Part shown: positions 1 to 64,000 of the stretch, piece after piece | Position numbering within the stretch: position 1 is the first letter of the stretch | Layout: each line of letters begins with the position of its first letter | Assembly (NCBI GenBank): GCA_945862145.1 | Contig: CAMAXE010000007.1 | Coordinates: 1 to 64,000 of the forward strand | DNA length: 64,000 nt | Origin: Klebsiella pneumoniae | Lineage (GTDB): Bacteria > Pseudomonadota > Gammaproteobacteria > Pseudomonadales > UBA5518 | Direction: 5' to 3' | Made by a program: the position numbers and the translations under genes | Notes under the pieces: generated by a model | What the model was told of the DNA's origin: nothing | The model's database searches: none | The model's input: the letters and a program-made list of their open reading frames with translations, nothing else

Positions 1-348
1 GCAGGCCACGCCCGCGCCCCCGAACCCGTAGGAGCGGGCCAGGCCCCCAACCCCGAAGCCGTAGGAGCGGGCCAGGCCCGCGACCCCGAAACCGCAGGAC
101 CAAGCCATGCCCGCGACCCCGAATCCGTAGGTGCAGGCCACGCCCCCAACCCCGAATCCGTAGGAGCGGGCCATGCCCGCGACCCAGAAACCGTAAGACC
201 AAGCCACGCCCGCGACCCCGAGCCCGTAGGAGCGGGCCATGCCCCCAACCCCGAATCCGTAGGAGCGGGCCATGCCCGCGACCCAGAATCCGCAGGCGCA
301 GGCCACGCCCGCGACCGCGACCCCGTAGGAGCGGGCCATGCCCGCGAC
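1..348 (+). repeat. 33-bp tandem array of REP-derived units, in frame with the flanking gene
   Basis: About ten and a half units of exactly 33 bp follow one another without spacers. The array is already running at base 1. Units differ by a few bases and alternate between forms ending in CGCGACC and CCCAACC. Three units, near 160, 259 and 325, contain the hairpin core GAGCGGGCCATGCCCGC, with stem GCGGGC/GCCCGC. The same core occurs as single intergenic copies near 43085 and 43753, so the array looks like an amplified REP-like element. Because 33 is a multiple of three, frame 1 stays open through every unit and encodes an 11-residue repeat of the type [11 protein letters not shown] that leads directly into the downstream gene. 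Confidence 0.9.
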
Positions 349-750
349 CCCCATCCTGATGGCCTGCTGCTTATCGGCCGGCGCCACATCCGCGACATGA
401 ACTCCTGGCTCCACAACCTGCCGAACTTCGTGCGCGGAAAAGACCGCTGCACGCTGAAGATCCATCCCGAGGATGCGGCGCGCCGCGGCATCGCGGACGG
501 CAGCAGCGCGCGCATCCGCTCTGCGGCTGCCGAACGCGTCGTCACGGTGGAGGTGAGCGACGAGGTGATGCCCGGTGTAGTAAGCCTGCCGCACGGTTTC
601 GGTCACCGCTATCCCGGCACCGGCCAGCCGGTGGCAAGTGATCACGCCGGCGTGAGCTGCAATGATCTGGTTGGCGACGCGCTCGACCTGCCCTCGGGCA
701 CCAGCGTGGTGAACGGCGTGCCGGTTGAAGTCGAGGCGCTGCCCGCGTGA
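1..750 (+). CDS. Molybdopterin oxidoreductase, C-terminal part, with in-frame repeat linker (5' end outside window)
   Basis: The last ~130 codons resemble the C-terminal molybdopterin-dinucleotide-binding domain of formate dehydrogenase/DMSO-reductase-type molybdoenzymes. Visible hallmarks are [15 protein letters not shown] at the domain start, a [15 protein letters not shown] segment and a VSLPHGFGH segment. An ATG exists at 397, but family-like residues ([11 protein letters not shown]) lie upstream of it in the same frame, so 397 is not the real start. Frame 1 is open back to base 1 through the 33-bp array. Either the array is a translated linker inside an intact enzyme, or it has replaced the 5' part of a broken gene; the upstream sequence is needed to tell. 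The TGA stop overlaps the GTG start of moaA, which implies co-translation. Confidence 0.7.
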
Positions 751-1757
751 ACGCCATCGCACCCGGAACACCGCCGCTAGTCGACCGCTTTGGCCGCCAC
801 GTGGACTACGTGCGCCTGTCGGTCACCGACCGCTGCGATTTCCGCTGCGTCTACTGCATGGCCGAGGACATGAAATTCCTGCCGCGCCGCGAGATCCTGA
901 GCCTCGAGGAAATCCTCGCCGCTGCCGAGGCCTTTGTGGCGCTTGGCGTCGGCAAGATCCGCCTCACCGGCGGCGAGCCGCTGGTGCGACAGAACATCCT
1001 CTGGCTGGTGGAGCGTATCGCCAAGCTGCCGGGGCTGCGCGAACTGACACTCACCACCAACGGCTCGCGGCTGGCCAAAATGGCCGCGCCGCTGCGCGAT
1101 GCGGGCATAAGCCGCATCAACGTGAGCCTGGACAGCCTGAACCCGGAGCGCTTTCACGAGTTGACGCGCACCGGGCATCTTGAGGATGTGCTCGCGGGGA
1201 TCGCCGCCGCCCAGCGCGCCGGCTTCCGCCGCCTCAAGCTCAATGCCGTGATCATGCGCGGGCGCAACGACGACGAAGTTCTGGATCTGGTGGACTTTGC
1301 CCGCAACCACGGCCTCGACATCAGTTTCATCGAGGAAATGCCGCTGGGGCAGATCGACGAGCACGACCGCGCGGGCACCTTCCTTTCGAGCGAGCAACTG
1401 CGCGTGATCATCGACACGCGCCACACGCTCACCGCTACGGAAGAGTCCACGGGCGGCCCCTCGCGCTACTGGCGCATGGCAGACAGCGACACGCGCGTGG
1501 GCTTCATCTCGCCGCATTCGCACAACTTCTGCCACCTCTGCAATCGCGTGCGGCTGACGGTAGAAGGGCGGTTGCTGCTCTGCCTGGGCAACGAGCACTC
1601 GGCGGACCTGCGCGCCGTGATGCGGGAGCACCCGGGTGATGCCGCGGCGCTTGGCGAGGCCATACGCGCTGCGATGGATCTCAAACCCGAGCGGCACTGG
1701 TTCGAGCTCGGCACCGAGCCGCAGATCGTGCGCTTCATGAATATGACCGGCGGTTGA
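747..1757 (+). CDS. moaA: GTP 3',8-cyclase MoaA (molybdenum cofactor biosynthesis)
   Basis: This radical-SAM enzyme makes the first molybdopterin precursor from GTP in the cytoplasm, together with MoaC. The protein is 336 residues, normal for the family. The N-terminal radical-SAM cluster motif CDFRCVYC (CX3CX2C, residues 30-37) is present, followed by the TGGEPL SAM-binding motif. A second C-terminal iron-sulfur motif starts at about residue 262 (CHLCNR, with a third cysteine in LLLCLG). The chain ends in the Gly-Gly pair typical of active MoaA. The GTG start overlaps the TGA of the preceding molybdoenzyme gene, and the next gene begins at the base after its stop, so it sits in a tight operon. 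I saw no other moa, moe or mog gene in the window. Confidence 0.95.
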
Positions 1758-2717
1758 ATGTCGATTTCTGCACTGCCCCCGCGCACGCCCACGACCCTGT
1801 TGGACACGCCGGAAGCCATCCGCGCCGGCTTCGAGGCCGAGCGCTACATCTGCAGCTCGCAGGTGGCCACCACGGTGTACCTTGCCTATCACCTGCAAAA
1901 GCCGATTCTCGTGGAAGGGCCGCCGGGTGTCGGCAAGACCGAGCTCGCCAAGACCGCCGCGCGCTATCTCGGGCTGCCGCTGATCCGGTTGCAATGCTAC
2001 GAGGGGCTGGACGAATCCAAGGCGCTCTACGAGTGGAAGTACGGCAAGCAGCTCCTCTACACGCAAATTCTGAAAGACCAGCTGGGCGACATCCTGAAGG
2101 GCACCCAGGGTCTGGCGGAATCCGTTGAGCGGCTGCACGGTTTCGGTGACATTTTTTACAGCGAGGAATTCCTCGAACCCCGCCCGCTGCTGAAGGCCAT
2201 GCGCGCCGAGCACGGCGCGCTGCTGCTGATCGACGAAGTCGACAAGGCCGACCAGGAATTCGAATCGCTACTGCTCGAGATGCTCTCGGACTATCAGGTC
2301 TCGGTGCCCGAGATCGGCACGGTGCGGGCGCGGCACACGCCACTGGTGGTGCTCACCAGCAACAACACCCGCGAGGTGAGCGACGCACTCAAGCGCCGCT
2401 GCCTGCACCTCTACATCCCGTTCCCGGATGCGGCGCTCGAGAACCGCATCGTGCGTACCCGGGTACCGGAGATCACCGACAGCCTGCGCGTGCAGATGGT
2501 GGCGTTCATCCAGGCGCTGCGCGAGCTGGATCTGAAGAAGCCACCGGCCGTGAGCGAAACCCTCGACTGGGCCCGCACCCTCCTGCTCCTGCACGCACAT
2601 GCACTCGAGGAGCGCCTCGTGCGCGAGACGCTGAACGTGCTGCTCAAGTTCGAAGACGACATCCAGTCCGTGAACGAGGGGCTCTACGGGTTGCTGTCTA
2701 CCGCACGCGGCGGCTGA
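1758..2717 (+). CDS. MoxR-family AAA+ ATPase
   Basis: This 319-residue AAA+ protein of the MoxR class has Walker A GPPGVGKT (residues 54-61), Walker B LLLIDEVDKAD (about 155-165) and a sensor-like VVLTSNNTREVSDALKRR segment. MoxR ATPases act as chaperones that insert metals or cofactors into partner enzymes, and they usually work with a VWA-domain protein, which is the next gene. CoxD/CoxE are the best-known pair and assemble the Mo site of CO dehydrogenase. The gene starts directly after the moaA stop, and its own stop overlaps the next start (TGATG). From this context I infer a role in maturing the molybdoenzyme encoded upstream; the sequence alone does not prove it. Confidence 0.9.
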   Translation: MSISALPPRTPTTLLDTPEAIRAGFEAERYICSSQVATTVYLAYHLQKPILVEGPPGVGKTELAKTAARYLGLPLIRLQCYEGLDESKALYEWKYGKQLLYTQILKDQLGDILKGTQGLAESVERLHGFGDIFYSEEFLEPRPLLKAMRAEHGALLLIDEVDKADQEFESLLLEMLSDYQVSVPEIGTVRARHTPLVVLTSNNTREVSDALKRRCLHLYIPFPDAALENRIVRTRVPEITDSLRVQMVAFIQALRELDLKKPPAVSETLDWARTLLLLHAHALEERLVRETLNVLLKFEDDIQSVNEGLYGLLSTARGG

Positions 2718-4114
2718 TGGAGTCCGCGCTTACCGGGTTCGTGCGGGTGCTCCGCAATGCGGAGCTCCGCGTGTCGCCGGCCGAAACCCTGGACGCCGCA
2801 CGCGCCATGGAGCTGGTGGGATACGCCGATCGCGGGAGACTGCGCGAGGTGTTGTCTGCCACGCTCGCCAAGACGGTCCCCGAAAAAGCGCTCTTCGACG
2901 AATGCTTCGCGCGCTTCTTCGCGCCGCCCGTAGACAAAGATTCCCAAACCGACAGCGAGCCGCCACCGCAAACCTCTTCACCAGGCGATGGGCAGGCAGC
3001 GCCACCCTCCGGCGTATCCCTGCAGGGTGCCTTTTCCGGTGAGCTCTCGGCGCTCTCGGAGATGATGCTGCAGGGCGACAACACCAGCCTTGCGCTGGCA
3101 GTCGATGCGGCGGGTCGCGCCATCGGTATCGAGCGGATGCAAATGTTCACGCAGCGCGGGCTCTACGGGAGACGCGTGCTGGAGGCCCTTGGCTGGCAGC
3201 AACTGCAGGACGACATGCTGCGGCTGGAACAGGCGCCGGCCGAGGCTGAGCCCGGACGCGCGGCGGGGCTCGCACTCAAACGCGCCGCGGATCAGCTCCG
3301 CGAGCGCGTGCGCGACTATATCGAGCAGCAGTACCTTCTTTACGCGAGCGGCAATGCCCGGGCCCTGCGCGAGTCGGTGCTGCGCGAGGCGCGGCTCTCG
3401 AACCTGGAGCGGCGCGATCTCGAGCAGATGAACCGTCTGGTTCGGCGCATCGCACGGCGGCTCGCCGCGCGGCATGCACGGCGCCGGCGCCGCGCAAAAA
3501 AAGGGTTGCTCGACGTGCCACGGACGCTGCGCAGCGGCGCGGCACACGACGGGCTGATCTTCGAGCCGCGCTGGAAACAAGTGCGACGCGACCGGCCGTC
3601 ACTGGTGGTGCTCTGCGACGTCAGCGGATCGGTGCGCGCCTATGCGCGCTTCCTGCTGTTGTTCCTCTACGGGCTGGGGGATGTGCTGCCACGGGTGCGC
3701 GGCTTTGTATTCTCATCGCAACTGGCGGAGATCACGGAGCTGTTCGGACAGAATCGTCCGGAGGTGGCGATCGAGCTCGCGCTGAAGCAGTGGGGCTATG
3801 GCTCCACCGACTACGGCGTGGCGCTGCGCGGGCTGCTGGAGAGCACTGGCCGCGAACTCGACGGCGGCGCCACGGTGGTCATCCTGGGTGACGGGCGCAA
3901 CAACCGCGGGGACCCGGCGATGGATGCGCTGCGCGAAATTGGCCAGCGCGCGCGCCGGGTGGTGTGGCTCAACCCGGAATCGGTCAGCAGCTGGGGAACC
4001 GGCGACTCCGAAATGCTGCGCTACCGCAGTTGCGTGTCCGAGGCGCGCACGGTCAGGACTCTCGCGCAGCTCGAGCGCTTCGCAGACGAGCTGCTGCGCA
4101 ACCCGTCCTGGTGA
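2717..4114 (+). CDS. VWA domain-containing CoxE-like protein
   Basis: This 465-residue protein is the usual partner of MoxR ATPases. The N-terminal ~280 residues are charged, with a very basic stretch (RRIARRLAARHARRRRRAKK) before the C-terminal von Willebrand factor A fold. The MIDAS metal site is recognisable as DVSGS in the segment VVLCDVSGSVRAYARF, and a later GDGRNN segment probably completes it. No signal peptide or membrane segment is visible, so it should act in the cytoplasm. It overlaps the MoxR gene by one base (TGATG), which suggests translational coupling and a stoichiometric complex. CoxE homologues are required for Mo-enzyme activation, which fits the molybdenum-related operon. 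Confidence 0.85.
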   Translation: MESALTGFVRVLRNAELRVSPAETLDAARAMELVGYADRGRLREVLSATLAKTVPEKALFDECFARFFAPPVDKDSQTDSEPPPQTSSPGDGQAAPPSGVSLQGAFSGELSALSEMMLQGDNTSLALAVDAAGRAIGIERMQMFTQRGLYGRRVLEALGWQQLQDDMLRLEQAPAEAEPGRAAGLALKRAADQLRERVRDYIEQQYLLYASGNARALRESVLREARLSNLERRDLEQMNRLVRRIARRLAARHARRRRRAKKGLLDVPRTLRSGAAHDGLIFEPRWKQVRRDRPSLVVLCDVSGSVRAYARFLLLFLYGLGDVLPRVRGFVFSSQLAEITELFGQNRPEVAIELALKQWGYGSTDYGVALRGLLESTGRELDGGATVVILGDGRNNRGDPAMDALREIGQRARRVVWLNPESVSSWGTGDSEMLRYRSCVSEARTVRTLAQLERFADELLRNPSW

Positions 4115-4133
4115 GCGAAACAGCCGACGCGGA

Positions 4134-5861
4134 TCAGGTGCTCTCGTCCGGGCGCTCCCGGTTACCACGCCCCTGGCGCTCATCGGAACGCTGCGGCGAA
4201 GGCTCGCTCCGAGGAGCGCTGTAGCTCGGCGTCTCACGGGGTGGCGGCGGCGTGTAGCTCGGCTGCGACTGACGCGGCGCGCTGTAACTCGGCTGCGACT
4301 GACGCGGAGCGCTGTAGCTCGGCGTCTCACGCGGCGGCGGCGGCGTGTAGCTCGGCTGCGTCTGACGCGGAGCGCTATAGCTCGGCGTCTCGCGAGGTGG
4401 CGGCGGCGTGTAACTCGGCTGCGACTGACGCGGGGTGCTGTAGCTCGGCGTCTCGCGCGGTGGCGGCGGCGTGTAACTCGGCTGCTCCTGACGCGGAGTG
4501 CTGTAGCTCGGCGTCTCCCCAGCAGGAGGCCGATAGGCTGGCATCTCCGTGCGCGGTACCGCCGCCTCATCCTGCTCTTCCCGGCGAGACGCACCGCCGG
4601 CGGGCGATTCACGGGGACGGTCTCCTCGGTCCTCACGATCAGGACCTGAGGCTCTTGGAACGGAACCATCGGGTCTTGGGGGATTGGCCGGACGGCCCTG
4701 ATCCGGAGCGCCGGGGGCAGTGCCTTCCACGGGCGCGGGCGGCGGAACCGTAGCCCCGGTCAGCGGCTCAAGAGGCGGTTGGCCCGGTGCCGGCGAAGTC
4801 GCGCCACCAGGGTTGGTTTGCGGACGGCCACGGGGCGCGTGGCTGTCATCGCGCTTGCCGTGCCCACCCTCGATGACCTCGCCTTCATGCTCACCACGCG
4901 GCGGCCCGGGGTCCGTGTCGGGAACCACGGGGACCTGGGCACCACCCGCACCCGCGGGCGGCGGCTGACGCGGCGCAGCCTCTGGGTAGTCGGGTGGCTG
5001 ACGACGGGGCACTGGGTCATTCTTGTCACGGTAGCGGTCATAGACGCTCCGGTTACGGTAAGGCACACCCTTGCGGTGCTGGTACTCGTGCTTCCAGCGA
5101 TAGCGCGGCGGCGGCCGGTGATGGTAGTAAAACGGGGGCGCCTCGACGATGCGCACGTAGCGGTCGCGCCAATCGTAGTGGCTGAAGAAAAACCCGTGCC
5201 CGACCACGACAGAGGGGCCCCAGAAAAATCCGCTGTAGCCGGAGTAATAGCGATAACCCGTCCACGGCGACCAGCGCACAGGCTGGTAGTCAGGCCACCA
5301 CCAGCTGCCATAGATCATCATCGGGTCGTAGTAAGGGACGTACACCACATCCGGGTAGCGGTTGCGCACGATGATCGTGCGCTCCTCCCTGACCACCCGT
5401 ACATGCTCGGTTTCCTTGAGGTTGCCCGCCTCGTCGGCACGCTTGCGCAGGGCCTGGACAGTCTCCATGACCTGCTCCTGCTGGGCGAGGAACGCATCCC
5501 CCAGACGGCGCATCCACTCGAGGTCCTCGTCCATACTGGACAGTATCTGCGGGAACGCCAGCATCGCCTTGACGCTCGGATCCCAAGACTCTTGGTCGGC
5601 GGCGCGCACAGCGTCCTGGCCCTTCAGCTCGGGATGCGCGCGGGAAAAGCGCGCTGCCTCCACCACCTCAAGCGGGTAAGTGGCCGCCATCAGGATCTGG
5701 GAAAGCAACTCGTCCGGATACAGGGCCACGGGGGCCAGCATCTGGTCGAGTTCGGCTTGGGAGAACAGCGGAACATCCTCTGGCGCTGGCTCCTCGGCCA
5801 GCGCGAAAGGGGAGAGACTCAGGGCAAGAACCGTCAGCAACCGCAAAACGAGCGTGGTCAC
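4134..5861 (-). CDS. DUF3300 secreted protein with Pro/Ser/Tyr-rich repeat tail
   Basis: I chose the GTG at 5861 because it is preceded by AGGAAAAA and opens a clear signal peptide (VTTLVLRLLTVLALSLSPFALA). The protein is then 575 residues, and a longer open frame upstream has no signal. Residues ~30-230 form the DUF3300 domain (LAPVALYPDELLSQILMAATYP, then a Tyr/Trp-rich part with DVVYVPYYDPMMIYG). The C-terminal third is low-complexity: Gly/Pro-rich, then several ~21-residue repeats with the pattern RETPSYS.PRQ.QPSYTPPPP. DUF3300 has no firmly known function. The export signal and repeat tail suggest an envelope or surface location. It is convergent with the CoxE-like gene. Confidence 0.8.
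   Translation of the reverse strand: MTTLVLRLLTVLALSLSPFALAEEPAPEDVPLFSQAELDQMLAPVALYPDELLSQILMAATYPLEVVEAARFSRAHPELKGQDAVRAADQESWDPSVKAMLAFPQILSSMDEDLEWMRRLGDAFLAQQEQVMETVQALRKRADEAGNLKETEHVRVVREERTIIVRNRYPDVVYVPYYDPMMIYGSWWWPDYQPVRWSPWTGYRYYSGYSGFFWGPSVVVGHGFFFSHYDWRDRYVRIVEAPPFYYHHRPPPRYRWKHEYQHRKGVPYRNRSVYDRYRDKNDPVPRRQPPDYPEAAPRQPPPAGAGGAQVPVVPDTDPGPPRGEHEGEVIEGGHGKRDDSHAPRGRPQTNPGGATSPAPGQPPLEPLTGATVPPPAPVEGTAPGAPDQGRPANPPRPDGSVPRASGPDREDRGDRPRESPAGGASRREEQDEAAVPRTEMPAYRPPAGETPSYSTPRQEQPSYTPPPPRETPSYSTPRQSQPSYTPPPPRETPSYSAPRQTQPSYTPPPPRETPSYSAPRQSQPSYSAPRQSQPSYTPPPPRETPSYSAPRSEPSPQRSDERQGRGNRERPDEST
4201..4520 (-). repeat. ~63-bp coding tandem repeats (Pro-rich tail of the DUF3300 protein)
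   Basis: Four to five imperfect 63-bp units, plus shorter partial units, encode ETPSYS/QPSYTPPPP blocks on the minus strand. The unit is a multiple of three, so copy-number change would keep the frame. Repeat arrays of this kind often vary in length between strains. Confidence 0.85.
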
Positions 5862-5961
5862 GGATTTTTCCTGGCCGGTCGAAGGGCCGGTCCCACCATC
5901 AAGAACGGCACGGGGCCGGCGCCGTTGACAAGCGTAGACCGTTCCGTGAGAGGATTTCTGC

Positions 5962-7605
5962 TCAAAGGTCTTGTATCCATACCACGGGGTCCTCGGTGGC
6001 GAGCGCCTCGACCCGTTCGGCGTAGCGGGCCTCGATGCGATCACGCCGCAATTTGAGCGTGGGGGTGAGCAGATCGTTCTCGATGGTCCAGGGCTGGGCG
6101 CAGACCAGGATATGGTCGAGCTTCTCGTGACTCTCGAGACCCGTATTTACCTGCGCGAGCAGCCGCTCAAGCGCAGCGGCAGCCCCGGTGCCCGCCTGAC
6201 CGGAGGCCAGCACCACCAGCGCGAGCGGCTGGCGCCGGCCACTGCCCATCACGCAGACCTGCTCGATGATCGGGTTGGCGGCAACCAGGCTTTCGATGGG
6301 CACCGGCGAGACGTACTTGCCCTTGCCGGTCTTGAACTGCTCCTTCACCCGGCCGACGATCCGCCAGGCACCGTCGGGGCGCTGCTCGCCGAGATCGCCG
6401 GTACGGAACCAGCCATCGACGAAGGCGGCGGCAGTGGCCTCGGGGTTGCGGTAGTAGGCGCTGAACACCGAGTCGCCACGGATCAGGATCTCGCTCTCGG
6501 CCGAGAGTTTCATGTCCACGCAGCCGACCGGCTGGCCGATGGTGCCGATCCAGTCCGCACGGAAGGGGTGGTTGGAGCAGGAGAGCCCGGTGGTCTCGGT
6601 CATACCCCAACCCTCGCTGATCGAGACGCCGATGCGGGCATACCACTGCAGGAGCGCCGGCGCGATCGGCGCGGTACCCGAGCCGAACAGCCGTGCCCGG
6701 TCGAGCCCCATCGCGGCACGGATGCGGGCGGCCACCACGCGCCCTAGCAGCGGCACGCTCAACAGCAGCTGCAGGCGGGCATCCGGCATCTTCGCCAGTA
6801 TCTCGGTCTGGAAACGCGTCCAGAGGCGCGGCACGGAGATAAAACCCGAGGGCCGGGCATGCCGCAGGTCATCGGCAAAGGTGTCCAGCGATTCGACGAA
6901 AAACACCTCGATGTCCTGCCCGAAAGACACGTGCTCCAACACAGCCCGCTCGGCGATGTGGGCGAGCGGCAGGTAGGAAATGGCCCGGTCGCCAGGCCGC
7001 GCATCCGCCCTCAAGCGGGTGTGGAAAGCCGACGCAGCCATGTTGTGGTGCGTCACCTCGACGCCCTTTGGCGTGCCCGTGCTGCCCGAGGTGTAGACGA
7101 GCGTTAGAAGGGCGTTCGGCTGCGGCTCGGGAAGCTGGGCGAGGGGAGCGTGGTGGCTCAACCACTCATTCCAGTGCGCATCGGCGCGGGCCGTGGGATA
7201 GGGCATCGCCACGCGCAGCATGCCCTCGGGTATCGCCTCCTCGGCGGCCGCCGTATCGTCGAGCTTGCCGAGGACGATGGCGCGTGCGCCGCTGTGTTCC
7301 AGCACGTAACGGATGGTGCCTGCCGCCGCGGTGGTGTAGATCGGCACGCTCACCATGCCCGCCATGATGATCGCGAGATCCACGATGAACCACTCGGCGC
7401 AATTTTTGGCGAGGATCGCGATACGCTCGCCTGGCGCGTAACCCTGCGCCAGCAAGCCGCTGGCAATACGGCGCGCCTGGTCATCGACCTCGCGCCACGT
7501 GAAACTGCGCCACACGCGCGCCACCGGCTGGTACAGATAGGGCTGATCCGGATGCCGGCGCAGGTGGTCGGCCAGCAGTTCGAGCGGCCCCGGGCAATGA
7601 TTCAC
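5962..7605 (-). CDS. AMP-dependent acyl-CoA synthetase (long-chain fatty acid CoA ligase type)
   Basis: The enzyme activates a carboxylic acid, probably a long-chain fatty acid, through an acyl-adenylate to its CoA thioester. The GTG at 7605 overlaps the TGA of the upstream phosphatase-like gene (GTGA), giving 547 residues; this beats the longer upstream frame, which runs through that gene. The ANL-superfamily P-loop YTSGSTGTPKGVEVTHHNM, the GWGMTETTGL adenylate motif and WFRTGDLGEQRPDGAWRIVGR are all visible. The C-terminal segment FKTGKGKYVSPVPIESL matches the eukaryotic-like long-chain ACSL/FAA group. No membrane segment is evident. The substrate cannot be read from the sequence. Confidence 0.88.
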   Translation of the reverse strand: MNHCPGPLELLADHLRRHPDQPYLYQPVARVWRSFTWREVDDQARRIASGLLAQGYAPGERIAILAKNCAEWFIVDLAIIMAGMVSVPIYTTAAAGTIRYVLEHSGARAIVLGKLDDTAAAEEAIPEGMLRVAMPYPTARADAHWNEWLSHHAPLAQLPEPQPNALLTLVYTSGSTGTPKGVEVTHHNMAASAFHTRLRADARPGDRAISYLPLAHIAERAVLEHVSFGQDIEVFFVESLDTFADDLRHARPSGFISVPRLWTRFQTEILAKMPDARLQLLLSVPLLGRVVAARIRAAMGLDRARLFGSGTAPIAPALLQWYARIGVSISEGWGMTETTGLSCSNHPFRADWIGTIGQPVGCVDMKLSAESEILIRGDSVFSAYYRNPEATAAAFVDGWFRTGDLGEQRPDGAWRIVGRVKEQFKTGKGKYVSPVPIESLVAANPIIEQVCVMGSGRRQPLALVVLASGQAGTGAAAALERLLAQVNTGLESHEKLDHILVCAQPWTIENDLLTPTLKLRRDRIEARYAERVEALATEDPVVWIQDL

Positions 7606-8069
7606 GATGATTGTTCTCCAGCCTCGGCGAGACGCATCCGCCGCAGATAGGTTGTCCAAACCGGGTCCGGCGCCCAGACATCGGCGATCCAGGCATCCGC
7701 CCGCTCCCGGGACCACCCGAGGCGGCGTTCGCCATAGAGCGCCATGAAACACGAGACCCGGTAATTGGCCACGCAGTGCACCAGCACCGGCGTATCGCCC
7801 AGAAGATCCAGACGCTCGGCGAAGGCCTCGAAGTCCTCGGGCTTTGGCGCATCAAACACCACAGGCACATGGTGGTAGGCGAGCCCCAGGTCATCGAGCA
7901 GGGCCGCTTCGATGGGCAGCGCCCAGCGCGGGTCATTGGTGTGCAGATTGATCACGGCGCGGCAGCCCCCCGCGGCGAGCGCACGAAATTGCACCTCGGT
8001 CGGTTGTCCTGAGGTGGCGATCCGCTGGTCGAGCCGGCGGAAATTATAGATATCCGGCATATCCTGCAT
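7602..8069 (-). CDS. Tyrosine phosphatase-like protein (DSP fold, CX4R signature)
   Basis: I start this 155-residue protein at the ATG at 8069 (MQDMPDIYNFRRL); a second ATG lies three codons in, and the longer upstream frame is antisense to the next gene. The N-terminal segment DQRIATSGQPTEVQFRALAAGG and the P-loop-like VLVHCVANYRVSCFMALY belong to small bacterial tyrosine-phosphatase-like proteins. The signature here is HC-X4-R (CVANYR) rather than the canonical CX5R. From memory, close relatives share this shorter loop (CAANMRVS type), so phosphatase activity is uncertain. Its stop overlaps the start of the acyl-CoA ligase, so the two are probably co-translated. The link to fatty-acid activation is unexplained. 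Confidence 0.75.
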   Translation of the reverse strand: MQDMPDIYNFRRLDQRIATSGQPTEVQFRALAAGGCRAVINLHTNDPRWALPIEAALLDDLGLAYHHVPVVFDAPKPEDFEAFAERLDLLGDTPVLVHCVANYRVSCFMALYGERRLGWSRERADAWIADVWAPDPVWTTYLRRMRLAEAGEQSS

Positions 8070-8168
8070 CAGGCCTCTAGATTGCCTGAGAGTGGCGGGC
8101 CGCAGGAAGGGTGCCCGCGAAAAAATGGGGCTACACTCCTGCGGCCCGGCCTCTTGAAGGAACCCACC

Positions 8169-9176
8169 ATGCCCCCCCGTATGCGCACTGCGATCACCCT
8201 TCCCGGCCTTGCGGGCACGGTGGCCGATACGATCGCACTGGCGCGCCGCGCCGAGAGCGCCGGCTTCGACGATCTGTGGCTGGCGGACGCCGGCGGCATG
8301 GATGCGCTCACCTTGGCCGCACTGCTCGCCCAAAACACCTCGCGGGTGCGAATCGGTATCGCCGTAGTGCCGGCCTACACCCGCACGCCCGCGGTACTCG
8401 GGAGCACGGCATCAACCATCGCGCAGGCCTCCCATGGCCGCTTCGTGCTCGGCCTCGGCACCTCCAGCCACACGATCATCGAAGGTTGGCACGGGTTGAA
8501 GCTCGACCGCCCGCTCACCCGGATGCGGGAAACCGTGACCGTGCTGCGCCAGATATTTGCCGGCGAGAAAACGCGCTTCACAGGCGAGACCCTGAGCAGC
8601 AACGGTTACCGTCAGGGGGCGGTGCCCGGCGGACAGCCGATTCACCTCGCGGCGCTGCGCCCGGGCATGCTGGAACTGGCTGCGGAAATAGGCGACGGCG
8701 TGATTCTCAATCTCTTCCCCCGCCGTGCGCTGTCACGCATCCGCGAGCACATCGCGCTCGGTGCCGAACGCGCTGGCAAAGACCCCGCAGAAGTCGAGGT
8801 GGTATGCCGGCACCAGATCGCCGTGACGGATCGTCCGCAAGAGGCGCGCGATCTCTTCCGTCGCATTTTTGCCTCTTATTACTCGACACCGGTCTACAAC
8901 CAGTTCCTCGCCTGGTGCGGCTTTGAGGATGCCGCCCGCGAGATCCGCGAGGGCTGGGCCTCGGGCGACCGCGAGCGCACGGCCGCAGCACTGCCCGACA
9001 GCCTGGTCGACGAGATCGCGATCATCGGCACGCGCGAAGAGTGCCAGCTGCGCATCCAGGAATACGCGCAGGGCGGCATCCACACGCACGTGGTGAGCTG
9101 CCTCGGGTTTGAACCGGACGTGGTGGACGCGACCTATCAGGCCTTCACGCCAGAGCACTTCCGCTTCGCGGTTTGA
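8169..9176 (+). CDS. LLM-class (luciferase-like) flavin/F420-type oxidoreductase
   Basis: This 335-residue luciferase-like monooxygenase-fold protein starts at the ATG at 8169, behind GAAGGAACCCACC. Typical features are the N-terminal beta-alpha segment ALARRAESAGFDDLWLAD, a GIAVVPAYTRTPAVLGSTASTI strand-helix, RFVLGLGTSSHTIIEGWHG, and the LTRMRETVTVLRQIF segment common in F420/FMN-dependent members. The flavin and the substrate cannot be assigned from motifs alone. The gene stands alone, divergent from the phosphatase-like gene, and the 99-bp gap between them should hold both promoters. It ends close to the convergent RND pump gene. Confidence 0.85.
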   Translation: MPPRMRTAITLPGLAGTVADTIALARRAESAGFDDLWLADAGGMDALTLAALLAQNTSRVRIGIAVVPAYTRTPAVLGSTASTIAQASHGRFVLGLGTSSHTIIEGWHGLKLDRPLTRMRETVTVLRQIFAGEKTRFTGETLSSNGYRQGAVPGGQPIHLAALRPGMLELAAEIGDGVILNLFPRRALSRIREHIALGAERAGKDPAEVEVVCRHQIAVTDRPQEARDLFRRIFASYYSTPVYNQFLAWCGFEDAAREIREGWASGDRERTAAALPDSLVDEIAIIGTREECQLRIQEYAQGGIHTHVVSCLGFEPDVVDATYQAFTPEHFRFAV

Positions 9177-9188
9177 AGCGCATAGCGC

Positions 9189-12100
9189 TCAGGGCTCGGC
9201 ACGGGCGCCAAGCTCCCGGTCGAGCTGTGCCAAGCGCGCACCGGGCAGCGGAGCCCGTGCGGTAAGCCAGTGGTACATGAGCGGCACCACCAGAAGGCTG
9301 AGCAGCGTGGAGACGATCACCCCGGCGACCACCACCACGCCAATCACGAAGCGTGCCTCGGAGCCGGCTCCGGAGCCGATCACCAGCGGCACCGCGCCCA
9401 TCACGGTCGTCACCGAGGTCATCACGATCGGACGCAGGCGCAGCACCGCCGCATCCAGCACAGCCTCGTCCCGGGCGAGACCCTGGGCGCGCAGCTGGTT
9501 GGCAAACTCCACAATCAGGATGCCGTTCTTGGCCGCCAGGCCCACCAGCATGATGATCCCGATCTGGCTGTAGATATTCAGTGTCTGGCCGCACAGCCAC
9601 AAACCGAGCAGCGCACCGGCCACCGCAAGAGGCACGGTGAGCATGATGATCAACGGGTGCAGGAAACTCTCGAACTGCGCGGCCAGCACCAGGTAGACCA
9701 CCAGCAGCGAGAGCATGAACATCGCATAGATCGAGCCGCCCGAGCGGCGTAACTCGCGCGACTCCCCCTTCAAGTCGGTGACCGCGCGTGGCGGCAGCAA
9801 CTCACGTGCGCTGCGCTCCATGAACGCGATCGCATCGCCAAGCGCGTAGCCGGGCGTGAGGCTGGCCTCGATGGTGATGGCACGTGTGCGGTTGTAGCGG
9901 TTCAGGCTGTCGGCACCGGCGTACTCCTCGATGCTCACCAGACTCGTCAGCGGCACGAGCGCACCGCTCGCCGACGCCCGGACATGGATGTTGCCGAGAT
10001 CGGCGGCCGTCTGTTTGCTCTCGTCGAGGCCCTCGAGGATCACGTCGTATTCCTCACCGTTCATGGTGAAGCGTGTGACCTGCCGCGAGCCGAGCAACGT
10101 CTCCAGCGTACGACCCACGGTTTCGACGCTGACGCCAAGGTCACCGGCGCGGGCGCGGTCCACGGTCACCCGCAGCTGCGGCTTGGTTTCCTTGTAGTCA
10201 TGATCGAGTGCCTGCAGGCCCGGATTCTCCGCAGCGCGCGCGAGGATCAGGTCGCGCCACGTGGCGAGTTCCTCGTAGGTACCGCCGCCAATCACGAAGC
10301 GCAGGGGTTTCTCGAAGCGTCCGCCCAGCCCCTGCGGCATGGTGGGGAATGCGCGCACACCGGGCACCGTGGCCGCGATACCGCCCGCCTCGGCCATCAC
10401 TTCCCAGATCGGGCGCCGCCCGGTGTCCCAATGCGGCAGGTTGATGATCGCGAGACCCTGGTTGAAGTTCTGCGCGCCGCCGAAACCGCCGGGTACGCGC
10501 ATCAGCATGCGTTCGATGTCGCCACGCTCGACCATGGGCATCAGCCGTTTTTCGATCTCGTCGACATGGCGCTGGGTGTACTGGTAGGAGGAACCCTCAG
10601 GCGCATTCATGAACATGAAAAACGAGCCGCGGTCTTCCTGCGGCGCGAACTCTGCCGGCAGCGCGCGATAGAGCACCGCCGATGACACGCTCATCACCGC
10701 GAGCACGCCGAGCGCCAGCGACGGTCGTCGCAACGCCACCGAAAGCCACAGGCGGTAACGCAACTGAGCGCGCGCGAAAAGCCGGCCGAAACCGTGCTCG
10801 CCGTCGCCGCTTTTCAGCAGCCACACGCTCATCGCCGGAGAGAGCGTGAGCGAGACCAGCATCGAGAACAGCACCGCAGCGGCCATCGCCACCGCGAACT
10901 CGGCAAAGAGCCGACCGATCTGGTCCTGCAGGAACGTGATCGGCAGGAACACCGCCACCAGTACCAGCGTGGTCGCCAGCACGGCGAAACCCACCTGTCG
11001 CGTGCCGAGGAACGCCGCAACCAGCGGGCTCTCGCCGGCACGGATGCGCCGGTGAACGTTCTCGAGCACTACGATCGAGTCATCGACCACCAGACCGATC
11101 GCAAGCACGAGCGCGAGCAGCGTGAGCAGGTTGATGCTGTAGCCGAAAAAATACAGCACGATGCAGGTGGCGATCAGCGACACCGGCACCGTAACCGCGG
11201 GAATGATCATGGCCCGCAGATCGCCCAGGAAAAGCAGAATCACCAGCACCACCAACGCGGCGGCGATGCCGAGCGTGCGGTAGACCTCGAGGATGGCGCT
11301 CTCGATGTAGACCGAGGAATCCCAGCTCTGGAGCAGGCGCATGCCATCGGGCAGGGACGCCTCGATGCGCGCGCGCTCGACCTTGACGGCCCGCGCCACG
11401 GCCAGGGTGTTGCTGTTGCTCTGCTTGATGATGCCGATGCCCACCATGGGCACGCCGTTGGCACGGAATTGACGGCGGTTCTCGGCGGGCCCTAGCTCAA
11501 CGGTGGCCACATCACCCAGACGCACCAGATAACCATCGCTGCCCTTGTCCACCACCAGTTCGCGGAAGTCCTGTGCACTGCGGTAGCCGCGCTCGAGGCG
11601 CACCACGAAATCCCGCTCCAGCGAGCGCAACGTGCCCGCGGGCAGCTCGATGTTCTCCCGCTGCAGCACGGCCTCGATATCGGCCACCGTGAGATTACGC
11701 GCGGCAAGCGCACGGCGATCGAGCCAGATGCGCATCGCATAGTCGAGTCCGCCGCTCACCCTGACGCGCGCGACACCGTCGATGGTGGCCAGGCGATCAG
11801 CAACGAACCGGTTGGCGTAATCGGTGAGATCCAGCCGGTCCATGCGCTCGCTCACCAGGCTCAACCAGATGATCACGCGATCGGAGGCATCCTGCTTGGC
11901 GACTACCGGGCTCTCGGCTTCGCGGGGGAGGTCCTTCAGCACCGTGCTGACGCGGTCGCGGACATCGTTGGCGGCGTCGTCGATGTCGCGCGCGAGGGAG
12001 AACTCGATCTCGATGGTCGAACGCCCGTCACCGCTGGTGGACGACACCGCCTCGATGCCCGCGATGCCCGCGATGCGCTCCTCGATGGGCTGGGTGATGC

Positions 12101-12284
12101 GCGTCTCCACCACGGCTGCGGCGGCGCCACGGTATCCGGTGTCGATGGTCACCACGGGAGGATCGGTCTCGGGATACTCGCTGAGCGGCAGCAAATCGAA
12201 GGCAACCGCCCCGAACGCCACCAGCAGCAGGCTGATCACGACCGCGAAAACCGGCCTGCGTACTGAAACGTCGGAAATGATCAT
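9189..12284 (-). CDS. RND-family efflux transporter, inner-membrane permease subunit
   Basis: This 1031-residue protein has the normal length for a hydrophobe/amphiphile efflux RND pump. The N terminus MIISDVSVRRPVFAVVISLLLVAFG gives TM1. The proton-relay segment VDDSIVVLENVHRRI, with the paired aspartates of TM4, is intact, and the second hydrophobic block begins with the large helix set after ~residue 850. It would work with the adaptor encoded just upstream, with which it shares a 4-bp ATGA overlap, and with a TolC-type outer-membrane channel that is not in the window. No regulator is adjacent. Substrate specificity cannot be predicted. Confidence 0.93.
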   Translation of the reverse strand: MIISDVSVRRPVFAVVISLLLVAFGAVAFDLLPLSEYPETDPPVVTIDTGYRGAAAAVVETRITQPIEERIAGIAGIEAVSSTSGDGRSTIEIEFSLARDIDDAANDVRDRVSTVLKDLPREAESPVVAKQDASDRVIIWLSLVSERMDRLDLTDYANRFVADRLATIDGVARVRVSGGLDYAMRIWLDRRALAARNLTVADIEAVLQRENIELPAGTLRSLERDFVVRLERGYRSAQDFRELVVDKGSDGYLVRLGDVATVELGPAENRRQFRANGVPMVGIGIIKQSNSNTLAVARAVKVERARIEASLPDGMRLLQSWDSSVYIESAILEVYRTLGIAAALVVLVILLFLGDLRAMIIPAVTVPVSLIATCIVLYFFGYSINLLTLLALVLAIGLVVDDSIVVLENVHRRIRAGESPLVAAFLGTRQVGFAVLATTLVLVAVFLPITFLQDQIGRLFAEFAVAMAAAVLFSMLVSLTLSPAMSVWLLKSGDGEHGFGRLFARAQLRYRLWLSVALRRPSLALGVLAVMSVSSAVLYRALPAEFAPQEDRGSFFMFMNAPEGSSYQYTQRHVDEIEKRLMPMVERGDIERMLMRVPGGFGGAQNFNQGLAIINLPHWDTGRRPIWEVMAEAGGIAATVPGVRAFPTMPQGLGGRFEKPLRFVIGGGTYEELATWRDLILARAAENPGLQALDHDYKETKPQLRVTVDRARAGDLGVSVETVGRTLETLLGSRQVTRFTMNGEEYDVILEGLDESKQTAADLGNIHVRASASGALVPLTSLVSIEEYAGADSLNRYNRTRAITIEASLTPGYALGDAIAFMERSARELLPPRAVTDLKGESRELRRSGGSIYAMFMLSLLVVYLVLAAQFESFLHPLIIMLTVPLAVAGALLGLWLCGQTLNIYSQIGIIMLVGLAAKNGILIVEFANQLRAQGLARDEAVLDAAVLRLRPIVMTSVTTVMGAVPLVIGSGAGSEARFVIGVVVVAGVIVSTLLSLLVVPLMYHWLTARAPLPGARLAQLDRELGARAEP

Positions 12285-13345
12285 GGCGGGGGTGGTATCA
12301 CGCGTGGCGTCACGACATCACCCGGACGCACCGAGTTGATGCCCTCGGTGATCACCCTTTCACCGGTCTTGAGACCCGCCGTTACCTCGACAAAGCCCGG
12401 ACTGCGCAGCCCGACCTTGATGTCGACGCGCTCCACCCGGTTGCCTGCCGCCTCATCCACGCGCAGTACATAGTGCTCGCGCTGGTAGTGAATGACCGCC
12501 TCCTCGGGAATGACCAGTGCGTTGCGGCGCGAACTCTGCAGCAGCACGTTCATCAGCAGGCCGGGTTTGAGCCGCAGCGCGCGGTTGTCGATGCGTGCGC
12601 GGACCCGTACGGAACGGTCGACGGGGTTTACCCGCGAATCGATGCCGATGACCTCGCCCCGGAAGACTTCCCCGGACAATGCCGGCGTGGTGGCTTCGAC
12701 CTGAAGGCCAGTGCGCAGGCTGGCGAGCAGCATTGAGGGCACCGGGAAATCGAGGCGCAGGCTGGCAATGTCATCGAGCGTGGTGATCACCACCTGCGGA
12801 CTCACCAGCGCCCCGACGCTCGCGCCACGCAAACCCAGCATGCCGGCGAAGGGCGCGCGGATGCTGCGGTCCGCGAGTGCGGCCTGCGCCATCGCCAAGC
12901 GCGAGCGTGCGACATCGCGCAGCGTACGACGCTCGTCTAACTGGTTGGCGGGCAGGGATTTCCGCGCCACCAGCGACTCGATGCGCTTCACTTCGCGCTC
13001 CTGCTCGTCGAGGAACGATTTCACCTCCGCGAGCTTGGCGCGCTCCTCGTCCTGCACCAGGCTTACCAGCAGGTCGCCCGCCGCCACGGCCTGTCCGTCA
13101 CTGAAGTGGAGGCTGCCGATCAGCTCGGTGACGGCGGGGCGGATCTCGATGGACTCCCAGGAGGACGTGGTACCGAGCGCCTCGATGCGATCCTCGATCT
13201 CGCGCTCGCGCGCCGGCATGACGCCCACGCTGCGGACACCCGGCACAAAGGTATTGGCACTGCGTTCATGGGTGACGGACAGGCGCCACAAGGCAAGCGC
13301 CACCACGCCTACCACGGCCACGGCAACCCCGAAGGAACGGCGCAT
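12281..13345 (-). CDS. RND efflux periplasmic adaptor (membrane fusion protein)
   Basis: This 354-residue HlyD/AcrA-type adaptor has one N-terminal hydrophobic anchor (VAVAVVGVVALALWRL). A split lipoyl/barrel-sandwich half (ITELIGSLHFSDGQAVAAGDLLVSL type) follows, then a helical hairpin around EVKSFLDEQEREVKRIESLV. The second lipoyl half (FAGMLGLRGASVGALV) and beta-barrel segments complete the fold. It bridges the pump encoded next to it and an outer-membrane channel. It overlaps the pump gene by 4 bp and is itself preceded by a small open frame whose stop overlaps its start (TGATG). Confidence 0.9.
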   Translation of the reverse strand: MRRSFGVAVAVVGVVALALWRLSVTHERSANTFVPGVRSVGVMPAREREIEDRIEALGTTSSWESIEIRPAVTELIGSLHFSDGQAVAAGDLLVSLVQDEERAKLAEVKSFLDEQEREVKRIESLVARKSLPANQLDERRTLRDVARSRLAMAQAALADRSIRAPFAGMLGLRGASVGALVSPQVVITTLDDIASLRLDFPVPSMLLASLRTGLQVEATTPALSGEVFRGEVIGIDSRVNPVDRSVRVRARIDNRALRLKPGLLMNVLLQSSRRNALVIPEEAVIHYQREHYVLRVDEAAGNRVERVDIKVGLRSPGFVEVTAGLKTGERVITEGINSVRPGDVVTPRVIPPPP

Positions 13346-13494
13346 CAGACCAGACCCATCCGGTCGACCCGCCGGTGGCCCGCGGTGCGGCCCCCAGCTA
13401 GCGAAAACGCCTGTCCGATCACCAAGGAGGCGTCCTCACCAGACACGGAAAACGCGAGGGCATCGATCCCTGAAGCCTTGCCGAAACGATACAT
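13345..13494 (-). CDS. Small open frame upstream of the RND adaptor (49 aa, possible remnant or leader)
   Basis: An ATG at 13494 is preceded by a good Shine-Dalgarno (AAGGAAACCAGG). It opens 49 codons that end in a TGA overlapping the adaptor ATG (TGATG), which looks like translational coupling. The beginning MYRFGKASGIDALAF faintly resembles the N terminus of medium-chain (zinc-type) alcohol dehydrogenases, so this may be the stump of a lost gene. It could equally be a leader peptide for the efflux operon. The frame continues upstream to 13641 without a better start. The remaining ~270 bp up to gshA show nothing else I can support. Confidence 0.35.
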   Translation of the reverse strand: MYRFGKASGIDALAFSVSGEDASLVIGQAFSLAGGRTAGHRRVDRMGLV

Positions 13495-13764
13495 CCTGGT
13501 TTCCTTGCGAACGCTATGGGCGTAATCGCGCATGAAGTCATGGCCCATGGTACTGCGCAACATGGACGAATCGATGACTACGGGACAGATCGCCTTACGG
13601 CGGTGGTCCCACGGGGCGAGCCTCCCGTCGGAAGACCACATCCTAAGCGACTATGCCCCGGGGCGAGCCAACCGGGCACGTCTGTACGGCCCTCCAGTGC
13701 CCCACTACACTCCGCTCCCCCGGCGCAGCACGCGCCGGATCGGTCCAGAGGAGGGCATCGATTG

Positions 13765-15327
13765 ATGCCACAGTTCGGGCAACGGATAGAAGGTCTCGAG
13801 CGCGAAGGCGGCCAGCCTCTGGCCGGGCGGCTATTGCGCGGCCTCGAAAAAGAGAGTCTGCGCGTGACGCCGCGAGGCCTGCTCGCGCCAACGCCACACC
13901 CCGGACTGCTCGGATCTGCGCTCACGCATCCGGCGATAACCACCGACTACTCCGAGGCCCTGCTCGAGCTGATCACCGAGCCGCGGCCAAGCACCGGCGA
14001 GGTACTGCGGGAACTCTCCGACATCCATGCCTTCGTCTACCGCAAGATCGGCAGCGAGCTGCTGTGGGCATCGAGCATGCCCTGTGCGATAGGTGGTGAC
14101 AGCGAGATCCCGGTGGCCCGCTACGGCAGCTCCAATGTAGCGCGCATGAAAACCGTCTATCGGGTCGGTCTGGGCCACCGGTATGGGCGCCTCATGCAGA
14201 CCATCGCCGGCATTCATTACAACTTCTCGCTCACAGACGCGTTCTGGGAATGGCTGCACCGGCACTGCGGCTCGCAGGACGCACTCAAAGACTTCAAGAC
14301 GGCCGAATGTTTCGCGCTGATCCGCAACTTCCACCGCTACTCGTGGCTGCTGGTGTATCTCTTCGGCGCCTCGCCTGCGCTCTGCCGCAGCTTCGCGCGG
14401 GGCGGCGCACACGGCCTGCAGTCGCTCGACGCCGAGACACTGTTCGCACCATTCGGCACCTCGCTGCGCATGGGTGATCTCGGCTACCAGAGCGACGCCC
14501 AACGCAGCATCGATATCCCTTACGACAACCTCGGGGAATATGTGAGCGCGCTGAACCGCGCGATCCGCGAGCCGCACCCCGCGTACGCGCAGATCGGCGT
14601 CAAGCGTGGCGAGGAGTGGCTGCAGCTCAACACCAGCCTGCTGCAGATCGAGAACGAGTTCTACTCGACCATTCGCCCCAAGCGCGTCACGCGCAGCGGG
14701 GAGTCGCCGCGGCGCGCGCTGGCCGAGCGCGGCGTCGAGTACGTTGAAGTCCGCTGCCTCGACATTGACCCCTTCGAGCCGGCCGGCATATCGGCCCGCA
14801 CGATGCGCTTTCTCGATGCCTTCCTGATCTACTGCCTGCTTGCCGACAGCCCCGCATCGGACGCCACCGCGAGAACCCGCTCGCGCGAAAATTTCCGGCG
14901 CGTGGTGATGCAGGGACGCCAGCCCGGCCTGGAACTCGCGCGCCCCGATGGCAGCACCGCGGGCCTGCGCGACTGGGCGCTCGAACTGCTCGAGGGCATC
15001 GGCCGCGTCGCCGCACTGCTCGGCGACGACGAACCAGGCAGCTACATGGATGCCATCGAGCTGGCGCGTCGTCATGTTGCAGATCCCTCGCTGCTTCCCT
15101 CAGCGCGTGTGCTGGCGGAACTGCAGGGAGGCGGCCGCTCCTTTGCCGAGTTCGCACTCGCCCAGTCGCTGCAACACCGTGAGCAGTTCCTCGCCGAGCC
15201 GCTGGCGGATGCGCTGCTGGCGCGTTTCGAGCGCGATGCGCTGCTTTCGCTGGAACAGCAATGTGTGATCGAGACCGCCGATCGGATCTCCTTCGACGAG
15301 TACGTCAGCGGCTATTTCCGTCAGTAG
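13765..15327 (+). CDS. gshA: Glutamate-cysteine ligase (proteobacterial type 1)
   Basis: The enzyme makes gamma-glutamylcysteine from glutamate, cysteine and ATP, the first step of glutathione synthesis. The ATG at 13765, behind GGAGG, gives 520 residues, close to the E. coli enzyme length; an in-frame extension upstream to 13516 looks non-coding. Family segments include LEREGGQPLAGRLLRGLEKESLR, THPAITTDYSEALLELIT, GIHYNFSL, and the C-terminal part with LADALLARFERDALLSLE-like sequence. gshB is not nearby. The gene stands alone between the efflux operon and a convergent FliL-like gene. Confidence 0.93.
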   Translation: MPQFGQRIEGLEREGGQPLAGRLLRGLEKESLRVTPRGLLAPTPHPGLLGSALTHPAITTDYSEALLELITEPRPSTGEVLRELSDIHAFVYRKIGSELLWASSMPCAIGGDSEIPVARYGSSNVARMKTVYRVGLGHRYGRLMQTIAGIHYNFSLTDAFWEWLHRHCGSQDALKDFKTAECFALIRNFHRYSWLLVYLFGASPALCRSFARGGAHGLQSLDAETLFAPFGTSLRMGDLGYQSDAQRSIDIPYDNLGEYVSALNRAIREPHPAYAQIGVKRGEEWLQLNTSLLQIENEFYSTIRPKRVTRSGESPRRALAERGVEYVEVRCLDIDPFEPAGISARTMRFLDAFLIYCLLADSPASDATARTRSRENFRRVVMQGRQPGLELARPDGSTAGLRDWALELLEGIGRVAALLGDDEPGSYMDAIELARRHVADPSLLPSARVLAELQGGGRSFAEFALAQSLQHREQFLAEPLADALLARFERDALLSLEQQCVIETADRISFDEYVSGYFRQ

Positions 15328-15387
15328 CCCGGATCGAGCGCGGCTTTCTGGATTTCTATCCCGATGTACTGGCGGCGTGCCGGCGTT

Positions 15388-15816
15388 TCAGCGCTGGGTA
15401 AAAAAGGACGTGAAGAGCAGATCCTGGATTTCCTCCGGCTTCACCTTGCCGGCCTCCTCGAGGAATTTCCGCAGGTGTTCCAGCGCCTCCATGCGTAGCG
15501 CCTCACGCTTGTCCTGCGCCGTGAGAACCTCAGGCGGCTGGCGACTGAGCAACATGATCAGCTCGTGCCTTATGGCGGGCATATGCAGTTCGACCGCAGC
15601 GGCGGCCGGGGTAGCCACGCGCAGCGACACGTCGGCCTTCAGGTAACCCACGCGGCCCTCGGCACCAAAACTCACGATGAAACCCGGGGTGAGAGCGATG
15701 TATTCAAAGCCGCGGGCAGGGCCCTTGCCCTCCTCCCCTTCGGCCTTGGCCTCGGCGAACGCAAGGCTCGGCAGAAAAGCGATCAGGATGACTGCCAGCA
15801 GGCCTCGGATCAGCAT
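15388..15816 (-). CDS. FliL-like protein with signal peptide
   Basis: This 142-residue protein starts with a cleavable-looking signal (MLIRGLLAVILIAFLPSLAFA). It is followed by a FliL-type domain: FEYIALTPGFIVSF, GYLKADVSLRV, then a conserved amphipathic C terminus ending IQDLLFTSFFTQR. Flagellar FliL is an inner-membrane protein that stabilises the stator. This version has a signal peptide and no flagellar neighbours, so it is probably a non-flagellar relative of unknown function in the periplasm. It diverges from dsbB, and the 125-bp gap should hold both promoters. Confidence 0.75.
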   Translation of the reverse strand: MLIRGLLAVILIAFLPSLAFAEAKAEGEEGKGPARGFEYIALTPGFIVSFGAEGRVGYLKADVSLRVATPAAAAVELHMPAIRHELIMLLSRQPPEVLTAQDKREALRMEALEHLRKFLEEAGKVKPEEIQDLLFTSFFTQR

Positions 15817-15941
15817 CCGTGAGTCCTCTTCGGAGCGGTGGAACAGGTGAGCGCAGAATACACGAAGGCTGCTGCCCGGCGTGCGTTGACCCGGTGGCGG
15901 GCTATCGCATAGCGTGCCGTTCCATCATCGAGGCTCTGCCC

Positions 15942-16430
15942 ATGCCGCGCGTCCTGCCGACACCACGGCTCGTGTTGCTTGCCCTGTTCCTGTTTGCCGC
16001 AGGGCTCATGGGCTTTGGTTATTACCTGCAGTATGTGGTCGGTCTCGAGCCGTGCCCGCTCTGCATGACCCAACGGGTATTCATCGTGGGAGCGGGGCTC
16101 GCTGCGCTGCTCGCCGCGATCTTCAACGCGCGTCGCAACGGAGCGGTAGTGGTGGCGCTGATGTGCCTGGCAGGCAGCGGCTTTGCGGGCCGTCATGTGT
16201 GGCTGCAGAGCCTCCCGGAAGACCAGGTTCCGGCCTGTGGTCCTAGCGTCGATTACCTGCTGAATAATTTCCCGATCTCGGAGGCACTCGAGATCCTGCT
16301 GCGCGGCAACGGTAATTGCGCCCAGATCGACTGGACGTTACTTGGCCTGTCGATTCCGGTCTGGACCCTTTTCGCATTCATCGGCATGTCCAGCGTGGCG
16401 ATCTGGAACGGCTGGCGCAGATTTCCGTGA
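15942..16430 (+). CDS. dsbB: Disulfide bond formation protein DsbB
   Basis: This 162-residue inner-membrane quinone reductase reoxidises DsbA. I start at the ATG at 15942, where the first membrane helix begins (LVLLALFLFAAGLMGFGYYLQ). The first redox pair is EPCPLCMTQR. The second is formed by the cysteines in PACGPS and NGNCAQ of the periplasmic loop. Four hydrophobic segments are visible. In Pseudomonas the same gene (dsbB/dsbH) neighbours algQ, as here. Confidence 0.93.
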   Translation: MPRVLPTPRLVLLALFLFAAGLMGFGYYLQYVVGLEPCPLCMTQRVFIVGAGLAALLAAIFNARRNGAVVVALMCLAGSGFAGRHVWLQSLPEDQVPACGPSVDYLLNNFPISEALEILLRGNGNCAQIDWTLLGLSIPVWTLFAFIGMSSVAIWNGWRRFP

Positions 16431-16508
16431 AATTTGCCGGCTGGCCGGCGCCCCCGGATACGGCTGCTACGCTCCATGTGAGGGAAATCCCCCAGCAAGG
16501 AGAAAGCC

Positions 16509-16976
16509 ATGCATACGGCATCGCGCAAACACAACCCCGAGACCGTCGAGCCCCGCGTACAGGAACTGCTCGGTCGCTGGCTGCTTGAGCGGCAGTCTTT
16601 GATGAGCGCCTTATGGGAGCTCGCCGCGGCCATGCGTCGCAGCGGCGGCCAGAACACCATGACGCTGCGCCCGCAGCTCGACGCCTTCTGCGAAGTACTG
16701 GTCGATTACGTCTCGGCAGGGCATTTCGAGGTCTTTCGCGAGCTGCTGGAACAGCACGAGCGCCGCGGCGCGGGCGAGGAGGGGCGTGCGCTCTATCGTC
16801 TGATACTGCCCACCACGCAGGTGGCGCTGGACTTCAATGATCGCTATTTCCGCGGTGGCTCGGGCATCGGGCTGGAGCGTGATCTGTCACGGGTCGGGCA
16901 GTTGCTCGCCTCCCGCTTCGACTGGGAAGACGCCCTGCTCCGCGGGCTGAGATCGCATTCGCAGGCCATCGCCTGA
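16509..16976 (+). CDS. rsd: Rsd/AlgQ-family regulator of RNA polymerase sigma factor
   Basis: This 155-residue all-helical protein belongs to the Rsd/AlgQ family, which binds sigma-70 and shifts promoter use in stationary phase. In Pseudomonas, AlgQ also affects alginate genes. Typical segments are ERQSLMSALWELAA, CEVLVDYVSAGHFEVFREL and ALDFNDRYFRG. The start at 16509 has a strong ribosome-binding site (AAGGAGAAAGCC). It lies downstream of dsbB in the same direction. algZ/algR are about 10 kb away, as in P. aeruginosa. Confidence 0.9.
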   Translation: MHTASRKHNPETVEPRVQELLGRWLLERQSLMSALWELAAAMRRSGGQNTMTLRPQLDAFCEVLVDYVSAGHFEVFRELLEQHERRGAGEEGRALYRLILPTTQVALDFNDRYFRGGSGIGLERDLSRVGQLLASRFDWEDALLRGLRSHSQAIA

Positions 16977-17035
16977 TTCCGCACAACCGTTCGGCGCCGC
17001 CACGACAGCGCAGGGGCATCCTGCCGGTACTGCAC

Positions 17036-18016
17036 ATGCGCCGCGCCGGCTTGGTACTGGCCACGCTCTGGCTGGTTGGCTGCAGCGGTGCAGAGCCGCC
17101 CGAGTCCAGCCTCGAAGTGGCGAAGCGCGGCATTCATGGCGCCGCACTGTCAGCCGACGGGCGTCTGGCCGCGGTAGGCTCGCTCACCCACGGTGGCAGC
17201 CTGTGGAACCTCGAGTCCGGCGAGCGGCGCTTCAACTGGAGCCATGAATCCGAAGCCGGTTCGGCCATCACGGCACTCGGCTTTGCACCTGATGGCGCCA
17301 CCGCCATCACGGCCGAGGGGAGCACGGTGGTGCTCTGGGATACTGCCAAGGGGAAGGCCCTGCGGTACTTCGAAACTGCATCTCCGGTACTTGCCGCAGC
17401 CTTGAGCCGCGACGGCGGACTGGGTCTTCTGGGACTGGAGGACGGCACCGCTGCACTCTTCGACGCTCGCGCGGGGGGTATCAAACGACGCTTCACGCAT
17501 GGCGACGCGGTGATTGCGGTAGCCCTGGACGCCAGCGGGCGACACGCGATGACCGGCTCTGCCGACGGCAGCGCAAGACTCTGGGACACACGCAGTGGCG
17601 CGCAGCTGCAACGCTGGGAATACCGCGCCGAGGTCCGGGTGGTGGCCTTGTCGGATGACGGCCAGCGCGCATTCAGTACGGCGCGCTATGAGCATTCGGT
17701 GATCCGGGATACCGGCTCCGGACAGCCGATCGCCGAACTGCCCGCCTACTCCACACGGATCATCCGAGGCGAGACCTGGAGCGCAGCCCGCTTCTCTGCA
17801 GATGGATCACGGCTTTTGTGCGGAACGGTCGACGGCAGGGTAATGCTGTGGGAGGCCGGCTCTGCCCGGCTGATAGGGAGCTGGCAGCTGCCACGGCGCA
17901 GCGCCTGGAAGGCCGCCGGCAACCGTGTGGTTGCCGTCGGCTTTGCTGAGGCAGGACTCGTAGTCGCCTCAGGCGATGGCTTCATTCACCGGTTGCGGCT
18001 GCCTTCGGCTCGATAG
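17036..18016 (+). CDS. WD40-repeat lipoprotein
   Basis: This 326-residue protein has a short signal and lipobox (LWLVGC, Cys followed by Ser, which favours the outer membrane). At least five beta-propeller repeats are visible from segments such as LWNLESGERRFNW, LWDTAKGKALRYF, LFDARAGGIKRRF, LWDTRSGAQLQRW and LWEAGSARLIGSW. WD40 propellers are protein-interaction scaffolds and no partner is apparent. Its 3' end overlaps the convergent FKBP gene by 35 bp. Confidence 0.85.
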   Translation: MRRAGLVLATLWLVGCSGAEPPESSLEVAKRGIHGAALSADGRLAAVGSLTHGGSLWNLESGERRFNWSHESEAGSAITALGFAPDGATAITAEGSTVVLWDTAKGKALRYFETASPVLAAALSRDGGLGLLGLEDGTAALFDARAGGIKRRFTHGDAVIAVALDASGRHAMTGSADGSARLWDTRSGAQLQRWEYRAEVRVVALSDDGQRAFSTARYEHSVIRDTGSGQPIAELPAYSTRIIRGETWSAARFSADGSRLLCGTVDGRVMLWEAGSARLIGSWQLPRRSAWKAAGNRVVAVGFAEAGLVVASGDGFIHRLRLPSAR

Positions 18017-18749
18017 ACAGCAGTTCCACGTCAAAGATCAGCGCCGCATTCGGGCCGATCTTGTCACCCGCGCCGCCCGCGCCATAGCCCAGATCCGACG
18101 GGATGAACACCTGCCACTTGGAGCCCACCGGCATCAGTTGGAGCGCCTCGGTCCAGCCCGGGATGACGGCATTGACCGGGAAGGTGACCGGCTCACCGCG
18201 CGCGTAGGAGCTGTCGAACTCGGTGCCATCAAGAAGCGTACCGCGGTAGTGCACCTTCACGGTGTCCTCGGCGGTGGGCTTCTTGCCGTCACCGGCAGTG
18301 ACGACCTTGTACTGCAGACCGGTCTTGGTGGTAACCACGCCTTCTGCGGTACCGTTCTTGGCGAAGAAGGCAGTGCCATCATCGGCGTTTTTCTTGGTAG
18401 CCGTCTCTTGCGCGGCCTGGGCGTTGGCCTGCAGGGTGGTCTGCAACTTCTGGAGGGTTTCGGCGATCTTGGCATCGTCCATCTTCAGGGTGCCGCCCGT
18501 GAAGGCGTCACGCATACCGGCAATGACGGAATCGATGTCAACCGGGAAGTTCTGCTGCTTGAAGGTACGGCCCACATTGGTGCCCAGGGCGTAGCCCATG
18601 CGCTGGGGGTCGGTCTGGAAGGCTTCCTGAGCAGCGGGCGCTGCGGCAGCGGGAGCCTCCGCATCCTTTGCCGCAGTCTGCTTGTCGCAGGCGCAGAGCA
18701 GCAGGGTGGCGGCAAGAATGGACACGGGAAGCCGGGCGGAGCGGAGCAT
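17982..18749 (-). CDS. FKBP-type peptidyl-prolyl cis-trans isomerase, lipoprotein (FkpA-like)
   Basis: This 255-residue envelope foldase starts at the ATG at 18749, behind GAGGAAATCCC. The signal ends in a lipobox-like LLLCACD. If the second cysteine is lipidated, the following Asp would act as an inner-membrane retention signal by the E. coli rule. An N-terminal dimerisation domain (MGYALGTNVGRTFKQQNF through the Ala/Gln-rich helix) is followed by the FKBP fold: VKVHYRGTLLDGTEFDSSY, PGWTEALQLMPVGSKW and PSDLGYGAGGAGDKIGPN. A similar gene lies near algQ/algP in Pseudomonas. Confidence 0.92.
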   Translation of the reverse strand: MLRSARLPVSILAATLLLCACDKQTAAKDAEAPAAAAPAAQEAFQTDPQRMGYALGTNVGRTFKQQNFPVDIDSVIAGMRDAFTGGTLKMDDAKIAETLQKLQTTLQANAQAAQETATKKNADDGTAFFAKNGTAEGVVTTKTGLQYKVVTAGDGKKPTAEDTVKVHYRGTLLDGTEFDSSYARGEPVTFPVNAVIPGWTEALQLMPVGSKWQVFIPSDLGYGAGGAGDKIGPNAALIFDVELLSIEPKAAATGE

Positions 18750-18822
18750 GGGATTTCCTCGAGAACTGATGGGAACGGGGTTCGCGGGCGATAATACACG
18801 AGGCCCGTTGCGTGCGTGTACT

Positions 18823-19314
18823 TCAGCCATCGAACACGAGCGCGGCCAGGCGTGGCGCCGCCTCCGCAGGCCACAGAGCATGCGGCAGGGCGCTTCCAAT
18901 GCACAGGATCAGCCAGCGCTCGGCCAAGATGCGCGAGCCAGCGCTCGGCGCAACCGTGCGCGCAGGCATCGGCAGGCGCAGGCACTGCAAGCGCTCGGCT
19001 GCAATCTCGGCGCGCTGCACCCGCGCAGCACTTTCACCGAGCCGCTCGCTGCCAAGCGCGCGAGCCGCCCCCGCCAGCGCCCGGCGTGCCCGCCGCAAGG
19101 GAGCAACCAAATGACGCTCCAGAGGATCCAGCGCTGCCACCGCTGCGTCGGAGTCAATGCTGCCGGGCGTCGCGCCACACGCGCCGCAGAAACACGCATA
19201 GAGCAGAAGCATCACATTGATGCCATGCCGATCCTGAAGCTCGAGGCACAGGGCGGCAACGCCGGGTCGCGCATAGCTCTGCAGGGCAAAACCCCAGAAG
19301 TCGTCTTCGCTCAT
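18823..19314 (-). CDS. TIGR02444-family protein (DUF2390)
   Basis: This 163-residue cytoplasmic protein starts MSEDDFWGFALQSYARPGVAALCLELQD, then GINVMLLLYACFCG, the pattern of the TIGR02444 family. Its function is unknown. I start at the ATG at 19314, because the frame upstream of it runs antisense through trxA. It diverges from trxA and is adjacent to the FKBP gene. Confidence 0.85.
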   Translation of the reverse strand: MSEDDFWGFALQSYARPGVAALCLELQDRHGINVMLLLYACFCGACGATPGSIDSDAAVAALDPLERHLVAPLRRARRALAGAARALGSERLGESAARVQRAEIAAERLQCLRLPMPARTVAPSAGSRILAERWLILCIGSALPHALWPAEAAPRLAALVFDG

Positions 19315-19379
19315 GGTGGCACTATAGCCCCAGCCGTCACGTTCACGACCGCCCCTGTTGCAGGGCACGCGCAGCGCAG

Positions 19380-19388
19380 TGCTATCAT
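19380..19388 (+). promoter_or_regulatory. Extended -10 promoter element for trxA
   Basis: TGC followed by TATCAT forms an extended -10 element 46 bases upstream of the trxA start. A TTGCAG lies upstream, but with a 19-base spacer, so the -35 is weak. The element sits in the divergent gap between the TIGR02444 gene and trxA. Confidence 0.4.
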
Positions 19389-19434
19389 GACTCCGGTTTT
19401 TTCTTCCCCCCGCAATTGCCACACCGGAGACTCC

Positions 19435-19764
19435 ATGAGCGAGCACATCGTGCACGTTAGCGACGCCAGTTTTGATGCCGAAGTCCTGAAATCGCCGCTG
19501 CCGGTATTGGTGGATTTCTGGGCTGAATGGTGCGGCCCCTGCAAGGCCATAGCGCCGGTGATAGACGAGATCGCCCGCCAGTACGCGGGCCGACTGAAAG
19601 TCTGCAAGGTGGATGTGGACTCCAATGGCGAGACACCCGCGCGCTACAACATCCGCGGCATCCCCACGCTGATGATCTTCGCGGGCGGCAATGCCGAGGC
19701 CACCAAGGTAGGCGCTGTCAGCAAAACCCAACTGACCGCTTTCATCGACAGCAACATCACCTGA
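19435..19764 (+). CDS. trxA: Thioredoxin TrxA
   Basis: This 109-residue cytoplasmic thioredoxin has the active site [15 protein letters not shown] and the cis-proline segment RGIPTLMIF. The ATG at 19435 follows GGAGACTCC; a much longer open frame upstream is not coding. trxA directly upstream of rho is the arrangement in enteric bacteria and Pseudomonas. Confidence 0.96.
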
Positions 19765-20086
19765 GCCCGCTGCAGGCACCCGGGGCGGCCCAGAGAGTGT
19801 GCCCACAGAGTGTGGACGCCCCGTAGGACGCGTGCTAGAGTCAGACTTGACAAGGCGCTTGCGATCTTCTTTTCGATTCCGATCCAGCAGCAGCTCTCCT
19901 CCGTTTCACGGGCCTCGCCTTCTGGCACTGCGCCCGCTCCGACGAGATTCTGCTCACTCGCTTCGCAGCGACCCCACGGTATTTCACGGTTCATCCCCGT
20001 CACCTCCGTCCGCATCAATCACATCAATCATCAGCGTCAGCATCAGCACAATCATGACCACAACGACCGACAACACGCCCGTCACC
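19765..20086 (+). promoter_or_regulatory. Long rho 5' leader with C-rich, G-poor (rut-like) segment
   Basis: There are 322 bases between trxA and rho with no gene. A TTGACA sits at 19847-19852, without a convincing -10. From 19991 to the rho start the + strand is strikingly C-rich and G-poor (41 C against 12 G in 96 bases by my count), full of CATCA-type steps. That is the composition of a Rho-loading (rut) site. E. coli rho is controlled by attenuation of its own leader, so this segment is a plausible autoregulatory element. The function is inferred. Confidence 0.5.
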
Positions 20087-21346
<1,260 letters not shown>

Positions 21347-21359
21347 GGCCAGGCTCCCC

Positions 21360-22823
21360 GTGCAGTACCGCGATCTGCGCGAGTTCATCCGTACTCTTGA
21401 AGGCGCCGGCGAACTCAAGCGTGTCACGGCGGCGGTCGATCCGCGCTTTGAAGTAACTGAAATTTGCGACCGGACGCTCCGCGCGGGCGGGCCGGCCCTG
21501 CTATTCACGAACCCGCGTGGCTCGAAAGTACCTTTGCTGGCTAATCTGTTCGGCACCGAAAAGCGCGTGGCGCTCGGCATGGGCCGTGCCTCCACCGCGG
21601 AACTGCGCGAGGTGGGCGAACTGCTCGCCTTCCTGCGCCAGCCCGACCCGCCCAAAGGCATGCGTGATGCCTGGGACAAACTCCCGATCTTCCGCCAGGT
21701 GCTCACCATGGCGCCCAAGGTGGTCAGGCGCGGCGAGTGCCAGCAGAACATCCTCGAGAAAGACGACGTCGACCTCGGCATGCTGCCGGTGCAGACCTGC
21801 TGGCCGGGCGACGCCGGCCCGCTGATCACCTGGCCCCTGGTGATCACGCGCGGCCCGCACAAGGAGCGGCAGAATCTCGGGATCTACCGCATGCAGGTCA
21901 TCGGGAAAAACCGCCTGATCATGCGCTGGCTCGCGCACCGCGGCGGCGCGCTGGATTTCCGCGAGTGGCAGCAGGCGCATCCCGGCAAGCCCTTCCCGGT
22001 GGCGGTGGCTCTCGGGGCAGATCCCGCCACCACGCTGGGCGCCGTCACACCGGTGCCAGACACGCTTTCTGAATACGGCTTCGCGGGGCTTCTGCGCGGC
22101 AGCCGCACCCTGCTGGTGGAGTCCTCTGTCGGCAAGCTGCAGGTGCCGGCGTCGGCGGAAATCATCCTCGAGGGGTACATATACCCGGGAGACATGGCAG
22201 ACGAAGGCCCATTCGGCGACCACACCGGCTACTACAACGAGGTCGAGCGCTTCCCGGTGTTCACCGTGGAGCGGATGTGTTTTCGCGATGACCCGATCTA
22301 TCACAGCACCTACACCGGACGTCCGCCCGACGAGCCGGCAGTGCTTGGCGCTGCGCTGAACGAGGTCTTCGTGCCCCTGCTGCAGCGGCAGTTCCCGGAG
22401 ATCGTCGATTTCTACCTGCCACCCGAGGGCTGCTCCTACCGGCTGGCGGTGATCACCATGAAGAAGCAGTACCCGGGACACGCCAAGCGCGTGATGATGG
22501 GCGCGTGGTCCTTCCTGCGGCAGTTCATGTACACCAAATTCCTGATCGTCACCGACGATGACATCAACGCGCGCGACTGGAAAGACGTGATCTGGGCCAT
22601 GACGACGCGCATGGATCCCGCCCGCGATACCGTGGTGCTCGAGAACACCCCCATCGACTATCTGGATTTCGCCTCGCCCGTCTCGGGGCTGGGCGGCAAG
22701 ATCGGCATGGATGCCACTAACAAGCTGCCCGGCGAGACGTCCCGCGACTGGGGCGTGCCGATCCGCATGGATGCCGAGGTGAAGTCACGGGTAGACGCCA
22801 TGTGGCAGTCGCTGGGGCTCTGA
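21360..22823 (+). CDS. ubiD: 4-hydroxy-3-polyprenylbenzoate decarboxylase UbiD
   Basis: This 487-residue prenyl-FMN-dependent decarboxylase of ubiquinone synthesis starts at a GTG at 21360, 13 bases after rho. Family segments include [46 protein letters not shown] and [23 protein letters not shown]. Its cofactor-making partner UbiX is not in the window. rho-ubiD adjacency is also found in Pseudomonas. Confidence 0.95.
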
Positions 22824-22839
22824 AAACCCCCTACCGGCT

Positions 22840-23991
22840 TCAGAGCGCGGCGGCCCGCTCCCGGCATTTCCTGGCCCGCTCCGCATCGCCGGTGTGCGCG
22901 TACACGTCGGCCAGTAACTTGCAGGTTTCGGCGCGCGCGGCGCGAGCGAGACTTGCCTCCAGATAATCCCTCGCCTTGCCCCAGAGCCGCGCGGCCATCG
23001 CGCGCCGCCCTAGCGCCAGCAGCGCCACGGCATCATCGGGATGGCGCGAGAGCAGTTTTTCCGCACGCGCAAAGGCCTTGTCGGGGTGCTGGGACGGAAT
23101 CACGCCCAGCACCTCCACGAGTGGCGCCGACCACTCCCGCGCAAGCGCCGACTCGAGCAGTTCCATTGCCTCGGCGGCGGCGTGTGCGGCCAGCGCGCGG
23201 GCATAGCGCGCCACCAGGGCGGGGCGTTTACGCAGCCGTGCGGGCAGCGACTCCCAAGCGCGGCGTAATGCCTGCGCATCGGCACCCACGCGGCCAATCA
23301 GGGCCGCGAAGGCGCGCTCCTCGAGCTCATCAAGTGTCGCTTCGGGCATGGCACCCGCGCGACGGGCCTCGGGCAGCAGTGAACCCAAACGCGCCCAATC
23401 GCCCGTCTGCGCGAGCGCAGGCAGCAGCAGATCCAGCGCCGCCGGCGACTCAGCGCCCGCGGCGAGCGCCGCCACCACGCCCGCATGATTGCCGAGCCGC
23501 GCCTCGGTGCGCGCGCGCTCCAGGCGCACGGATTCAGTGGCATCGGGAAGGGCTGCGGCAAGCGTCAGGAAGCCCTCCGCCAATTCGGCATCGCCGCGCG
23601 ATGCCGCCGCGCGGGCGGCCAGCAGATAATTCGCCAACGGATAGGCGGAGGTGTCGGCGCCGCGGGCAAGCAGCCGCCCGCCACGCTCCCAGTCACCTTC
23701 GAAAAAGGCGCGCAGGCCCTGCGCCGTGCGATCCCGCCTGCCGGTCACAGCAGGCGCAGACCGACTGCCCGAGAGGCGGGTCAGCAGCCTGCTGACAAGG
23801 CCCAGGCAGCGCCCGACCAGCTGGAGGATGAGCCCCACCGCGAGGAGCGCAGCCAGTGCAAACCAGACCGTGGTCTCCAGCCGGGTGTGGCCGTATTGCA
23901 GGAGCACATAGCCCGGATCGGTGCGCACCAGCCACGCGAGTGAGCCCGCCGCGAGCAGCACACACAGGAGCAGCAGGAAAAGTCGGCGCAC
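22840..23991 (-). CDS. hemY: HemY-type TPR membrane protein
   Basis: This 383-residue protein has two N-terminal membrane helices (LFLLLLCVLLAAGSLAWLV and VWFALAALLAVGLILQLVG). A long Ala-rich TPR-like helical domain follows, with LLARGADTSAYPLANYLLAARAAA and ALLALGRRAMAARLWGKARDYLEASLARA. It is the HemY_N family, encoded at the end of the hemCDXY cluster in gammaproteobacteria. It is not the protoporphyrinogen oxidase also called HemY, and a scaffold role in haem synthesis is suspected but not proven. Confidence 0.9.
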   Translation of the reverse strand: MRRLFLLLLCVLLAAGSLAWLVRTDPGYVLLQYGHTRLETTVWFALAALLAVGLILQLVGRCLGLVSRLLTRLSGSRSAPAVTGRRDRTAQGLRAFFEGDWERGGRLLARGADTSAYPLANYLLAARAAASRGDAELAEGFLTLAAALPDATESVRLERARTEARLGNHAGVVAALAAGAESPAALDLLLPALAQTGDWARLGSLLPEARRAGAMPEATLDELEERAFAALIGRVGADAQALRRAWESLPARLRKRPALVARYARALAAHAAAEAMELLESALAREWSAPLVEVLGVIPSQHPDKAFARAEKLLSRHPDDAVALLALGRRAMAARLWGKARDYLEASLARAARAETCKLLADVYAHTGDAERARKCRERAAAL

Positions 23992-23996
23992 GGCCC

Positions 23997-25034
23997 TCAG
24001 CCCTCCTGGTCGATGGTTTGCGCCGCTGCACGCAAGGCGCGCAGCGAATCGGCCAGATCAGGCATGTCGGGGGCCACGGACTCGCCGGCCAGACGGACCG
24101 TCTCGTCGAGGAAGCTGCGGTTGGCGGCAGGCTCGGCGCCAAATTGCCCACGCACCACCTCGGCTGCATCGGCCAGCGCACCCGCATAAACCCGCTGCTC
24201 ACCCGAGAGCAGGCCGAGCTTGGCCTGCTCGAGAACCAGGCGCAGGTGCATGCGCAGCAGCTGTTCCTCGGCCAGTGGCAGCGTGGGCCGCGCGGCCGGC
24301 GCATCGTGACGGATCACCACATAGCGCTCCAGCAAGGCACCGGCTCGCGCGAGCAGATCCGCGGGTTCAGGCTCCGGCGCAGGGGCGTCAGGCGCGGTGT
24401 GCGCAGCCGGCAGGTGTGGCTCCGTGACGCCCAGCGCGGGAATCAATGCCGTGAGTGCGGCAAGTCGCAGATAAAGTCCTTCGACATCAAAGCCCGCCAG
24501 ACCCCGGAGCACCGCGAGGTCCTCGGCCAGGCGGGACCGTGCATCGTGGAAGGCGGGATCGTCGCGCTGGCGCAGGATCTCATCGGCCGCCTCCAGCAAC
24601 GCGAGCGCGCCACGCACCTCGCGCCCCATCAGCAGGCTCTGCGCGGCCAGCCGCTCGAGGTACTCGGCCTCGGCGATGTCCTGGCGCGGGGAACGCAGCT
24701 CGCGTTCGGCCGCATCCACGGCTTCGCGGAGTTCACGCTGGGTCTTCTCGAGGGACGCAGCGCGCGCATCGGCGGCGGCAATCGCCTGGCGGGACTCGGC
24801 AAGCCCGGTCTGCAGGGCTGCCGCGCCCGGCCATTCCACCGGGCGGGCCCTCAGCTCGGCCACCTCGGACTGCATACGCTCGAAGGCAAGCCATGTCCAG
24901 CCGGTCCCGCCGGCCGCGCCGAGGGCCACCAGCAGGGCAAGCCACGCCCTGCCACCGCCGCGCGGAGCTGGGAATGGCTGCGGCGCAGTGAGCACGGGAA
25001 TGTCGGGGGTGCGGGATGCCGGCTGGTCTTTCAT
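23997..25034 (-). CDS. hemX: HemX-type membrane protein
   Basis: The ATG at 25034 overlaps the TGA region of hemD by 4 bp and gives 345 residues. A Pro-rich cytoplasmic N terminus is followed by one membrane helix (AWLALLVALGAAGGTGWTWLAF). A long coiled-coil-like periplasmic part comes next (ARAASLEKTQRELREAVDAAERELR), then the conserved SLLMGREVRGALALLEAADEIL region. HemX is sometimes annotated as uroporphyrinogen methyltransferase, but no SAM-binding motif is visible, so I regard it as structural. Confidence 0.9.
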   Translation of the reverse strand: MKDQPASRTPDIPVLTAPQPFPAPRGGGRAWLALLVALGAAGGTGWTWLAFERMQSEVAELRARPVEWPGAAALQTGLAESRQAIAAADARAASLEKTQRELREAVDAAERELRSPRQDIAEAEYLERLAAQSLLMGREVRGALALLEAADEILRQRDDPAFHDARSRLAEDLAVLRGLAGFDVEGLYLRLAALTALIPALGVTEPHLPAAHTAPDAPAPEPEPADLLARAGALLERYVVIRHDAPAARPTLPLAEEQLLRMHLRLVLEQAKLGLLSGEQRVYAGALADAAEVVRGQFGAEPAANRSFLDETVRLAGESVAPDMPDLADSLRALRAAAQTIDQEG

Positions 25035-25825
25035 GTCTGTTCCGCCTTGCCGCCCAGGGCCTGCGCGATGCCTTCGAGTGCCTCGAGCATCGCCGTGTCG
25101 CTCGCGTTGCGGGCTATCACCACGCGCGCCTGCGATGGCCACCTGGCCTCAGCAGCAACCCGTTCGCCGGGAACCACGAAAAAGGCCTCGCCCGGTACTT
25201 TGCCAGCGGGCATCCGATCGAGCAAGCCAAGCAGGTTCCGGAGGGTCTCGCCGCTGTTGGCGAGGAACACGTTCACGCGGTTCCCGTCCAACAGGCGATC
25301 GAGTACCGCCGATGCCTCCGCGGGCAGCTCGCGGCGGTAGAGGGCGCACTCCTCGACGACCGCGCCACGCGAGCGCAACCCGGCGGCGAGGAATTCACGA
25401 CCGCCCTCGCCCTTGAACACGAGAACGCGACGGCCACTCGCCGCGGCGAGCGCAGGATGGCCCAGCAGTTCCTCGGAGTTCATCACCTCGCCCCCGGCAT
25501 CCCCGGCGGCAAGACCCTCGCGACGCAGCGCATCGCGCGTGGCAGATCCCACCGCGAGACAGCAGATCGCGGGCGGCCAGACGAGGCCTGCCGCGCGCAC
25601 CGCGGCCAGCGCGCAGGACACGGCATTGGTGCTGATGAAAATCGCGATCTGACACTGCGCCAACTGCTCTGCCAGCGCGAGTGGATCAGGGGCGAGGGGC
25701 TGTATCGCGAGAAGGGGGCATTCGAGCGCGCGACCACCGCGGTGGCGGATCGCTGCGGCGAGGGCGCTGCCCTGCCCCGCCGGCCGGGTCACCAGCGCAA
25801 TGAGCCCTCGCAGTTCATCGGGCAT
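25031..25825 (-). CDS. hemD: Uroporphyrinogen-III synthase HemD
   Basis: This 264-residue enzyme cyclises hydroxymethylbilane to uroporphyrinogen III. The start at 25825 ([19 protein letters not shown]) overlaps the 3' end of hemC by 11 bp. Typical HemD features are the [12 protein letters not shown] segment, [42 protein letters not shown] and [13 protein letters not shown]. The fold is two-domain and conservation is generally low, which is normal for this family. Confidence 0.93.
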
Positions 25826-26756
25826 CGCGCTCTTCCGCGTCGGCCAACTCACGCAGTATCGCTGCAGCACCGTCGGCGAGCAGCCGTGCCGCCACCGACT
25901 CGCCGAGCTGCTCCGGCGCGTCGCGCGGGCCGCTGCCTCCCGCGTGCAGAATGCGCGTGCCATCGACGGTGCCCACCAGCGCGCGCAGCCGGATGGTTGC
26001 GCCCTCGAGCGTCGCATGCGCGGCTATGGGCACCTGGCAGCCTCCTTGCAGCGCACGGTTCAGGGCGCGCTCGGCGAGCACGCAGCGCGCGGTGTCGGCA
26101 TCGTGGAGCGCGCCCAGCAGCGCGTGCAGCTCACGGTCGTCGTCCCGGATCTCGATGCCGATCGCGCCCTGACCGACCGCCGGGAGCAGCGTGCCGGGCT
26201 CCAGGGCTTCGGCAATGCGCGCCACCATCCCGAGCCGGCGCAGCCCCGCCGCGGCGAGCACGATGGCGTCGTAGTGGTCGGCATCGAGGCGCGCGAGGCG
26301 GGTGTTCACGTTGCCGCGCAGATCCAGAAGTTCGAGATCGGGACGCATGGCGCGGATCTGGCACTGGCGGCGCAGGCTCGAGGTGCCCACCCGGGCGCCT
26401 GGGGGCAACGCGGCCAACGTGCCATGCCGATTGGAAACGAAGGCATCACGCGGATCCTCCCGCGTGAGGATGGCGGCGATGGACAAGCCCGCCGGAAGCG
26501 CCATCGGCACGTCCTTGATCGAATGCACCGCCAGATCGGCGCGACCCTCGAGCATGGCGGCCTCGAGCTCCTTCACGAAGAGTCCCTTGCCGCCGATCTT
26601 GGCCAGCGGTACATCGAGGATGCGGTCCCCCTGGGTGACCATGGGCAACAGCTCAACGCTGGCGCCCGCCGCGATCATCCGGGCGGCAACATGCTCGGCC
26701 TGCCACATGGCGAGCTGGCTGCGACGGGTGGCTATGCGGAAAGTGCGTGTAGCCAT
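25815..26756 (-). CDS. hemC: Porphobilinogen deaminase HemC
   Basis: This 313-residue enzyme assembles hydroxymethylbilane from four porphobilinogens. Key motifs are [59 protein letters not shown] and [14 protein letters not shown]. The dipyrromethane-cofactor cysteine lies in [14 protein letters not shown]. It heads the hemCDXY run, which lies downstream of algR in the same direction. Confidence 0.97.
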
Positions 26757-26820
26757 GGGTTTCTCTGCCTGCGGGCACTGGAGCGCCGATGATAAGGCCC
26801 GGAGTGCGATGCCGGCACCC

Positions 26821-27549
26821 TCAGAGACGCCCCAGTGCAGCCCGGACCTCGGCGAGATGGCGCCGGCTCACCACGGGTCTTGCATCCACCGCATCCAACA
26901 CCACCGACCACTCGCCGCCCGGGAGGCGCTGCAGGCCGCGAATGTGCTCACGCCCCACGAGGGCATTGCGGTGCACGCGCAGGAAGCGCGCCGGGAACTC
27001 CTCTTCCAGTTCGCGCAGGCTCTCGTCCAACAGGAGGTCGCCGCCGGGGTGGATCGCGCTCACATACTTCTGGTCGGCGAGCAGCAGGCGCACCTCGGCG
27101 ACCCGCAGCAGCCGGGTTCCGGCGCTGCTGCGGCTGCTGAGACAGCGCCGCTCCTCGCGCGTGGCATCGGCGAGCGTGCGCAACTGGTAGCGCGAGGTCG
27201 CCGCGGCCGCGGCAAGCGCGGCGGCAAGCTTGTCGCGCTGCACCGGCTTCAGCAGATAGCCGACCGCACGGCTCTCGAAGGCGGCAATCGCATACTCGTC
27301 GAAGGCGGTGCAGAAGACGATGGCGGGCGGGTGCGCAGCCTGCCCGATGTGACGGGCGGTTTCGATGCCATCCATGCCCGGCATGCGGATGTCCAGCAAC
27401 ACCACATCGGGCTCGAACAGCCGGTTCTGCTCGATCGCCTCGGGGCCGTTGGCGGCCTCGCGGATGTCATCGCCGGCATCGCGCGCCTGCAGCAATCGCC
27501 GCAGTCGCGCGCGTGCGAGCGGCTCGTCATCGACAACCAGCACCTTCAC
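26821..27549 (-). CDS. algR: LytTR response regulator (AlgR)
   Basis: This 242-residue two-domain regulator has an N-terminal receiver with [14 protein letters not shown], phosphoacceptor region [15 protein letters not shown] and [13 protein letters not shown]-terminal LytTR DNA-binding domain follows ([34 protein letters not shown]). It overlaps the sensor kinase gene by 4 bp. In Pseudomonas, AlgR controls alginate, twitching and virulence genes; here only the family and the synteny with hemC are certain. Confidence 0.93.
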
Positions 27550-28631
27550 GCATCACCCCGCACGGGCAGCGTCAGCACGGCGCAGAACACCCCCTCGCGC
27601 GGGCCTGCGAGAAGCTCGGCCGCGCCCCCGTAGATCGCTGCCAGCCGCAAACGGATATTGGCAATCGCCATGCCGCTGCCGGTGCTGGCCGTTGCGGTCG
27701 GCGGCAGGGGGTTGGTAATGGCGAACCGCAAACGTCCCGCCACGCAAGCAATGTCCAAGCTCACCACGCCGCCCTCCGGGAGGGGCTGGATGCCGTGATA
27801 GACCGCGTTCTCCAACAGTGGCTGCAGGCAGAGCAGCGGCAGTTGTGTACCGGCGGGCAGGGGATCGGCGCGCAGCTCGAAGCGCAGCCGTTCGCCGAGG
27901 CGCCAGCCCTCGAGGCGCATGTAGCGCCGACACAGATCGAGCTCCTCGTCCACCGGCACTGTGCGCCGCCCCTCACGAAGGCTCGCGCGAAAGAGCTCTG
28001 CGAGGTCCTCCACAGCGCGCTCGGCCTGCTCGGGCGCCACCGGGATCAGGCTCGCGATGATGTTCATGCTGTTGAACAGGAAGTGCGGCCGGATCCGGGC
28101 CTGCAGCGCACGGATCCGCGCATCGAGTTCGGCGCGCTCACGCTCGATCAGCTCACCCTGCAGGTAGAAATAACGCAGTGCCGCCATGCCAAGCAGCCCG
28201 CAGATGAGGAGATTGCGGACGAGCCCTGGCAGATCGGCGCTGACGGGGTAACCGCCGATGGCGCTCCACAGCAACCACCGCTGCCCGAGGCTCGAGAGCG
28301 CGCAGGTGCCGAGTATCAGCACAAGCGCTGCCGCCGCACCCGCCGGCAGCGACCAGCGTGCGATCCGCGGCGCGATGGCGCAGAGGACCGCGGCACTCGC
28401 CAGCATGTTCCAGCAGATAAACGCGGCCGTGCGACCGAGGCCGATCCAGTCGAACTCGCTCAGCCCCGACTCAAAGAGCACCAGACACAGGGCCAGCAAC
28501 ACGCCGATCAATGAGAGAAACAGTACCGGGCGTCCGGAACACAGGTAGGGAATGCGCAGGCCACGACCGCGCGTGCCGCCGCGAGCAGCCGCTTCCGGAG
28601 AGAGGTGCGTGCCGTCTTGTGCCTCGATCAT
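27546..28631 (-). CDS. algZ: LytS-type sensor histidine kinase (AlgZ/FimS)
   Basis: This 361-residue kinase has several N-terminal membrane helices (for example VLFLSLIGVLLALCLVLFES, AFICWNMLASAAVLCAI and AAAALVLILGTCAL). A cytoplasmic His-kinase domain follows, with the HFLFNSMNIIASL phosphoacceptor motif of the LytS/YehU group. A C-terminal ATPase has LENAVYHGIQP and GSGMAIANIRLRLAAIYG. It is the cognate sensor of the overlapping AlgR gene and diverges from argH. Confidence 0.92.
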   Translation of the reverse strand: MIEAQDGTHLSPEAAARGGTRGRGLRIPYLCSGRPVLFLSLIGVLLALCLVLFESGLSEFDWIGLGRTAAFICWNMLASAAVLCAIAPRIARWSLPAGAAAALVLILGTCALSSLGQRWLLWSAIGGYPVSADLPGLVRNLLICGLLGMAALRYFYLQGELIERERAELDARIRALQARIRPHFLFNSMNIIASLIPVAPEQAERAVEDLAELFRASLREGRRTVPVDEELDLCRRYMRLEGWRLGERLRFELRADPLPAGTQLPLLCLQPLLENAVYHGIQPLPEGGVVSLDIACVAGRLRFAITNPLPPTATASTGSGMAIANIRLRLAAIYGGAAELLAGPREGVFCAVLTLPVRGDA

Positions 28632-28663
28632 GGACGTAGTTTAGACCGCGGGCGTGGCGTGGC

Positions 28664-28669
28664 TATAAT
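28664..28669 (+). promoter_or_regulatory. -10 element (TATAAT) of argH
   Basis: A perfect TATAAT lies 36 bases upstream of the argH start in the divergent algZ-argH gap. No good -35 hexamer is seen at the usual distance. Confidence 0.5.
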
Positions 28670-28704
28670 TCCCGTCCCGCCGCCACACAGCACGGACATC
28701 CCCG

Positions 28705-30102
28705 ATGGACAACCCGAAGGCTTCCAAACTCTGGGGAGGCCGCTTCAGCGAGAGCACCGACGCCTTCGTCGAGCGCTTCACCGCCTCCGTGTCCTTCGAC
28801 CAGCGCCTCGCGCTGCACGACATCCGCGGATCGCTGGCGCATGCCGAGATGCTAGTCCGCGCCGGGGTGCTCTCCGACCAGGAGTTCGGTGCGATTTGCG
28901 CTGGCCTCGCGGAGATACGCGAGGAAATCGAGGGCGATCGCTTCCCCTGGAGCGTGGCGCTCGAGGACGTGCACATGAACATCGAGGCACGCCTTACGGA
29001 GCGCATAGGTATCGCCGGCAAGAAACTGCACACGGGGCGCTCGCGCAACGACCAGGTCGCCACCGACATCCGGCTGTGGCTGCGCGCCGAGATCCACAGC
29101 ATCGACGCCGAACTCACGCGGCTGCAGTCGGCGCTGATCGCTCTCGCCGAGCGCGAGGCCGCCACGATCATGCCCGGCTTCACCCATCTGCAGACGGCAC
29201 AGCCGGTGACCTTCGGCCACCACATGCTGGCCTGGAACGAAATGCTGGAGCGCGACCACGGCCGCCTGCGGGATTGCCGGGTGCGCCTGAACAGCTGTCC
29301 GCTGGGCGCTGCCGCACTGGCCGGCACCAGCTACCCGATCGACCGCGAGCTGACGGCGGAGCTGCTCGGCTTCGACGCCCCGGCGCGCAACAGCCTGGAC
29401 GCCGTGGCCGACCGCGACTTCGCCATCGAGTTCTGCGCCGCGGCGGCACTTGTGATGACACACCTCTCGCGCTTCAGCGAGGAGCTGGTCCTGTGGACCT
29501 CGGCACAGTTCGGTTTCGTGAACCTGCCCGACCGCTTCTGCACCGGCTCCTCGATCATGCCGCAGAAAAAAAACCCCGACGTGCCCGAGCTGGTGCGCGG
29601 CAAGAGTGGCCGTGTGACCGGACACCTGATGGGCCTGCTGATGCTCATGAAGTCGCAGCCGCTCGCCTACAACAAGGACAATCAGGAGGACAAGGAGCCG
29701 CTGTTCGACACCGTCGACACGCTGCGCGACTGCCTGCACGCCTTTGCCGACATGATGCCGGCCCTCAGCGTGAATGCGGTCGTGACGCGCGAAGCGGCCC
29801 GTCGCGGTTTCGCCACCGCCACCGATCTGGCCGATTACCTGGTGCGTCGTGGCCTGCCGTTCCGCGATGCGCACGAGGTGGTGGGCAAGGCCGTCGCGCA
29901 CGGTGTGGCCACTGGCACCGATCTGGCCGATATGCCGCTCGAGACGCTGCGGGGATTCAGCCGGCTGATCGGAGCGGATGTGTTCGAGGTGCTCACGCTG
30001 GAGGGCTCAGTGAACGCGCGTGACCACATCGGCGGCACCGCGCCGGCCAGGGTGCGGGCGGCCGCGCAGGCGGCCCGGGAGCTGCTCGCGGCTCGCGCCT
30101 GA
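28705..30102 (+). CDS. argH: Argininosuccinate lyase
   Basis: This 465-residue enzyme cleaves argininosuccinate to arginine and fumarate. The family signature [12 protein letters not shown] is intact. The N terminus [23 protein letters not shown], the [19 protein letters not shown] segment and the [14 protein letters not shown] segment all match. It is monocistronic by its own promoter and divergent from algZ, the same order as in P. aeruginosa. Confidence 0.97.
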
Positions 30103-30170
30103 CAGGGCTTGAACGCGGCAATAGCAGGCTGAGAGGCTGGCGGACGCTGCCGTCTACAGCGGTGCGTGTC

Positions 30171-30176
30171 TATAAT
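30171..30176 (+). promoter_or_regulatory. -10 element (TATAAT) of the lptM-lysA operon
   Basis: A perfect TATAAT lies 31 bases upstream of the lptM GTG start. The -35 region is weak. It probably drives the run from lptM through the HAD gene. Confidence 0.5.
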
Positions 30177-30206
30177 CGTTATCCCCTTGCTTGCAGGACC
30201 TGACAC

Positions 30207-30341
30207 GTGCGCTACCTACTGATCGCTCTCGTGCTCAGCGCCTGTGCCGGCTGCGGGCAGAAAGGCCCGCTGGTGTTGCCGCAGGAGCCACCTGCTCCAC
30301 CTGCACCCGCCACCTCGCCCGCGCCGCCCGCGCCACGCTGA
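30207..30341 (+). CDS. lptM: LptM-type small lipoprotein (YifL family)
   Basis: This 44-residue lipoprotein starts at a GTG at 30207 (VRYLLIALVLSACAGCGQKGP). The CGQKGPL.LP motif just after the lipobox defines the LptM/YifL family, which helps LptD assemble and mature in the outer membrane. Two cysteines could be lipidated, and by alignment the one in AGCGQKG is likelier. A short Pro/Ala tail completes it. Its TGA is followed directly by the lysA GTG. Confidence 0.85.
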   Translation: MRYLLIALVLSACAGCGQKGPLVLPQEPPAPPAPATSPAPPAPR

Positions 30342-31622
30342 GTGCTGGAGACGGCGTTGACAGGGTCAGCATGCCTGCACCGTGACGATGGCTCGCTGTG
30401 GCTCGAAGGCGTGGCGCTGGAGGCTCTTGCCGAGCGCTTCGGCACGCCGCTCTACGTGTATTCGCGTGCCATCATCGAAGATCGCTACCGGTCTTTCGCC
30501 CACGCCTTCGCCGGATCGCCCGACAGCCTGTCCTGCTATGCGGTCAAGGCCAATTCCACGCTCGCCGTGCTGGGGGTGCTGGCAAGACTCGGCGCCGGCT
30601 TCGACATCGTCTCGGGCGGTGAGCTGCAGCGGGTCCTGAAGGCCGGGGGCGAGGCCTCACGCGTGGTCTTCTCCGGCGTGGGCAAGAGCGCTGGGGATAT
30701 CGCCATGGCACTCGATGCCGGCATCCTTTGCTTCAACATCGAGTCTGCCGCCGAACTCGAGCGCATCGCCGCAATCGCGGGAGTGCGAGGCCGGGTCGCC
30801 CCCGTCTCGGTGCGCGTGAATCCCGACGTCGATGCGCTAAGTCATCCCTATATTTCCACCGGGCTGCGCGAGAACAAGTTCGGCGTCGACATGGCCGAAG
30901 CGCGCGCCCTCTACCGCCGTGCCGCCACGATGGGATCGGTGCGTGTCAGCGGCATCGACTGCCATATCGGCTCGCAGATCACCACTCTCGCGCCCTTTGT
31001 CGATGCAATGGTGCGCGTGCTGGCACTGGTCGATGAACTCGCGGACGCCGGGATCGTGCTGGAGCACATAGATGCGGGCGGCGGGCTCGGCGTGGTCTAC
31101 CAGGACGAAACGCCACCGGCGACCGCTGAATACGCGCGGGCGGTGATCGCACAACTCGGTGGTCGCAAACTGCGGCTGCTCACCGAGCCCGGCCGCACCA
31201 TCGTCGCGCCGGCCGGCGTGCTGCTGACACGGGTCGAGTACCTGAAGCGCAACGGGGAGCGCGGCTTCGCGGTGGTAGATGCCGGCATGAACGATCTGCT
31301 GCGCCCCGCACTCTACGGCGCGTGGATGGGCATAGAGCCGGTGCGGCCACGCCCGGGCGCGCTCGAGACCTGGGATATCGTGGGGCCGGTGTGCGAGTCG
31401 GCGGATTTCCTCGGCAAGGAACGGGAAATGACACTCGCGGAAGGCGATCTGCTCGCGGTGCGTGGAGCAGGAGCCTACTCTTACGCGATGAGCTCCAACT
31501 ACAACAGTCGATGCCGGGCCGCAGAGGTCATGGTCGACGGCGATGCCGCCTTCCTGGTGCGCGAGCGCGAGTGCTTTGCCGACCTGGTACGGGGCGAGCG
31601 ACTGCTTCCGGCAGGGGGCTGA
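30342..31622 (+). CDS. lysA: Diaminopimelate decarboxylase
   Basis: This 426-residue PLP enzyme makes lysine from meso-diaminopimelate. The PLP lysine is in LSCYAVKANSTLAVL. Other hallmarks are FDIVSGGELQRVLKAG, GLRENKFGVD, HIDAGGGLGVVY and VVGPVCESADFLGKER-like sequence (written VGPVCESADF here). The start is a GTG directly after the lptM stop. The lptM-lysA-dapF-DUF484-xerC-HAD order is conserved in Pseudomonas. Confidence 0.96.
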   Translation: MLETALTGSACLHRDDGSLWLEGVALEALAERFGTPLYVYSRAIIEDRYRSFAHAFAGSPDSLSCYAVKANSTLAVLGVLARLGAGFDIVSGGELQRVLKAGGEASRVVFSGVGKSAGDIAMALDAGILCFNIESAAELERIAAIAGVRGRVAPVSVRVNPDVDALSHPYISTGLRENKFGVDMAEARALYRRAATMGSVRVSGIDCHIGSQITTLAPFVDAMVRVLALVDELADAGIVLEHIDAGGGLGVVYQDETPPATAEYARAVIAQLGGRKLRLLTEPGRTIVAPAGVLLTRVEYLKRNGERGFAVVDAGMNDLLRPALYGAWMGIEPVRPRPGALETWDIVGPVCESADFLGKEREMTLAEGDLLAVRGAGAYSYAMSSNYNSRCRAAEVMVDGDAAFLVRERECFADLVRGERLLPAGG

Positions 31623-31625
31623 GAA

Positions 31626-32456
31626 ATGCTGCTGCGATTCACCAAGATGCACGGGCTCGGCAACGATTTCGTCGTTCTCGACGGCATCACCCAGCATCTG
31701 CACATCGATGAGCGGCTGGTGCGCCAACTGGCCGATCGCCACCGCGGCGTGGGTTGCGATCAGGTTCTGCTGATCGAGCCCCCGGGCAATCCGGACATGG
31801 ACTTCCGCTACCGGATCTTCAACCAGGACGGCAGCGAGGTGGAAGCCTGCGGCAACGGCGCACGCTGCATCGCCAAATTCATCCGCGACAAGCGCCTTAG
31901 CGCCAAACGCTTTGTCAGGGTCGAGACGCGCGGTGGCCCCCTGCTGCTCGACTCCAGCCGCAGCACCGTATTCGCCGTGACCATGGCGGAACCCCGGCTC
32001 GAGCCCGCAGAAGTACCATTCGAAGCCCCCTCGCGGGTCGCCGTCTATACTCTGGAAATTGCTGGTGTCAGCCATGAAATAGGGGCCGTTTCGATGGGCA
32101 ACCCGCACGCGGTGCTGCTGGTCGATGACGTGGCGCAGGCGCCCGTAAGCACGCTCGGCCCGCTGATCGAACGGCACCCGCGCTTTCCCGACGGCGCCAA
32201 CGTCGGCTTCATGCAGATCCTGAACCGCGGCGAGATCAACCTCCGGGTCTGGGAGCGTGGCGTTGGCGAGACCCAGGCCTGCGGCAGCGGTGCCTGTGCC
32301 GCCATGGTCTCGGGCAGGCTGCGGGGACTCGTAGACGAGCAGGTGCGGGTCAACCTGCAGGGCGGACACCTGCAAATCGAGTGGCAGGGAAGTGGCCACA
32401 CATTGCTCATGAGCGGGCCGGCGACCACCGTTTTCGAAGGACAGATCGCACTATGA
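31626..32456 (+). CDS. dapF: Diaminopimelate epimerase
   Basis: This 276-residue cofactor-independent epimerase converts LL- to meso-diaminopimelate for lysine and peptidoglycan. Both catalytic cysteines are present, in EACGNGARC and [11 protein letters not shown]. The N terminus [17 protein letters not shown] is typical. It starts three bases after lysA and overlaps the next gene by 4 bp (ATGA). Confidence 0.97.
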
Positions 32457-33166
32457 AAGACGAGCACGTCGCACAGCTTCGAAACCGCGAGACGCCAGCC
32501 GAACTCTCGGGCGAGGAAGTGGCGGCCTATCTCTCGAGACACCCGGATTTCTTCAGGCTTCACGAACAGGCGCTGCTCGACATCGACCTGCCACACCGCG
32601 CCGGCACCGCCGTCTCGCTGGTCGAGCGTCAGGTGAGCCTGCTGCGTGAGCGCAACATAGATTCGCGCCAGCGTCTCAACCGTCTGATGGAGACCGCACG
32701 CGACAACGATCTGCTTTTTTCGCGCACCCGCCGGCTGGTGCTTGGCCTTCTCGAGGCCGACTCTCTGGAGGCGGTCTCGCGCGCCGCGCTCGACGCCCTG
32801 CGGCGTGACTTCTCGATCGAACACGGCAAGCTCCTGCTGCTCACCGGAGGCGCGTATCAGTGGCCTGATTCGGCAAATCTGCTGGACCGCACCCAGGCGG
32901 GCGCGGCGCTGAACGGCCTGCTGAATGTGGGCCGGCCGATCGTGGGGCCACTGCGGCCGCAGGAGCGCGCAGTGCTGTTTGGCAGCGTCGCAGACGACGT
33001 GCAGTCGGCGGCTATCGTGCCGATCGGCAGCCCGTCAAGCATGGCCGTGCTGGCCGCGGGCAGCGCCGATCCGCGTCGCTTCCACGCCGAAATGGGCACC
33101 ATGTTCCTCGAGTTCATCGGCGAGGTACTGGCCCGGCTGCTGCCGCGCTTCGCCCTGCCAACCTGA
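32453..33166 (+). CDS. DUF484 family protein (GAF-like)
   Basis: This 237-residue cytoplasmic protein starts at the ATG at 32453, overlapping dapF. Segments [41 protein letters not shown] and the later GAF-like part ([19 protein letters not shown]) are standard for DUF484. A conserved position between dapF and xerC is its main clue. The function is unknown. Confidence 0.9.
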
Positions 33167-34090
33167 ATGCACCACGCGCCACTCGCGGAACAGGCCGAGT
33201 CGTACTTGGGGTACCTCGAAGCAACACGCCGCGCCTCCGAGCACACCCTCGCCGCCTATCGCCGGGACCTGCAGCGACTCGCCTCGCTGCTCGCCGAGCA
33301 CGGCATGCGGTCAGCGGTCGAAGCCGATGTGCAGGCGCTGCGCCAAGCGGTGTCGGCGCTCCACCGCCGTGGGCTGTCCCCGCGCAGCATCCAGCGCTTT
33401 CTCTCGGCCTGCCGGGGACTCTTCGGTTACCTCGTGGGACGCGGTGTGCTCACGGCGAACCCGGCGCTCGGCCTCCAGGCTCCGCGTGGCAAACGCAGCC
33501 TTCCCGCGGTACTGGATGTTGACCAGGCGTCGCTGCTCCTCGATGGCAAACCGGACGGGGCTGAAAATCTGCGCGACAAGGCCATCATGGAACTCTTCTA
33601 CAGCTCCGGACTTCGCCTCGCCGAGCTCTGCGCGCTGGACCTCGGCGCGATTGACCTGCGCGAAGCGCTGGTCACTGTCACCGGCAAAGGCAACCGCACG
33701 CGCACGCTGCCAGTCGGGAGCAAGGCGGTAGCGGCCTTGCGTGACTGGCTCACGCTGCGCGCCCAGTGGTCACGTGCAGCGGTGTGCCCGGCGCTCTTCG
33801 TGAGCCGCCGCGGGACGCGGCTCGGGGCCCGCGCGGTACAAAAGCGACTGGCCCAGCATGCCCGCGAGGGAGGGCTGTCGCGGCACCTGCACCCGCACAT
33901 GCTGCGCCACTCCTTTGCCAGCCACCTGCTGGAATCGAGCGGGGATCTGCGCGCGGTGCAGGAGTTACTGGGACACGCCAACCTGGCAACCACGCAGGTA
34001 TATACCCACCTCGATTTCCAGCATCTCGCGAAGGTCTATGACGCAGCGCATCCGCGCGCCGGCCGCCGTCGCGACAGCGGCGCAGAGTGA
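33167..34090 (+). CDS. xerC: Tyrosine recombinase XerC
   Basis: This 307-residue recombinase resolves chromosome dimers at dif with XerD. The catalytic set is complete: Arg in SSGLRLAELCAL, Lys in VTGKGNRTRTLP, HMLRHSFASHLL, LGHANLATTQVYTHL with the nucleophilic Tyr. The N-terminal SAM-like domain begins YLGYLEATRRASEHTLAAYRRDL. It starts right after the DUF484 stop. Its position in this operon identifies it as chromosomal XerC rather than a mobile-element integrase. Confidence 0.95.
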   Translation: MHHAPLAEQAESYLGYLEATRRASEHTLAAYRRDLQRLASLLAEHGMRSAVEADVQALRQAVSALHRRGLSPRSIQRFLSACRGLFGYLVGRGVLTANPALGLQAPRGKRSLPAVLDVDQASLLLDGKPDGAENLRDKAIMELFYSSGLRLAELCALDLGAIDLREALVTVTGKGNRTRTLPVGSKAVAALRDWLTLRAQWSRAAVCPALFVSRRGTRLGARAVQKRLAQHAREGGLSRHLHPHMLRHSFASHLLESSGDLRAVQELLGHANLATTQVYTHLDFQHLAKVYDAAHPRAGRRRDSGAE

Positions 34091-34809
34091 GCAGGGCAAT
34101 GACGCGACGGATCCGTCTCATCACCTTCGATCTCGACGATACGCTCTGGGATCTGCGCCCGGTGCTGATGCAGGCAGAGTCCGTACTGGCGGCGTGGGCA
34201 AGCAACCGGTGTCCGGAGTTCAGTGCGCGCTACGACCGCGCCGCCCTGATGGCGCTGCGACTGGAGTTGATGGCTGCACGACCTGAACTGGCGCACCGGA
34301 TCAGCGATGTGCGTCGCGAGTCCTTGCGTCTCGCGCTGGAGCGTTGTGGACGTACACCGTCCGAGGCGACGGCTCTGGCCGAAGAAGGCTTCGAGATATT
34401 CATCGCGGCGCGGCACACCGTGCAGCCCTTCGCCGGGGTGGATGCCTGCCTGGAGGAGTTGGGCCGCAGTTACGTACTAGGCGTAATCACCAACGGTAAC
34501 GCGGATGTCTTCCGCCTGCCGCTGGGACGGCATTTCCGCTTCGCGGTGCGCGCCGAGACGCTGGAGGCAGCAAAGCCGGATCCCCTCCCGTTCAACGAGG
34601 CGCTGCGCGCCGCAGATGTGCCAGCGGAAGAAACGTTGCACGTCGGGGATCATCATGAGCACGACATAGGCGGGGCACGCAGGGCTGGCTTGCTGACCGC
34701 GTGGTACAACCCGGCCGGGCGGGATTGGCCGGGTGCCGAAAGAGCGGATGTGGAGTTTCGCGGCTTCGCAGAACTGCCCGCCCTGCTAGCCACGCTGCAG
34801 GAGCGGTGA
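34087..34809 (+). CDS. HAD-family hydrolase (YigB-like FMN phosphatase)
   Basis: This 240-residue HAD hydrolase has motif I ITFDLDDTLWDL, motif II-like GVITNGNADVFRL, a Lys in EAAKPDPLPFNEAL and motif IV HVGDHHEHDIGGARRAG. The GTG at 34087 overlaps the xerC stop (GTGA), and an ATG at 34099 is a second possible start. YigB in E. coli lies beside xerC and dephosphorylates FMN; the same role is likely here. Confidence 0.88.
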   Translation: MSRAMTRRIRLITFDLDDTLWDLRPVLMQAESVLAAWASNRCPEFSARYDRAALMALRLELMAARPELAHRISDVRRESLRLALERCGRTPSEATALAEEGFEIFIAARHTVQPFAGVDACLEELGRSYVLGVITNGNADVFRLPLGRHFRFAVRAETLEAAKPDPLPFNEALRAADVPAEETLHVGDHHEHDIGGARRAGLLTAWYNPAGRDWPGAERADVEFRGFAELPALLATLQER

Positions 34810-34819
34810 CCGCGCGCCC

Positions 34820-35065
34820 TTACTGGCTGAGGTCGTTAACGCCAGCCGTTGGGCTTGAGCTCGGCGGGTTAGCGCTGGGCTCCAGCTTCTCGATACGCCC
34901 GCCACCACTCAGGAACGCATCGATTTCTGCCTGCATCTGCTCCCGCAGCTTCCGACGCGACTCGCTCGATGGCGCATCGGCGGTTTCGTCGCGCGGCGGC
35001 GGCGACTCCTCAGCCTCAGCGGGTTCGGCGTCTACGGCTTCGTTTTCGTCATCTTCAGAAGACAT
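34820..35065 (-). CDS. sutA: SutA-like RNA polymerase-binding regulator
   Basis: This 81-residue protein has an acidic, disordered N-terminal half (MSSEDDENEAVDAEPAEAEE). The short conserved helix-turn at the end is EQMQAEIDAFLSGGGRIEKLEP. This composition and C-terminal motif match SutA, the slow-growth transcription regulator of P. aeruginosa. SutA is likewise encoded between the xerC operon and glnK-amtB. I chose the ATG at 35065 with GGA nine bases upstream over a TTG at 35086. Confidence 0.7.
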   Translation of the reverse strand: MSSEDDENEAVDAEPAEAEESPPPRDETADAPSSESRRKLREQMQAEIDAFLSGGGRIEKLEPSANPPSSSPTAGVNDLSQ

Positions 35066-35117
35066 GTCTATTTTTCCGGATTTCAATGCATGTCAGAAGA
35101 CATTTTCTATTGCCTAA

Positions 35118-35141
35118 CCGGCCTCGATGCAAGAGGGCCGG
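35118..35141 (-). terminator. Possible terminator hairpin after the distal PII gene
   Basis: On the minus strand CCGGCCCTC and GAGGCCGG form a hairpin with one bulge and a 7-base loop. Only a weak T-rich stretch follows, so termination efficiency is uncertain. It lies between the glnK stop and the sutA start. Confidence 0.4.
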
Positions 35142-35151
35142 ACCCTGAATT

Positions 35152-35563
<412 letters not shown>

Positions 35564-35587
35564 CGCATCCTTGCGTCGGACAGCGTT

Positions 35588-35612
35588 AAAAAAAGGCGCC
35601 CCGAAGGGCGCC
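35588..35612 (-). terminator. Rho-independent terminator of amtB
   Basis: On the minus strand GGCGCCC, loop TTCG and GGGCGCC form a perfect 7-bp GC stem closed by a stable tetraloop. Seven T residues follow. It lies about 30 bases after the amtB stop and separates it from the distal glnK. Confidence 0.93.
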
Positions 35613-35644
35613 AACAGGAGGTGGTAACGGGACGATCAGCCGGA

Positions 35645-37030
35645 TCAGCCGTAGGCGCGCTCGCCATGCTCGGCGGTGTCCAGACCCTGGCGCTCGGTTT
35701 CTTCCGAGACGCGCAGGCCCATGGTGATGTCGATCAGCTTGAAGATCACAAAGCTCGCCACGCCTGACCATACCAGCGTGATCAGCACCGCCTTGGCCTG
35801 CACGATCACCTGTGCGGCCATGTCGTAGGGCGCCACCTGCATCGTGACCCAGTCGAGGAAACCTACGCCGCCCAGCTTGGGATCGGCGAACACGCCGGTG
35901 AGCAGGGCGCCCAGGATCCCGCCGACGCAGTGCACGCCGAACACATCAAGCGAATCGTCGTAGCCCAGCTTGCGTTTGAGCCAGATGACGGCCCAGAGAC
36001 ACACGAGACCTGCAGCAAGCCCGATGGCCAAGGCACCCATGGGGCCCACCCATCCGCAGGCTGGCGTTATCGCCACGAGACCCGCCACTGCACCGGATGC
36101 AGCGCCCAGCATCGTGGGAGAGCCGCGGAGCATCCATTCAGCGAAGGTCCACGCCAGCGTCGCGACAGCCGTTGCCAGAACAGTGTTAAGGAACACCTGA
36201 CCGGCCATGCCGTTTGCCTCCAGGTTGGAGCCCACGTTGAAGCCGAACCAGCCCACCCACAGCAGCGAGGCGCCGATCATCACCAGCGGCAGGTTGTGCG
36301 GCGCCATAGAGGTGGATCCGTAACCGATCCGCTTGCCGATCAGCAGCGCGCCCACCAGGCCCGCGATACCCGCGTTGATGTGCACCACAGTGCCACCGGC
36401 AAAGTCGAGTGCACCCAGGGCGAACAGGTATCCGGCGTGCGCGGTGGCAGTGGCTGTGGTGGCCGCATCGGTGTAGGCATCGGGACCGTCCCAAAACCAG
36501 ACCATGTGCGCGATCGGCAAATAGGCTAGAAAAAGCCACGCCACGACGAAGATCAACAAGGCGCTGAACTTCATGCGCTCGGCGAAGGCACCGACGATCA
36601 GGCAGGGCGTGATGGCTGCAAAGGTGCCCTGAAAGGCGATGTACACATACTCGGGGATGTAAACACCCTTCGAGAAGGTCGCCGCCAGCGTGCCGGCGTT
36701 GACGCCATTCAGGAACATCTTGTCGAGGCTGCCGATGAACGCGTTACCCGTGGTGAAAGCCAGGCTGTAGCCGAAAACCACCCACAATACGGTCACCAAG
36801 CAGAAGACCATGAACACCTGCATCAGCACCGACAGCACGTTCTTCGAGCGGACCATGCCGCCGTAGAACAGCGCGAGTCCGGGGATGATCATCAGAATGA
36901 CCAGTACGGTGGATGTCATCATCCACGAGGTGTCGCCTTTATCCGGCGTGGGCGGGCCGTCCGCGAAGGCCAGCGCCGGAACCAGTGCAAGCAGCAAGGC
37001 GGCTGCTGCGCTCAAGAACGGAGATTTCAT
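35645..37030 (-). CDS. amtB: Ammonium transporter AmtB
   Basis: This trimeric inner-membrane ammonium channel is 461 residues from the ATG at 37030, which has GGGAG upstream and opens a signal-like helix (FLSAAAALLLALVPALAFA). An ATG at 37078 overlapping the PII stop (ATGA) would add 16 residues, so coupling is also possible. The pore twin histidines are in GGTVVHINAG and FGVHCVGGILG. The N-terminal SWMMTSTVLVILMIIPGLALFYGG is typical. It is controlled by PII encoded directly upstream. Confidence 0.95.
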   Translation of the reverse strand: MKSPFLSAAAALLLALVPALAFADGPPTPDKGDTSWMMTSTVLVILMIIPGLALFYGGMVRSKNVLSVLMQVFMVFCLVTVLWVVFGYSLAFTTGNAFIGSLDKMFLNGVNAGTLAATFSKGVYIPEYVYIAFQGTFAAITPCLIVGAFAERMKFSALLIFVVAWLFLAYLPIAHMVWFWDGPDAYTDAATTATATAHAGYLFALGALDFAGGTVVHINAGIAGLVGALLIGKRIGYGSTSMAPHNLPLVMIGASLLWVGWFGFNVGSNLEANGMAGQVFLNTVLATAVATLAWTFAEWMLRGSPTMLGAASGAVAGLVAITPACGWVGPMGALAIGLAAGLVCLWAVIWLKRKLGYDDSLDVFGVHCVGGILGALLTGVFADPKLGGVGFLDWVTMQVAPYDMAAQVIVQAKAVLITLVWSGVASFVIFKLIDITMGLRVSEETERQGLDTAEHGERAYG

Positions 37031-37074
37031 GGAATCGCTCCCGGTCGTACCTGCAGGGCTTTGGATATAGGTGC

Positions 37075-37462
<388 letters not shown>

Positions 37463-37480
37463 TGGTTACCGGTTAAATGA

Positions 37481-38212
37481 TCAGAGCACCTTGCTCAGGG
37501 AAAGCACGACCTTCGCCGCGCCATCGCCATCGAGCGGGACGTACAGGTCGTGCGTATTGGTGTCCCAGTAGGTCACGCCGACGGTAAAACCATCGAAGGC
37601 CTTGCTGAGACCGACCGACCACTCGCTGTAATCATCCTGGCCGGCTTCGAACACGCCCTTTTCACCCATCTTGTTGTAGGCGCCGTGCAGCGCGAGCGTG
37701 ATGTCGGCGGGCAGCGCGTAGGTGTAATTGACGTAGGGGTAGTAGAAATCGACCTTGTCGCCCACCAGATCGGTGGTGCCGTCGCCGAGGTATTCCGGGG
37801 AGTAGTTGAGACCGACTGTCAGGCCACCGAAGGTGAGCGAGCCGGCTGCCTCGATATAATCGAATTTGGTATCGCCTTCATAGCGGTAGTAAATAAAGCC
37901 GATCTTGTAGCTGCAGCCCTCGCAACCCATGGCTGCCGTGTAGCCGCCGTAGTAATCGACCTCGGTGCTGGTGCCATTGGCACCGGTGTCGAAATTGACG
38001 TTCGAGGCCCAGACGCCGGCGTAGATACCGTTGTCGAGCAGGGCATCGAAACCGCCCTGAATGGCGCCTTTTTCCTGCGTTTGCGAGATGCCGCGGAAGA
38101 CATAATCGGAAGCGAGCATCACGTTGGCGGTGTAGGTATTCTCGGCGTGCGCGCTGGCGGCGAGGACGAGGAACGCGGTGGCGCCGGCAATGGCGGAAAG
38201 GGTCGATTTCAT
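37481..38212 (-). CDS. TorF-family putative porin (TIGR02001)
   Basis: I start at the ATG at 38212, because the preceding ATGGAGACACAC supplies its Shine-Dalgarno. The 243-residue product has a signal peptide (MKSTLSAIAGATAFLVLAASAHA). The opening strand NVMLASDYVFRGISQTQ is highly typical of TIGR02001, and alternating-residue beta strands run to the C terminus. The family is predicted to form small outer-membrane barrels. Its place immediately upstream of glnK-amtB suggests a role in uptake of a small nitrogen compound; this is inference. Confidence 0.85.
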   Translation of the reverse strand: MKSTLSAIAGATAFLVLAASAHAENTYTANVMLASDYVFRGISQTQEKGAIQGGFDALLDNGIYAGVWASNVNFDTGANGTSTEVDYYGGYTAAMGCEGCSYKIGFIYYRYEGDTKFDYIEAAGSLTFGGLTVGLNYSPEYLGDGTTDLVGDKVDFYYPYVNYTYALPADITLALHGAYNKMGEKGVFEAGQDDYSEWSVGLSKAFDGFTVGVTYWDTNTHDLYVPLDGDGAAKVVLSLSKVL

Positions 38213-38481
38213 GTGTGTCTCCAATGCAGTAGTGGTTGCGATTTGCCCGCATCACCTTAGCGTGACAGCGGGTTCGCAAACATCAGAGCAGCAACTGTGC
38301 CAAGTCCGGCTTCAGGGGGTTCTCGGCTGCCAGGGCGGCATCAAAAGCGTGTTTACGCCCCAGCCCGCATCGCGCCAACACGAGCTGCGCACCACGGCAG
38401 TGCGATTCCGGAGCGTACAGCCCGACGGCACACGTGGTTTAGAATGCCCGCGCCACCAACGCCCCGAACGCAGGCTCGCAG

Positions 38482-38745
38482 ATGATCAATGACAACCTCA
38501 TACGCAGCCTGGGCGAACAGCTCGGGCGTTTCGTCTCCGATGCGCGCTCGCGCGAGGACATGCAACAGAGCCTGAATACCATCGTGCAGAACGTGTTCGC
38601 GCGACTCGATCTGGTCACGCGCGAGCAATTCGACGCCCAGCTCGAGACCCTGGAGCGGACGCAGGAACAGCTGGAACGGTTGGAAGCCGAAGTGACGCGG
38701 TTGCAGGGGCAGCTCACCGACGAAGCCGCCGGCAAGAGCGCCTGA
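38482..38745 (+). CDS. ubiK: UbiK-type ubiquinone biosynthesis accessory factor (BMFP family)
   Basis: This 87-residue protein has an amphipathic N-terminal helix (NLIRSLGEQLGRFVSDARSRED) and a C-terminal coiled coil (QLETLERTQEQLERLEAEVTRLQ). This is the BMFP/UbiK pattern, which binds UbiJ and lipids in ubiquinone assembly. Its position next to yifB and a methyltransferase is common in gammaproteobacteria. Its stop abuts the convergent methyltransferase. Confidence 0.9.
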   Translation: MINDNLIRSLGEQLGRFVSDARSREDMQQSLNTIVQNVFARLDLVTREQFDAQLETLERTQEQLERLEAEVTRLQGQLTDEAAGKSA

Positions 38746-39420
38746 TCAGGCAGCCACGGGCGGGGCAAATCCGTCGAAGCGCTGGATCACACCCTTGAAG
38801 CCGTAGTCCGCCAGATGCAGCGGCGTGCCGAACTCGCTGCTCGACTGGAAGCCCTCTATTTCCATGCTCCGGCGGAAGCGAACGTGCCGGGTACGCCGCG
38901 GATCGACAATGATCACCCGTGTTCCGGCATGGCTATGGCGGGCCATGAACGAGGACAGCAACGCCGGATGGTCCGGCTCATAGAGCAGATCGCTGCCGAC
39001 GATCAGGTCGAATAGCCCCAGCGAGGGATCGGGCTCGCGCCAGTCGAGCCGAAGGAAAGGTGTGGGAAAGAGAGCGTTGCGCGTGCTGTTGTCACGCAGG
39101 AAGTCCGCCGCCATGGGGTGATAGTCGGTGGCGAGGATATCGGCGCCACGCGCGTTGGCGACCAGGCTCGCGATCCCCAAGCCACAGCCGACTTCCAACA
39201 TGCGCCCTGAGCCGAGCACAAGACGGCTCACCAGATCCGCCAGCAACAAACCCGCCGGCCAGCGCATCCCGAAAAAAGGCCAGCTCGCGGGCGAAATGCC
39301 CAACGCTTCCGCAATACCCCCCGGGTCATCGAACTGGTTGCCGTCTATCAGGCAGCGTATGTGGTAATCAATGCCGCCGAACTGGTGGACGTCGACGTGG
39401 GTCTGCAGGGGGGAATTCAT
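38746..39420 (-). CDS. Class I SAM-dependent methyltransferase (lysine-methyltransferase-like)
   Basis: This 224-residue Rossmann-fold methyltransferase has motif I MLEVGCGLGIASLVA, an acidic residue at the end of strand 2 in DILATDYHP, and FDLIVGSDLLYEPDH as motif IV. This pattern resembles the METTL21/PF10294 group of protein lysine methyltransferases, but the target is unknown. It diverges from the YifB gene. Confidence 0.8.
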   Translation of the reverse strand: MNSPLQTHVDVHQFGGIDYHIRCLIDGNQFDDPGGIAEALGISPASWPFFGMRWPAGLLLADLVSRLVLGSGRMLEVGCGLGIASLVANARGADILATDYHPMAADFLRDNSTRNALFPTPFLRLDWREPDPSLGLFDLIVGSDLLYEPDHPALLSSFMARHSHAGTRVIIVDPRRTRHVRFRRSMEIEGFQSSSEFGTPLHLADYGFKGVIQRFDGFAPPVAA

Positions 39421-39553
39421 GTGGGGTTCACCCTACGCGAGCCCACCCCGAATAGCCATCACGCAGATGACGCCGGGCAACCGCGCCGCGTACACTGGGC
39501 TCGCACGGCAGGACGCCATGCCTGGTAACAACCATGCATCCAAGGAGGGAAGC

Positions 39554-41092
39554 ATGTCCTACGCGATTGTCATCACACGTGCCCAGACGGGCATAGACGC
39601 ACCCGTCGTGCGTGCCGAAGTGCATCTCTCGGGCGGCTTGCCGCGCATCACCATCGTCGGCCTGCCCGAAACCGCCGTGCGCGAAAGCCGCGAACGCGTG
39701 CGCAGCGCGCTGATCAACGCAAACTTCGACTTTCCACAAGCACGGCTCACCATCAACCTCGCGCCGGCGGACCTGCCGAAGGAGGGCGGGCGCTTCGACC
39801 TCGCGATCGCGCTCGGGGTGCTGGCCGCCTCGGGGCAACTCGATCCGCGAGCACTCGAGGGTTTCGAGTTTCTGGGCGAGCTGGGGCTAGATGGCGAGCT
39901 GCGACCCGTCACCGGCTGCCTGCCGGCCGCGCTTGCCTGCCATCAGTCCGGTCGCACGTTGGTATTGCCGGCCGCCAACGCCCCGGAGGCGGCACGCATT
40001 CCGGGCGCCGCCGTCATACCGGCACGCCACCTGCTCGCGGTATGTGCGCATGTCGGCGGGCAGGCGTTGATCAATCCCGCGCGTCCCGCGCCCGAGGCCC
40101 CCGCTGCGCCCGGTCCGGATCTCTGCGAGGTGCGCGGCCAGGCCCATGCCAAACGCGCGCTGGCCATCGCTGCAACGGGCGGACACAACCTGCTGTTCTC
40201 CGGCCCCCCGGGCACCGGCAAAACCATGCTGGCGATGCGCCTGCCCGGCATCCTGCCGCCGCTCGGCATCACCGAGTGGCTGGATGTGGCGGCCATTCGT
40301 TCCGTAGCCGGCCTTGCCGACGCACCCGGCGCATTCAACGCCCGGCCCTTCCGCGCCCCGCACCACGCGGCCTCGGGCGCGGCGCTGGTGGGCGGAGGCG
40401 GCAACCCGCGCCCGGGCGAAATCACGCTGGCACATCACGGCGTGCTGTTCCTCGATGAACTCCCGGAATGGCCGCGCCGGCACCTCGAACTGCTGCGCGA
40501 ACCGCTGGAGTCAGGCGAGATCCTGGTGGCACGCGCACTGCGGCGCACCCGCTACCCCGCGCGATTCCAGCTGCTGGCCGCCATGAACCCCTGCCCTTGC
40601 GGCTACCTGGGGTCGGGTTTCCGCCATTGCCGGTGCACGCCTGATCAGGTGCAGCGCTACCGCGACCGGATATCCGGTCCGCTACTCGACCGCTTCGATA
40701 TGCGGGTGGAAGTCTCGCGCCCGGGACCAGCGCTGCTGGAGCTGGCGGCCCCGGCGCCGGAGCTCGGGAGCGCCGCAGTTCGCGAGGCGGTGTGTGCCGC
40801 ACGCGCGCTGCAGATGGCGAGGCAAGGCTGCACCAACGCCATGCTGGCCGGCGAGGCGCTGGAGCGCGCAGTAGCGCTGGGAGATGCCGACCGCTCCCTG
40901 CTCGCGCAAGCGACGGAGCGCTGGGGACTGTCAGCGCGGGCCTGTCATCGCGTGATGCGCGTGGCACGCAGCATCGCGGATCTCGACAACAAGGAAGGGG
41001 TGGGCAGCGCAGAGCTCAGCGAGGCGTTGGGATACCGGTTGGCCGAGATCGCCGCGGCGCCTGCGGGCACGGTGCTCGGGCAGCGCGCATGA
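39554..41092 (+). CDS. comM: YifB/ComM-family Mg-chelatase-like AAA+ ATPase
   Basis: This 512-residue protein starts at the ATG at 39554, behind AAGGAGGG. The N-terminal LonC-like domain (ITRAQTGIDAPVVRAEVHLSGGLPRITIVGLPETAV) is followed by an AAA+ module with Walker A FSGPPGTGKTMLAMRLPG, Walker B VLFLDELPEW and the FRAPHHAASGAALVGGG segment. A C-terminal Mg_chelatase part completes it. ComM is a branch-migration helicase that helps integrate transformed DNA. It lies next to ubiK, as in many gammaproteobacteria. Confidence 0.93.
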   Translation: MSYAIVITRAQTGIDAPVVRAEVHLSGGLPRITIVGLPETAVRESRERVRSALINANFDFPQARLTINLAPADLPKEGGRFDLAIALGVLAASGQLDPRALEGFEFLGELGLDGELRPVTGCLPAALACHQSGRTLVLPAANAPEAARIPGAAVIPARHLLAVCAHVGGQALINPARPAPEAPAAPGPDLCEVRGQAHAKRALAIAATGGHNLLFSGPPGTGKTMLAMRLPGILPPLGITEWLDVAAIRSVAGLADAPGAFNARPFRAPHHAASGAALVGGGGNPRPGEITLAHHGVLFLDELPEWPRRHLELLREPLESGEILVARALRRTRYPARFQLLAAMNPCPCGYLGSGFRHCRCTPDQVQRYRDRISGPLLDRFDMRVEVSRPGPALLELAAPAPELGSAAVREAVCAARALQMARQGCTNAMLAGEALERAVALGDADRSLLAQATERWGLSARACHRVMRVARSIADLDNKEGVGSAELSEALGYRLAEIAAAPAGTVLGQRA

Positions 41093-41151
41093 GGAGGCCG
41101 TAGCAACACATTCCTGCGGCGTAAATGACGTGGCCGGGAGAGACGGGCGTC

Positions 41152-42870
41152 TCAGCTCACTTCCTTCATGTCCTCGCGCATGAGCCCGGTAAAGTCCGTG
41201 AAAGAAACGGGCGTCGAATAGTAAAAACCCTGCACCTGATCGCAGGCGTGCTCGCGCAGGAAGTTCACCTGCTCGCGCGTCTCGGCGCCCTCGGCGATTA
41301 CCTTGAGCCCGAGGCTGTGGGCCAAATTGATGATCGCCCGCACGATGGTGGCGTCATCGGGGCGCTCGGTCACCTGGCTGATGAAGCTGCGGTCGATCTT
41401 GAGCGCACCAATGGGGAGGCGCTGTATATGGGCAAACGAGGAATAGCCCGTCCCGAAATCGTCGAGCGAGAAGGTCGGCCCCAGCGCCCGGATTACCTGC
41501 ATGCAGCGCTCGGTATCCTCGATGTTCGACATGATCGCCGTCTCGGTGAGCTCGAACTCCAGGCGCCACGGGTCGATCCCCGCCTCGGCGATGATATTGC
41601 TCACCGTCTGCACGAACTTCTCGTCGAGGAACTGCCGGAACGAAAGGTTCACGGCAAGATGGATCGGCTCCATGCCCTGCGCGTCCATCGCGCGGATGTG
41701 CTGGCAGGCCTGGTGTATGACCCAGTAGCCGAGCGGCACTATCAGACCGACGTCTTCGGCGAGCGGAATGAAGTCCATCGGCGCCACGAGGCCACGCACC
41801 GGGTGGTGCCAGCGCAGCAGCGCCTCGACCCCGACGATGCGCTCATCGGCCAGCGCGATGCGTGGCTGGTAGAAAAGCTCGAACTCCCCGCGGCGCAGTG
41901 CCCGCCGCAGATCGGCCTCCAGATACATCTGGTTGGTGGCCTCGACGTTCATTTTCTCGGTATAGAAACGGTAGGCGCTGCCACGCAACCGCTTGGCCTG
42001 GTACATGGCCATGTCGGCGCTCTTCAGCAGGGAGTCGATGTCCTCGCCGCCCTCGGGATACACCGCAATGCCGATGCTCGCTCCGACAAACAGCTGCTGT
42101 GAGCCAAAAGGCACCGGGCGCGAGATCACCTCGATCACCTTGCGCGCGACGTTGACGATATCGCCCGTGGTGGACACATCCTCGAGGATCAGCGTGAACT
42201 CGTCGCCGCCGATGCGGGCAACCGAGTCGCTCTTGCGCACGCAGGCTCCGAGGCGCTCGGCCACGGCGCGGATCAGCGCGTCGCCCGCGTCATGACCCAT
42301 GGTGTCGTTGATCTGTTTGAAGCCGTCGAGATCGACGAAAAACAGCGCCACGGTCTGCTGCCCACGCCGGGCACGCTCGACCGCACGCCCCAGGCGATCA
42401 CGAAAGAGGATCCGGTTGGGCACGTTGGTGAGCGGATCGTAGTGCGCCAGCCGCGCGAGCTTGCGCTCGGAGTACTTACGCTCGATGGCGTAACGGATCG
42501 AACGCTCGAGCAGCTGCGAGTCGATACGACCCTTCTGCAGATAATCCGAGGCGCCGCCGCGCACGGCCTCGCGATCCACGTTCGGATCCATCTCGGCGGT
42601 CATGACGATGATCGGACGCGGGCAGCCCTGCTGCACGGCTTTCAACAGCAGGGCATGCGCGCCCTGCCGGTCTGACTGGAAATCGAGCAGGATCACATCG
42701 TGCAGGTCGGCGGCGATGGCATCGGGCGCGTGCTCGAAGCGACGGCACCAGGTGAGCTCGTAGGTGGTGTGGCCCACCGCATCGAGCAGCGTGCCGAGAA
42801 GCGCGTACTCGGCCGGATCGGAATCGATCAGGAGTACGCGTATCGGGGCATCTGCGGGGAGCAGTTCCAT
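41152..42870 (-). CDS. Response regulator with GGDEF and EAL domains (c-di-GMP turnover)
   Basis: I start at the ATG at 42870 (572 residues). The receiver domain has VLLIDSDPAEYALL, acceptor Asp in DVILLDFQSD and Lys in SDYLQKGRID. The GGDEF domain is intact (RIGGDEFTLIL), with an RxxD inhibitory site (RKSD) five residues upstream. The EAL domain is also intact: VEALLRW, AVNLSFRQF, DDFGTGYSS and VIAEGAET. Both synthase and phosphodiesterase activities are thus possible, and the receiver may switch between them. No kinase is adjacent. Confidence 0.92.
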   Translation of the reverse strand: MELLPADAPIRVLLIDSDPAEYALLGTLLDAVGHTTYELTWCRRFEHAPDAIAADLHDVILLDFQSDRQGAHALLLKAVQQGCPRPIIVMTAEMDPNVDREAVRGGASDYLQKGRIDSQLLERSIRYAIERKYSERKLARLAHYDPLTNVPNRILFRDRLGRAVERARRGQQTVALFFVDLDGFKQINDTMGHDAGDALIRAVAERLGACVRKSDSVARIGGDEFTLILEDVSTTGDIVNVARKVIEVISRPVPFGSQQLFVGASIGIAVYPEGGEDIDSLLKSADMAMYQAKRLRGSAYRFYTEKMNVEATNQMYLEADLRRALRRGEFELFYQPRIALADERIVGVEALLRWHHPVRGLVAPMDFIPLAEDVGLIVPLGYWVIHQACQHIRAMDAQGMEPIHLAVNLSFRQFLDEKFVQTVSNIIAEAGIDPWRLEFELTETAIMSNIEDTERCMQVIRALGPTFSLDDFGTGYSSFAHIQRLPIGALKIDRSFISQVTERPDDATIVRAIINLAHSLGLKVIAEGAETREQVNFLREHACDQVQGFYYSTPVSFTDFTGLMREDMKEVS

Positions 42871-42989
42871 GGGAAAACGTGCCTGTGCCTTTGTCGCCCA
42901 ACGGGCACCGAAGCAACCCAGATGCCCCGGCAAGGTACAGTTATAGGCAATAAGCAGGGAATTTTCTAATCAAACCACGGCGTGGGAGG

Positions 42990-43108
42990 CATCGGGCCGG
43001 GGGGAGTGCCCCCGGCCATGTCCGCGGAACCGCGTAGGGGCATCGGGCCGGGGGGAGTGCCCCCGGCCATGTCCGCGGAACCGCGTAGGAGCGGGCCATG
43101 CCCGCGAC
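42990..43108. repeat. Two 51-bp direct repeats with hairpin, followed by a REP-like unit
   Basis: A 51-bp unit beginning GCATCGGGCC occurs twice in a row, at about 42990 and 43041. Each copy holds a 9-bp perfect inverted repeat (GGCCGGGGG and CCCCCGGCC around GAGTG). The second copy runs into a REP-like unit (43085-43108) with the same GAGCGGGCCATGCCCGC core as the array at the window start. It sits between the GGDEF-EAL gene and the cytochrome c5 gene. Confidence 0.9.
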
Positions 43109-43137
43109 AGTCCGAGGGACGAGTGGCCGCACATGCA

Positions 43138-43563
43138 TCACTGAGCCGAAGCAACCATGTGCTTCACGGCGTTGCGGATTTCATCGTCCGAGCAGGTGGC
43201 ACAGGTGCCACGGGGCGGCATACCGCGGATGCCGTTGATGGAGTGGGACACCAGGGTGTCCTCGCCCTGAGCAATACGCGCGGTCCACTCGGCAGCAACG
43301 CCGAACTTGGGTGCGCCCGCAACGCCTACGGAGTGACAGGCCACACAGGCTCCGGCATAAACCTGTTCGCCGGTACGCGGACCTGCCGCGACGGTGGGAG
43401 CAGGGGCCGCGCAGTTGCCCTTACCCTCAATGCAGACCTCACCCATGGGCTTGATGCGCTCGGCAATGGCCTTCTCGCGATCGGTCTGGGCGTGGGTGCC
43501 AAGGCTTGCGGAAACGGCAAGGAACGCTGCGACTACCATCCAAATGCTGCGCTTGATCGACAC
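43138..43563 (-). CDS. Cytochrome c5-type monohaem cytochrome
   Basis: A GTG at 43563 opens a 141-residue exported protein with signal peptide SIWMVVAAFLAVSASLGTHA. The single haem site is CVACH, and the axial Met is in GIRGMPPRG. The C-terminal pair in CATCSDDEIRNAVKHM is the disulfide typical of the c5 class. Cytochromes c5 carry electrons in the periplasm to terminal oxidases or reductases. There is no neighbouring oxidase gene, and an unusual extra Cys pair (EVCIEGKGNC) lies before the haem domain. Confidence 0.88.
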   Translation of the reverse strand: MSIKRSIWMVVAAFLAVSASLGTHAQTDREKAIAERIKPMGEVCIEGKGNCAAPAPTVAAGPRTGEQVYAGACVACHSVGVAGAPKFGVAAEWTARIAQGEDTLVSHSINGIRGMPPRGTCATCSDDEIRNAVKHMVASAQ

Positions 43564-43752
43564 GTGAGGACCCCCTGACTGTGGCAGTTGTACGAAAGAC
43601 CACGGCGTTTGGTCTTCGGCGGCCCGGATTATAGCGACAGCCCGCGCCCCCGAAACAGCCACACGGGTCATTTGCCATGGACGCTTCGCGGGAGCGGCGG
43701 TTATCATCCAGAATATTCGCCAGACGTGCGCCCGCAGGATCCCCGTAACCGC

Positions 43753-43776
43753 GTAGGAGCGGGCCATGCCCGCGAC
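43753..43776. repeat. Solitary REP-like palindromic unit
   Basis: A 24-bp copy with core GAGCGGGCCATGCCCGC matches the one at 43085 exactly over the core. The surrounding 43564-43882 gap holds nothing else that I recognise apart from promoters presumed for the cytochrome and the tRNA. Confidence 0.85.
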
Positions 43777-43882
43777 CATCGGATTGTGCGAACGCCGCGA
43801 GCCTCCGGGCGAGTGGCCGGACCCGACGCCGCAGGCGCAGGGGAGCGCTGCCCCACAGGCAGTGACAGAATCGACAGAGTTT

Positions 43883-43959
<77 letters not shown>

Positions 43960-44126
43960 TCTCCCCCCTATCTCTTGACCCATGCGATTCGCCACGCACC
44001 CGCCACGCAGCTTTGGCAGCCTCAGGTGGTGGGGTATTGCATACTTTACAATGAGCCACAAAGAATCCCGGTGCTGGTGGCCACGAGGACGGTGCCAGGG
44101 CCGGGTTCGCTCAAAGGATTGTGTAG

Positions 44127-44279
44127 ATGGGTCAGGCAACGCATAACAAGATCGTTTCGTTTAGCTGGGGCATCGCCGCGCTACGCGGCCTCCTCGAGGC
44201 ACACAGCGTCGCCATTCTCGCCATCGAGAAGGAGGCCGAGGGACTGCTGGATGGACTCTTGAAGGGAGTCGGGCGATGA
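44127..44279 (+). pseudogene. hsdM remnant (type I restriction methyltransferase, large internal deletion)
   Basis: A 50-codon frame begins MGQATHNKIVSFSWGIA, which is the characteristic N terminus of type I HsdM subunits (normally about 500 residues or more). It then jumps directly into a short helical tail (LLEAHSVAILAIEKEAEGLLDGLL) that resembles the end of such a protein. The simplest reading is an in-frame deletion that removed the whole catalytic core. Its TGA overlaps the ATG of the next frame. It cannot be an active methylase. Confidence 0.7.
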
Positions 44280-45421
44280 AGAAAAAGCCCGCGGCAACCC
44301 GGCGCCAGTCCGGGCCATCCGCGATCAGGGGCGAAAACAACCAACACCCGGGGCGCGGCGCCGCAGCGGAAACGCCTGCCGTTGTCGATGAGGCAATGTT
44401 GCTCTCTGACCTGCGCAGCTTGATCCACTCTGCCCGCCAGCGGATCGCCACGGTGGCCTATTCCACCCACACCTTGCTCTGCTGGCACATGGGGCGACGT
44501 CTCCTGCGCGAACATCTGCACGGCGGCCGTGCCGCTTACGGCAAGCAGATTCTCGTGACCGTGTCACGAGAATTGACCGCGGACTAAGGTCGGGGCCTCA
44601 GCTACGCCGAGATTGCCCGGATGATCCAGTTCGCGCAGTTGTTCCCGAGTGAGGCGATTGTCGTGACCTTGTCACAACAATTGAGCTGGTCGCATGTTCA
44701 CGCGCTGCTCCCTATCAAGGACCCGCTCGCCCGCGATTTCTACGCCGAGATGTGCCGGGTCGAGCGCTGGGACGTGCGCACGCTGCGGCAGAAAATCGGA
44801 GGCATGTTGTTCCAACGCACCGCGTTGTCGAAGAAGCCCGAGGCCGCGATCGCAGCAGAGATCGCAACGCTGCGCGATGGCCAGGTGACCCCCGATCTCG
44901 TGTTTCGCGATCCCTATGTGCTGGATCTGCTCGGGCTCGAGGGAGCCTACAGCGAGCGCGATCTCGAGGCCGCCATCCTGCGCGAGATCGAAGCCGTGCT
45001 GCTGGAGCTGGGCAGTGGCTTCGCCTTTGTCGCACGCCAGAAACGCATGAGTGTCGGCAAGGATGATTTCCACCTCGATTTGCTCTTCTATCATCGCCAC
45101 CTGCGCCGCCTGATCGCCGTTGAGCTCAAGCTCGAAGCCTTCCAGCCTGCCCATGTGGGGCAGATGGAGCTGTACCTGCGCTGGCTCGACAAACACGAAC
45201 GCGCGGCGGGCGAAGAAGCGCCGATCGGGCTGATCCTGTGCGCCGGTGCGGACGCCGAGCAAGTAGAGCTGCTCGAGCTCGACGCCAAGGCCATCCGGGT
45301 GGCCGAGTACCTGACGGCGTTGCCGCCGCTGCCCCTGCTCCGCCAGCGCCTGCATCAGGCGATCGAGCACGCACGGGAACGCGCCGCCCGCCGCCTGCCC
45401 AGCGAAGGAGACCATTCATGA
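44276..45421 (+). pseudogene. DUF1016 (YhcG-type) PD-(D/E)XK nuclease interrupted by an in-frame TAA
   Basis: Two consecutive segments in the same frame form one DUF1016 protein of 381 codons with a TAA at 44585-44587. Upstream is the N-terminal domain, ending LVTVSRELTAD. Downstream is GRGLSYAEIARMIQFAQLFP, SQQLSWSHVHALLPI and the nuclease domain with DDFHLDLLFYHRHLRRLIAVELKLE. Family members have A-E/D-Y-GRG at the stop, so a Tyr codon has become TAA. Internal starts at 44621 (ATG) could still give a nuclease-domain fragment of 266 residues. The gene overlaps both neighbours by 4 bp. Confidence 0.8.
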
Positions 45422-47520
45422 AAGCCACTGAAGCCAAGCTGCTCAGCCTCCTGCAGAAGTCGCCGCAGTTCATCATCCCGATCTACCAGCGCACCTATTC
45501 GTGGACCGAGAAGCAGTGCCGCCAGCTGTGGGACGACATCCTGCGCGCCGGCTCGAGCGACGTCATCGCTGTGCATTTCGTCGGCTCCATCGTTTATGTC
45601 GAGCAGGGCCTGTCACAGGTATCGCACCAATCCCCGTTGCTCGTGATCGACGGTCAGCAGCGCCTGACCACCGTGTCCTTGCTGATCGAAGCTCTGGCCT
45701 GCGCGGTGGGCGACAGCGAACCCGTCGACGGCTTCTCGGCACCCAAGCTGCGGCACTACTACCTGAGCAACCCGCTGGAGAGCGGCGAGCGCTATTACAA
45801 GCTGCTGCTTTCGCAGACCGACAACGCCTCGCTCAAGGCGATCATCAAACACAGCGAGCCGCCCCAGGAGCCGTCGCTGCGAGTGACGCAGAACCTCCAG
45901 CTCTTCACCGACTTGCTCGCTGAGCAAAGGGACGACCTTGCCACTGTCTGTCGCGGTCTCGCCAAGCTGGTGGTGGTGGACATCGCGCTCAGCCGCGATC
46001 AGGACAACCCGCAGCTCATCTTCGAGAGCATGAACTCGACGGGCAAGGAACTCTCTCAGGCCGACCTGATCCGCAACTACATCCTGATGGGGCTAGACCC
46101 CGCCCTGCAGACACGGCTCTACGAGCACTACTGGCGGCCAATGGAGCTCGACTTCGGACAGGAGGCCTACGGCACGCAGTTCGACAGTTTCATGCGTCAC
46201 TACCTGACGGTGCGAACGGGCGAGATCCCGCGCGAGCGCGAGGTCTACGAGGCCTTCAAGGAGCACACCCGTACCCAGCCCGTGCAGGCGGCCGGCATCG
46301 AGGCGCTGGTGAAGGACATCCGCGCCTTCGCCCGCTATTACTGCGCCATGGCGCTCGGACGCGAACCCGACGCAACGCTCGCCGTCGTCTTCCACGACCT
46401 GCGCGAGCTGAAGGTGGATGTCGCCTATCCCTTCCTGCTCGAGCTCTATGACGCCTACGACGCAAAGCGACTCGCCGCCGCCGACTTCGCCACCGCCGTG
46501 CGACTGGTGGAGGCCTATGTGTTCCGCCGCGCCATCTGCGCGATCCCCACCAACTCGATGAACAAGACCTTCGGCACTTTTGGTAAGGCACTGCGGCCCG
46601 ATCGCCTGCTGGAGAGCATCCGGGCGCACTTTCTCACGCTGCCCTCATACCGCCGCTTTCCCGGCGATGACGAGTTCCGCCGCGACCTGCACACCCGCGA
46701 TCTCTACAACTTCCGCAGCCGCAGCTACTGGCTGCGACGTCTCGAAAACCACGACCGCAAGGAACGGGTGGCGGTAGACGAATACACCATCGAGCACATC
46801 CTGCCGCAGAACCCCGAGTTGTCGCCCCCGTGGCGGCAGGCGCTCGGGGCCGACTGGCAACGCGTGCAGCAGCAGTGGCTGCACACGCTCGGCAACCTCA
46901 CGCTCACGGCCTACAACGCGGAATACAGCGACCGACCCTTCGCCGAGAAACGCGACATGCCGGGCGGCTTTGCGCAGAGCCCGCTGAAACTGAACGCCGG
47001 GCTGGGGCAAGTGACGGTGTGGGACGAAGCGGCTATCCACAACCGCGCCGGGCGACTCGCGGACCTGGCGCTGGCCGTGTGGAGCGCGCCCACGCTCGAT
47101 GCCGAGACACTGGCGAGCTATCAACCCACCAGGGAGCCCGCAACGAGCGGCTACACCATCACGGATCACCCGCACCTGCTCGCGGGTGGCATGCAGCCGG
47201 TGTTCGAGGCGTTCCGCAAGCAGGTGCTCGCGCTCGACCCGAATGTGACGGAGGAGTTCAAGAAGCTCTTTGTGGCCTACAAGGCCGAAGGCACGTTCGT
47301 AGCGCTTGTCCCGCAGGCGAAACGTTTGCTGTGTTCGATCAATCTCAATTTTTCTGATGCTCACGACCCGAAGTCGCTGTGCCGAGACGTGAACGGCATT
47401 GGACGCTGGACGAGCGGTGATGTGGAAATCGGCCTCAAGTCGCTCGATGAGCTGCCCTATGTGATGGAGCTGGTACGGCAGTCGTATGAACGCCAGATGG
47501 GCGACGGAGGCCAGCCATGA
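45418..47520 (+). CDS. GmrSD-like DUF262/DUF1524/DUF5655 protein (candidate type IV restriction enzyme)
   Basis: This intact 700-residue protein starts at the ATG overlapping the DUF1016 stop. The N-terminal DUF262 domain has IPIYQRTYSW (residues 20-29) and VIDGQQRLTT (about 77-86), a ParB-like nucleotide-binding motif. The DUF1524 HNH-like nuclease has YTIEHILPQN (His460) and LHTLGNLTLTAYN. The last ~110 residues, with FKKLFVAYKAEGTFVALVPQAKRLLC and VNGIGRWTSGDVEIGLKS, fit DUF5655. GmrS/GmrD proteins cut modified phage DNA using nucleotides. It is the only clearly intact gene of the restriction island. Confidence 0.85.
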   Translation: MKATEAKLLSLLQKSPQFIIPIYQRTYSWTEKQCRQLWDDILRAGSSDVIAVHFVGSIVYVEQGLSQVSHQSPLLVIDGQQRLTTVSLLIEALACAVGDSEPVDGFSAPKLRHYYLSNPLESGERYYKLLLSQTDNASLKAIIKHSEPPQEPSLRVTQNLQLFTDLLAEQRDDLATVCRGLAKLVVVDIALSRDQDNPQLIFESMNSTGKELSQADLIRNYILMGLDPALQTRLYEHYWRPMELDFGQEAYGTQFDSFMRHYLTVRTGEIPREREVYEAFKEHTRTQPVQAAGIEALVKDIRAFARYYCAMALGREPDATLAVVFHDLRELKVDVAYPFLLELYDAYDAKRLAAADFATAVRLVEAYVFRRAICAIPTNSMNKTFGTFGKALRPDRLLESIRAHFLTLPSYRRFPGDDEFRRDLHTRDLYNFRSRSYWLRRLENHDRKERVAVDEYTIEHILPQNPELSPPWRQALGADWQRVQQQWLHTLGNLTLTAYNAEYSDRPFAEKRDMPGGFAQSPLKLNAGLGQVTVWDEAAIHNRAGRLADLALAVWSAPTLDAETLASYQPTREPATSGYTITDHPHLLAGGMQPVFEAFRKQVLALDPNVTEEFKKLFVAYKAEGTFVALVPQAKRLLCSINLNFSDAHDPKSLCRDVNGIGRWTSGDVEIGLKSLDELPYVMELVRQSYERQMGDGGQP

Positions 47521-47654
47521 TTACCGACCTCAAGCCCTACGCGGAGTAGGAGGAATCATTGAAAAACGACACGGATTTCTACAAGCAGTTTGTGCAAAAC
47601 GATTCACTCAAACGGTTTGTGTCGGATACCTCGTTTTATCTGACGAGCAGGTAG
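47517..47654 (+). pseudogene. hsdS 5' end fused to hsdR 3' end (type I restriction remnant)
   Basis: An ATG overlapping the previous stop opens MITDLKPYAE, the classic HsdS N terminus, and then reads TAG where HsdS proteins have Tyr (KPY..YK.SG). In the same frame follow EES and then LKNDTDFYKQFVQNDSLKRF and VSDTSFYLT, which look like the C-terminal end of HsdR. A deletion therefore seems to have joined the first ~14 codons of hsdS to the last ~31 of hsdR, with a nonsense codon in between. No functional product is expected. Confidence 0.7.
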
Positions 47655-47753
47655 AAGGACCACGACGATCCCATCGGCCATAGGAATCCCGCACTAGCGG
47701 CAAAGCTCAGCTAAGATCCCCGCAATTCAGACTCCCCAGCGTGGAGTAATTTG

Positions 47754-48941
47754 ATGGCAACCGACGCCGCCAACCCCCAAAGCCTGATCCGTGAGGCCAT
47801 GTCGCTGCTGCAACGCGGCGATACCGGGGGCGCCATGGCGCAGCTCGAGGTCGCGCTGCAGCGCTTTCCCCAGGATGCCGGCGTGCGCCTGAACCGCGCG
47901 ATGGTGCAGCGCGTTGCGGGCAACTTGCACGCGGCACTCGCCGAGCTGGAGGCAGCACTCGTCATCGACCCGTATTTCTTCCTCGCGCTGCTGTCGAAGG
48001 GCTCGGTGCTGGAGCGGATGGGCGAACTGAGAGCAGCCGCGTTGGTCTATCGCGATGCGATCAAGATCGCGCCCCCAACCCACACCATGCCGGCAGCCAT
48101 GCAGGAACCCCTGACTCATGCGCGCGCAATCGTAGAGGAAGACGCGCGCAATCTCGCCGAATTCCTGCAGCAGCAAACCGCCAGCGTGAAAGCGGCACAC
48201 GCCGGTACGACGAGCGCACGTCTCGACGAATGCCTGCAGATCCTCGCGGGACGCCAGCGCATCTACCACGCCGAGCCGGTGCAGCTGCACGTCCCCCGAT
48301 TGCCGGCCATCCCCTTTTTCGATCGCTCTTACTTCCCGTGGCTTCCCACACTCGAAGCCGCCACCGGGACGATCCGGGAGGAACTCACTGCACTGATGGA
48401 CGCGGGCATGCCGGGCTTCGCGCCGTACATCAACTACCCGCCCGGGGCGCCGCTCAATCAGTGGGCCGAACTCAACCGCAGCAGCGAGTGGAGTTCCTTG
48501 TGGCTGTGGCGCGATGGACGGCCGCAGGCAGAGGCGATCGCTCGCTGCCCGCGCACGGCGGCGCTGCTCGCCGAGCTGCCGATGGCCGATCAACCCGGCT
48601 TCGCACCAACGGCCGTGTTCTCAGCGCTCGCGCCGCGCACACATATTCCCCCACATACCGGCTCCACCAACGCACGCCTGCTGGTACACCTGCCGCTTAT
48701 CCTGCCCGGGCCGGCCAGATTCCGGGTGGGCAACGCGGAACGTGCCTGGCAGATGGGCCAAGCGTGGTGCTTCGATGATTCGATCGAGCACGAGGCGTGG
48801 AACGATGCGGACCAGACGCGGGTCATCCTGATTTTCGATATCTGGAATCCGCTCTTGAGCCAAGCCGAGCGGGCGCTTGTTTCTGCGTTGATGCTCGCCA
48901 GAACGGCGTGGTACGAACCGGGGTCGAGGCCAAATCACTAG
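47754..48941 (+). CDS. TPR plus aspartyl/asparaginyl beta-hydroxylase domain protein
   Basis: This 395-residue protein starts at the ATG at 47754. Residues 1-120 hold TPR-like helices (AMAQLEVALQRFPQDAGVRLNRAMV, ALAELEAALVIDPYFFLALL). The C-terminal double-stranded beta-helix has the Fe/2-oxoglutarate pattern of the AspH family: a histidine in PRTHIPPHTGSTNARLLVHLPL and another in FDDSIEHEAWN. The substrate is unknown and could be a protein side chain or lipid A. It ends in a short convergent overlap with the TetR gene. Confidence 0.85.
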   Translation: MATDAANPQSLIREAMSLLQRGDTGGAMAQLEVALQRFPQDAGVRLNRAMVQRVAGNLHAALAELEAALVIDPYFFLALLSKGSVLERMGELRAAALVYRDAIKIAPPTHTMPAAMQEPLTHARAIVEEDARNLAEFLQQQTASVKAAHAGTTSARLDECLQILAGRQRIYHAEPVQLHVPRLPAIPFFDRSYFPWLPTLEAATGTIREELTALMDAGMPGFAPYINYPPGAPLNQWAELNRSSEWSSLWLWRDGRPQAEAIARCPRTAALLAELPMADQPGFAPTAVFSALAPRTHIPPHTGSTNARLLVHLPLILPGPARFRVGNAERAWQMGQAWCFDDSIEHEAWNDADQTRVILIFDIWNPLLSQAERALVSALMLARTAWYEPGSRPNH

Positions 48942-49576
48942 CCCGGCGTATTGCCATCCCGCGGGACGAGCAATGGTGTCACGAGCGCAATCCACCGCCC
49001 CATCAGACGATCCAGATAGCCTTGATCATCCGTGTACTGCTGCTGGATCACCAGTCCGCGTATCACGCATGCGTTGAGTGCCATCAGGAGTTCGACATCC
49101 TCCTCGCCACCCGAACGACCGCTATATCCCGCACGATTTATGGCCATGGCCTGGCGGTGCCAGTCGGCCAGCGCGGGCGCCAGGCGCTGGCGCAACGCAT
49201 CGTCGGTGCGCATGCGGATGAGGATCTCGAGCAGCGCACGGAATTCCGCCGTGTTGGCCCCCCTCTGCCAGGTGCGCTGCAATTCGCGGGCGATCGAGCG
49301 CTCGGCACTCGGTTGGCGGGTGCTGCGCAGTTGCAGGAAGCTTGCGTTCGCAAGAAGGTGAAGCGCCGTGGCACTCATCAGGTCCTCCTTGCTGCGAAAG
49401 TGGTGCTGCAGCGCACCTTTGGACACGCCCGCTAGCTCGACCACCCGATTAATGGAGGTATCGGCGTAGCCGGCGTCAACCAGACATGCGACCACCGCAT
49501 CGCAGATACGGGCCTTTACCGCGGCACTCTTGCTTGCCTGTCTTCGCGGAGCCTGTTCGCACGACATCCCACGCAT
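48938..49576 (-). CDS. TetR-family transcriptional regulator
   Basis: This 212-residue regulator has an N-terminal helix-turn-helix (ICDAVVACLVDAGYADTSINRV, then GVSKGALQHHFRSKEDLMSA) and a helical ligand domain. It diverges from the atuA-like gene, with a candidate operator in the 113-bp gap. It is therefore the likely repressor of the AtuA/carboxylase operon, probably released by an acyl-CoA or terpene ligand. Confidence 0.88.
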   Translation of the reverse strand: MRGMSCEQAPRRQASKSAAVKARICDAVVACLVDAGYADTSINRVVELAGVSKGALQHHFRSKEDLMSATALHLLANASFLQLRSTRQPSAERSIARELQRTWQRGANTAEFRALLEILIRMRTDDALRQRLAPALADWHRQAMAINRAGYSGRSGGEEDVELLMALNACVIRGLVIQQQYTDDQGYLDRLMGRWIALVTPLLVPRDGNTPG

Positions 49577-49603
49577 CCTGTTTTGGGTCCACCGACCCTA
49601 GCA

Positions 49604-49629
49604 CAAACCAATACACATGGATTGTTTTG
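49604..49629. promoter_or_regulatory. Candidate TetR operator (inverted repeat)
   Basis: CAAACCAAT and ATTGTTTTG, separated by 8 bases, form a near-perfect inverted repeat (8 of 9 positions) in the divergent TetR-atuA gap. The size suits a TetR dimer site. Confidence 0.5.
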
Positions 49630-49689
49630 CTGCTACGCCAGTGTTAAAAGTCTGTGGTGATCGCAAGCGATGTCAGGCGAGGGGCTTGC

Positions 49690-51486
49690 ATGCAAGACCA
49701 TCCCATACGAATCGGAGGTGCCAGCGGCTTCTGGGGCGACGCCGCGCTGGCCACCGGGCAGTTGCTCGCCGCGGGGCGGCTGGACTATCTGGTCTACGAC
49801 TATCTAGCCGAAATAACCATGTCGATCCTGGCGCGCGCCCGCCGAGCAGATCCGTGCCTCGGGTACGCCACGGACTTCCTGACCGCAGCGATGCAGCCCA
49901 ACCTGCAGGCGATCGCCGCGCAGGGCGTGAAGGTCATCGCCAATGCCGGTGGCGTGAACCCGCAGGGCTGCGCGGAGGCGCTGCGCGCGCTGATCGAGGC
50001 GCAACAACTGCCCCTCAAGGTGGCAGTCGTACTGGGCGACGATCTGTTCCCGGCCGTCGAGGCGTTTTCTGCCGGCGATTTCCGCGAGATGTTTTCCGGC
50101 GAACCCTTCCCTCCCGCAGACCGGATCGCGAGCATGAATGCCTACCTCGGCGCTTTTCCCATCGCTCGCGCACTGGAGGCAGGCGCCGATATCGTGCTCA
50201 CCGGCCGTTGCGTGGACAGCGCCGTCAGCCTGGGCGCCTGCATTCATGCCTTTGGCTGGGGCCGGGAGAATCTCGACTACCTGGCGCAAGGCAGTCTTGC
50301 CGGTCACCTGCTCGAATGCGGCACCCAAGCAACCGGCGGCAACTTCACCGACTGGGAACAGATTACAGCGTCGCTGGCTGATATCGGCTACCCGATCGCC
50401 GAGGTCATGCCCACCGGCGATTTCGTGCTCACCAAGCCCGCCGGAACCGGAGGCTGCGTCAGCATCGGGACCGCAGCGGAGCAGATGCTCTACGAAATCG
50501 GCGATCCGCAGGCTTATCTGCTGCCCGACGTAGTGTGCGATTTTTCACAGGTGACGATGGAGCAACAGGGCCCGGACCGGGTGCTGGTCCGTGGTGCGCG
50601 CGGAAAGTCGGCACCCGACACCGTCAAGGTAAGCGTGACATGGACCGACGGTTTCCGCGGCGGCGAGGTGTGGACCTACTACGGGCGCGACGCCGAGACC
50701 AGGGCCCGCCGCTTCGCCGAACTGGTGCTGGAGCGTTCAGGGCGTGCCCTCTCGGCGCGCGGCTTGCCGGCATTCCGCGAGACCTGCGTGGAGATCATCG
50801 GCGCGGAAAGCCACTACGGCGCGGCCCGCACTCTCACACGCCCGCGTGAAGTGATCGTGAAAATCGCGGCGCGTCACGATTCTGCGGCGGGAATAGGCGT
50901 ACTGTTCAAGGAAACCGTTGGTCTCGCACTGTCGGCACCGCCAGGCCTGACGGGCTTCGCGGGAGGTCGACCCAAGCCCTCGCCGGTAGTGCGCCTGTTC
51001 TCCATGCTGGTGCCCAAATCAGCACTGGACGTCAGGGTGGAATTCGAGGGCAGATCGATCCAGTGCAGCGACCCACCGGGCACGCCTGCCCACAGCGCCA
51101 CGCGGGAACACCCCGAACCCCCGCAAGTGTCCACGCACGACGAAGTGCTGGTTGTGCTGCCGCTCGAGCGCCTTGCCTGGGCACGCAGCGGAGACAAGGG
51201 TGACAAGGCCAACATCGGCGTGATCGCTCGGCGCCCTGAGTACCTGCCCTGGATATGGTCAGTGCTGGATGAAGACGCAGTGAAGCTGCGTTTCGCGCAT
51301 TTTCTGCGCGGCAGAGTCGAGCGATTCTTATTGCCAGGGCTGCCCGCGATCAACTTTCTGCTGCACGATGTCCTGGGCGGCGGCGGTGTTGCGAGCCTGC
51401 GAAACGACCCGCAAGGCAAGGGTTATGCCCAACTGCTGCTCGAGTACCCGATTCCGCTGCCCGCTTCCCTTGCGGAGACCCTCTGA
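49690..51486 (+). CDS. atuA: AtuA-family protein (acyclic terpene utilization, DUF1446)
   Basis: This 598-residue cytoplasmic protein starts at the ATG at 49690. The N-terminal DUF1446 part has IRIGGASGFWGDAALATGQLL, YDYLAEITMSILARA, VIANAGGVNPQGCAEAL and VLTGRCVDSAVSLGA. The C-terminal small domain begins near LPLERLAWARSGDKGDKANIGVIARRPE. AtuA is required for growth on citronellol/geraniol in Pseudomonas, but its reaction is unclear. It is coupled (TGATG) to a carboxylase beta subunit. The other atu genes (hydratase, dehydrogenase) are absent from the window. Confidence 0.88.
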   Translation: MQDHPIRIGGASGFWGDAALATGQLLAAGRLDYLVYDYLAEITMSILARARRADPCLGYATDFLTAAMQPNLQAIAAQGVKVIANAGGVNPQGCAEALRALIEAQQLPLKVAVVLGDDLFPAVEAFSAGDFREMFSGEPFPPADRIASMNAYLGAFPIARALEAGADIVLTGRCVDSAVSLGACIHAFGWGRENLDYLAQGSLAGHLLECGTQATGGNFTDWEQITASLADIGYPIAEVMPTGDFVLTKPAGTGGCVSIGTAAEQMLYEIGDPQAYLLPDVVCDFSQVTMEQQGPDRVLVRGARGKSAPDTVKVSVTWTDGFRGGEVWTYYGRDAETRARRFAELVLERSGRALSARGLPAFRETCVEIIGAESHYGAARTLTRPREVIVKIAARHDSAAGIGVLFKETVGLALSAPPGLTGFAGGRPKPSPVVRLFSMLVPKSALDVRVEFEGRSIQCSDPPGTPAHSATREHPEPPQVSTHDEVLVVLPLERLAWARSGDKGDKANIGVIARRPEYLPWIWSVLDEDAVKLRFAHFLRGRVERFLLPGLPAINFLLHDVLGGGGVASLRNDPQGKGYAQLLLEYPIPLPASLAETL

Positions 51487-53108
51487 TGCCCGTTTTCCAC
51501 AGCCGTCTTAACACCACCTCGGAAGCCTTTGTCGCCAACCGCAGCGAGATGCTCGCACTGATCGGACGCCTGCGTGGCTACGAGGCACGGGCCACGGCGC
51601 TCTCCGAGAAGCGCCGCGCGCGCTTCGAGGAGCGTGGACAACTAACGCCGCGCGAGCGTCTGAACCGTCTGCTCGATCCGGGGATGCCCTTCCTCGAGCT
51701 CTACAACATGGCCAACTTCCTGGTCGACGACCCAGACCCGGCCACCAGCATTTCCGGCGCAAGCCTGATCGCCGGAATCGGTTTCGTCGCCGGCGTGCGC
51801 TGCATGGTCTACGTGGACGACAGCGGAATCAACGCAGGCGCGGCAACCACTACCACCGTCACCAAAGCGCTCGCCTGCCTGCAAATGGCGCTGCGCCACA
51901 GACTCCCTTTCGTGCATCTGGTGGAAAGCGCCGGAGCCAATCTCATGCAATACACCGTGGAACTGTGGGCCAATGGTGGCGGCATGTTCTACCGCAAGGC
52001 GCTGCTGAGTGCCGCGGGAATTCCCACCTTCGTGGTGCTGCACGGGCCCTCTACAGCGGGCGGCGCCTACCAGCCCGGCATGAGCGACTACGTGATCGGT
52101 ATAAAGAAAAACGGCATGGCTGCGCTTGCCGGGGCTGCGCTGCTGCGCGCCGCAACGGGCGAAATCGCCGACGAGCGCGCACTGGGCGGCACCGAAATGC
52201 ACGCCACGACCTCGGGTCTGGTGGAATACCTTGCGGAGGATGACGCGCACGGATTGAGCATCGCGCGCGACCTGTTGCGTCGCATCGACTGGAACAGCAA
52301 GTGCATTCCTTTGCCGGTCAAACCCGTGGCACCGCCGCTATATGCCACTGACGAAATAGCCGGACTGGTCCCCGTTGACTACCGCAAACCCTATGACGTG
52401 CGGGAGCTGGTAACGCGACTGGTGGATGGCTCTGATTTTTCGGACTTCAAACCCGGCTACGGCATGTCCACGGTCTGTCTGCAGGCCGAGATCATGGGCT
52501 TTGCCTGCGGAATCATCGGAAACAACGGCCCGATCGACCCGGCTGGCGCGACCAAGGCAGCGCAGTTCATGCAGCTCTGCGATCAGGCGCAACTGCCGCT
52601 GGTGTTCCTGAGCAACACCACCGGTTTCATGGTAGGCACCGAATACGAACATGCAGGCATGATCAAACATGGATCGAAGATGATCCAGGCGGTATCCAAC
52701 GTGCGCGTGCCGAAGATCACGCTCTATATCGGCGCCAGCTTCGGTGCGGGCAACTATGGCATGTGCGGCTTTGCCTACAACCCCGATTTCCTGTTCGCAT
52801 GGCCAAACGCCGTTACGGGCGTCATGGGTGGAGAACAAGCTGCACTCACAATGGAGCAGGTCGCGCGGGTCTCGGCAAAACGCCGCGGCGGTGCAGTCGA
52901 CGAAGCAGCGCTCGCGCGGCAGCGGGAGGCCATCGTGGGTCACTATGAACGGCAGTCGGACGCCTTCTACACCTCCGGGCGCTGCCTCGACCACGGCGTT
53001 ATCGACCCGCGCGATACACGCAGGGTGCTGGGTTTTGCGCTCGAAACCATCCACGAAGCACGTCACCGAAGGCTGCACCCGAACGCCTTCGGCGTGGCGA
53101 GAATGTGA
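51486..53108 (+). CDS. Biotin-dependent acyl-CoA carboxylase, carboxyltransferase (beta) subunit
   Basis: This 540-residue carboxyltransferase is of the methylcrotonyl/geranyl-CoA class. N-terminal segments MLALIGRLRGYEARATAL and RGQLTPRERLNRLLDPG, the acyl-CoA region GGAYQPGMSDYVIGI with GGTEMHATTSGLVEY, and the biotin side FLSNTTGFMVGTEYE and GASFGAGNYGMCG are present. With the alpha subunit it would carboxylate a branched enoyl-CoA. The AtuA neighbour favours geranyl-CoA (AtuC-like), but methylcrotonyl-CoA cannot be excluded. Confidence 0.92.
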   Translation: MPVFHSRLNTTSEAFVANRSEMLALIGRLRGYEARATALSEKRRARFEERGQLTPRERLNRLLDPGMPFLELYNMANFLVDDPDPATSISGASLIAGIGFVAGVRCMVYVDDSGINAGAATTTTVTKALACLQMALRHRLPFVHLVESAGANLMQYTVELWANGGGMFYRKALLSAAGIPTFVVLHGPSTAGGAYQPGMSDYVIGIKKNGMAALAGAALLRAATGEIADERALGGTEMHATTSGLVEYLAEDDAHGLSIARDLLRRIDWNSKCIPLPVKPVAPPLYATDEIAGLVPVDYRKPYDVRELVTRLVDGSDFSDFKPGYGMSTVCLQAEIMGFACGIIGNNGPIDPAGATKAAQFMQLCDQAQLPLVFLSNTTGFMVGTEYEHAGMIKHGSKMIQAVSNVRVPKITLYIGASFGAGNYGMCGFAYNPDFLFAWPNAVTGVMGGEQAALTMEQVARVSAKRRGGAVDEAALARQREAIVGHYERQSDAFYTSGRCLDHGVIDPRDTRRVLGFALETIHEARHRRLHPNAFGVARM

Positions 53109-53193
53109 GGCCCTTACACCCGATGGGACCACGGTCACCGCACAACACCCCGTCCTCCGCCCGCGCGGCGGACAATGCAGACGGAGCCCTCAG

Positions 53194-55206
53194 ATGAGTA
53201 GCTTGCGCCGGATCCTGGTCGCCAACCGCGGCGAAATCGCATTGCGCGTGATCCGGGGCGCGCAGGCGCTTGGCTGCCGCGCCATTGCGGTGTATTCGGA
53301 GGCGGACGCCGATTCGCCTCACGTGCGGGCGGCCGATGACGCCGTCCTGATCGGTCCCGCCCCTGCAGCGCAATCCTATCTCTCCATCGAGCGGATCGTG
53401 AACGCAGCACAGGTCACGCAGGCGCAGGCCGTGCACCCGGGCTACGGATTCCTCTCGGAAAACGCCGACTTTGCGCGCGCCTGCACGGCGGCAGGGCTGA
53501 TTTTCATCGGGCCGTCGGCTGAAGCGATCGAATTGATGGGCAACAAAGCCGCCGCCAAGCGGCGGATGATCGCGGCCGGCGTGCGCTGCGTGCCGGGCTA
53601 TGAGGGCGATGACCAGTCCGAGCCGTGCTTGATGGCTGAAGCCCTCGCGATCGGTTTTCCGCTCATGGTGAAGGCGGTCGCGGGCGGCGGCGGGCGCGGC
53701 ATGCGACTGGTGCAGTGCCATGAGGATCTGCCCGCCGCACTGCGGATGGCACGCTCCGAGGCGACGAGCGCCTTCGGTTCAGGTGATCTGATCCTGGAGA
53801 AGGCCATCGTGCGGCCGCGTCACGTGGAGTTTCAGGTGTTCGCCGACCATCACGGCAACGTGATACACCTTGGCGAGCGCGACTGCTCGGTGCAGCGACG
53901 ACACCAGAAGGTGGTCGAGGAAGCGCCTTGCCCGGTGATGACTGCCGCACTGCGCGAGCGTATGGGGCAGGCAGCCGTGGAGGCCGCGCGCAGCATCGAC
54001 TACCGCGGCGCGGGCACCGTGGAGTTTCTGCTCGACGAGGGCGGTGAATTCTATTTTCTCGAGATGAACACCCGACTCCAGGTCGAGCATCCGGTCACCG
54101 AAATGATCACTGGACTCGACCTCGTCGCCATGCAAATCCAGGTGGCCGAAGGCAAGCCGCTCGGGATCCGACAGGAGGAGCTTCGTATGGCGGGCCACGC
54201 CATCGAAGCGCGCCTCTACGCGGAGGATCCCGCGCGGGAGTTCCTGCCGGTCACCGGAACCATCTCGCTATGGCAACCCGCACAGGGTCCCGGTGTGCGC
54301 GTGGACGCCGGCATCGTGACTGGGCAACAGATCTCGCCGTTTTACGACCCGATGCTGGCCAAGGTGATAGCGTGGGGCGAGAACCGCGAAGTGGCTACCG
54401 CGCGACTCCTCGAGGCGCTCGAGCACACGCGGCTGCTGGGGATAACCACGAACAAGGCTTTCCTTGCCGATATCCTGTGTCGCGATTCGTTCCGCGCCGG
54501 CGTCGCCACAACGGCATTCATCGGCGAGGTGTTCGGCAAGGCAGATCTTGCTGAGCCGCCGCTCGACATCCGCACTGCGGCCATCGCAGCGGTGCTGCAG
54601 TATGTGGATACACGCACGGTGCTGCAGGCGACATCCCTTGGCGTGAACAGGGAGTTGCTCGACTGGAGTTCGGCCGGTGCGCTGCGCACGCCGTACCTGT
54701 ATCGGTGTGCAGATACACAGGTTGCGCTGTCGATATGCGCCACGGGTGGCGGTCGCTACAGGGCTGAGCACGGGGCAAACACTCTCGAACTGGTGCTCGA
54801 GGGTCTGCAGGGCAACGAGGCCACCGTTCTGGTCGATGGCCACCGCGTGCGTACGACTTTCTGCTGCCCCAACGCATCAGAGATCCATCTGGCCCTGGGA
54901 CAGCGGAGTTTGCACCTGCACAACGAGCTTGCCCTGACCGGCAGCCGCGGGGAGAGCGCCGGCGGGGGGCAGGTGATTGCGTTGATGCACGGTGTGGTGC
55001 TGGAAGTGTGCGCGGTGCTTGGGCAGCGGGTGAGCAAAGGCAGCACGCTTGCAATACTTGAGGCGATGAAGATGCAGCATGAACTGCGCGCCTTGATAGA
55101 CGGCACGGTAAAGGCGGTGCACGTGGCTGCCGGCACCCAAGTAGCAGCCGGCGAGTTGCTGATCGAGATCGAGGAAACCGACGTGCCCGCGACTACGGCA
55201 ACCTGA
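53194..55206 (+). CDS. Biotin-dependent acyl-CoA carboxylase, biotin carboxylase/carrier (alpha) subunit
   Basis: This 670-residue protein starts at the ATG at 53194. The biotin carboxylase domain has ILVANRGEIALRVIRGAQ, AVHPGYGFLSENADFA, the ATP loop KAVAGGGGRGMRLV and EMNTRLQVEHPVTEMITG. The C-terminal carrier domain holds the biotinyl lysine in LAILEAMKMQHELRA. It pairs with the beta subunit 86 bases upstream to make an AtuC/AtuF- or LiuB/LiuD-type enzyme. Confidence 0.93.
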   Translation: MSSLRRILVANRGEIALRVIRGAQALGCRAIAVYSEADADSPHVRAADDAVLIGPAPAAQSYLSIERIVNAAQVTQAQAVHPGYGFLSENADFARACTAAGLIFIGPSAEAIELMGNKAAAKRRMIAAGVRCVPGYEGDDQSEPCLMAEALAIGFPLMVKAVAGGGGRGMRLVQCHEDLPAALRMARSEATSAFGSGDLILEKAIVRPRHVEFQVFADHHGNVIHLGERDCSVQRRHQKVVEEAPCPVMTAALRERMGQAAVEAARSIDYRGAGTVEFLLDEGGEFYFLEMNTRLQVEHPVTEMITGLDLVAMQIQVAEGKPLGIRQEELRMAGHAIEARLYAEDPAREFLPVTGTISLWQPAQGPGVRVDAGIVTGQQISPFYDPMLAKVIAWGENREVATARLLEALEHTRLLGITTNKAFLADILCRDSFRAGVATTAFIGEVFGKADLAEPPLDIRTAAIAAVLQYVDTRTVLQATSLGVNRELLDWSSAGALRTPYLYRCADTQVALSICATGGGRYRAEHGANTLELVLEGLQGNEATVLVDGHRVRTTFCCPNASEIHLALGQRSLHLHNELALTGSRGESAGGGQVIALMHGVVLEVCAVLGQRVSKGSTLAILEAMKMQHELRALIDGTVKAVHVAAGTQVAAGELLIEIEETDVPATTAT

Positions 55207-55208
55207 CC

Positions 55209-56021
55209 ATGCAGCAACTCGCCCACGACTTCCGCGACGAGAGCGAAGCGCTTTTCTCACTGCTCGCGCACCAGGACATCGCGGTGCTCGACCGGCCCAC
55301 ACTGTTCAAGGGCTGGACGCCCTGCGATGCGATCTCCCACCTGCACGCCTGGAACATCACCGCCGACATGGCGCTCAGTGCGCCCGCGGACTTCGTGCTG
55401 CACCGCGAGCGCGTGATCGCACACGTGGCGAGCGGCGGGCGACTGCTCGAGTTCGACCTGAAACTGCTCGGTGGCCTGCGGGGCCGGGAGCTGCTCGAGA
55501 CCTGGCGCGCGTTCTACACGGCGATGAGCGAACGCTTTGCGGTGGTCGAGCCGAAGCTGCGACTGCAGTGGGTTGGCCCCGAGATGAGTGCGCGCTCGAG
55601 CATCACCGCGCGCCTCATGGAAACCTGGGCGCATGCACAGGCCATCTACGACATATTGGGCGCGGCGCGCACGGACACCGACCGCATCCGCAACGTGGCG
55701 CAGATCGGCGTCAATACTTTCGGCTGGAGCTTCATCAACCGCGGGCTGCCGGTGCCCGCAGCGGCACCTCATGTACGGCTCGAAGCCCCATCGGGCGCGG
55801 TGTGGGAGTGGAATTCGCCGGAAAGCACGGATCGCATTTCCGGCCTGGCGAGCGAGTTCTGCCAAGTGGTGACGCAGGTGCGGAACGTCGCCGACACGCA
55901 ACTCCAGATAAGCGGCGACACGGCGCGGCATTGGATGTCGATCGCACAGTGCTTTGCAGGCGGCCCCGAGGAACCGCCTGCTCCAGGCACGCGACAGACG
56001 GCCGACTTCCACCGACGCTGA
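55209..56021 (+). CDS. TIGR03084-family metal-binding protein (DinB/MDMPI fold)
   Basis: This 270-residue protein starts three bases after the carboxylase. The pattern FRDESEALFSLLAHQ, TLFKGWTPCDAISHLHAWNITADMAL and the His in RLMETWAHAQAIYDIL fit the TIGR03084 family. These proteins share the DinB/maleylpyruvate-isomerase four-helix fold, with metal-binding histidines. The family is often found in acyl-CoA catabolic clusters, and its reaction is unknown. Confidence 0.82.
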   Translation: MQQLAHDFRDESEALFSLLAHQDIAVLDRPTLFKGWTPCDAISHLHAWNITADMALSAPADFVLHRERVIAHVASGGRLLEFDLKLLGGLRGRELLETWRAFYTAMSERFAVVEPKLRLQWVGPEMSARSSITARLMETWAHAQAIYDILGAARTDTDRIRNVAQIGVNTFGWSFINRGLPVPAAAPHVRLEAPSGAVWEWNSPESTDRISGLASEFCQVVTQVRNVADTQLQISGDTARHWMSIAQCFAGGPEEPPAPGTRQTADFHRR

Positions 56022-56137
56022 GGCCTGCAAGCAGCAGCGCGGCCTGACATGAAGCTCAACTCGCCGCGTATTTGACTGGCCCAATCCAGATTCATGACTT
56101 AGGCTTCAGAACGCCAATGTCCCGGACGGGGAAATCG

Positions 56138-57025
56138 ATGTATCTGAATTCCAAGCCCTTGCTGCTTCGGGGCCTTCTCGTCACGGCACTTATCGCGCTG
56201 CTGCCCGCCACGCTTGCCTTCGCGCAGCCCATGTCACCGGATCCCAAACGCCTGCACCTCGAGTCCACCAAGGCAGTGGTCTACGACGCCGAGACCGGCC
56301 AGGTGCTCTACGCCAAGAACGCCAACAACACCGTTCCCATCGCCTCGATCACCAAACTGATGACGGCCATGGTGGTGCTCGACGGCAAGCTGCCGATGGA
56401 CGAGATGCTCAGCATCTCGAAAGAAGACATAGACCGCCTTAAAGGCACCTACTCAAGGCTGCGCATCGGTACCCGGCAGTCACGCCGGGAAATGCTGCGC
56501 CTAGCGCTCATGTCCTCGGAAAATCGCGCCGCATCTGCACTCAGTCGCCACTACCCCGGCGGCAGGAAAGCCTTCATCGCGGCCATGAACAGCAAGGCTA
56601 CCGCATTGAAGATGCGGCACACACGCTTCGAGGACAGCACCGGACTGTCGAGCCACAACGTCTCCTCCGCGGGGGATCTGGTGCTGATGGCGCAAACCGC
56701 CAGCCGCTACCCGCTGATCAGCCAGTTCACCACCACCGCGGAATATTCCGTGCGCTTCCCGGAGCCGCGCTACTCGCTCGACTTCGTGAACACCAACCGT
56801 CTGGTGCGCGGCGGCTCCTGGGACATACAGCTAAGCAAGACCGGCTACACCAGCGAGGCCGGCCGTTGCCTGGTCATGAAAACCCGCGTCGGCAACCGCC
56901 CGCTCGTGATGGTGCTGCTTAACTCACAGGGCAAGCTGAGCCCGCTGGGGGATGCCAATCGCATCAAGCGGTGGCTGGAGAGCAGTCAGGCGGCGAATGC
57001 GTCGAAGTCAGGACGCAAGGCGTAG
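56138..57025 (+). CDS. pbpG: D-alanyl-D-alanine endopeptidase (PBP7-type)
   Basis: This penicillin-binding protein of the S11 family is 295 residues from the ATG at 56138 (behind GGGGAAATCG); an ATG at 56117 is the alternative. The signal peptide is LLLRGLLVTALIALLPATLAFA. The active-site motifs are SITK (PIASITKLMTAM), SEN (LMSSENRAAS) and KTG (LSKTGYT). It would cleave peptidoglycan cross-links in the periplasm. It is the last ordinary gene before the mosaic island. Confidence 0.92.
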   Translation: MYLNSKPLLLRGLLVTALIALLPATLAFAQPMSPDPKRLHLESTKAVVYDAETGQVLYAKNANNTVPIASITKLMTAMVVLDGKLPMDEMLSISKEDIDRLKGTYSRLRIGTRQSRREMLRLALMSSENRAASALSRHYPGGRKAFIAAMNSKATALKMRHTRFEDSTGLSSHNVSSAGDLVLMAQTASRYPLISQFTTTAEYSVRFPEPRYSLDFVNTNRLVRGGSWDIQLSKTGYTSEAGRCLVMKTRVGNRPLVMVLLNSQGKLSPLGDANRIKRWLESSQAANASKSGRKA

Positions 57026-57035
57026 GGCGATTCGG

Positions 57036-57127
57036 GCGACGGTGAAGCGCGCGCCGGCAGCGCGGGTGGACTGGCATCTCGGGCGTCGTCGGCAGTTATT
57101 GGATTTGGGGTTGGAGTGGAATGGGGG
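57036..57127 (+). pseudogene. MetK-like 3' fragment, copy A
   Basis: This ~92-bp segment is closely similar to the 3' end of the MetK-like fragment at 58340-58432. In frame it reads KRAPAARVDWHLGRRRQLLD then LGLEWNGG, against ERAPATRVDRHLGRGRHFVD then LGLEWNGG. No start or further homology precedes it. It is a duplicated relic right after pbpG, and the two copies bracket the BrnTA genes and the ADP-ribosylglycohydrolase C-terminal fragment. Confidence 0.6.
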
Positions 57128-57140
57128 AGCGAAGTCTCGG

Positions 57141-57389
57141 TCAGCTATGAGCGCGGCCAGCTCTACCGAGGCTCTCCAACCGCTCAGCCAACCACACCTT
57201 GATTACCGATTGCCGCGTAACACCCAGACGCGCCGCTTCCCGATCCAGCGAGGTCACCATCCATTCCGGAAAGTCGACGTTCACCCGGCGTTGGGCCTGA
57301 TTCGGACGCTTGAGTGTCGAGATATCGAGGTCATCCACGATGTCTTCGACTCCTGCGTCAAACTTCTCATCGAACTTCTTAGCTTTCAT
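57141..57389 (-). CDS. brnA: BrnA-type antitoxin
   Basis: This 82-residue antitoxin starts at the ATG at 57389 (MKAKKFDEKFDAGVEDIVDDLD). The C-terminal ribbon-helix-helix has RRVNVDFPEWMVTSLDREAARLGVTR, with a QSVIKVWLAERLE helix. The BrnA family binds BrnT and represses the shared promoter. Its start overlaps the end of brnT, so toxin comes first, as is usual for this family. Confidence 0.88.
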   Translation of the reverse strand: MKAKKFDEKFDAGVEDIVDDLDISTLKRPNQAQRRVNVDFPEWMVTSLDREAARLGVTRQSVIKVWLAERLESLGRAGRAHS

Positions 57390-57642
57390 ACAGCCCCACC
57401 TCGGCGGGTCTTGCCCGCCTGACAGATATGATCCGAACACAGTCGCCCCGGATGGTGATCACTGCCGACCAAATCTTGCCGTCGATCTGTGCAACCACCA
57501 GTGAACGGGGCTCGTCATCCGATCTCGCCTGCACCTCGACGAGGTCTGGGTCGTCCCACAACAGTTGCGCTCGCGCGAAGTCGATGCCGTGCTTCAGGAG
57601 ATTGGCCTGACTCTTGTCGCCATCGAACTCGAATGACGTCAT
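57379..57642 (-). CDS. brnT: BrnT-type toxin (RelE-like RNase)
   Basis: This 87-residue toxin begins FEFDGDKSQANLLKHGIDFARAQLLW and ends with VRIISVRRARPAE, the classic BrnT pattern (FEWD..K...N..KHGV.F..A and RIISAR.A...E). BrnT cleaves RNA and halts growth until neutralised by BrnA. The pair looks complete. Confidence 0.9.
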   Translation of the reverse strand: MTSFEFDGDKSQANLLKHGIDFARAQLLWDDPDLVEVQARSDDEPRSLVVAQIDGKIWSAVITIRGDCVRIISVRRARPAEVGLYES

Positions 57643-57652
57643 GATGTAAAAA

Positions 57653-57973
57653 CTATACCTTTATTGCGTCAAGAACAATCGCTGTCACCGGCCCCGCTAC
57701 CCCTAACACCTCCGATACCCGCGCATTCTCCGCCTCCTGCTCCGGCATCTTCCCGATATCCCAGTCCGCGAAGCCATAGAGATCCTCCACCACGTCCGTG
57801 ATGACCTCCCGCAATTCGAGCGGCGCGAGCCACGCGGCCGGGATGTGCTTTACGCCGTACAGGGCGCCGAGCAAGTTGCCGGTGATGGCGCCGGTGGAGT
57901 CGGAGTCTCGGTCGTGGTTCGCGGCCAGCTCCACGCCGTGGCGGAAGTTGCGCGCCACCAGCGCACCGCGCTG
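57653..57973 (-). pseudogene. ADP-ribosylglycohydrolase, C-terminal fragment
   Basis: On the minus strand about 105 codons read ALVARNFRHGVELAANHDRD then SDSTGAITGNLLGALYGVKH and IPAAWLAPLELREVI. This is the C-terminal metal-binding part of ADP-ribosyl-[dinitrogen reductase] hydrolases, where the conserved motif is N-H-x-x-D-S-D-S. The frame upstream of about 57973 is antisense to a MetK-like fragment, so homology stops at a sharp junction. The N-terminal part of apparently the same gene lies at 59088-59201. Confidence 0.65.
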
Positions 57974-57976
57974 CAG

Positions 57977-58435
57977 GAAGCAGACCGGCGCTGGGTGGCG
58001 AACTGGAAAGATGTGTCGCTGCTGCTCAGCCCCAACAGCGTGCTGGTGGATGGCGGCAGCCACGGCGACAACGGCCAGACCGGCCGCAAACTCGCGGTGG
58101 ATTACTACGGCCCGCGCGTGCCGATTGGTGGCGGCGCACTGAGCGGAAAAGACCTCTCCCACATCGACCGCGCCGCAGCCTATGCGCTGCGACAGGCCGC
58201 GGTGGAGGCAGTGGCAGGAGGTGCCTCACGCTGCCTGGTAATGGCCGCGTGGGCGCCCAATGTGGGCGAGCCGCTCGACGTGGTGTGGCAACTGGAAGAC
58301 TGTGGCCCGCGTCGGCAGGACGCATGGTTTGCGCACCGGGCGATGGTGGAACGTGCGCCGGCAACGCGGGTGGATCGGCATCTAGGGCGTGGTCGGCATT
58401 TCGTGGATTTGGGGTTGGAGTGGAATGGGGGGTAG
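57977..58435 (+). pseudogene. MetK-like (methionine adenosyltransferase-type) C-terminal fragment, copy B
   Basis: About 150 codons resemble the C-terminal domain of S-adenosylmethionine synthetase: VLVDGGSHGDNGQTGRKLAV, GGGALSGKDLSHIDRAAAYA and ALRQAAVEAV. The spacing matches the GG.HGD.G.TGRK and GGGAFSGKD motifs of MetK. The tail ERAPATRVDRHLGRG is unlike housekeeping MetK, so the source may be a divergent paralogue. The first ~250 residues are missing. The 5' edge abuts the ADP-ribosylglycohydrolase fragment in inverted orientation. Confidence 0.6.
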
Positions 58436-58531
58436 GAGGCTGCGAGCACCCCCGCCCGCAGCGCGGTGCTGGCGCAGCAATGCGGCAGGCGCAGTATCCT
58501 CGGCCGGGTCTGAACGCATTGGAGAAAGGCC

Positions 58532-58771
58532 ATGGCCAGCGCCGCACTTGAACAGCTCAGGGTGAAAGCCTTGGAACTCAGCGAAACCGAGCGCGCAGAG
58601 CTTGCACACGAGCTGGTTGCCAGCCTCGATGGTGATGCCGAGGCAGGAGTGGAGCAGGCGTGGGAGGCGGAGATACTTCGCAGGCTCGATGACGTTGAGC
58701 GGGGAACCGCGCAGGTCCTGAGCCGTGAAGAGTTCAAGCGCCGTATCAGGCAGCACCTGAAGCCGGCATGA
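58532..58771 (+). CDS. Addiction-module antitoxin (TIGR02574-like)
   Basis: This 79-residue protein has the pattern of small antitoxins paired with ParE/RelE toxins: LRVKALELSETERAELAHEL, VASLDGDAEAGVEQAWEAEI and a basic C terminus FKRRIRQHL. It overlaps the downstream toxin by 4 bp (ATGA). Confidence 0.82.
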   Translation: MASAALEQLRVKALELSETERAELAHELVASLDGDAEAGVEQAWEAEILRRLDDVERGTAQVLSREEFKRRIRQHLKPA

Positions 58772-59085
58772 CGCGGGAGGTCGAGATCCTTGTCGAGGCG
58801 GCGTCAGAGGCGGCCGATGCCATCCGATGGTATGAACAAGAGCGCCCTGGCCTTGGTGCGGAATTTGAGTCAGCGATTGATGTCGCGCTAAGCCTCCTCG
58901 AGTCCGATCCCGTCCCATCGGTGCCCACGCTGAGGGTTCCCGGCAGGCGGGGAGTCCGGCGCCTCGTTCTTCGGCGCTTCCCGTTCGATGCGGTGTTTAC
59001 GCTCTCTCCGTCCAAAGCCTTGGTCGTTGTCTTTGCCCACCATTCCCGGCGTCCGGGCTACTGGCAGCATCGAGGTCTTTCCTGA
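58768..59085 (+). CDS. ParE/RelE-family toxin
   Basis: This 105-residue toxin has the ParE fold signature: an early helix AASEAADAIRWYEQERPGLG, AEFESAIDVALSLLESDP, and strands RRLVLRRFPFDAVFTL and LVVVFAHHSRRPGYW. Family members poison gyrase or cleave mRNA. It sits with its antitoxin inside what used to be an ADP-ribosylglycohydrolase gene. Confidence 0.85.
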   Translation: MTREVEILVEAASEAADAIRWYEQERPGLGAEFESAIDVALSLLESDPVPSVPTLRVPGRRGVRRLVLRRFPFDAVFTLSPSKALVVVFAHHSRRPGYWQHRGLS

Positions 59086-59087
59086 GG

Positions 59088-59201
59088 TTAGGCCGGCGCG
59101 TAGCGCGTGATGCCGCGCGGCCCGAAGCGGCGCAGGATCTGCTCGCTCGACATGAACTCCACGGACGCGCCGGCGAGGAGGCAGCCGGTGAGGCGGTTGT
59201 G
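59088..59201 (-). pseudogene. ADP-ribosylglycohydrolase, N-terminal fragment
   Basis: The minus-strand reading HNRLTGCLLAGASVEFMSSE then QILRRFGPRGITRYAPA corresponds to the N terminus of ADP-ribosylglycohydrolases (RLRGCLLGGAVGDALGAPVE type). The segment VGDALGAP is missing, as if 24 bp were lost in frame. It stops right after APA, two bases from the toxin stop codon. Together with 57653-57973 it looks like one gene split by a ~1.1-kb insertion and shortened. Confidence 0.6.
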
Positions 59202-59533
59202 GAGGGTTTTGGGGTGGGGGTAGCGGCGTGGGTTGGTACTTGCACCCTGTTCACCCGAAATCTGCTTTTGGCCGGGCGTCACTTTGGAGTTTCGTGCTTC
59301 AGGCAAGGGACCTTCCTCGGGGCCGGATAGATGTGAGCCAGATTAGGAAAGTGCAGCCTCTCAGGATGAGGCCGATGTGTCGCGTGTGAGACATGACCCT
59401 AGGGTAGCGAAACAGCGAGCAGTGTCCCATCGAAAAACGCGGTCTCCCGAATAACGGTGGCTCGGGTTAGCATCCGCCGCGTACGGAGTCGACACTTGCA
59501 AACGTAACGGGATCCAAGCATGCAAGAGATTTC
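59202..59533. other. Intergenic region upstream of the unknown-HIT-HNH cassette
   Basis: These 332 bases hold no gene I can support. The first part continues the dead ADP-ribosylglycohydrolase frame without homology. The last ~150 bases are less GC-rich than the surroundings and presumably contain the promoter of the downstream cassette. No clear -10/-35 pair stands out. Confidence 0.5.
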
Positions 59534-60499
59534 ATGGGCTCTCTGACGGCCTACCTGCAGGAGCAGTTCAGGACTCAGTGTCCTGCAGGCTGGTCCTGCT
59601 CTGCGGAGCAATCGCTTCTGTCCGACGAGATGTCGGATCTGCTCGGTTACCAATCACGTGCGGACGTCCGTCTATCGCGAAACGACGGCAGTCGGCATCT
59701 CTGGATCGAATTCGAGATCAGCAGGGCAGATCCCGTTGCCAATCATACGAAGTACGGCACTGCCTGCATCTTTGCGCCCAAGGGGCCGGAGCATGCCTTT
59801 GTATCCATGGTGTCCTCGCATATAACCCGGGGCCGGGCAAATCTCGCCGCAGCCTCCGTCTATCTCCTCCGGCGCGCGGGCCTGCACGCGTTTCAGACGT
59901 TGTTGTTTCCACATGTCGCCCCGGAAGAGATCAAGGCTTTCAATGGGCAATCCAAGTCGACTCTGAGCCTCGAAAGGCGTCTCTCCGTTGTACCGGAGAT
60001 CGAGCGGGCCATTGCCGTGTCTGCGCCTGTCCTTCATCAGTACCAGCATCGGATTTACTTTGCCTCGAATACACTCGAAGTCCTTCTGAACGCGCGTCGC
60101 TGGAACGCCCAGATCAAGGAGCAGAGCCTCCGTAACCTGTGGGGGAGGCGAACGGTGACTTACTTCGTATTCGACCCGTTCTCCCGTCAATTCGCGCCCT
60201 CGAAGTTCTGCGGATTCATCTCTTCGGCCATGCTCGGGCCGAGCTTGCAAGGCGAGGAGTCGTGCAGTCCCGGATTGGAACTCATGGGTGTTTCGGATTA
60301 CGCAGCACTCGACGAGTCCGAATCCCGTTTCGACGGCCATTTGGCCAGGAATCATCTCGTCAGAAGGCTCGGATTCAGAGAGATGAAGGAAATGGACGCA
60401 AGCGACTCCTTGCGTACAGCCTTCGCCCGATGGGTCGCGGGCTGTGAGGGCAGCATTCGAGTTCATACAAAGGGAGCTACCCTGTTGCTGGCTCCGTGA
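59534..60499 (+). CDS. Uncharacterised 321-residue protein, possible PD-(D/E)XK nuclease
   Basis: I do not recognise this protein. It is soluble, with no signal peptide or membrane helix. Residues 40-75 (SRADVRLSRNDGSRHLWIEF, then EISRADPVANHTKYG) have an Asp on one strand followed by ExE on the next and a downstream Lys, which could be a variant PD-(D/E)XK core (Asp44, Glu59/Glu61, Lys73). The C-terminal third begins at about VTYFVFDPFSRQFAPSKF. Its base composition is less GC-rich than core genes. It is first in a same-strand run with a HIT protein and an HNH nuclease. Confidence 0.65.
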   Translation: MGSLTAYLQEQFRTQCPAGWSCSAEQSLLSDEMSDLLGYQSRADVRLSRNDGSRHLWIEFEISRADPVANHTKYGTACIFAPKGPEHAFVSMVSSHITRGRANLAAASVYLLRRAGLHAFQTLLFPHVAPEEIKAFNGQSKSTLSLERRLSVVPEIERAIAVSAPVLHQYQHRIYFASNTLEVLLNARRWNAQIKEQSLRNLWGRRTVTYFVFDPFSRQFAPSKFCGFISSAMLGPSLQGEESCSPGLELMGVSDYAALDESESRFDGHLARNHLVRRLGFREMKEMDASDSLRTAFARWVAGCEGSIRVHTKGATLLLAP

Positions 60500-60578
60500 T
60501 CAAAACAAGCGGTCATCCGTCTCGCCGCAGGCCGCTTGAGGAGCTGGTGCAAACGGACGTATTGAGGACTCCCAACGC

Positions 60579-60974
60579 ATGCAACTGCCTCCTTGCCCCT
60601 TCTGTGATGTCGGCCCTGAAAGGATCGTTCTTTCGGATCCATTGGGTGTGGTCATCCGCGATGCCTTCCCCATCGCCCCCGGACATACCCTGATAGTCCC
60701 GCGTCGGCATATAGGCTCATTCTTCCTCGCTACTGAGCAGGAGCAGCAATCGCTGCTGGCACTGTTGCGTGAGGCCAAGGTCGGTCTGGAGTCCGAGTTT
60801 GCGCCAGACGCATGGAACATCGGAATCAACGACGGACCTGCAGCAGGGCAGACCGTTCCGCATTTGCACATACACCTCATCCCGAGATACACGAACGATG
60901 TTCCGGATCCCAGAGGTGGCGTCCGGTGGGTGATCCCCTCCAAGGCCAACTACTGGGGCGGCAACGGTGCCTGA
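60579..60974 (+). CDS. HIT-family nucleotide hydrolase/transferase
   Basis: This 131-residue protein has an N-terminal CPFC zinc-type pair (Cys6, Cys9), APGHTLIVPRRHIGSFF and NIGINDGPAAGQTVPHLHIHL. The histidine triad is His95-x-His97-x-His99. HIT proteins hydrolyse or transfer nucleotides, such as dinucleoside polyphosphates or adenylylated products. The C-terminal VPDPRGGVRWVIPSKANYW is characteristic of one subgroup. It overlaps the HNH gene by 8 bp, so the two are translationally linked. Confidence 0.9.
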   Translation: MQLPPCPFCDVGPERIVLSDPLGVVIRDAFPIAPGHTLIVPRRHIGSFFLATEQEQQSLLALLREAKVGLESEFAPDAWNIGINDGPAAGQTVPHLHIHLIPRYTNDVPDPRGGVRWVIPSKANYWGGNGA

Positions 60975-62094
60975 TCAGATAAGCGACGTTGGCGTCGAGC
61001 GGGCGATTCATGGGTACCGGAGGCATGGTTGTCCACCCTCTGCTGAGGATCGGCTCGGTTTTCTGCGTTTGCTCCAGCGTGTGCTGAACGAGGGTGAGTT
61101 CACCGCCACCTACAAGTTCGCGTTGCTGCAGGCGTTTCTGGATTTGGCCATCGAGTCCCACATTGCGGATGACGCGGAACTTTTCATTACTTATCGCCAA
61201 TTAGCCGAGCGGTTCGTCGAGTACTACTGGAACCACACTGACCCTTACACGATGGACGCGGGTGAGGATACGGTGCTGTTCCAGTCATCCGGTAGGCAGG
61301 CCGCAGTGCTCAGCCAGATCGACGAGGTGCGACGCCGTGGACACCGCACGCTGGCCCAGTTCCGGCGGCTGCCTCGGGAGTACGCATCGCTTCTAGGGCG
61401 CATTGCAAAGACTATTCGCGAGCAACCTGTCAGGTACATGCAGAATCTCAACGGTGAGCGCGTGGACTTCCTGTTCGAGGTCGCTGCGGATGGCATGGGC
61501 ATCCGTCTCTTACGGGGCGTGGCGTGGTGCCTGAAGGAGTTTCACGACCTCATCCAGGACCAGCTCCGGTCTCGCTGGGTTGAACATGTGCGCCGGATAT
61601 CCAGCAACGCCCAATTGATTGGCAATCACAGGGATCTCGAGGTTTTTCTCTTCGGTCAGCAAAGAGCGCATTTGACGAGGGTGCGCGAGGTGCTCTTGGA
61701 GATCGAGGGAGATCGCTGCTTTTACTGCTCGCGACAGATGCGCAACGGCAAGCTTGAAGTTGATCACTTCGTCCCGTGGTCGAGGTACCCGCGTGATCGG
61801 GGTCATAACTTCGTGCTCGCACACGCGGCATGTAACAACCGAAAACGCGACGCCTTGGCCAGTGCGCCGTACTTGGGTAGTTGGATCGATCGTCTCGAAT
61901 CCAAGGGCTCGGATATCACCGCCTCCCTGGGGGGCAGTGTGCTGTGTGAGGCGGAGAGTTCGCGCAAGGTTGCGGCTTGGGCCTACGGCAGCGAGATCAG
62001 CGCTGGAGGGCGGTTCTGGGATGCACGTCTCGAGGGCGATGCGCAGTTTGTTCGCTCGAGTGATGAATTGGTCGCGGTAATCGGACGGTTGTAG
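60967..62094 (+). CDS. HNH endonuclease
   Basis: This 375-residue protein starts at a GTG inside the end of the HIT gene. The N-terminal ~245 residues are helical, with no motif I recognise (TATYKFALLQAFLDLAIESH is typical of some HNH proteins linked to defence loci). A complete HNH centre follows: CFYC (251-254), LEVDHFVPWS (Asp266-His267), Asn281, and LAHAACNNRKRD (His286-Asn290). It should cut or nick DNA. The tight coupling to the HIT protein suggests they act together. Confidence 0.88.
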   Translation: MPDQISDVGVERAIHGYRRHGCPPSAEDRLGFLRLLQRVLNEGEFTATYKFALLQAFLDLAIESHIADDAELFITYRQLAERFVEYYWNHTDPYTMDAGEDTVLFQSSGRQAAVLSQIDEVRRRGHRTLAQFRRLPREYASLLGRIAKTIREQPVRYMQNLNGERVDFLFEVAADGMGIRLLRGVAWCLKEFHDLIQDQLRSRWVEHVRRISSNAQLIGNHRDLEVFLFGQQRAHLTRVREVLLEIEGDRCFYCSRQMRNGKLEVDHFVPWSRYPRDRGHNFVLAHAACNNRKRDALASAPYLGSWIDRLESKGSDITASLGGSVLCEAESSRKVAAWAYGSEISAGGRFWDARLEGDAQFVRSSDELVAVIGRL

Positions 62095-62375
62095 TTGATA
62101 TGCGTGCTGCACGCTGCGGTGGGAGCGACTCCAGCAAATCCTCTCAGCGCACAGGCAGAGCCCGGGGATACACAACTGCGCGACGGGCTCATCCAGCGCT
62201 TCCAGCGCACTTACGCGTTGTCGCACAAGATGCTCAAGCGCCATTTGGAACAGGCGGCCGCCAACCCGCAGGCATACGACACGACTGACTTTAGCACCTG
62301 ATTCGCTCGGCCAATGAGCAGGGTCTTTTGCACAGTGATTGGCCTGTGTGGCGGCGCTTCCGGGAACGGTGCGGA
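62095..62375 (+). pseudogene. HI0074-family (MNT/HEPN-type) protein, frameshifted and truncated
   Basis: From about 62173 the frame reads QLRDGLIQRFQRTYALSHKM then LKRHLEQAAANP, the start of HI0074-type nucleotidyltransferase-partner proteins. It ends at a TGA at 62299-62301. In another frame the homology continues as HLIRSANEQGLLHSDWPVWR then RFRE, after which it is lost. So one indel near 62290-62300 plus a 3' truncation have inactivated it. No partner MNT nucleotidyltransferase is seen. Confidence 0.6.
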
Positions 62376-62397
62376 CGATGCTGTTCCCGGCCCCTCG

Positions 62398-63573
62398 TCA
62401 AATCACCGTTGGCAACAATCCATCCAACAACCCGTCCGCTTTGAGAAGATCAACGGTGTTTTGCTCTTCCACGGCATAAACCCCGCGTGCCGCGCGCCAG
62501 ATCAGCTTTTTGTCCTGCAGGGCGATCAATGCCTGCTGCACTCCGGGCACATCGACCTTCACGTCCTCGGGTAGCTGCCCGGAGAGTTGCATTGCCTTGC
62601 GATACTTTTCCAACGTAGCCGCCTCGAAGGGTGCGTAGTGCTGGTTGGCCGCGGCCATTACCCGCAACACGGCCGACTGAAGGGGAGTGAGGCTATGCAT
62701 CACGCCGCGCTGCACGGCATTCAATTCTTCCGCAAGCCGGCGCACCTCATCGGCAAATTTGTGCGGAACGCTCGCCGCATCCGTCTCAAGATCAAAGCGG
62801 AAGTGATCGGCCGCAGACCCAAGCAACTCGGGGCGATGTCCCGCCTCGACGAACAAGGGCCAGACCTGCGCGGGGTCCAGCGCGAAGGGCAGCTTCACTT
62901 CGCGGCAGAACCAGTCGACGTAGTCTTGCCCTAACAGGGGGAAATTCACCAGAGGTGCTCCGAAAAACGCTTGGTCCTTGCTGTTGCGCAGCATGGCGAG
63001 CTTGTCGCGATTCGATCCGGTACAGACGATGCGCAGTCCGTGGTGCTGGCTGCTGTTCAGTTCATCGCGCGCGGCCTTCAAGGCAAACAGGGCACCGATG
63101 CCGGCATCGGTGGTGATCGCATGCTGCGCCTCGTCGATGATCAGGACGATCATTTGTCCGGTTTCATCTGACAGGGCCACCAAGGCATCGGTCAGCGACA
63201 CCTCTTTGCCCAAACCCACCCGATCGAGGTCGAAGGACACGCTGCCGACAGACAGCTTGCTCACGCCGGCACCCCTCGCCAGCCGCAGCATCACGCCCTC
63301 GTTGCTACCGAGTGATGCGCGAATCGCATTGCTGATGATCGAACCGGGGTCCGCCGAGGGGTTGGCCCACAGGTCCGCATAGACCACAAGCGCCCCCGCC
63401 GATTCCAGAGCAGGGCGCAAATCCTCGCGCACGAAGGTCGACTTCCCGGTTCGCCGCGGCGCCGCCAGAAACACACCCGAACCAGCCGCACTGCCCACTC
63501 CGACCACCAGAATCTGGTCGGCAAGCCGTTTGGCCAATGCAGGGCGATGAAAAATCGGGGCAACTCGGGCCAT
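62398..63573 (-). CDS. AAA ATPase (archaeal/ORC-like ATP-binding protein)
   Basis: This 391-residue protein has Walker A LAAPRRTGKSTFVRE, Walker B MIVLIIDEAQHAI and a sensor-1-like LRIVCTGSNRDKLAML. The C-terminal half looks like a winged-helix region (LTPLQSAVLRVMAAANQHY to VPGVQQALIALQDKKLIWRA). This matches the broad group of prokaryotic AAA ATPases with a C-terminal winged helix, many found in mobile or defence loci. It has an unusual AT-rich repeated sequence directly upstream. The function is not assignable. Confidence 0.85.
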   Translation of the reverse strand: MARVAPIFHRPALAKRLADQILVVGVGSAAGSGVFLAAPRRTGKSTFVREDLRPALESAGALVVYADLWANPSADPGSIISNAIRASLGSNEGVMLRLARGAGVSKLSVGSVSFDLDRVGLGKEVSLTDALVALSDETGQMIVLIIDEAQHAITTDAGIGALFALKAARDELNSSQHHGLRIVCTGSNRDKLAMLRNSKDQAFFGAPLVNFPLLGQDYVDWFCREVKLPFALDPAQVWPLFVEAGHRPELLGSAADHFRFDLETDAASVPHKFADEVRRLAEELNAVQRGVMHSLTPLQSAVLRVMAAANQHYAPFEAATLEKYRKAMQLSGQLPEDVKVDVPGVQQALIALQDKKLIWRAARGVYAVEEQNTVDLLKADGLLDGLLPTVI

Positions 63574-63584
63574 GGGGCCTCACT

Positions 63585-63675
63585 CTATAGAAGATTATGA
63601 AGAACTATAAAACGATTATGTCAGCCTGAGTGGACCGAAATATAGAACTTTATAGTCGACTATAGAACGTTTATT
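63585..63675. promoter_or_regulatory. AT-rich iteron-like repeats and palindrome upstream of the AAA ATPase
   Basis: Four copies of a motif close to CTATAGAACGTTTAT begin at 63585, 63605, 63640 and 63660. They form two pairs, each spaced exactly 20 bp. Between copies 3 and 4 lies a perfect 14-bp palindrome, TATAGTCGACTATA (63651-63664). The segment starts 12 bases from the ATPase ATG and stands out as AT-rich. It is probably an operator for autoregulation; iteron-type binding by the ATPase is also possible. Confidence 0.7.
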
Positions 63676-63689
63676 TACCGCCTGGCTTC

Positions 63690-64000
63690 TGGCGCAGGCG
63701 AGGCGAGAGTCTGTCCGGGAGCCTCGACCCGCCGCTGGCGCCGAGCACTTACGCTGATCTCAACCATCAGGCAGAAATGGCACTCGCGCGTTTGTCAGGA
63801 GTGTCGGGCCTGGTGCCGTCTGTGGGCTGGCTCTTGTAAAGCGCGTTCCGGCTGGTGCGGGACAACCTACGCGACCCGCAGGGCTCCCCATCAGCGTAGG
63901 CCTCCTGTGCGATGCCGACCGTGTCCTGCTTGACGGGGTGCGCGGCGCCGGCAAACAGCCCGGGGAGTTGCGGCGCTCCCAGAACTGGGTCAGCGGTACA
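63690..64000 (+). pseudogene. Fic-family protein, decayed (runs off the window)
   Basis: One frame reads YADLNHQAEMALARLSGVSG then LVPSVGWLL from 63750 to a TAA at 63837, matching the N-terminal part of Fic proteins. From 63881, in a different frame, GLPISVGLLCDADRVLLDGV then RGAGKQPGELRRSQNWVSGT matches the region before the Fic active-site motif and is open to the window end. The catalytic HxFx(D/E)GN motif would lie beyond 64000. A stop, a deletion and a frameshift separate the two pieces. Confidence 0.55.

Follow-up and report, generated by a model that had tools for sequence, protein, structure and literature searches.

The window, by which we mean the whole stretch of 64,000 nucleotides that was analysed, holds at positions 44127 to 47654 what is very probably (roughly 80%) a type I restriction operon, horizontally acquired and since eroded to a remnant, with an embedded DUF1016 nuclease gene and a GmrSD-like gene, located near a tRNA-Arg(CCG), and the surviving GmrSD-like gene is itself probably fading. 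The likeliest account is the ordinary decay of a composite restriction locus, which is a known kind of arrangement and no new system. We counted in favor of decay the relics of the hsd genes, the intact operon of relative L003, the junction found again in congener G373, the empty sites in other congeners, the breaks in relatives L005, L011, L013, and L016, the codon phase of the repeats, the lost invariant residues, and the frameshifted hsdM on contig C37; against it, we counted the unbroken 2.1 kb frame, a dN/dS of 0.19, good ribosome-binding sequences, the DUF1016 identity with G373, and the deviations seen in relative L007. The remnant lies on the plus strand, 3' of the tRNA, and opens about 12 kb of variable content, with the following features:

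43883 to 43959, plus strand: tRNA-Arg (CCG), from ARAGORN; left border of the variable island.
44127 to 44279, plus strand: hsdM relic, 50 aa, from HMM match and comparison with L003; same junction in G373.
44276 to 45421, plus strand: DUF1016/YhcG-type PD-(D/E)XK nuclease gene, broken by a TAA, from Pfam domains; its ATG overlaps the stop of the hsdM relic.
45418 to 47520, plus strand: GmrSD-like gene, 700 aa, DUF262 (GmrSD_N) + DUF1524 (GmrSD_C) + DUF5655, from Pfam and motifs.
47517 to 47558, plus strand: hsdS relic, codons 1-14, TAG at codon 11; HMM iE 1.3e-3.
47559 to 47654, plus strand: hsdR relic, last 31 codons (47559-47651) plus stop to 47654; HMM iE 3.9e-12.
47751 to 48941, plus strand: TPR + aspartyl/asparaginyl beta-hydroxylase gene; next gene of the inserted stretch, outside the restriction operon.
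56072 to 57025, plus strand: gene which we take, from its sequence, to be D,D-peptidase-like; right border of the variable region, abutting tRNA-Arg in congeners G372 and G369.

Neighbouring genes share an ATGA overlap at 44276, 45418, and 47517, as in a tightly coupled operon, and the ribosome-binding sequences 5' of the DUF1016 and DUF262 genes were judged good by eye. A promoter scan returned no sigma-70-like site upstream of the hsdM relic. Congener orthologues of the beta-hydroxylase gene sit in other contexts. REP-like palindromic repeats occur at window 43000-43110 and 43745-43780, with scores of copies in this genome and its congeners.

The initial annotation had recognized an HsdM start, an HsdS start, and an HsdR-like end as stubs. 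We built HMMs for four protein ends, using 8 or 9 relatives that keep them: 40 residues at the N-terminus and 45 at the C-terminus of HsdM, 28 at the N-terminus of HsdS, and 45 at the C-terminus of HsdR. When these were run on all six reading frames of the window, the top matches fell at 44127-44177 for the HsdM N-terminus (iE 8.6e-7), 44193-44267 for the HsdM C-terminus (iE 1.6e-8), 47517-47558 for the HsdS N-terminus, and 47559-47648 for the HsdR C-terminus, which compares with an iE of 0.63 for the next-best match and of 0.71 or worse in a complement-only control. The four relics are colinear and in operon order (HsdM start, HsdM end, HsdS start, HsdR end), and the L003 HsdR used as query against the window's own genome matches 47517-47648 (E 3.0e-4, genome-wide). 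The HsdS and HsdR stubs are thus borne out, and the matches identify all of the relics as Hsd sequences, so that the doubt raised beforehand about their identity did not materialize. For hsdM, the start is present as noted, but it is not a start only, since the end of HsdM is there too and the lesion is an internal in-frame deletion.

More specifically, the hsdM relic joins HsdM residues 1-17 in frame to about the last 33 residues, with some 717 codons missing in frame relative to the 767 aa HsdM of L003, at a junction whose exact position cannot be placed. At the other end, HsdS residues 1-14 are fused in frame to the last 31 residues of HsdR; the hsdS relic has a TAG at codon 11 (47547-47549), and residues 11-14 continue in frame into the HsdR tail. 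The size of this deletion, estimated from coordinates, is about 4.3 kb by comparison with L006, in which hsdR directly follows hsdS, and about 6 kb by comparison with L003, which has other genes between them. The 50-aa hsdM relic, from which the gene body and with it the N6-methylase domain are absent, has no Pfam match alone; the 14 hsdS codons, with a stop at codon 11, contain no target recognition domain, and the last 31 codons of hsdR contain neither nuclease nor motor domain. No type I modification or restriction is possible from this locus. The relics, together with the intact L003 operon, support the earlier proposal that at least two large deletions collapsed a type I locus while sparing the GmrSD-like gene.

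L003 has the order hsdM-DUF262-hsdS-hsdR, with a DUF262 protein 82% identical to that of the window, and the same intact order occurs in L006, L008, L009, L012, and L017 (72-82% identity over the six). These six operons share the gene order of the window, but their hsd genes are full and hsdM is not separated from DUF262 by a DUF1016 gene. The suggested comparison with full-locus relatives was therefore answered in part: intact hsdM-DUF262-hsdS-hsdR operons were found, but none that combines an intact hsdM with a DUF1016 gene at this position. An HsdM end immediately upstream of a related DUF262 gene was found in 16 of 88 loci, or 17 loci with the window, three of which cannot be assessed (L064 and L076 are cut by contig ends, and L014 contains a run of N). 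In the 14 others, hsdM is broken in five, including the window: it is reduced to 174 aa in L005 and to 104 aa from the usual start in L016, carries an out-of-frame deletion in L013, and is frameshifted in L011. L013, L016, and L018 additionally have a broken or absent hsdS. Among further DUF262 homologues, the one in the E. coli KE47 record (L126, 9001-11076) has an early in-frame stop, and the one in the E. coli STEC639 record (L128, 9001-11087) is broken by a frame change. A reciprocal search with the L003 HsdM in 398 genomes of the phylum gave 13 matches in 12 genomes, none of which has this DUF262 in the stretches fetched, so that the frequency with which DUF262 breaks first cannot be measured from them. 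Of 31 records matched in a plasmid collection, the three that were opened (two E. coli, one Sulfitobacter) show contexts different from that of the window.

The DUF1016 gene, which sits between the hsdM relic and the DUF262 gene, is split by an in-frame TAA at 44585-44587. Both PF17761 and PF06250 are detectable in it, yet the gene is not unbroken; a 266-aa reading frame from the ATG at 44621 retains the nuclease domain. Both this stop and the hsdS-hsdR junction are known from one assembly. L005 likewise has DUF1016 genes before DUF262, following a collapsed hsdM; these are two tandem genes (L005:6001-7540), the first truncated and the second of another subfamily. An unbroken DUF1016 gene on contig C33 of the same genome is 57% identical to the broken window copy. 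No literature linking DUF1016 with type I restriction and DUF262 was found. The best PADLOC matches of the two embedded proteins are Orf5, HEC-06, PDC-S02 (DUF1016), and PDC-S18 (DUF5655 end), which are candidate-defence labels only.

The GmrSD-like gene is one open frame over 2.1 kb, and all three Pfam domains of its 700-aa product exceed their cut-offs (PF03235, 9.1e-37; PF07510, 3.2e-24; PF18899, 6.2e-13). The DUF262 motifs QR, DGQQR, and FxxxN are retained (residues 24-25, 78-82, 202, 206), as expected of a GmrSD protein, and so are the DUF1524 residues H460, N493, N500, and K511 of the His-Me (HNH) type, which are invariant in 85/85 homologues and whose catalytic roles we assigned by analogy with PMC11411939. 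The EH..P motif is also intact. The sequence profile matches SspE and a DUF262 protein of solved structure (9jfl, E 2.6e-17; 6jiv, E 1.6e-8), and an AlphaFold model from 14 sequences was poor (pLDDT 61). Nevertheless, the invariants of the family are not all conserved after the loss of the hsd genes: the window protein shows D346A, Y397L, N626T, and D629A, where 85/85 homologues keep the original residue, and K394P, where 84/85 keep the lysine. These losses lie mostly in the linker and the DUF5655 region. A leave-one-out count of private changes over 14 proteins gave 1/97 in residues 1-222 and 3/131 in residues 223-570 of the window protein, both within the range of its relatives, and 8 among the 38 columns of residues 571-700 that are otherwise invariant, compared with 0-5 in each of the 13 relatives. 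In a larger set, L007, for which no erosion is known, shows the same number of C-domain deviations as the window (7), so the pattern is unusual but not unique.

Pairwise dN/dS is 0.19 overall between the window and L003 and 0.17 between L003 and L005, and most of the window-L003 divergence behind the former value may predate the collapse. The dN of the window branch is about 2, 3, and 6 times that of the L003 branch in residues 1-222, 223-570, and 571-700, respectively, with dS about 2 times, all being rough three-point estimates by hand with L006 as outgroup, to which dS is near saturation. The residues lost against 85/85 homologues suggest relaxed constraint on the survivor. Because it has lost otherwise invariant linker and DUF5655 residues, the survivor is, as far as its sequence tells, probably a fading gene rather than the prize of the deletions.

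The alternative that survives best, although we consider it rather unlikely, is that the deletions were retained for converting a composite locus into an orphan type IV defence: the host would have discarded the methylase and restriction subunits, with the coupled GmrSD-like gene kept and still restricting modified phages. The in-frame hsdM deletions of the window, L005, and L016 preserve the overlap with the next gene, the catalytic motifs of the window protein are intact, and 72 of the 88 searched relatives have no HsdM end beside DUF262, which indicates that the gene also lives without HsdM. DUF262 is moreover open in all 14 assessable loci, but this figure is biased, since the loci were found and ranked by DUF262 similarity, and DUF262 itself is broken in L125, L126, and L128. 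The in-frame outcome is expected without selection, from slippage between short repeats within hsdM, which are mostly in codon phase: across seven intact hsdM genes, the same phase is shared by 187 of 210 direct repeats of at least 9 nt and by 9 of 10 of at least 12 nt. The L005 hsdM junction coincides with such a repeat in both protein and DNA. Of the four hsdM deletions compared, three preserve the frame; that of L013 does not, and DUF262 is still open there. In-frame deletion as proof of selection was rejected on this repeat control. The idea that the survivor was the passenger for which the deletions were selected is thus disfavored, given the repeats, the L013 deletion, and the lost invariant residues.

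A broader proposal, which we hold to be doubtful, is that GmrSD-bearing type I operons in many lineages erode repeatedly from the hsd genes inward through codon-phase repeats, and so act as a nursery of orphan type IV genes to which a short HsdM leader peptide is still coupled.

Ordinary decay gains an independent sighting from the congener G373, whose contig C234 (1-287) carries the same hsdM junction and stops 138 nt into DUF1016 (window 44413). G373 differs from the window at 2 of 149 nt in the hsdM relic and at none of the 138 nt of DUF1016, compared with 30 of 641 and 15 of 182 (about 5-8%) in the upstream flank; the identity of the first 138 nt of DUF1016 could reflect selection or gene transfer. 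The rest of the locus did not turn up in the G373 assembly. As the junction is common to both genomes, the hsdM deletion either occurred no later than the divergence of the two species or was passed from one to the other. That the stubs are chance similarity or an assembly artefact is very improbable: the HsdS relic is short, with an iE of 1.3e-3 alone, and the genome is assembled in 51 contigs, but four relics stand in operon order, each the best match in the window, and the recurrence of the hsdM junction in a separately assembled congener is incompatible with an error in one genome and comes close to refuting an artefact for hsdM.

The site between tRNA-Arg(CCG) and the peptidase-like gene (window 43960-56070) is variable within the genus. 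It is empty in G372 and G369, where the tRNA is directly followed by the peptidase-like gene; in G371, about 8.8 kb of other content separates the two, and in G370, the sequence 3' of the tRNA is different as far as the end of the contig. No piece of at least 12 nt of the tRNA and its 3' side is repeated elsewhere between 42 and 60 kb, so insertion by a tRNA-targeting integrase lacks support from the sequence.

Searches of the window's own genome with PF03235, PF02384, PF01420, PF04313, and HsdR found no full copy of the locus that would explain the stubs as duplicates, a possibility the initial annotation had left open; this candidate was rejected, as the searches returned nothing beyond another kind of locus on C37 and an hsdR on C40 that is truncated at its 5' end. 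The C37 locus (1-4220; L087) is a second type I locus with a frameshifted hsdM and an adjoining open DUF262-type gene of another subfamily. Its hsdM, in two frames, is the only other strong HsdM of the genome, and its hsdS runs off the contig. The hsdR on C40 (L180:1313-4003) has no start. No unbroken type I system was seen in this genome. Contig C33 (5000-16000; L149) carries a BREX-like locus with BrxL (by Pfam), a methylase-like protein of 1177 aa, and an embedded DUF1016 gene, along with what is presumably PglZ, recognized from its sequence and having no Pfam match. The C33 methylase scores 5.4e-7, yet was missed by the PF02384 search, which means that the genome searches are not exhaustive for distant methylases.

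We propose that a type I operon was acquired horizontally into the variable site adjoining tRNA-Arg(CCG). Recombination between short repeats, the presumed mechanism, would then have removed the hsdM body, and a second deletion would have taken nearly all of hsdS and hsdR; both losses are evident from comparison with the relatives. The DUF1016 gene would have gained its stop codon, which is present in the window, then or later, and the GmrSD-like gene would have been left as the last full-length frame. The survivor, if active, would bind modified phage DNA without Hsd subunits, with DUF262 providing NTP-dependent control and the DUF1524 His-Me (HNH) domain cutting, as family membership predicts.

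The locus documents a replicated collapse of a composite restriction locus: two congeners share one hsdM junction, and comparable breaks in hsdM are present in four unrelated relatives. It further supplies a control for later claims, as codon-phase repeats lead one to expect in-frame hsdM deletions, which are alone no sign of selection. With the survivor, one can ask in a natural setting whether constraint on a type IV enzyme relaxes after the loss of its host operon.

GmrSD genes near or inside type I loci are an already known arrangement. No description of an hsd operon eroded around an embedded GmrSD gene, and no literature on DUF5655, was found among open-licence papers. In the GmrSD family survey of Machnicka et al. 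2015 (PMC4619093), the defence domains most often found next to family members are those of type I RM systems. The window protein resembles the members described there, including RloF among the type I-linked GmrSD homologues, as a single-chain DUF262-DUF1524 enzyme, but differs in that eroded hsd genes around a GmrSD gene and DUF5655 are both absent from the text of that paper as far as it was accessible. Another close likeness is to TgvAB of Vibrio cholerae VPI-2 (PMC11411939), where GmrSD-family type IV genes with DUF262 and DUF1524 and with DGQQR and His-Me motifs lie within a type I operon, and the embedded genes work against phages whose cytosines are modified. That operon retains an intact, active type I system along with a type IV system of two proteins, whereas in the window hsdM, hsdS, and hsdR are deleted and the type IV component is one fused protein with a DUF5655 tail.

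Follow-up and report, generated by a model that had tools for sequence, protein, structure and literature searches.

A recurrent pairing of HIT hydrolase and HNH endonuclease genes, probably an unnamed nuclease-based defence module

Introduction

Near one end of the window (the whole stretch of 64,000 nucleotides that was analysed) lie three genes that had been taken, in a reading made without database searches (here called the sequence-only reading), to form a compact cassette of an unrecognised protein with a possible nuclease core, a HIT hydrolase and an HNH endonuclease, and for which a role as an undescribed anti-phage system had been suggested. This raises the questions of whether the three genes really constitute a unit, what such a unit might do, and what part a nucleotide hydrolase would play in it beside a DNA cutter.

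The genes and their setting

The layout is as originally described: gene X (59534..60499, 321 aa) is followed after a gap of 79 bp by the HIT hydrolase gene (60579..60974, 131 aa), which overlaps by 8 bp the gene for the HNH endonuclease (60967..62094, 375 aa, with a GTG start), the ORF coordinates agreeing throughout and all three ORFs being coding and on the + strand. At 58-59%, the G+C content of the cassette lies below the 65.2% of the window, as would be consistent with acquisition. Directly 3' of the HNH gene, and regarded as context lying outside the module, is a truncated NTase_sub_bind fragment (62095..62301, + strand; PF08780, E=7.2e-9, profile positions 21-64 of 126). The description of the surroundings as an island of toxin-antitoxin and dead defence genes holds to the extent of this fragment, a BrnT toxin gene with an antitoxin-like gene (57141-57642, - strand) and an Unstab_antitox gene paired with that of a small protein (58532-59085, + strand; this 105-aa partner matched no family in Pfam). 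A 391-aa AAA-type ATPase gene with weak Pfam matches (62398-63573, - strand) converges on the cassette.

The identification of the HIT protein is secure, its match to PF01230 (E=1.3e-24) being over the Pfam cut-off. Its catalytic motif HLHIH (residues 95-99, 60861..60875, + strand) is intact, and in an alignment of 18 HNH-associated HIT proteins the three histidines of this HxHxH motif (H95, H97 and H99) are invariant; the protein also carries a conserved tail, DPRGGVRWVIPxKAxYW. In a HIT-profile scan of the window's own genome it scored 197 bits, against 37 for the sole other match. On a Paraburkholderia plasmid (L054:4995-5860) a HIT gene of the same subfamily is followed by an unknown gene of 152 aa in the place of the HNH gene.

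The HNH protein consists of a helical N-terminal domain of about 230 aa and a C-terminal HNH domain, the core of which (residues 251-297, 61717..61857, + strand) shows the pattern CxxC, DH, N, CN..K and matches the Pfam families HNH_4 and HNH over their cut-offs (PF13395, 4.5e-7; PF01844, 6.7e-7). The catalytic residues C251, C254, D266, H267, N281 and C289 are intact and conserved in the alignment, and the predicted structure is confident (pLDDT 89.5), its core coming closest in a fold search to the HNH domains of Cas9 (Z up to 7.7 over about 106 residues), so that the designation as an HNH endonuclease is likewise upheld. As regards any closer relation to IscB or Cas9, matches in NCBIfam, PADLOC and the PDB were restricted to the HNH part (approximately residues 230-299), and no RuvC domain was matched in this protein in any of the three.

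Search for the conserved unit

Homologues of the HNH protein were sought by a scan of GTDB contigs, which gave 32 loci, and in PLSDB, which gave 17 records, the fetched loci being annotated by profile. A HIT gene adjoins the HNH homologue in 20 loci besides the window, representing at least seven phyla; in 18 of these it lies immediately upstream, as in the window, while on two Bacteroidota plasmids it lies immediately downstream and the HNH protein is a distant relative. The HIT-bearing rows of the HNH tree comprise Pseudomonadota, Myxococcota, Gemmatimonadota, Actinomycetota, Bacteroidota, Eiseniibacteriota and Krumholzibacteriota, these phylum labels being taken from the records, several of which are MAGs. 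Sequence identities among the HIT proteins correlate with those among the HNH proteins (mirror-tree r=0.50, Mantel p=0.0001, n=15), and the HIT tree also displays reshuffling. The HNH family itself is rare, being present in 4 of 369 sampled genomes of the class (the window's own genome counted), two of the four having distant partial matches only.

The case of gene X is very different. It was matched to no family in Pfam, NCBIfam, PADLOC (above noise) or PHROGs and to nothing significant in the PDB, and just two homologues were found (at loci L025 and L042), with which it aligns over its full length at 41-43% identity, the start MGSL being common to all three. In three overlapping samples of 146, 369 and 398 genomes it was missing from all the other 145, 368 and 397, nor was it present in the phages or viral contigs searched, and the plasmids yielded a single record, a Methylibium plasmid (L042) on which X stands alone; this is the sole homologue found independently of HNH. 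The possible nuclease core attributed to X comes down to a candidate motif picked out by eye in its N-terminal part, D44...E59-F-E61 with K73, which could be a variant PD-(D/E)XK core; it gains nothing from the family and PDB searches just described, nor from the predicted model, which at pLDDT 39 (built from only two sequences) is unusable.

At L025, which belongs to a clade distant from that of the window, X lies directly downstream of the HIT-HNH pair rather than upstream as in the window. It is thus not the case that X homologues never accompany such a pair, which is a finding that would have told against the cassette as first proposed, although at L042 X is found on its own. Adjoining X at L025 there is a HepT-like and Polbeta nucleotidyltransferase pair (8536-9427, - strand); in the window the HNH gene is followed by the NTase_sub_bind fragment.

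These results bear directly on the possibility that X, HIT and HNH act jointly, with X as a sensor or second nuclease. In its favour, X adjoins HIT-HNH in two distant clades and in differing gene order while being otherwise almost absent, and given this rarity the co-occurrence at L025 would not be expected by chance; however, it is a single case (n=1) and one that was found through HNH. X is absent from every HIT-HNH locus other than the window and L025, including the nearest relative (L003), where a DUF3427 helicase gene lies upstream on the same strand instead, and on the Methylibium plasmid it occurs without either partner. A joint three-gene system is therefore considered improbable, and a conserved three-gene cassette is ruled out by the absence of X from all the other HIT-HNH loci. 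What survives of the original proposal is the widely conserved pair: the functional core is a two-gene HIT and HNH module, to which X is likely to be a rare optional accessory.

Association of HIT with other HNH nucleases

A further line of evidence starts from HIT rather than from HNH. A HIT-profile scan of the same 369 genomes, which gave an unbiased sample of the HIT subfamily, found 46 places in 44 genomes, and 41 of these places besides the window were examined. An HNH nuclease is adjacent or fused in eight of these, compared with a chance expectation of about 0.1 in 41 (our own estimate from roughly two PF01844 genes per related genome, rather than a formal test). In just one case (L058) is it of the same family as in the window. 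In four others a second, unrelated HNH nuclease follows directly after HIT (L061:1501-2768, L065:1501-2792, L077:344-1881 and L080:1498-2782); PF13391 was found in both of those tested (L077 and L080), while the L061 nuclease resembles ScoMcrA (5zmm) with E=1.8e-11, through both the sulfur-binding domain and the HNH domain, and a profile seeded with all four nucleases together with ScoMcrA aligned them in one register. Two more are single-ORF fusions of about 330 aa (L087:1305-2312, - strand, and L088:16-1014, + strand), in each of which an HNH domain is preceded by an N-terminal domain and followed by a HIT domain belonging to the same subfamily, and in the last (L095) a protein with an HNH motif, recognised by eye, overlaps the start of HIT. 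At L059 an Mrr-type nuclease lies upstream. Separately from these pairings, three tandem HNH genes with sulfur-binding domains were seen on one strand in a single genome (G190, contig C112, approximately 14.1-16.7 kb; L101, L121, L124, L125).

The flanking DNA, clipped to 1.5 kb, was also compared with that of controls by means of PADLOC models at E<=1e-8; 33 loci of the HNH family supplied 105 segments, and HIT loci lacking this HNH family supplied 113 as controls. The HNH-family flanks matched 148 models and the matched controls 23, which is a strong indication rather than an exact test because the count is by model and several models may match one gene; if anything the comparison is conservative, since in four of the control loci HIT adjoins another HNH nuclease. 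Among the individual neighbours are the DUF3427 helicase of L003, PbeA/PbeC and SspC/SspD on the two sides of the L005 pair, ZorD of Zorya (L029), BREX (L037), CRISPR I-Fv (L039) and McrBC (L040 and L012), together with a C5 DNA methylase (L019) and HipA (L013); a DruE-like helicase (L033) and DndF and DndG beside a methyltransferase and an HNH relative (L034) were also found, the HNH proteins of L033 and L034 being distant relatives only.

It could of course be that HIT and HNH genes merely come together in variable islands, having no joint function and no role in defence, and it is true that members of this HIT subfamily are common, being present in 44 of 369 genomes, and that most of them occur elsewhere than beside an HNH gene. 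Nevertheless, the correlated divergence of the two proteins, the fusions, the repeated pairing with unrelated HNH families and the defence-rich flanks relative to the matched controls all run counter to this, and such an explanation is regarded as very improbable.

Replacement and loss of the partner

In 13 other loci the place of HIT beside HNH is taken by a class I SAM methyltransferase of about 200-280 aa, and the HNH tree requires at least two changes on well-supported branches to account for the methyltransferase partner. Five full-length HNH genes have neither a HIT nor a methyltransferase partner in the flanking DNA examined. In several loci the partner is broken: the methyltransferase gene is frameshifted at L037:7452-7990 and L040:7386-7978 and interrupted by a stop at L049:3651-4238, the adjacent HNH gene being intact in each case, while at L036 the HIT gene is 5'-truncated beside an IS21 element and the HNH reading frame is open. 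Sequencing error is possible in any single one of these cases.

Such observations bear on a toxin-antitoxin or self-restraint scheme, in which HIT would keep a toxic HNH protein inactive (for example by removing AMP or some other nucleotide group) until infection released it. The overlapping genes, the neighbourhood rich in toxin-antitoxin genes and the correlated divergence of HIT and HNH are what such a scheme would lead one to expect, but an HNH gene that needed its partner as an antidote should not persist intact where that partner is broken, as at L037, L040, L049 and L036, or missing, as in the five partnerless cases, nor should the partner be of two unrelated kinds. The survival of HNH without a working partner makes it probable that the partner is something other than an antitoxin, and this scheme as a whole is rated rather unlikely.

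The N-terminal domain and phosphorothioation

If the HNH domain does the cutting, it is natural to look to the N-terminal domain for target recognition. Sequence searches of Pfam, PADLOC and the PDB gave no direct family match for this domain. In the fold search a single match, a weak one, reached into the N-terminal part of the protein, namely ScoMcrA (Z=6.5 over 123 residues, chain 94-250), and the range matched falls within the published sulfur-binding construct of residues 91-260 (PMC6224610). In a profile comparison the invariant Tyr49-Lys50 of the HNH family aligns with the His-Lys/Arg that belongs to the sulfur pocket, a weak result in that its score was reached by 4 of 200 column shuffles; an earlier profile comparison of the domain with whole HNH_2 proteins gave nothing, and no sulfur-binding-domain sequence match was found for the HNH protein in the PDB or Pfam. 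The register is thus suggestive, but the significance is too low for the domain to be identified as sulfur-binding. That it may be a reader of some DNA modification is kept as a lead, and as no more than that because of the Z score and the shuffling result.

Two loci are instructive here. At L005 (1478-10316) the HIT-HNH pair has PbeC/PbeA-like genes to one side and, on the opposite strand, SspC/SspD-like genes to the other, i.e. a nuclease pair inside a phosphorothioation locus, which fits ill with simple restriction of phosphorothioated DNA; that candidate is weakened both by L005 and by the DndF and DndG genes of L034. The absence of DndC from the window's own genome speaks neither for nor against it.

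Proposed mechanism

The best explanation, although it can be held only tentatively, is that HIT and HNH form a defence-island module with HNH as effector, HIT as accessory phosphohydrolase and X as an optional addition. The HNH protein would then be the DNA endonuclease, target recognition would fall to its N-terminal domain, perhaps with chemically modified DNA as the target in the manner of type IV restriction, and HIT, rather than serving as an antitoxin, would process nucleotide products, DNA-end products or cleavage-linked adducts. Judging from the genomic context, the module would be directed against phages or plasmids. Counting against this explanation are the weak resemblance of the N-terminal domain to the sulfur-binding domain, the setting of the L005 pair, the replacement of HIT by a methyltransferase, for which it does not account, and the fact that HIT genes of this subfamily mostly do not adjoin an HNH gene. 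HIT enzymes are capable of chemistry of this kind: aprataxin can take AMP off DNA ends, and HINT1 desulfurates nucleoside 5'-phosphorothioates. The family is best known for clearing nucleotide by-products, and here it is found repeatedly in company with HNH nucleases, beside several different types and fused to another. The pair poses a directly testable question, namely what use a HIT hydrolase is to a DNA cutter and why a methyltransferase can substitute for it.

TehB and thiopurine methyltransferases methylate chalcogen atoms. The small, TehB-like methyltransferase and HIT might have one kind of target in common, namely the altered phosphate or sulfur, either in modified DNA itself or in the nucleotides freed when the partner nuclease cuts it, and the module would then restrict backbone-modified DNA and also neutralise the products chemically; in this specific form the proposal is a distinctly long shot.

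A different role for HIT would be in nucleotide signalling, where it might degrade or make a signal that controls HNH. The window HIT protein matches the PADLOC ThsC model (E=3e-10), and an off-switch role for ThsC in Thoeris II has been proposed by the PADLOC authors (PMC8565338). Beside the window cassette, however, no gene for a cyclase, TIR or SIR2 partner was seen, and a soluble signal has no place either in the fusions or in the pairing with nucleases of the ScoMcrA type, since these read DNA directly. Signalling is accordingly judged unlikely; since one HIT subfamily recurs with several types of HNH nuclease, one of them ScoMcrA-like, a role for HIT close to the DNA cut is more likely.

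Comparison with known systems

No named system with this set of genes was found in PADLOC 2023 or in the open-licence literature searched, in agreement with the sequence-only reading. Its proposal of an undescribed anti-phage system stands in so far as an unnamed, conserved HIT-HNH pair does lie in defence-rich surroundings; the unit has two genes rather than three, and anti-phage activity is suggested by context.

Thoeris II shares with the cassette a HIT family protein (ThsC) and a defence setting, but the partner of HIT here is an HNH nuclease and no ThsA or ThsB was seen, the genes beside the cassette (X, the toxin-antitoxin genes, the NTase_sub_bind fragment and the AAA protein) giving no match to TIR or SIR2. 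Septu has in common with the cassette an HNH nuclease as probable effector, and PtuB models match the window HNH core; the match is mostly confined to that core, however, and HIT stands in the place of the ATPase, no PtuA-type ATPase being found beside HNH (the AAA gene at 62398-63573 runs in the opposite direction and has no PtuA-type Pfam match). With SauUSI-like type IV restriction (PLD-helicase-DUF3427) the link is the DUF3427 helicase gene that precedes HIT-HNH on the same strand at L003, whereas in the window that position is occupied by X. The fusions at L087 and L088 join the same HIT subfamily to an HNH domain in one chain of about 330 aa encoded by one gene, but with a different N-terminal domain and HNH type and in the order HNH then HIT.

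A further comparison is with phosphorothioate-dependent type IV restriction of the ScoMcrA type (SBD-HNH). The window HNH protein differs from it in having no sulfur-binding domain detectable by sequence and no SRA match, and the module differs in the addition of a HIT gene and, at L005, in being surrounded by phosphorothioation genes. In common with ScoMcrA, however, it has an N-terminal helical domain and a C-terminal HNH domain, with a fold match (Z 6.5) over the sulfur-binding region, and at L061 the same HIT subfamily directly precedes a ScoMcrA-like nuclease. The HIT-HNH pair is probably a nuclease-based, type IV-like defence module that has yet to be named, and, if it does restrict phages, one that is widely spread.
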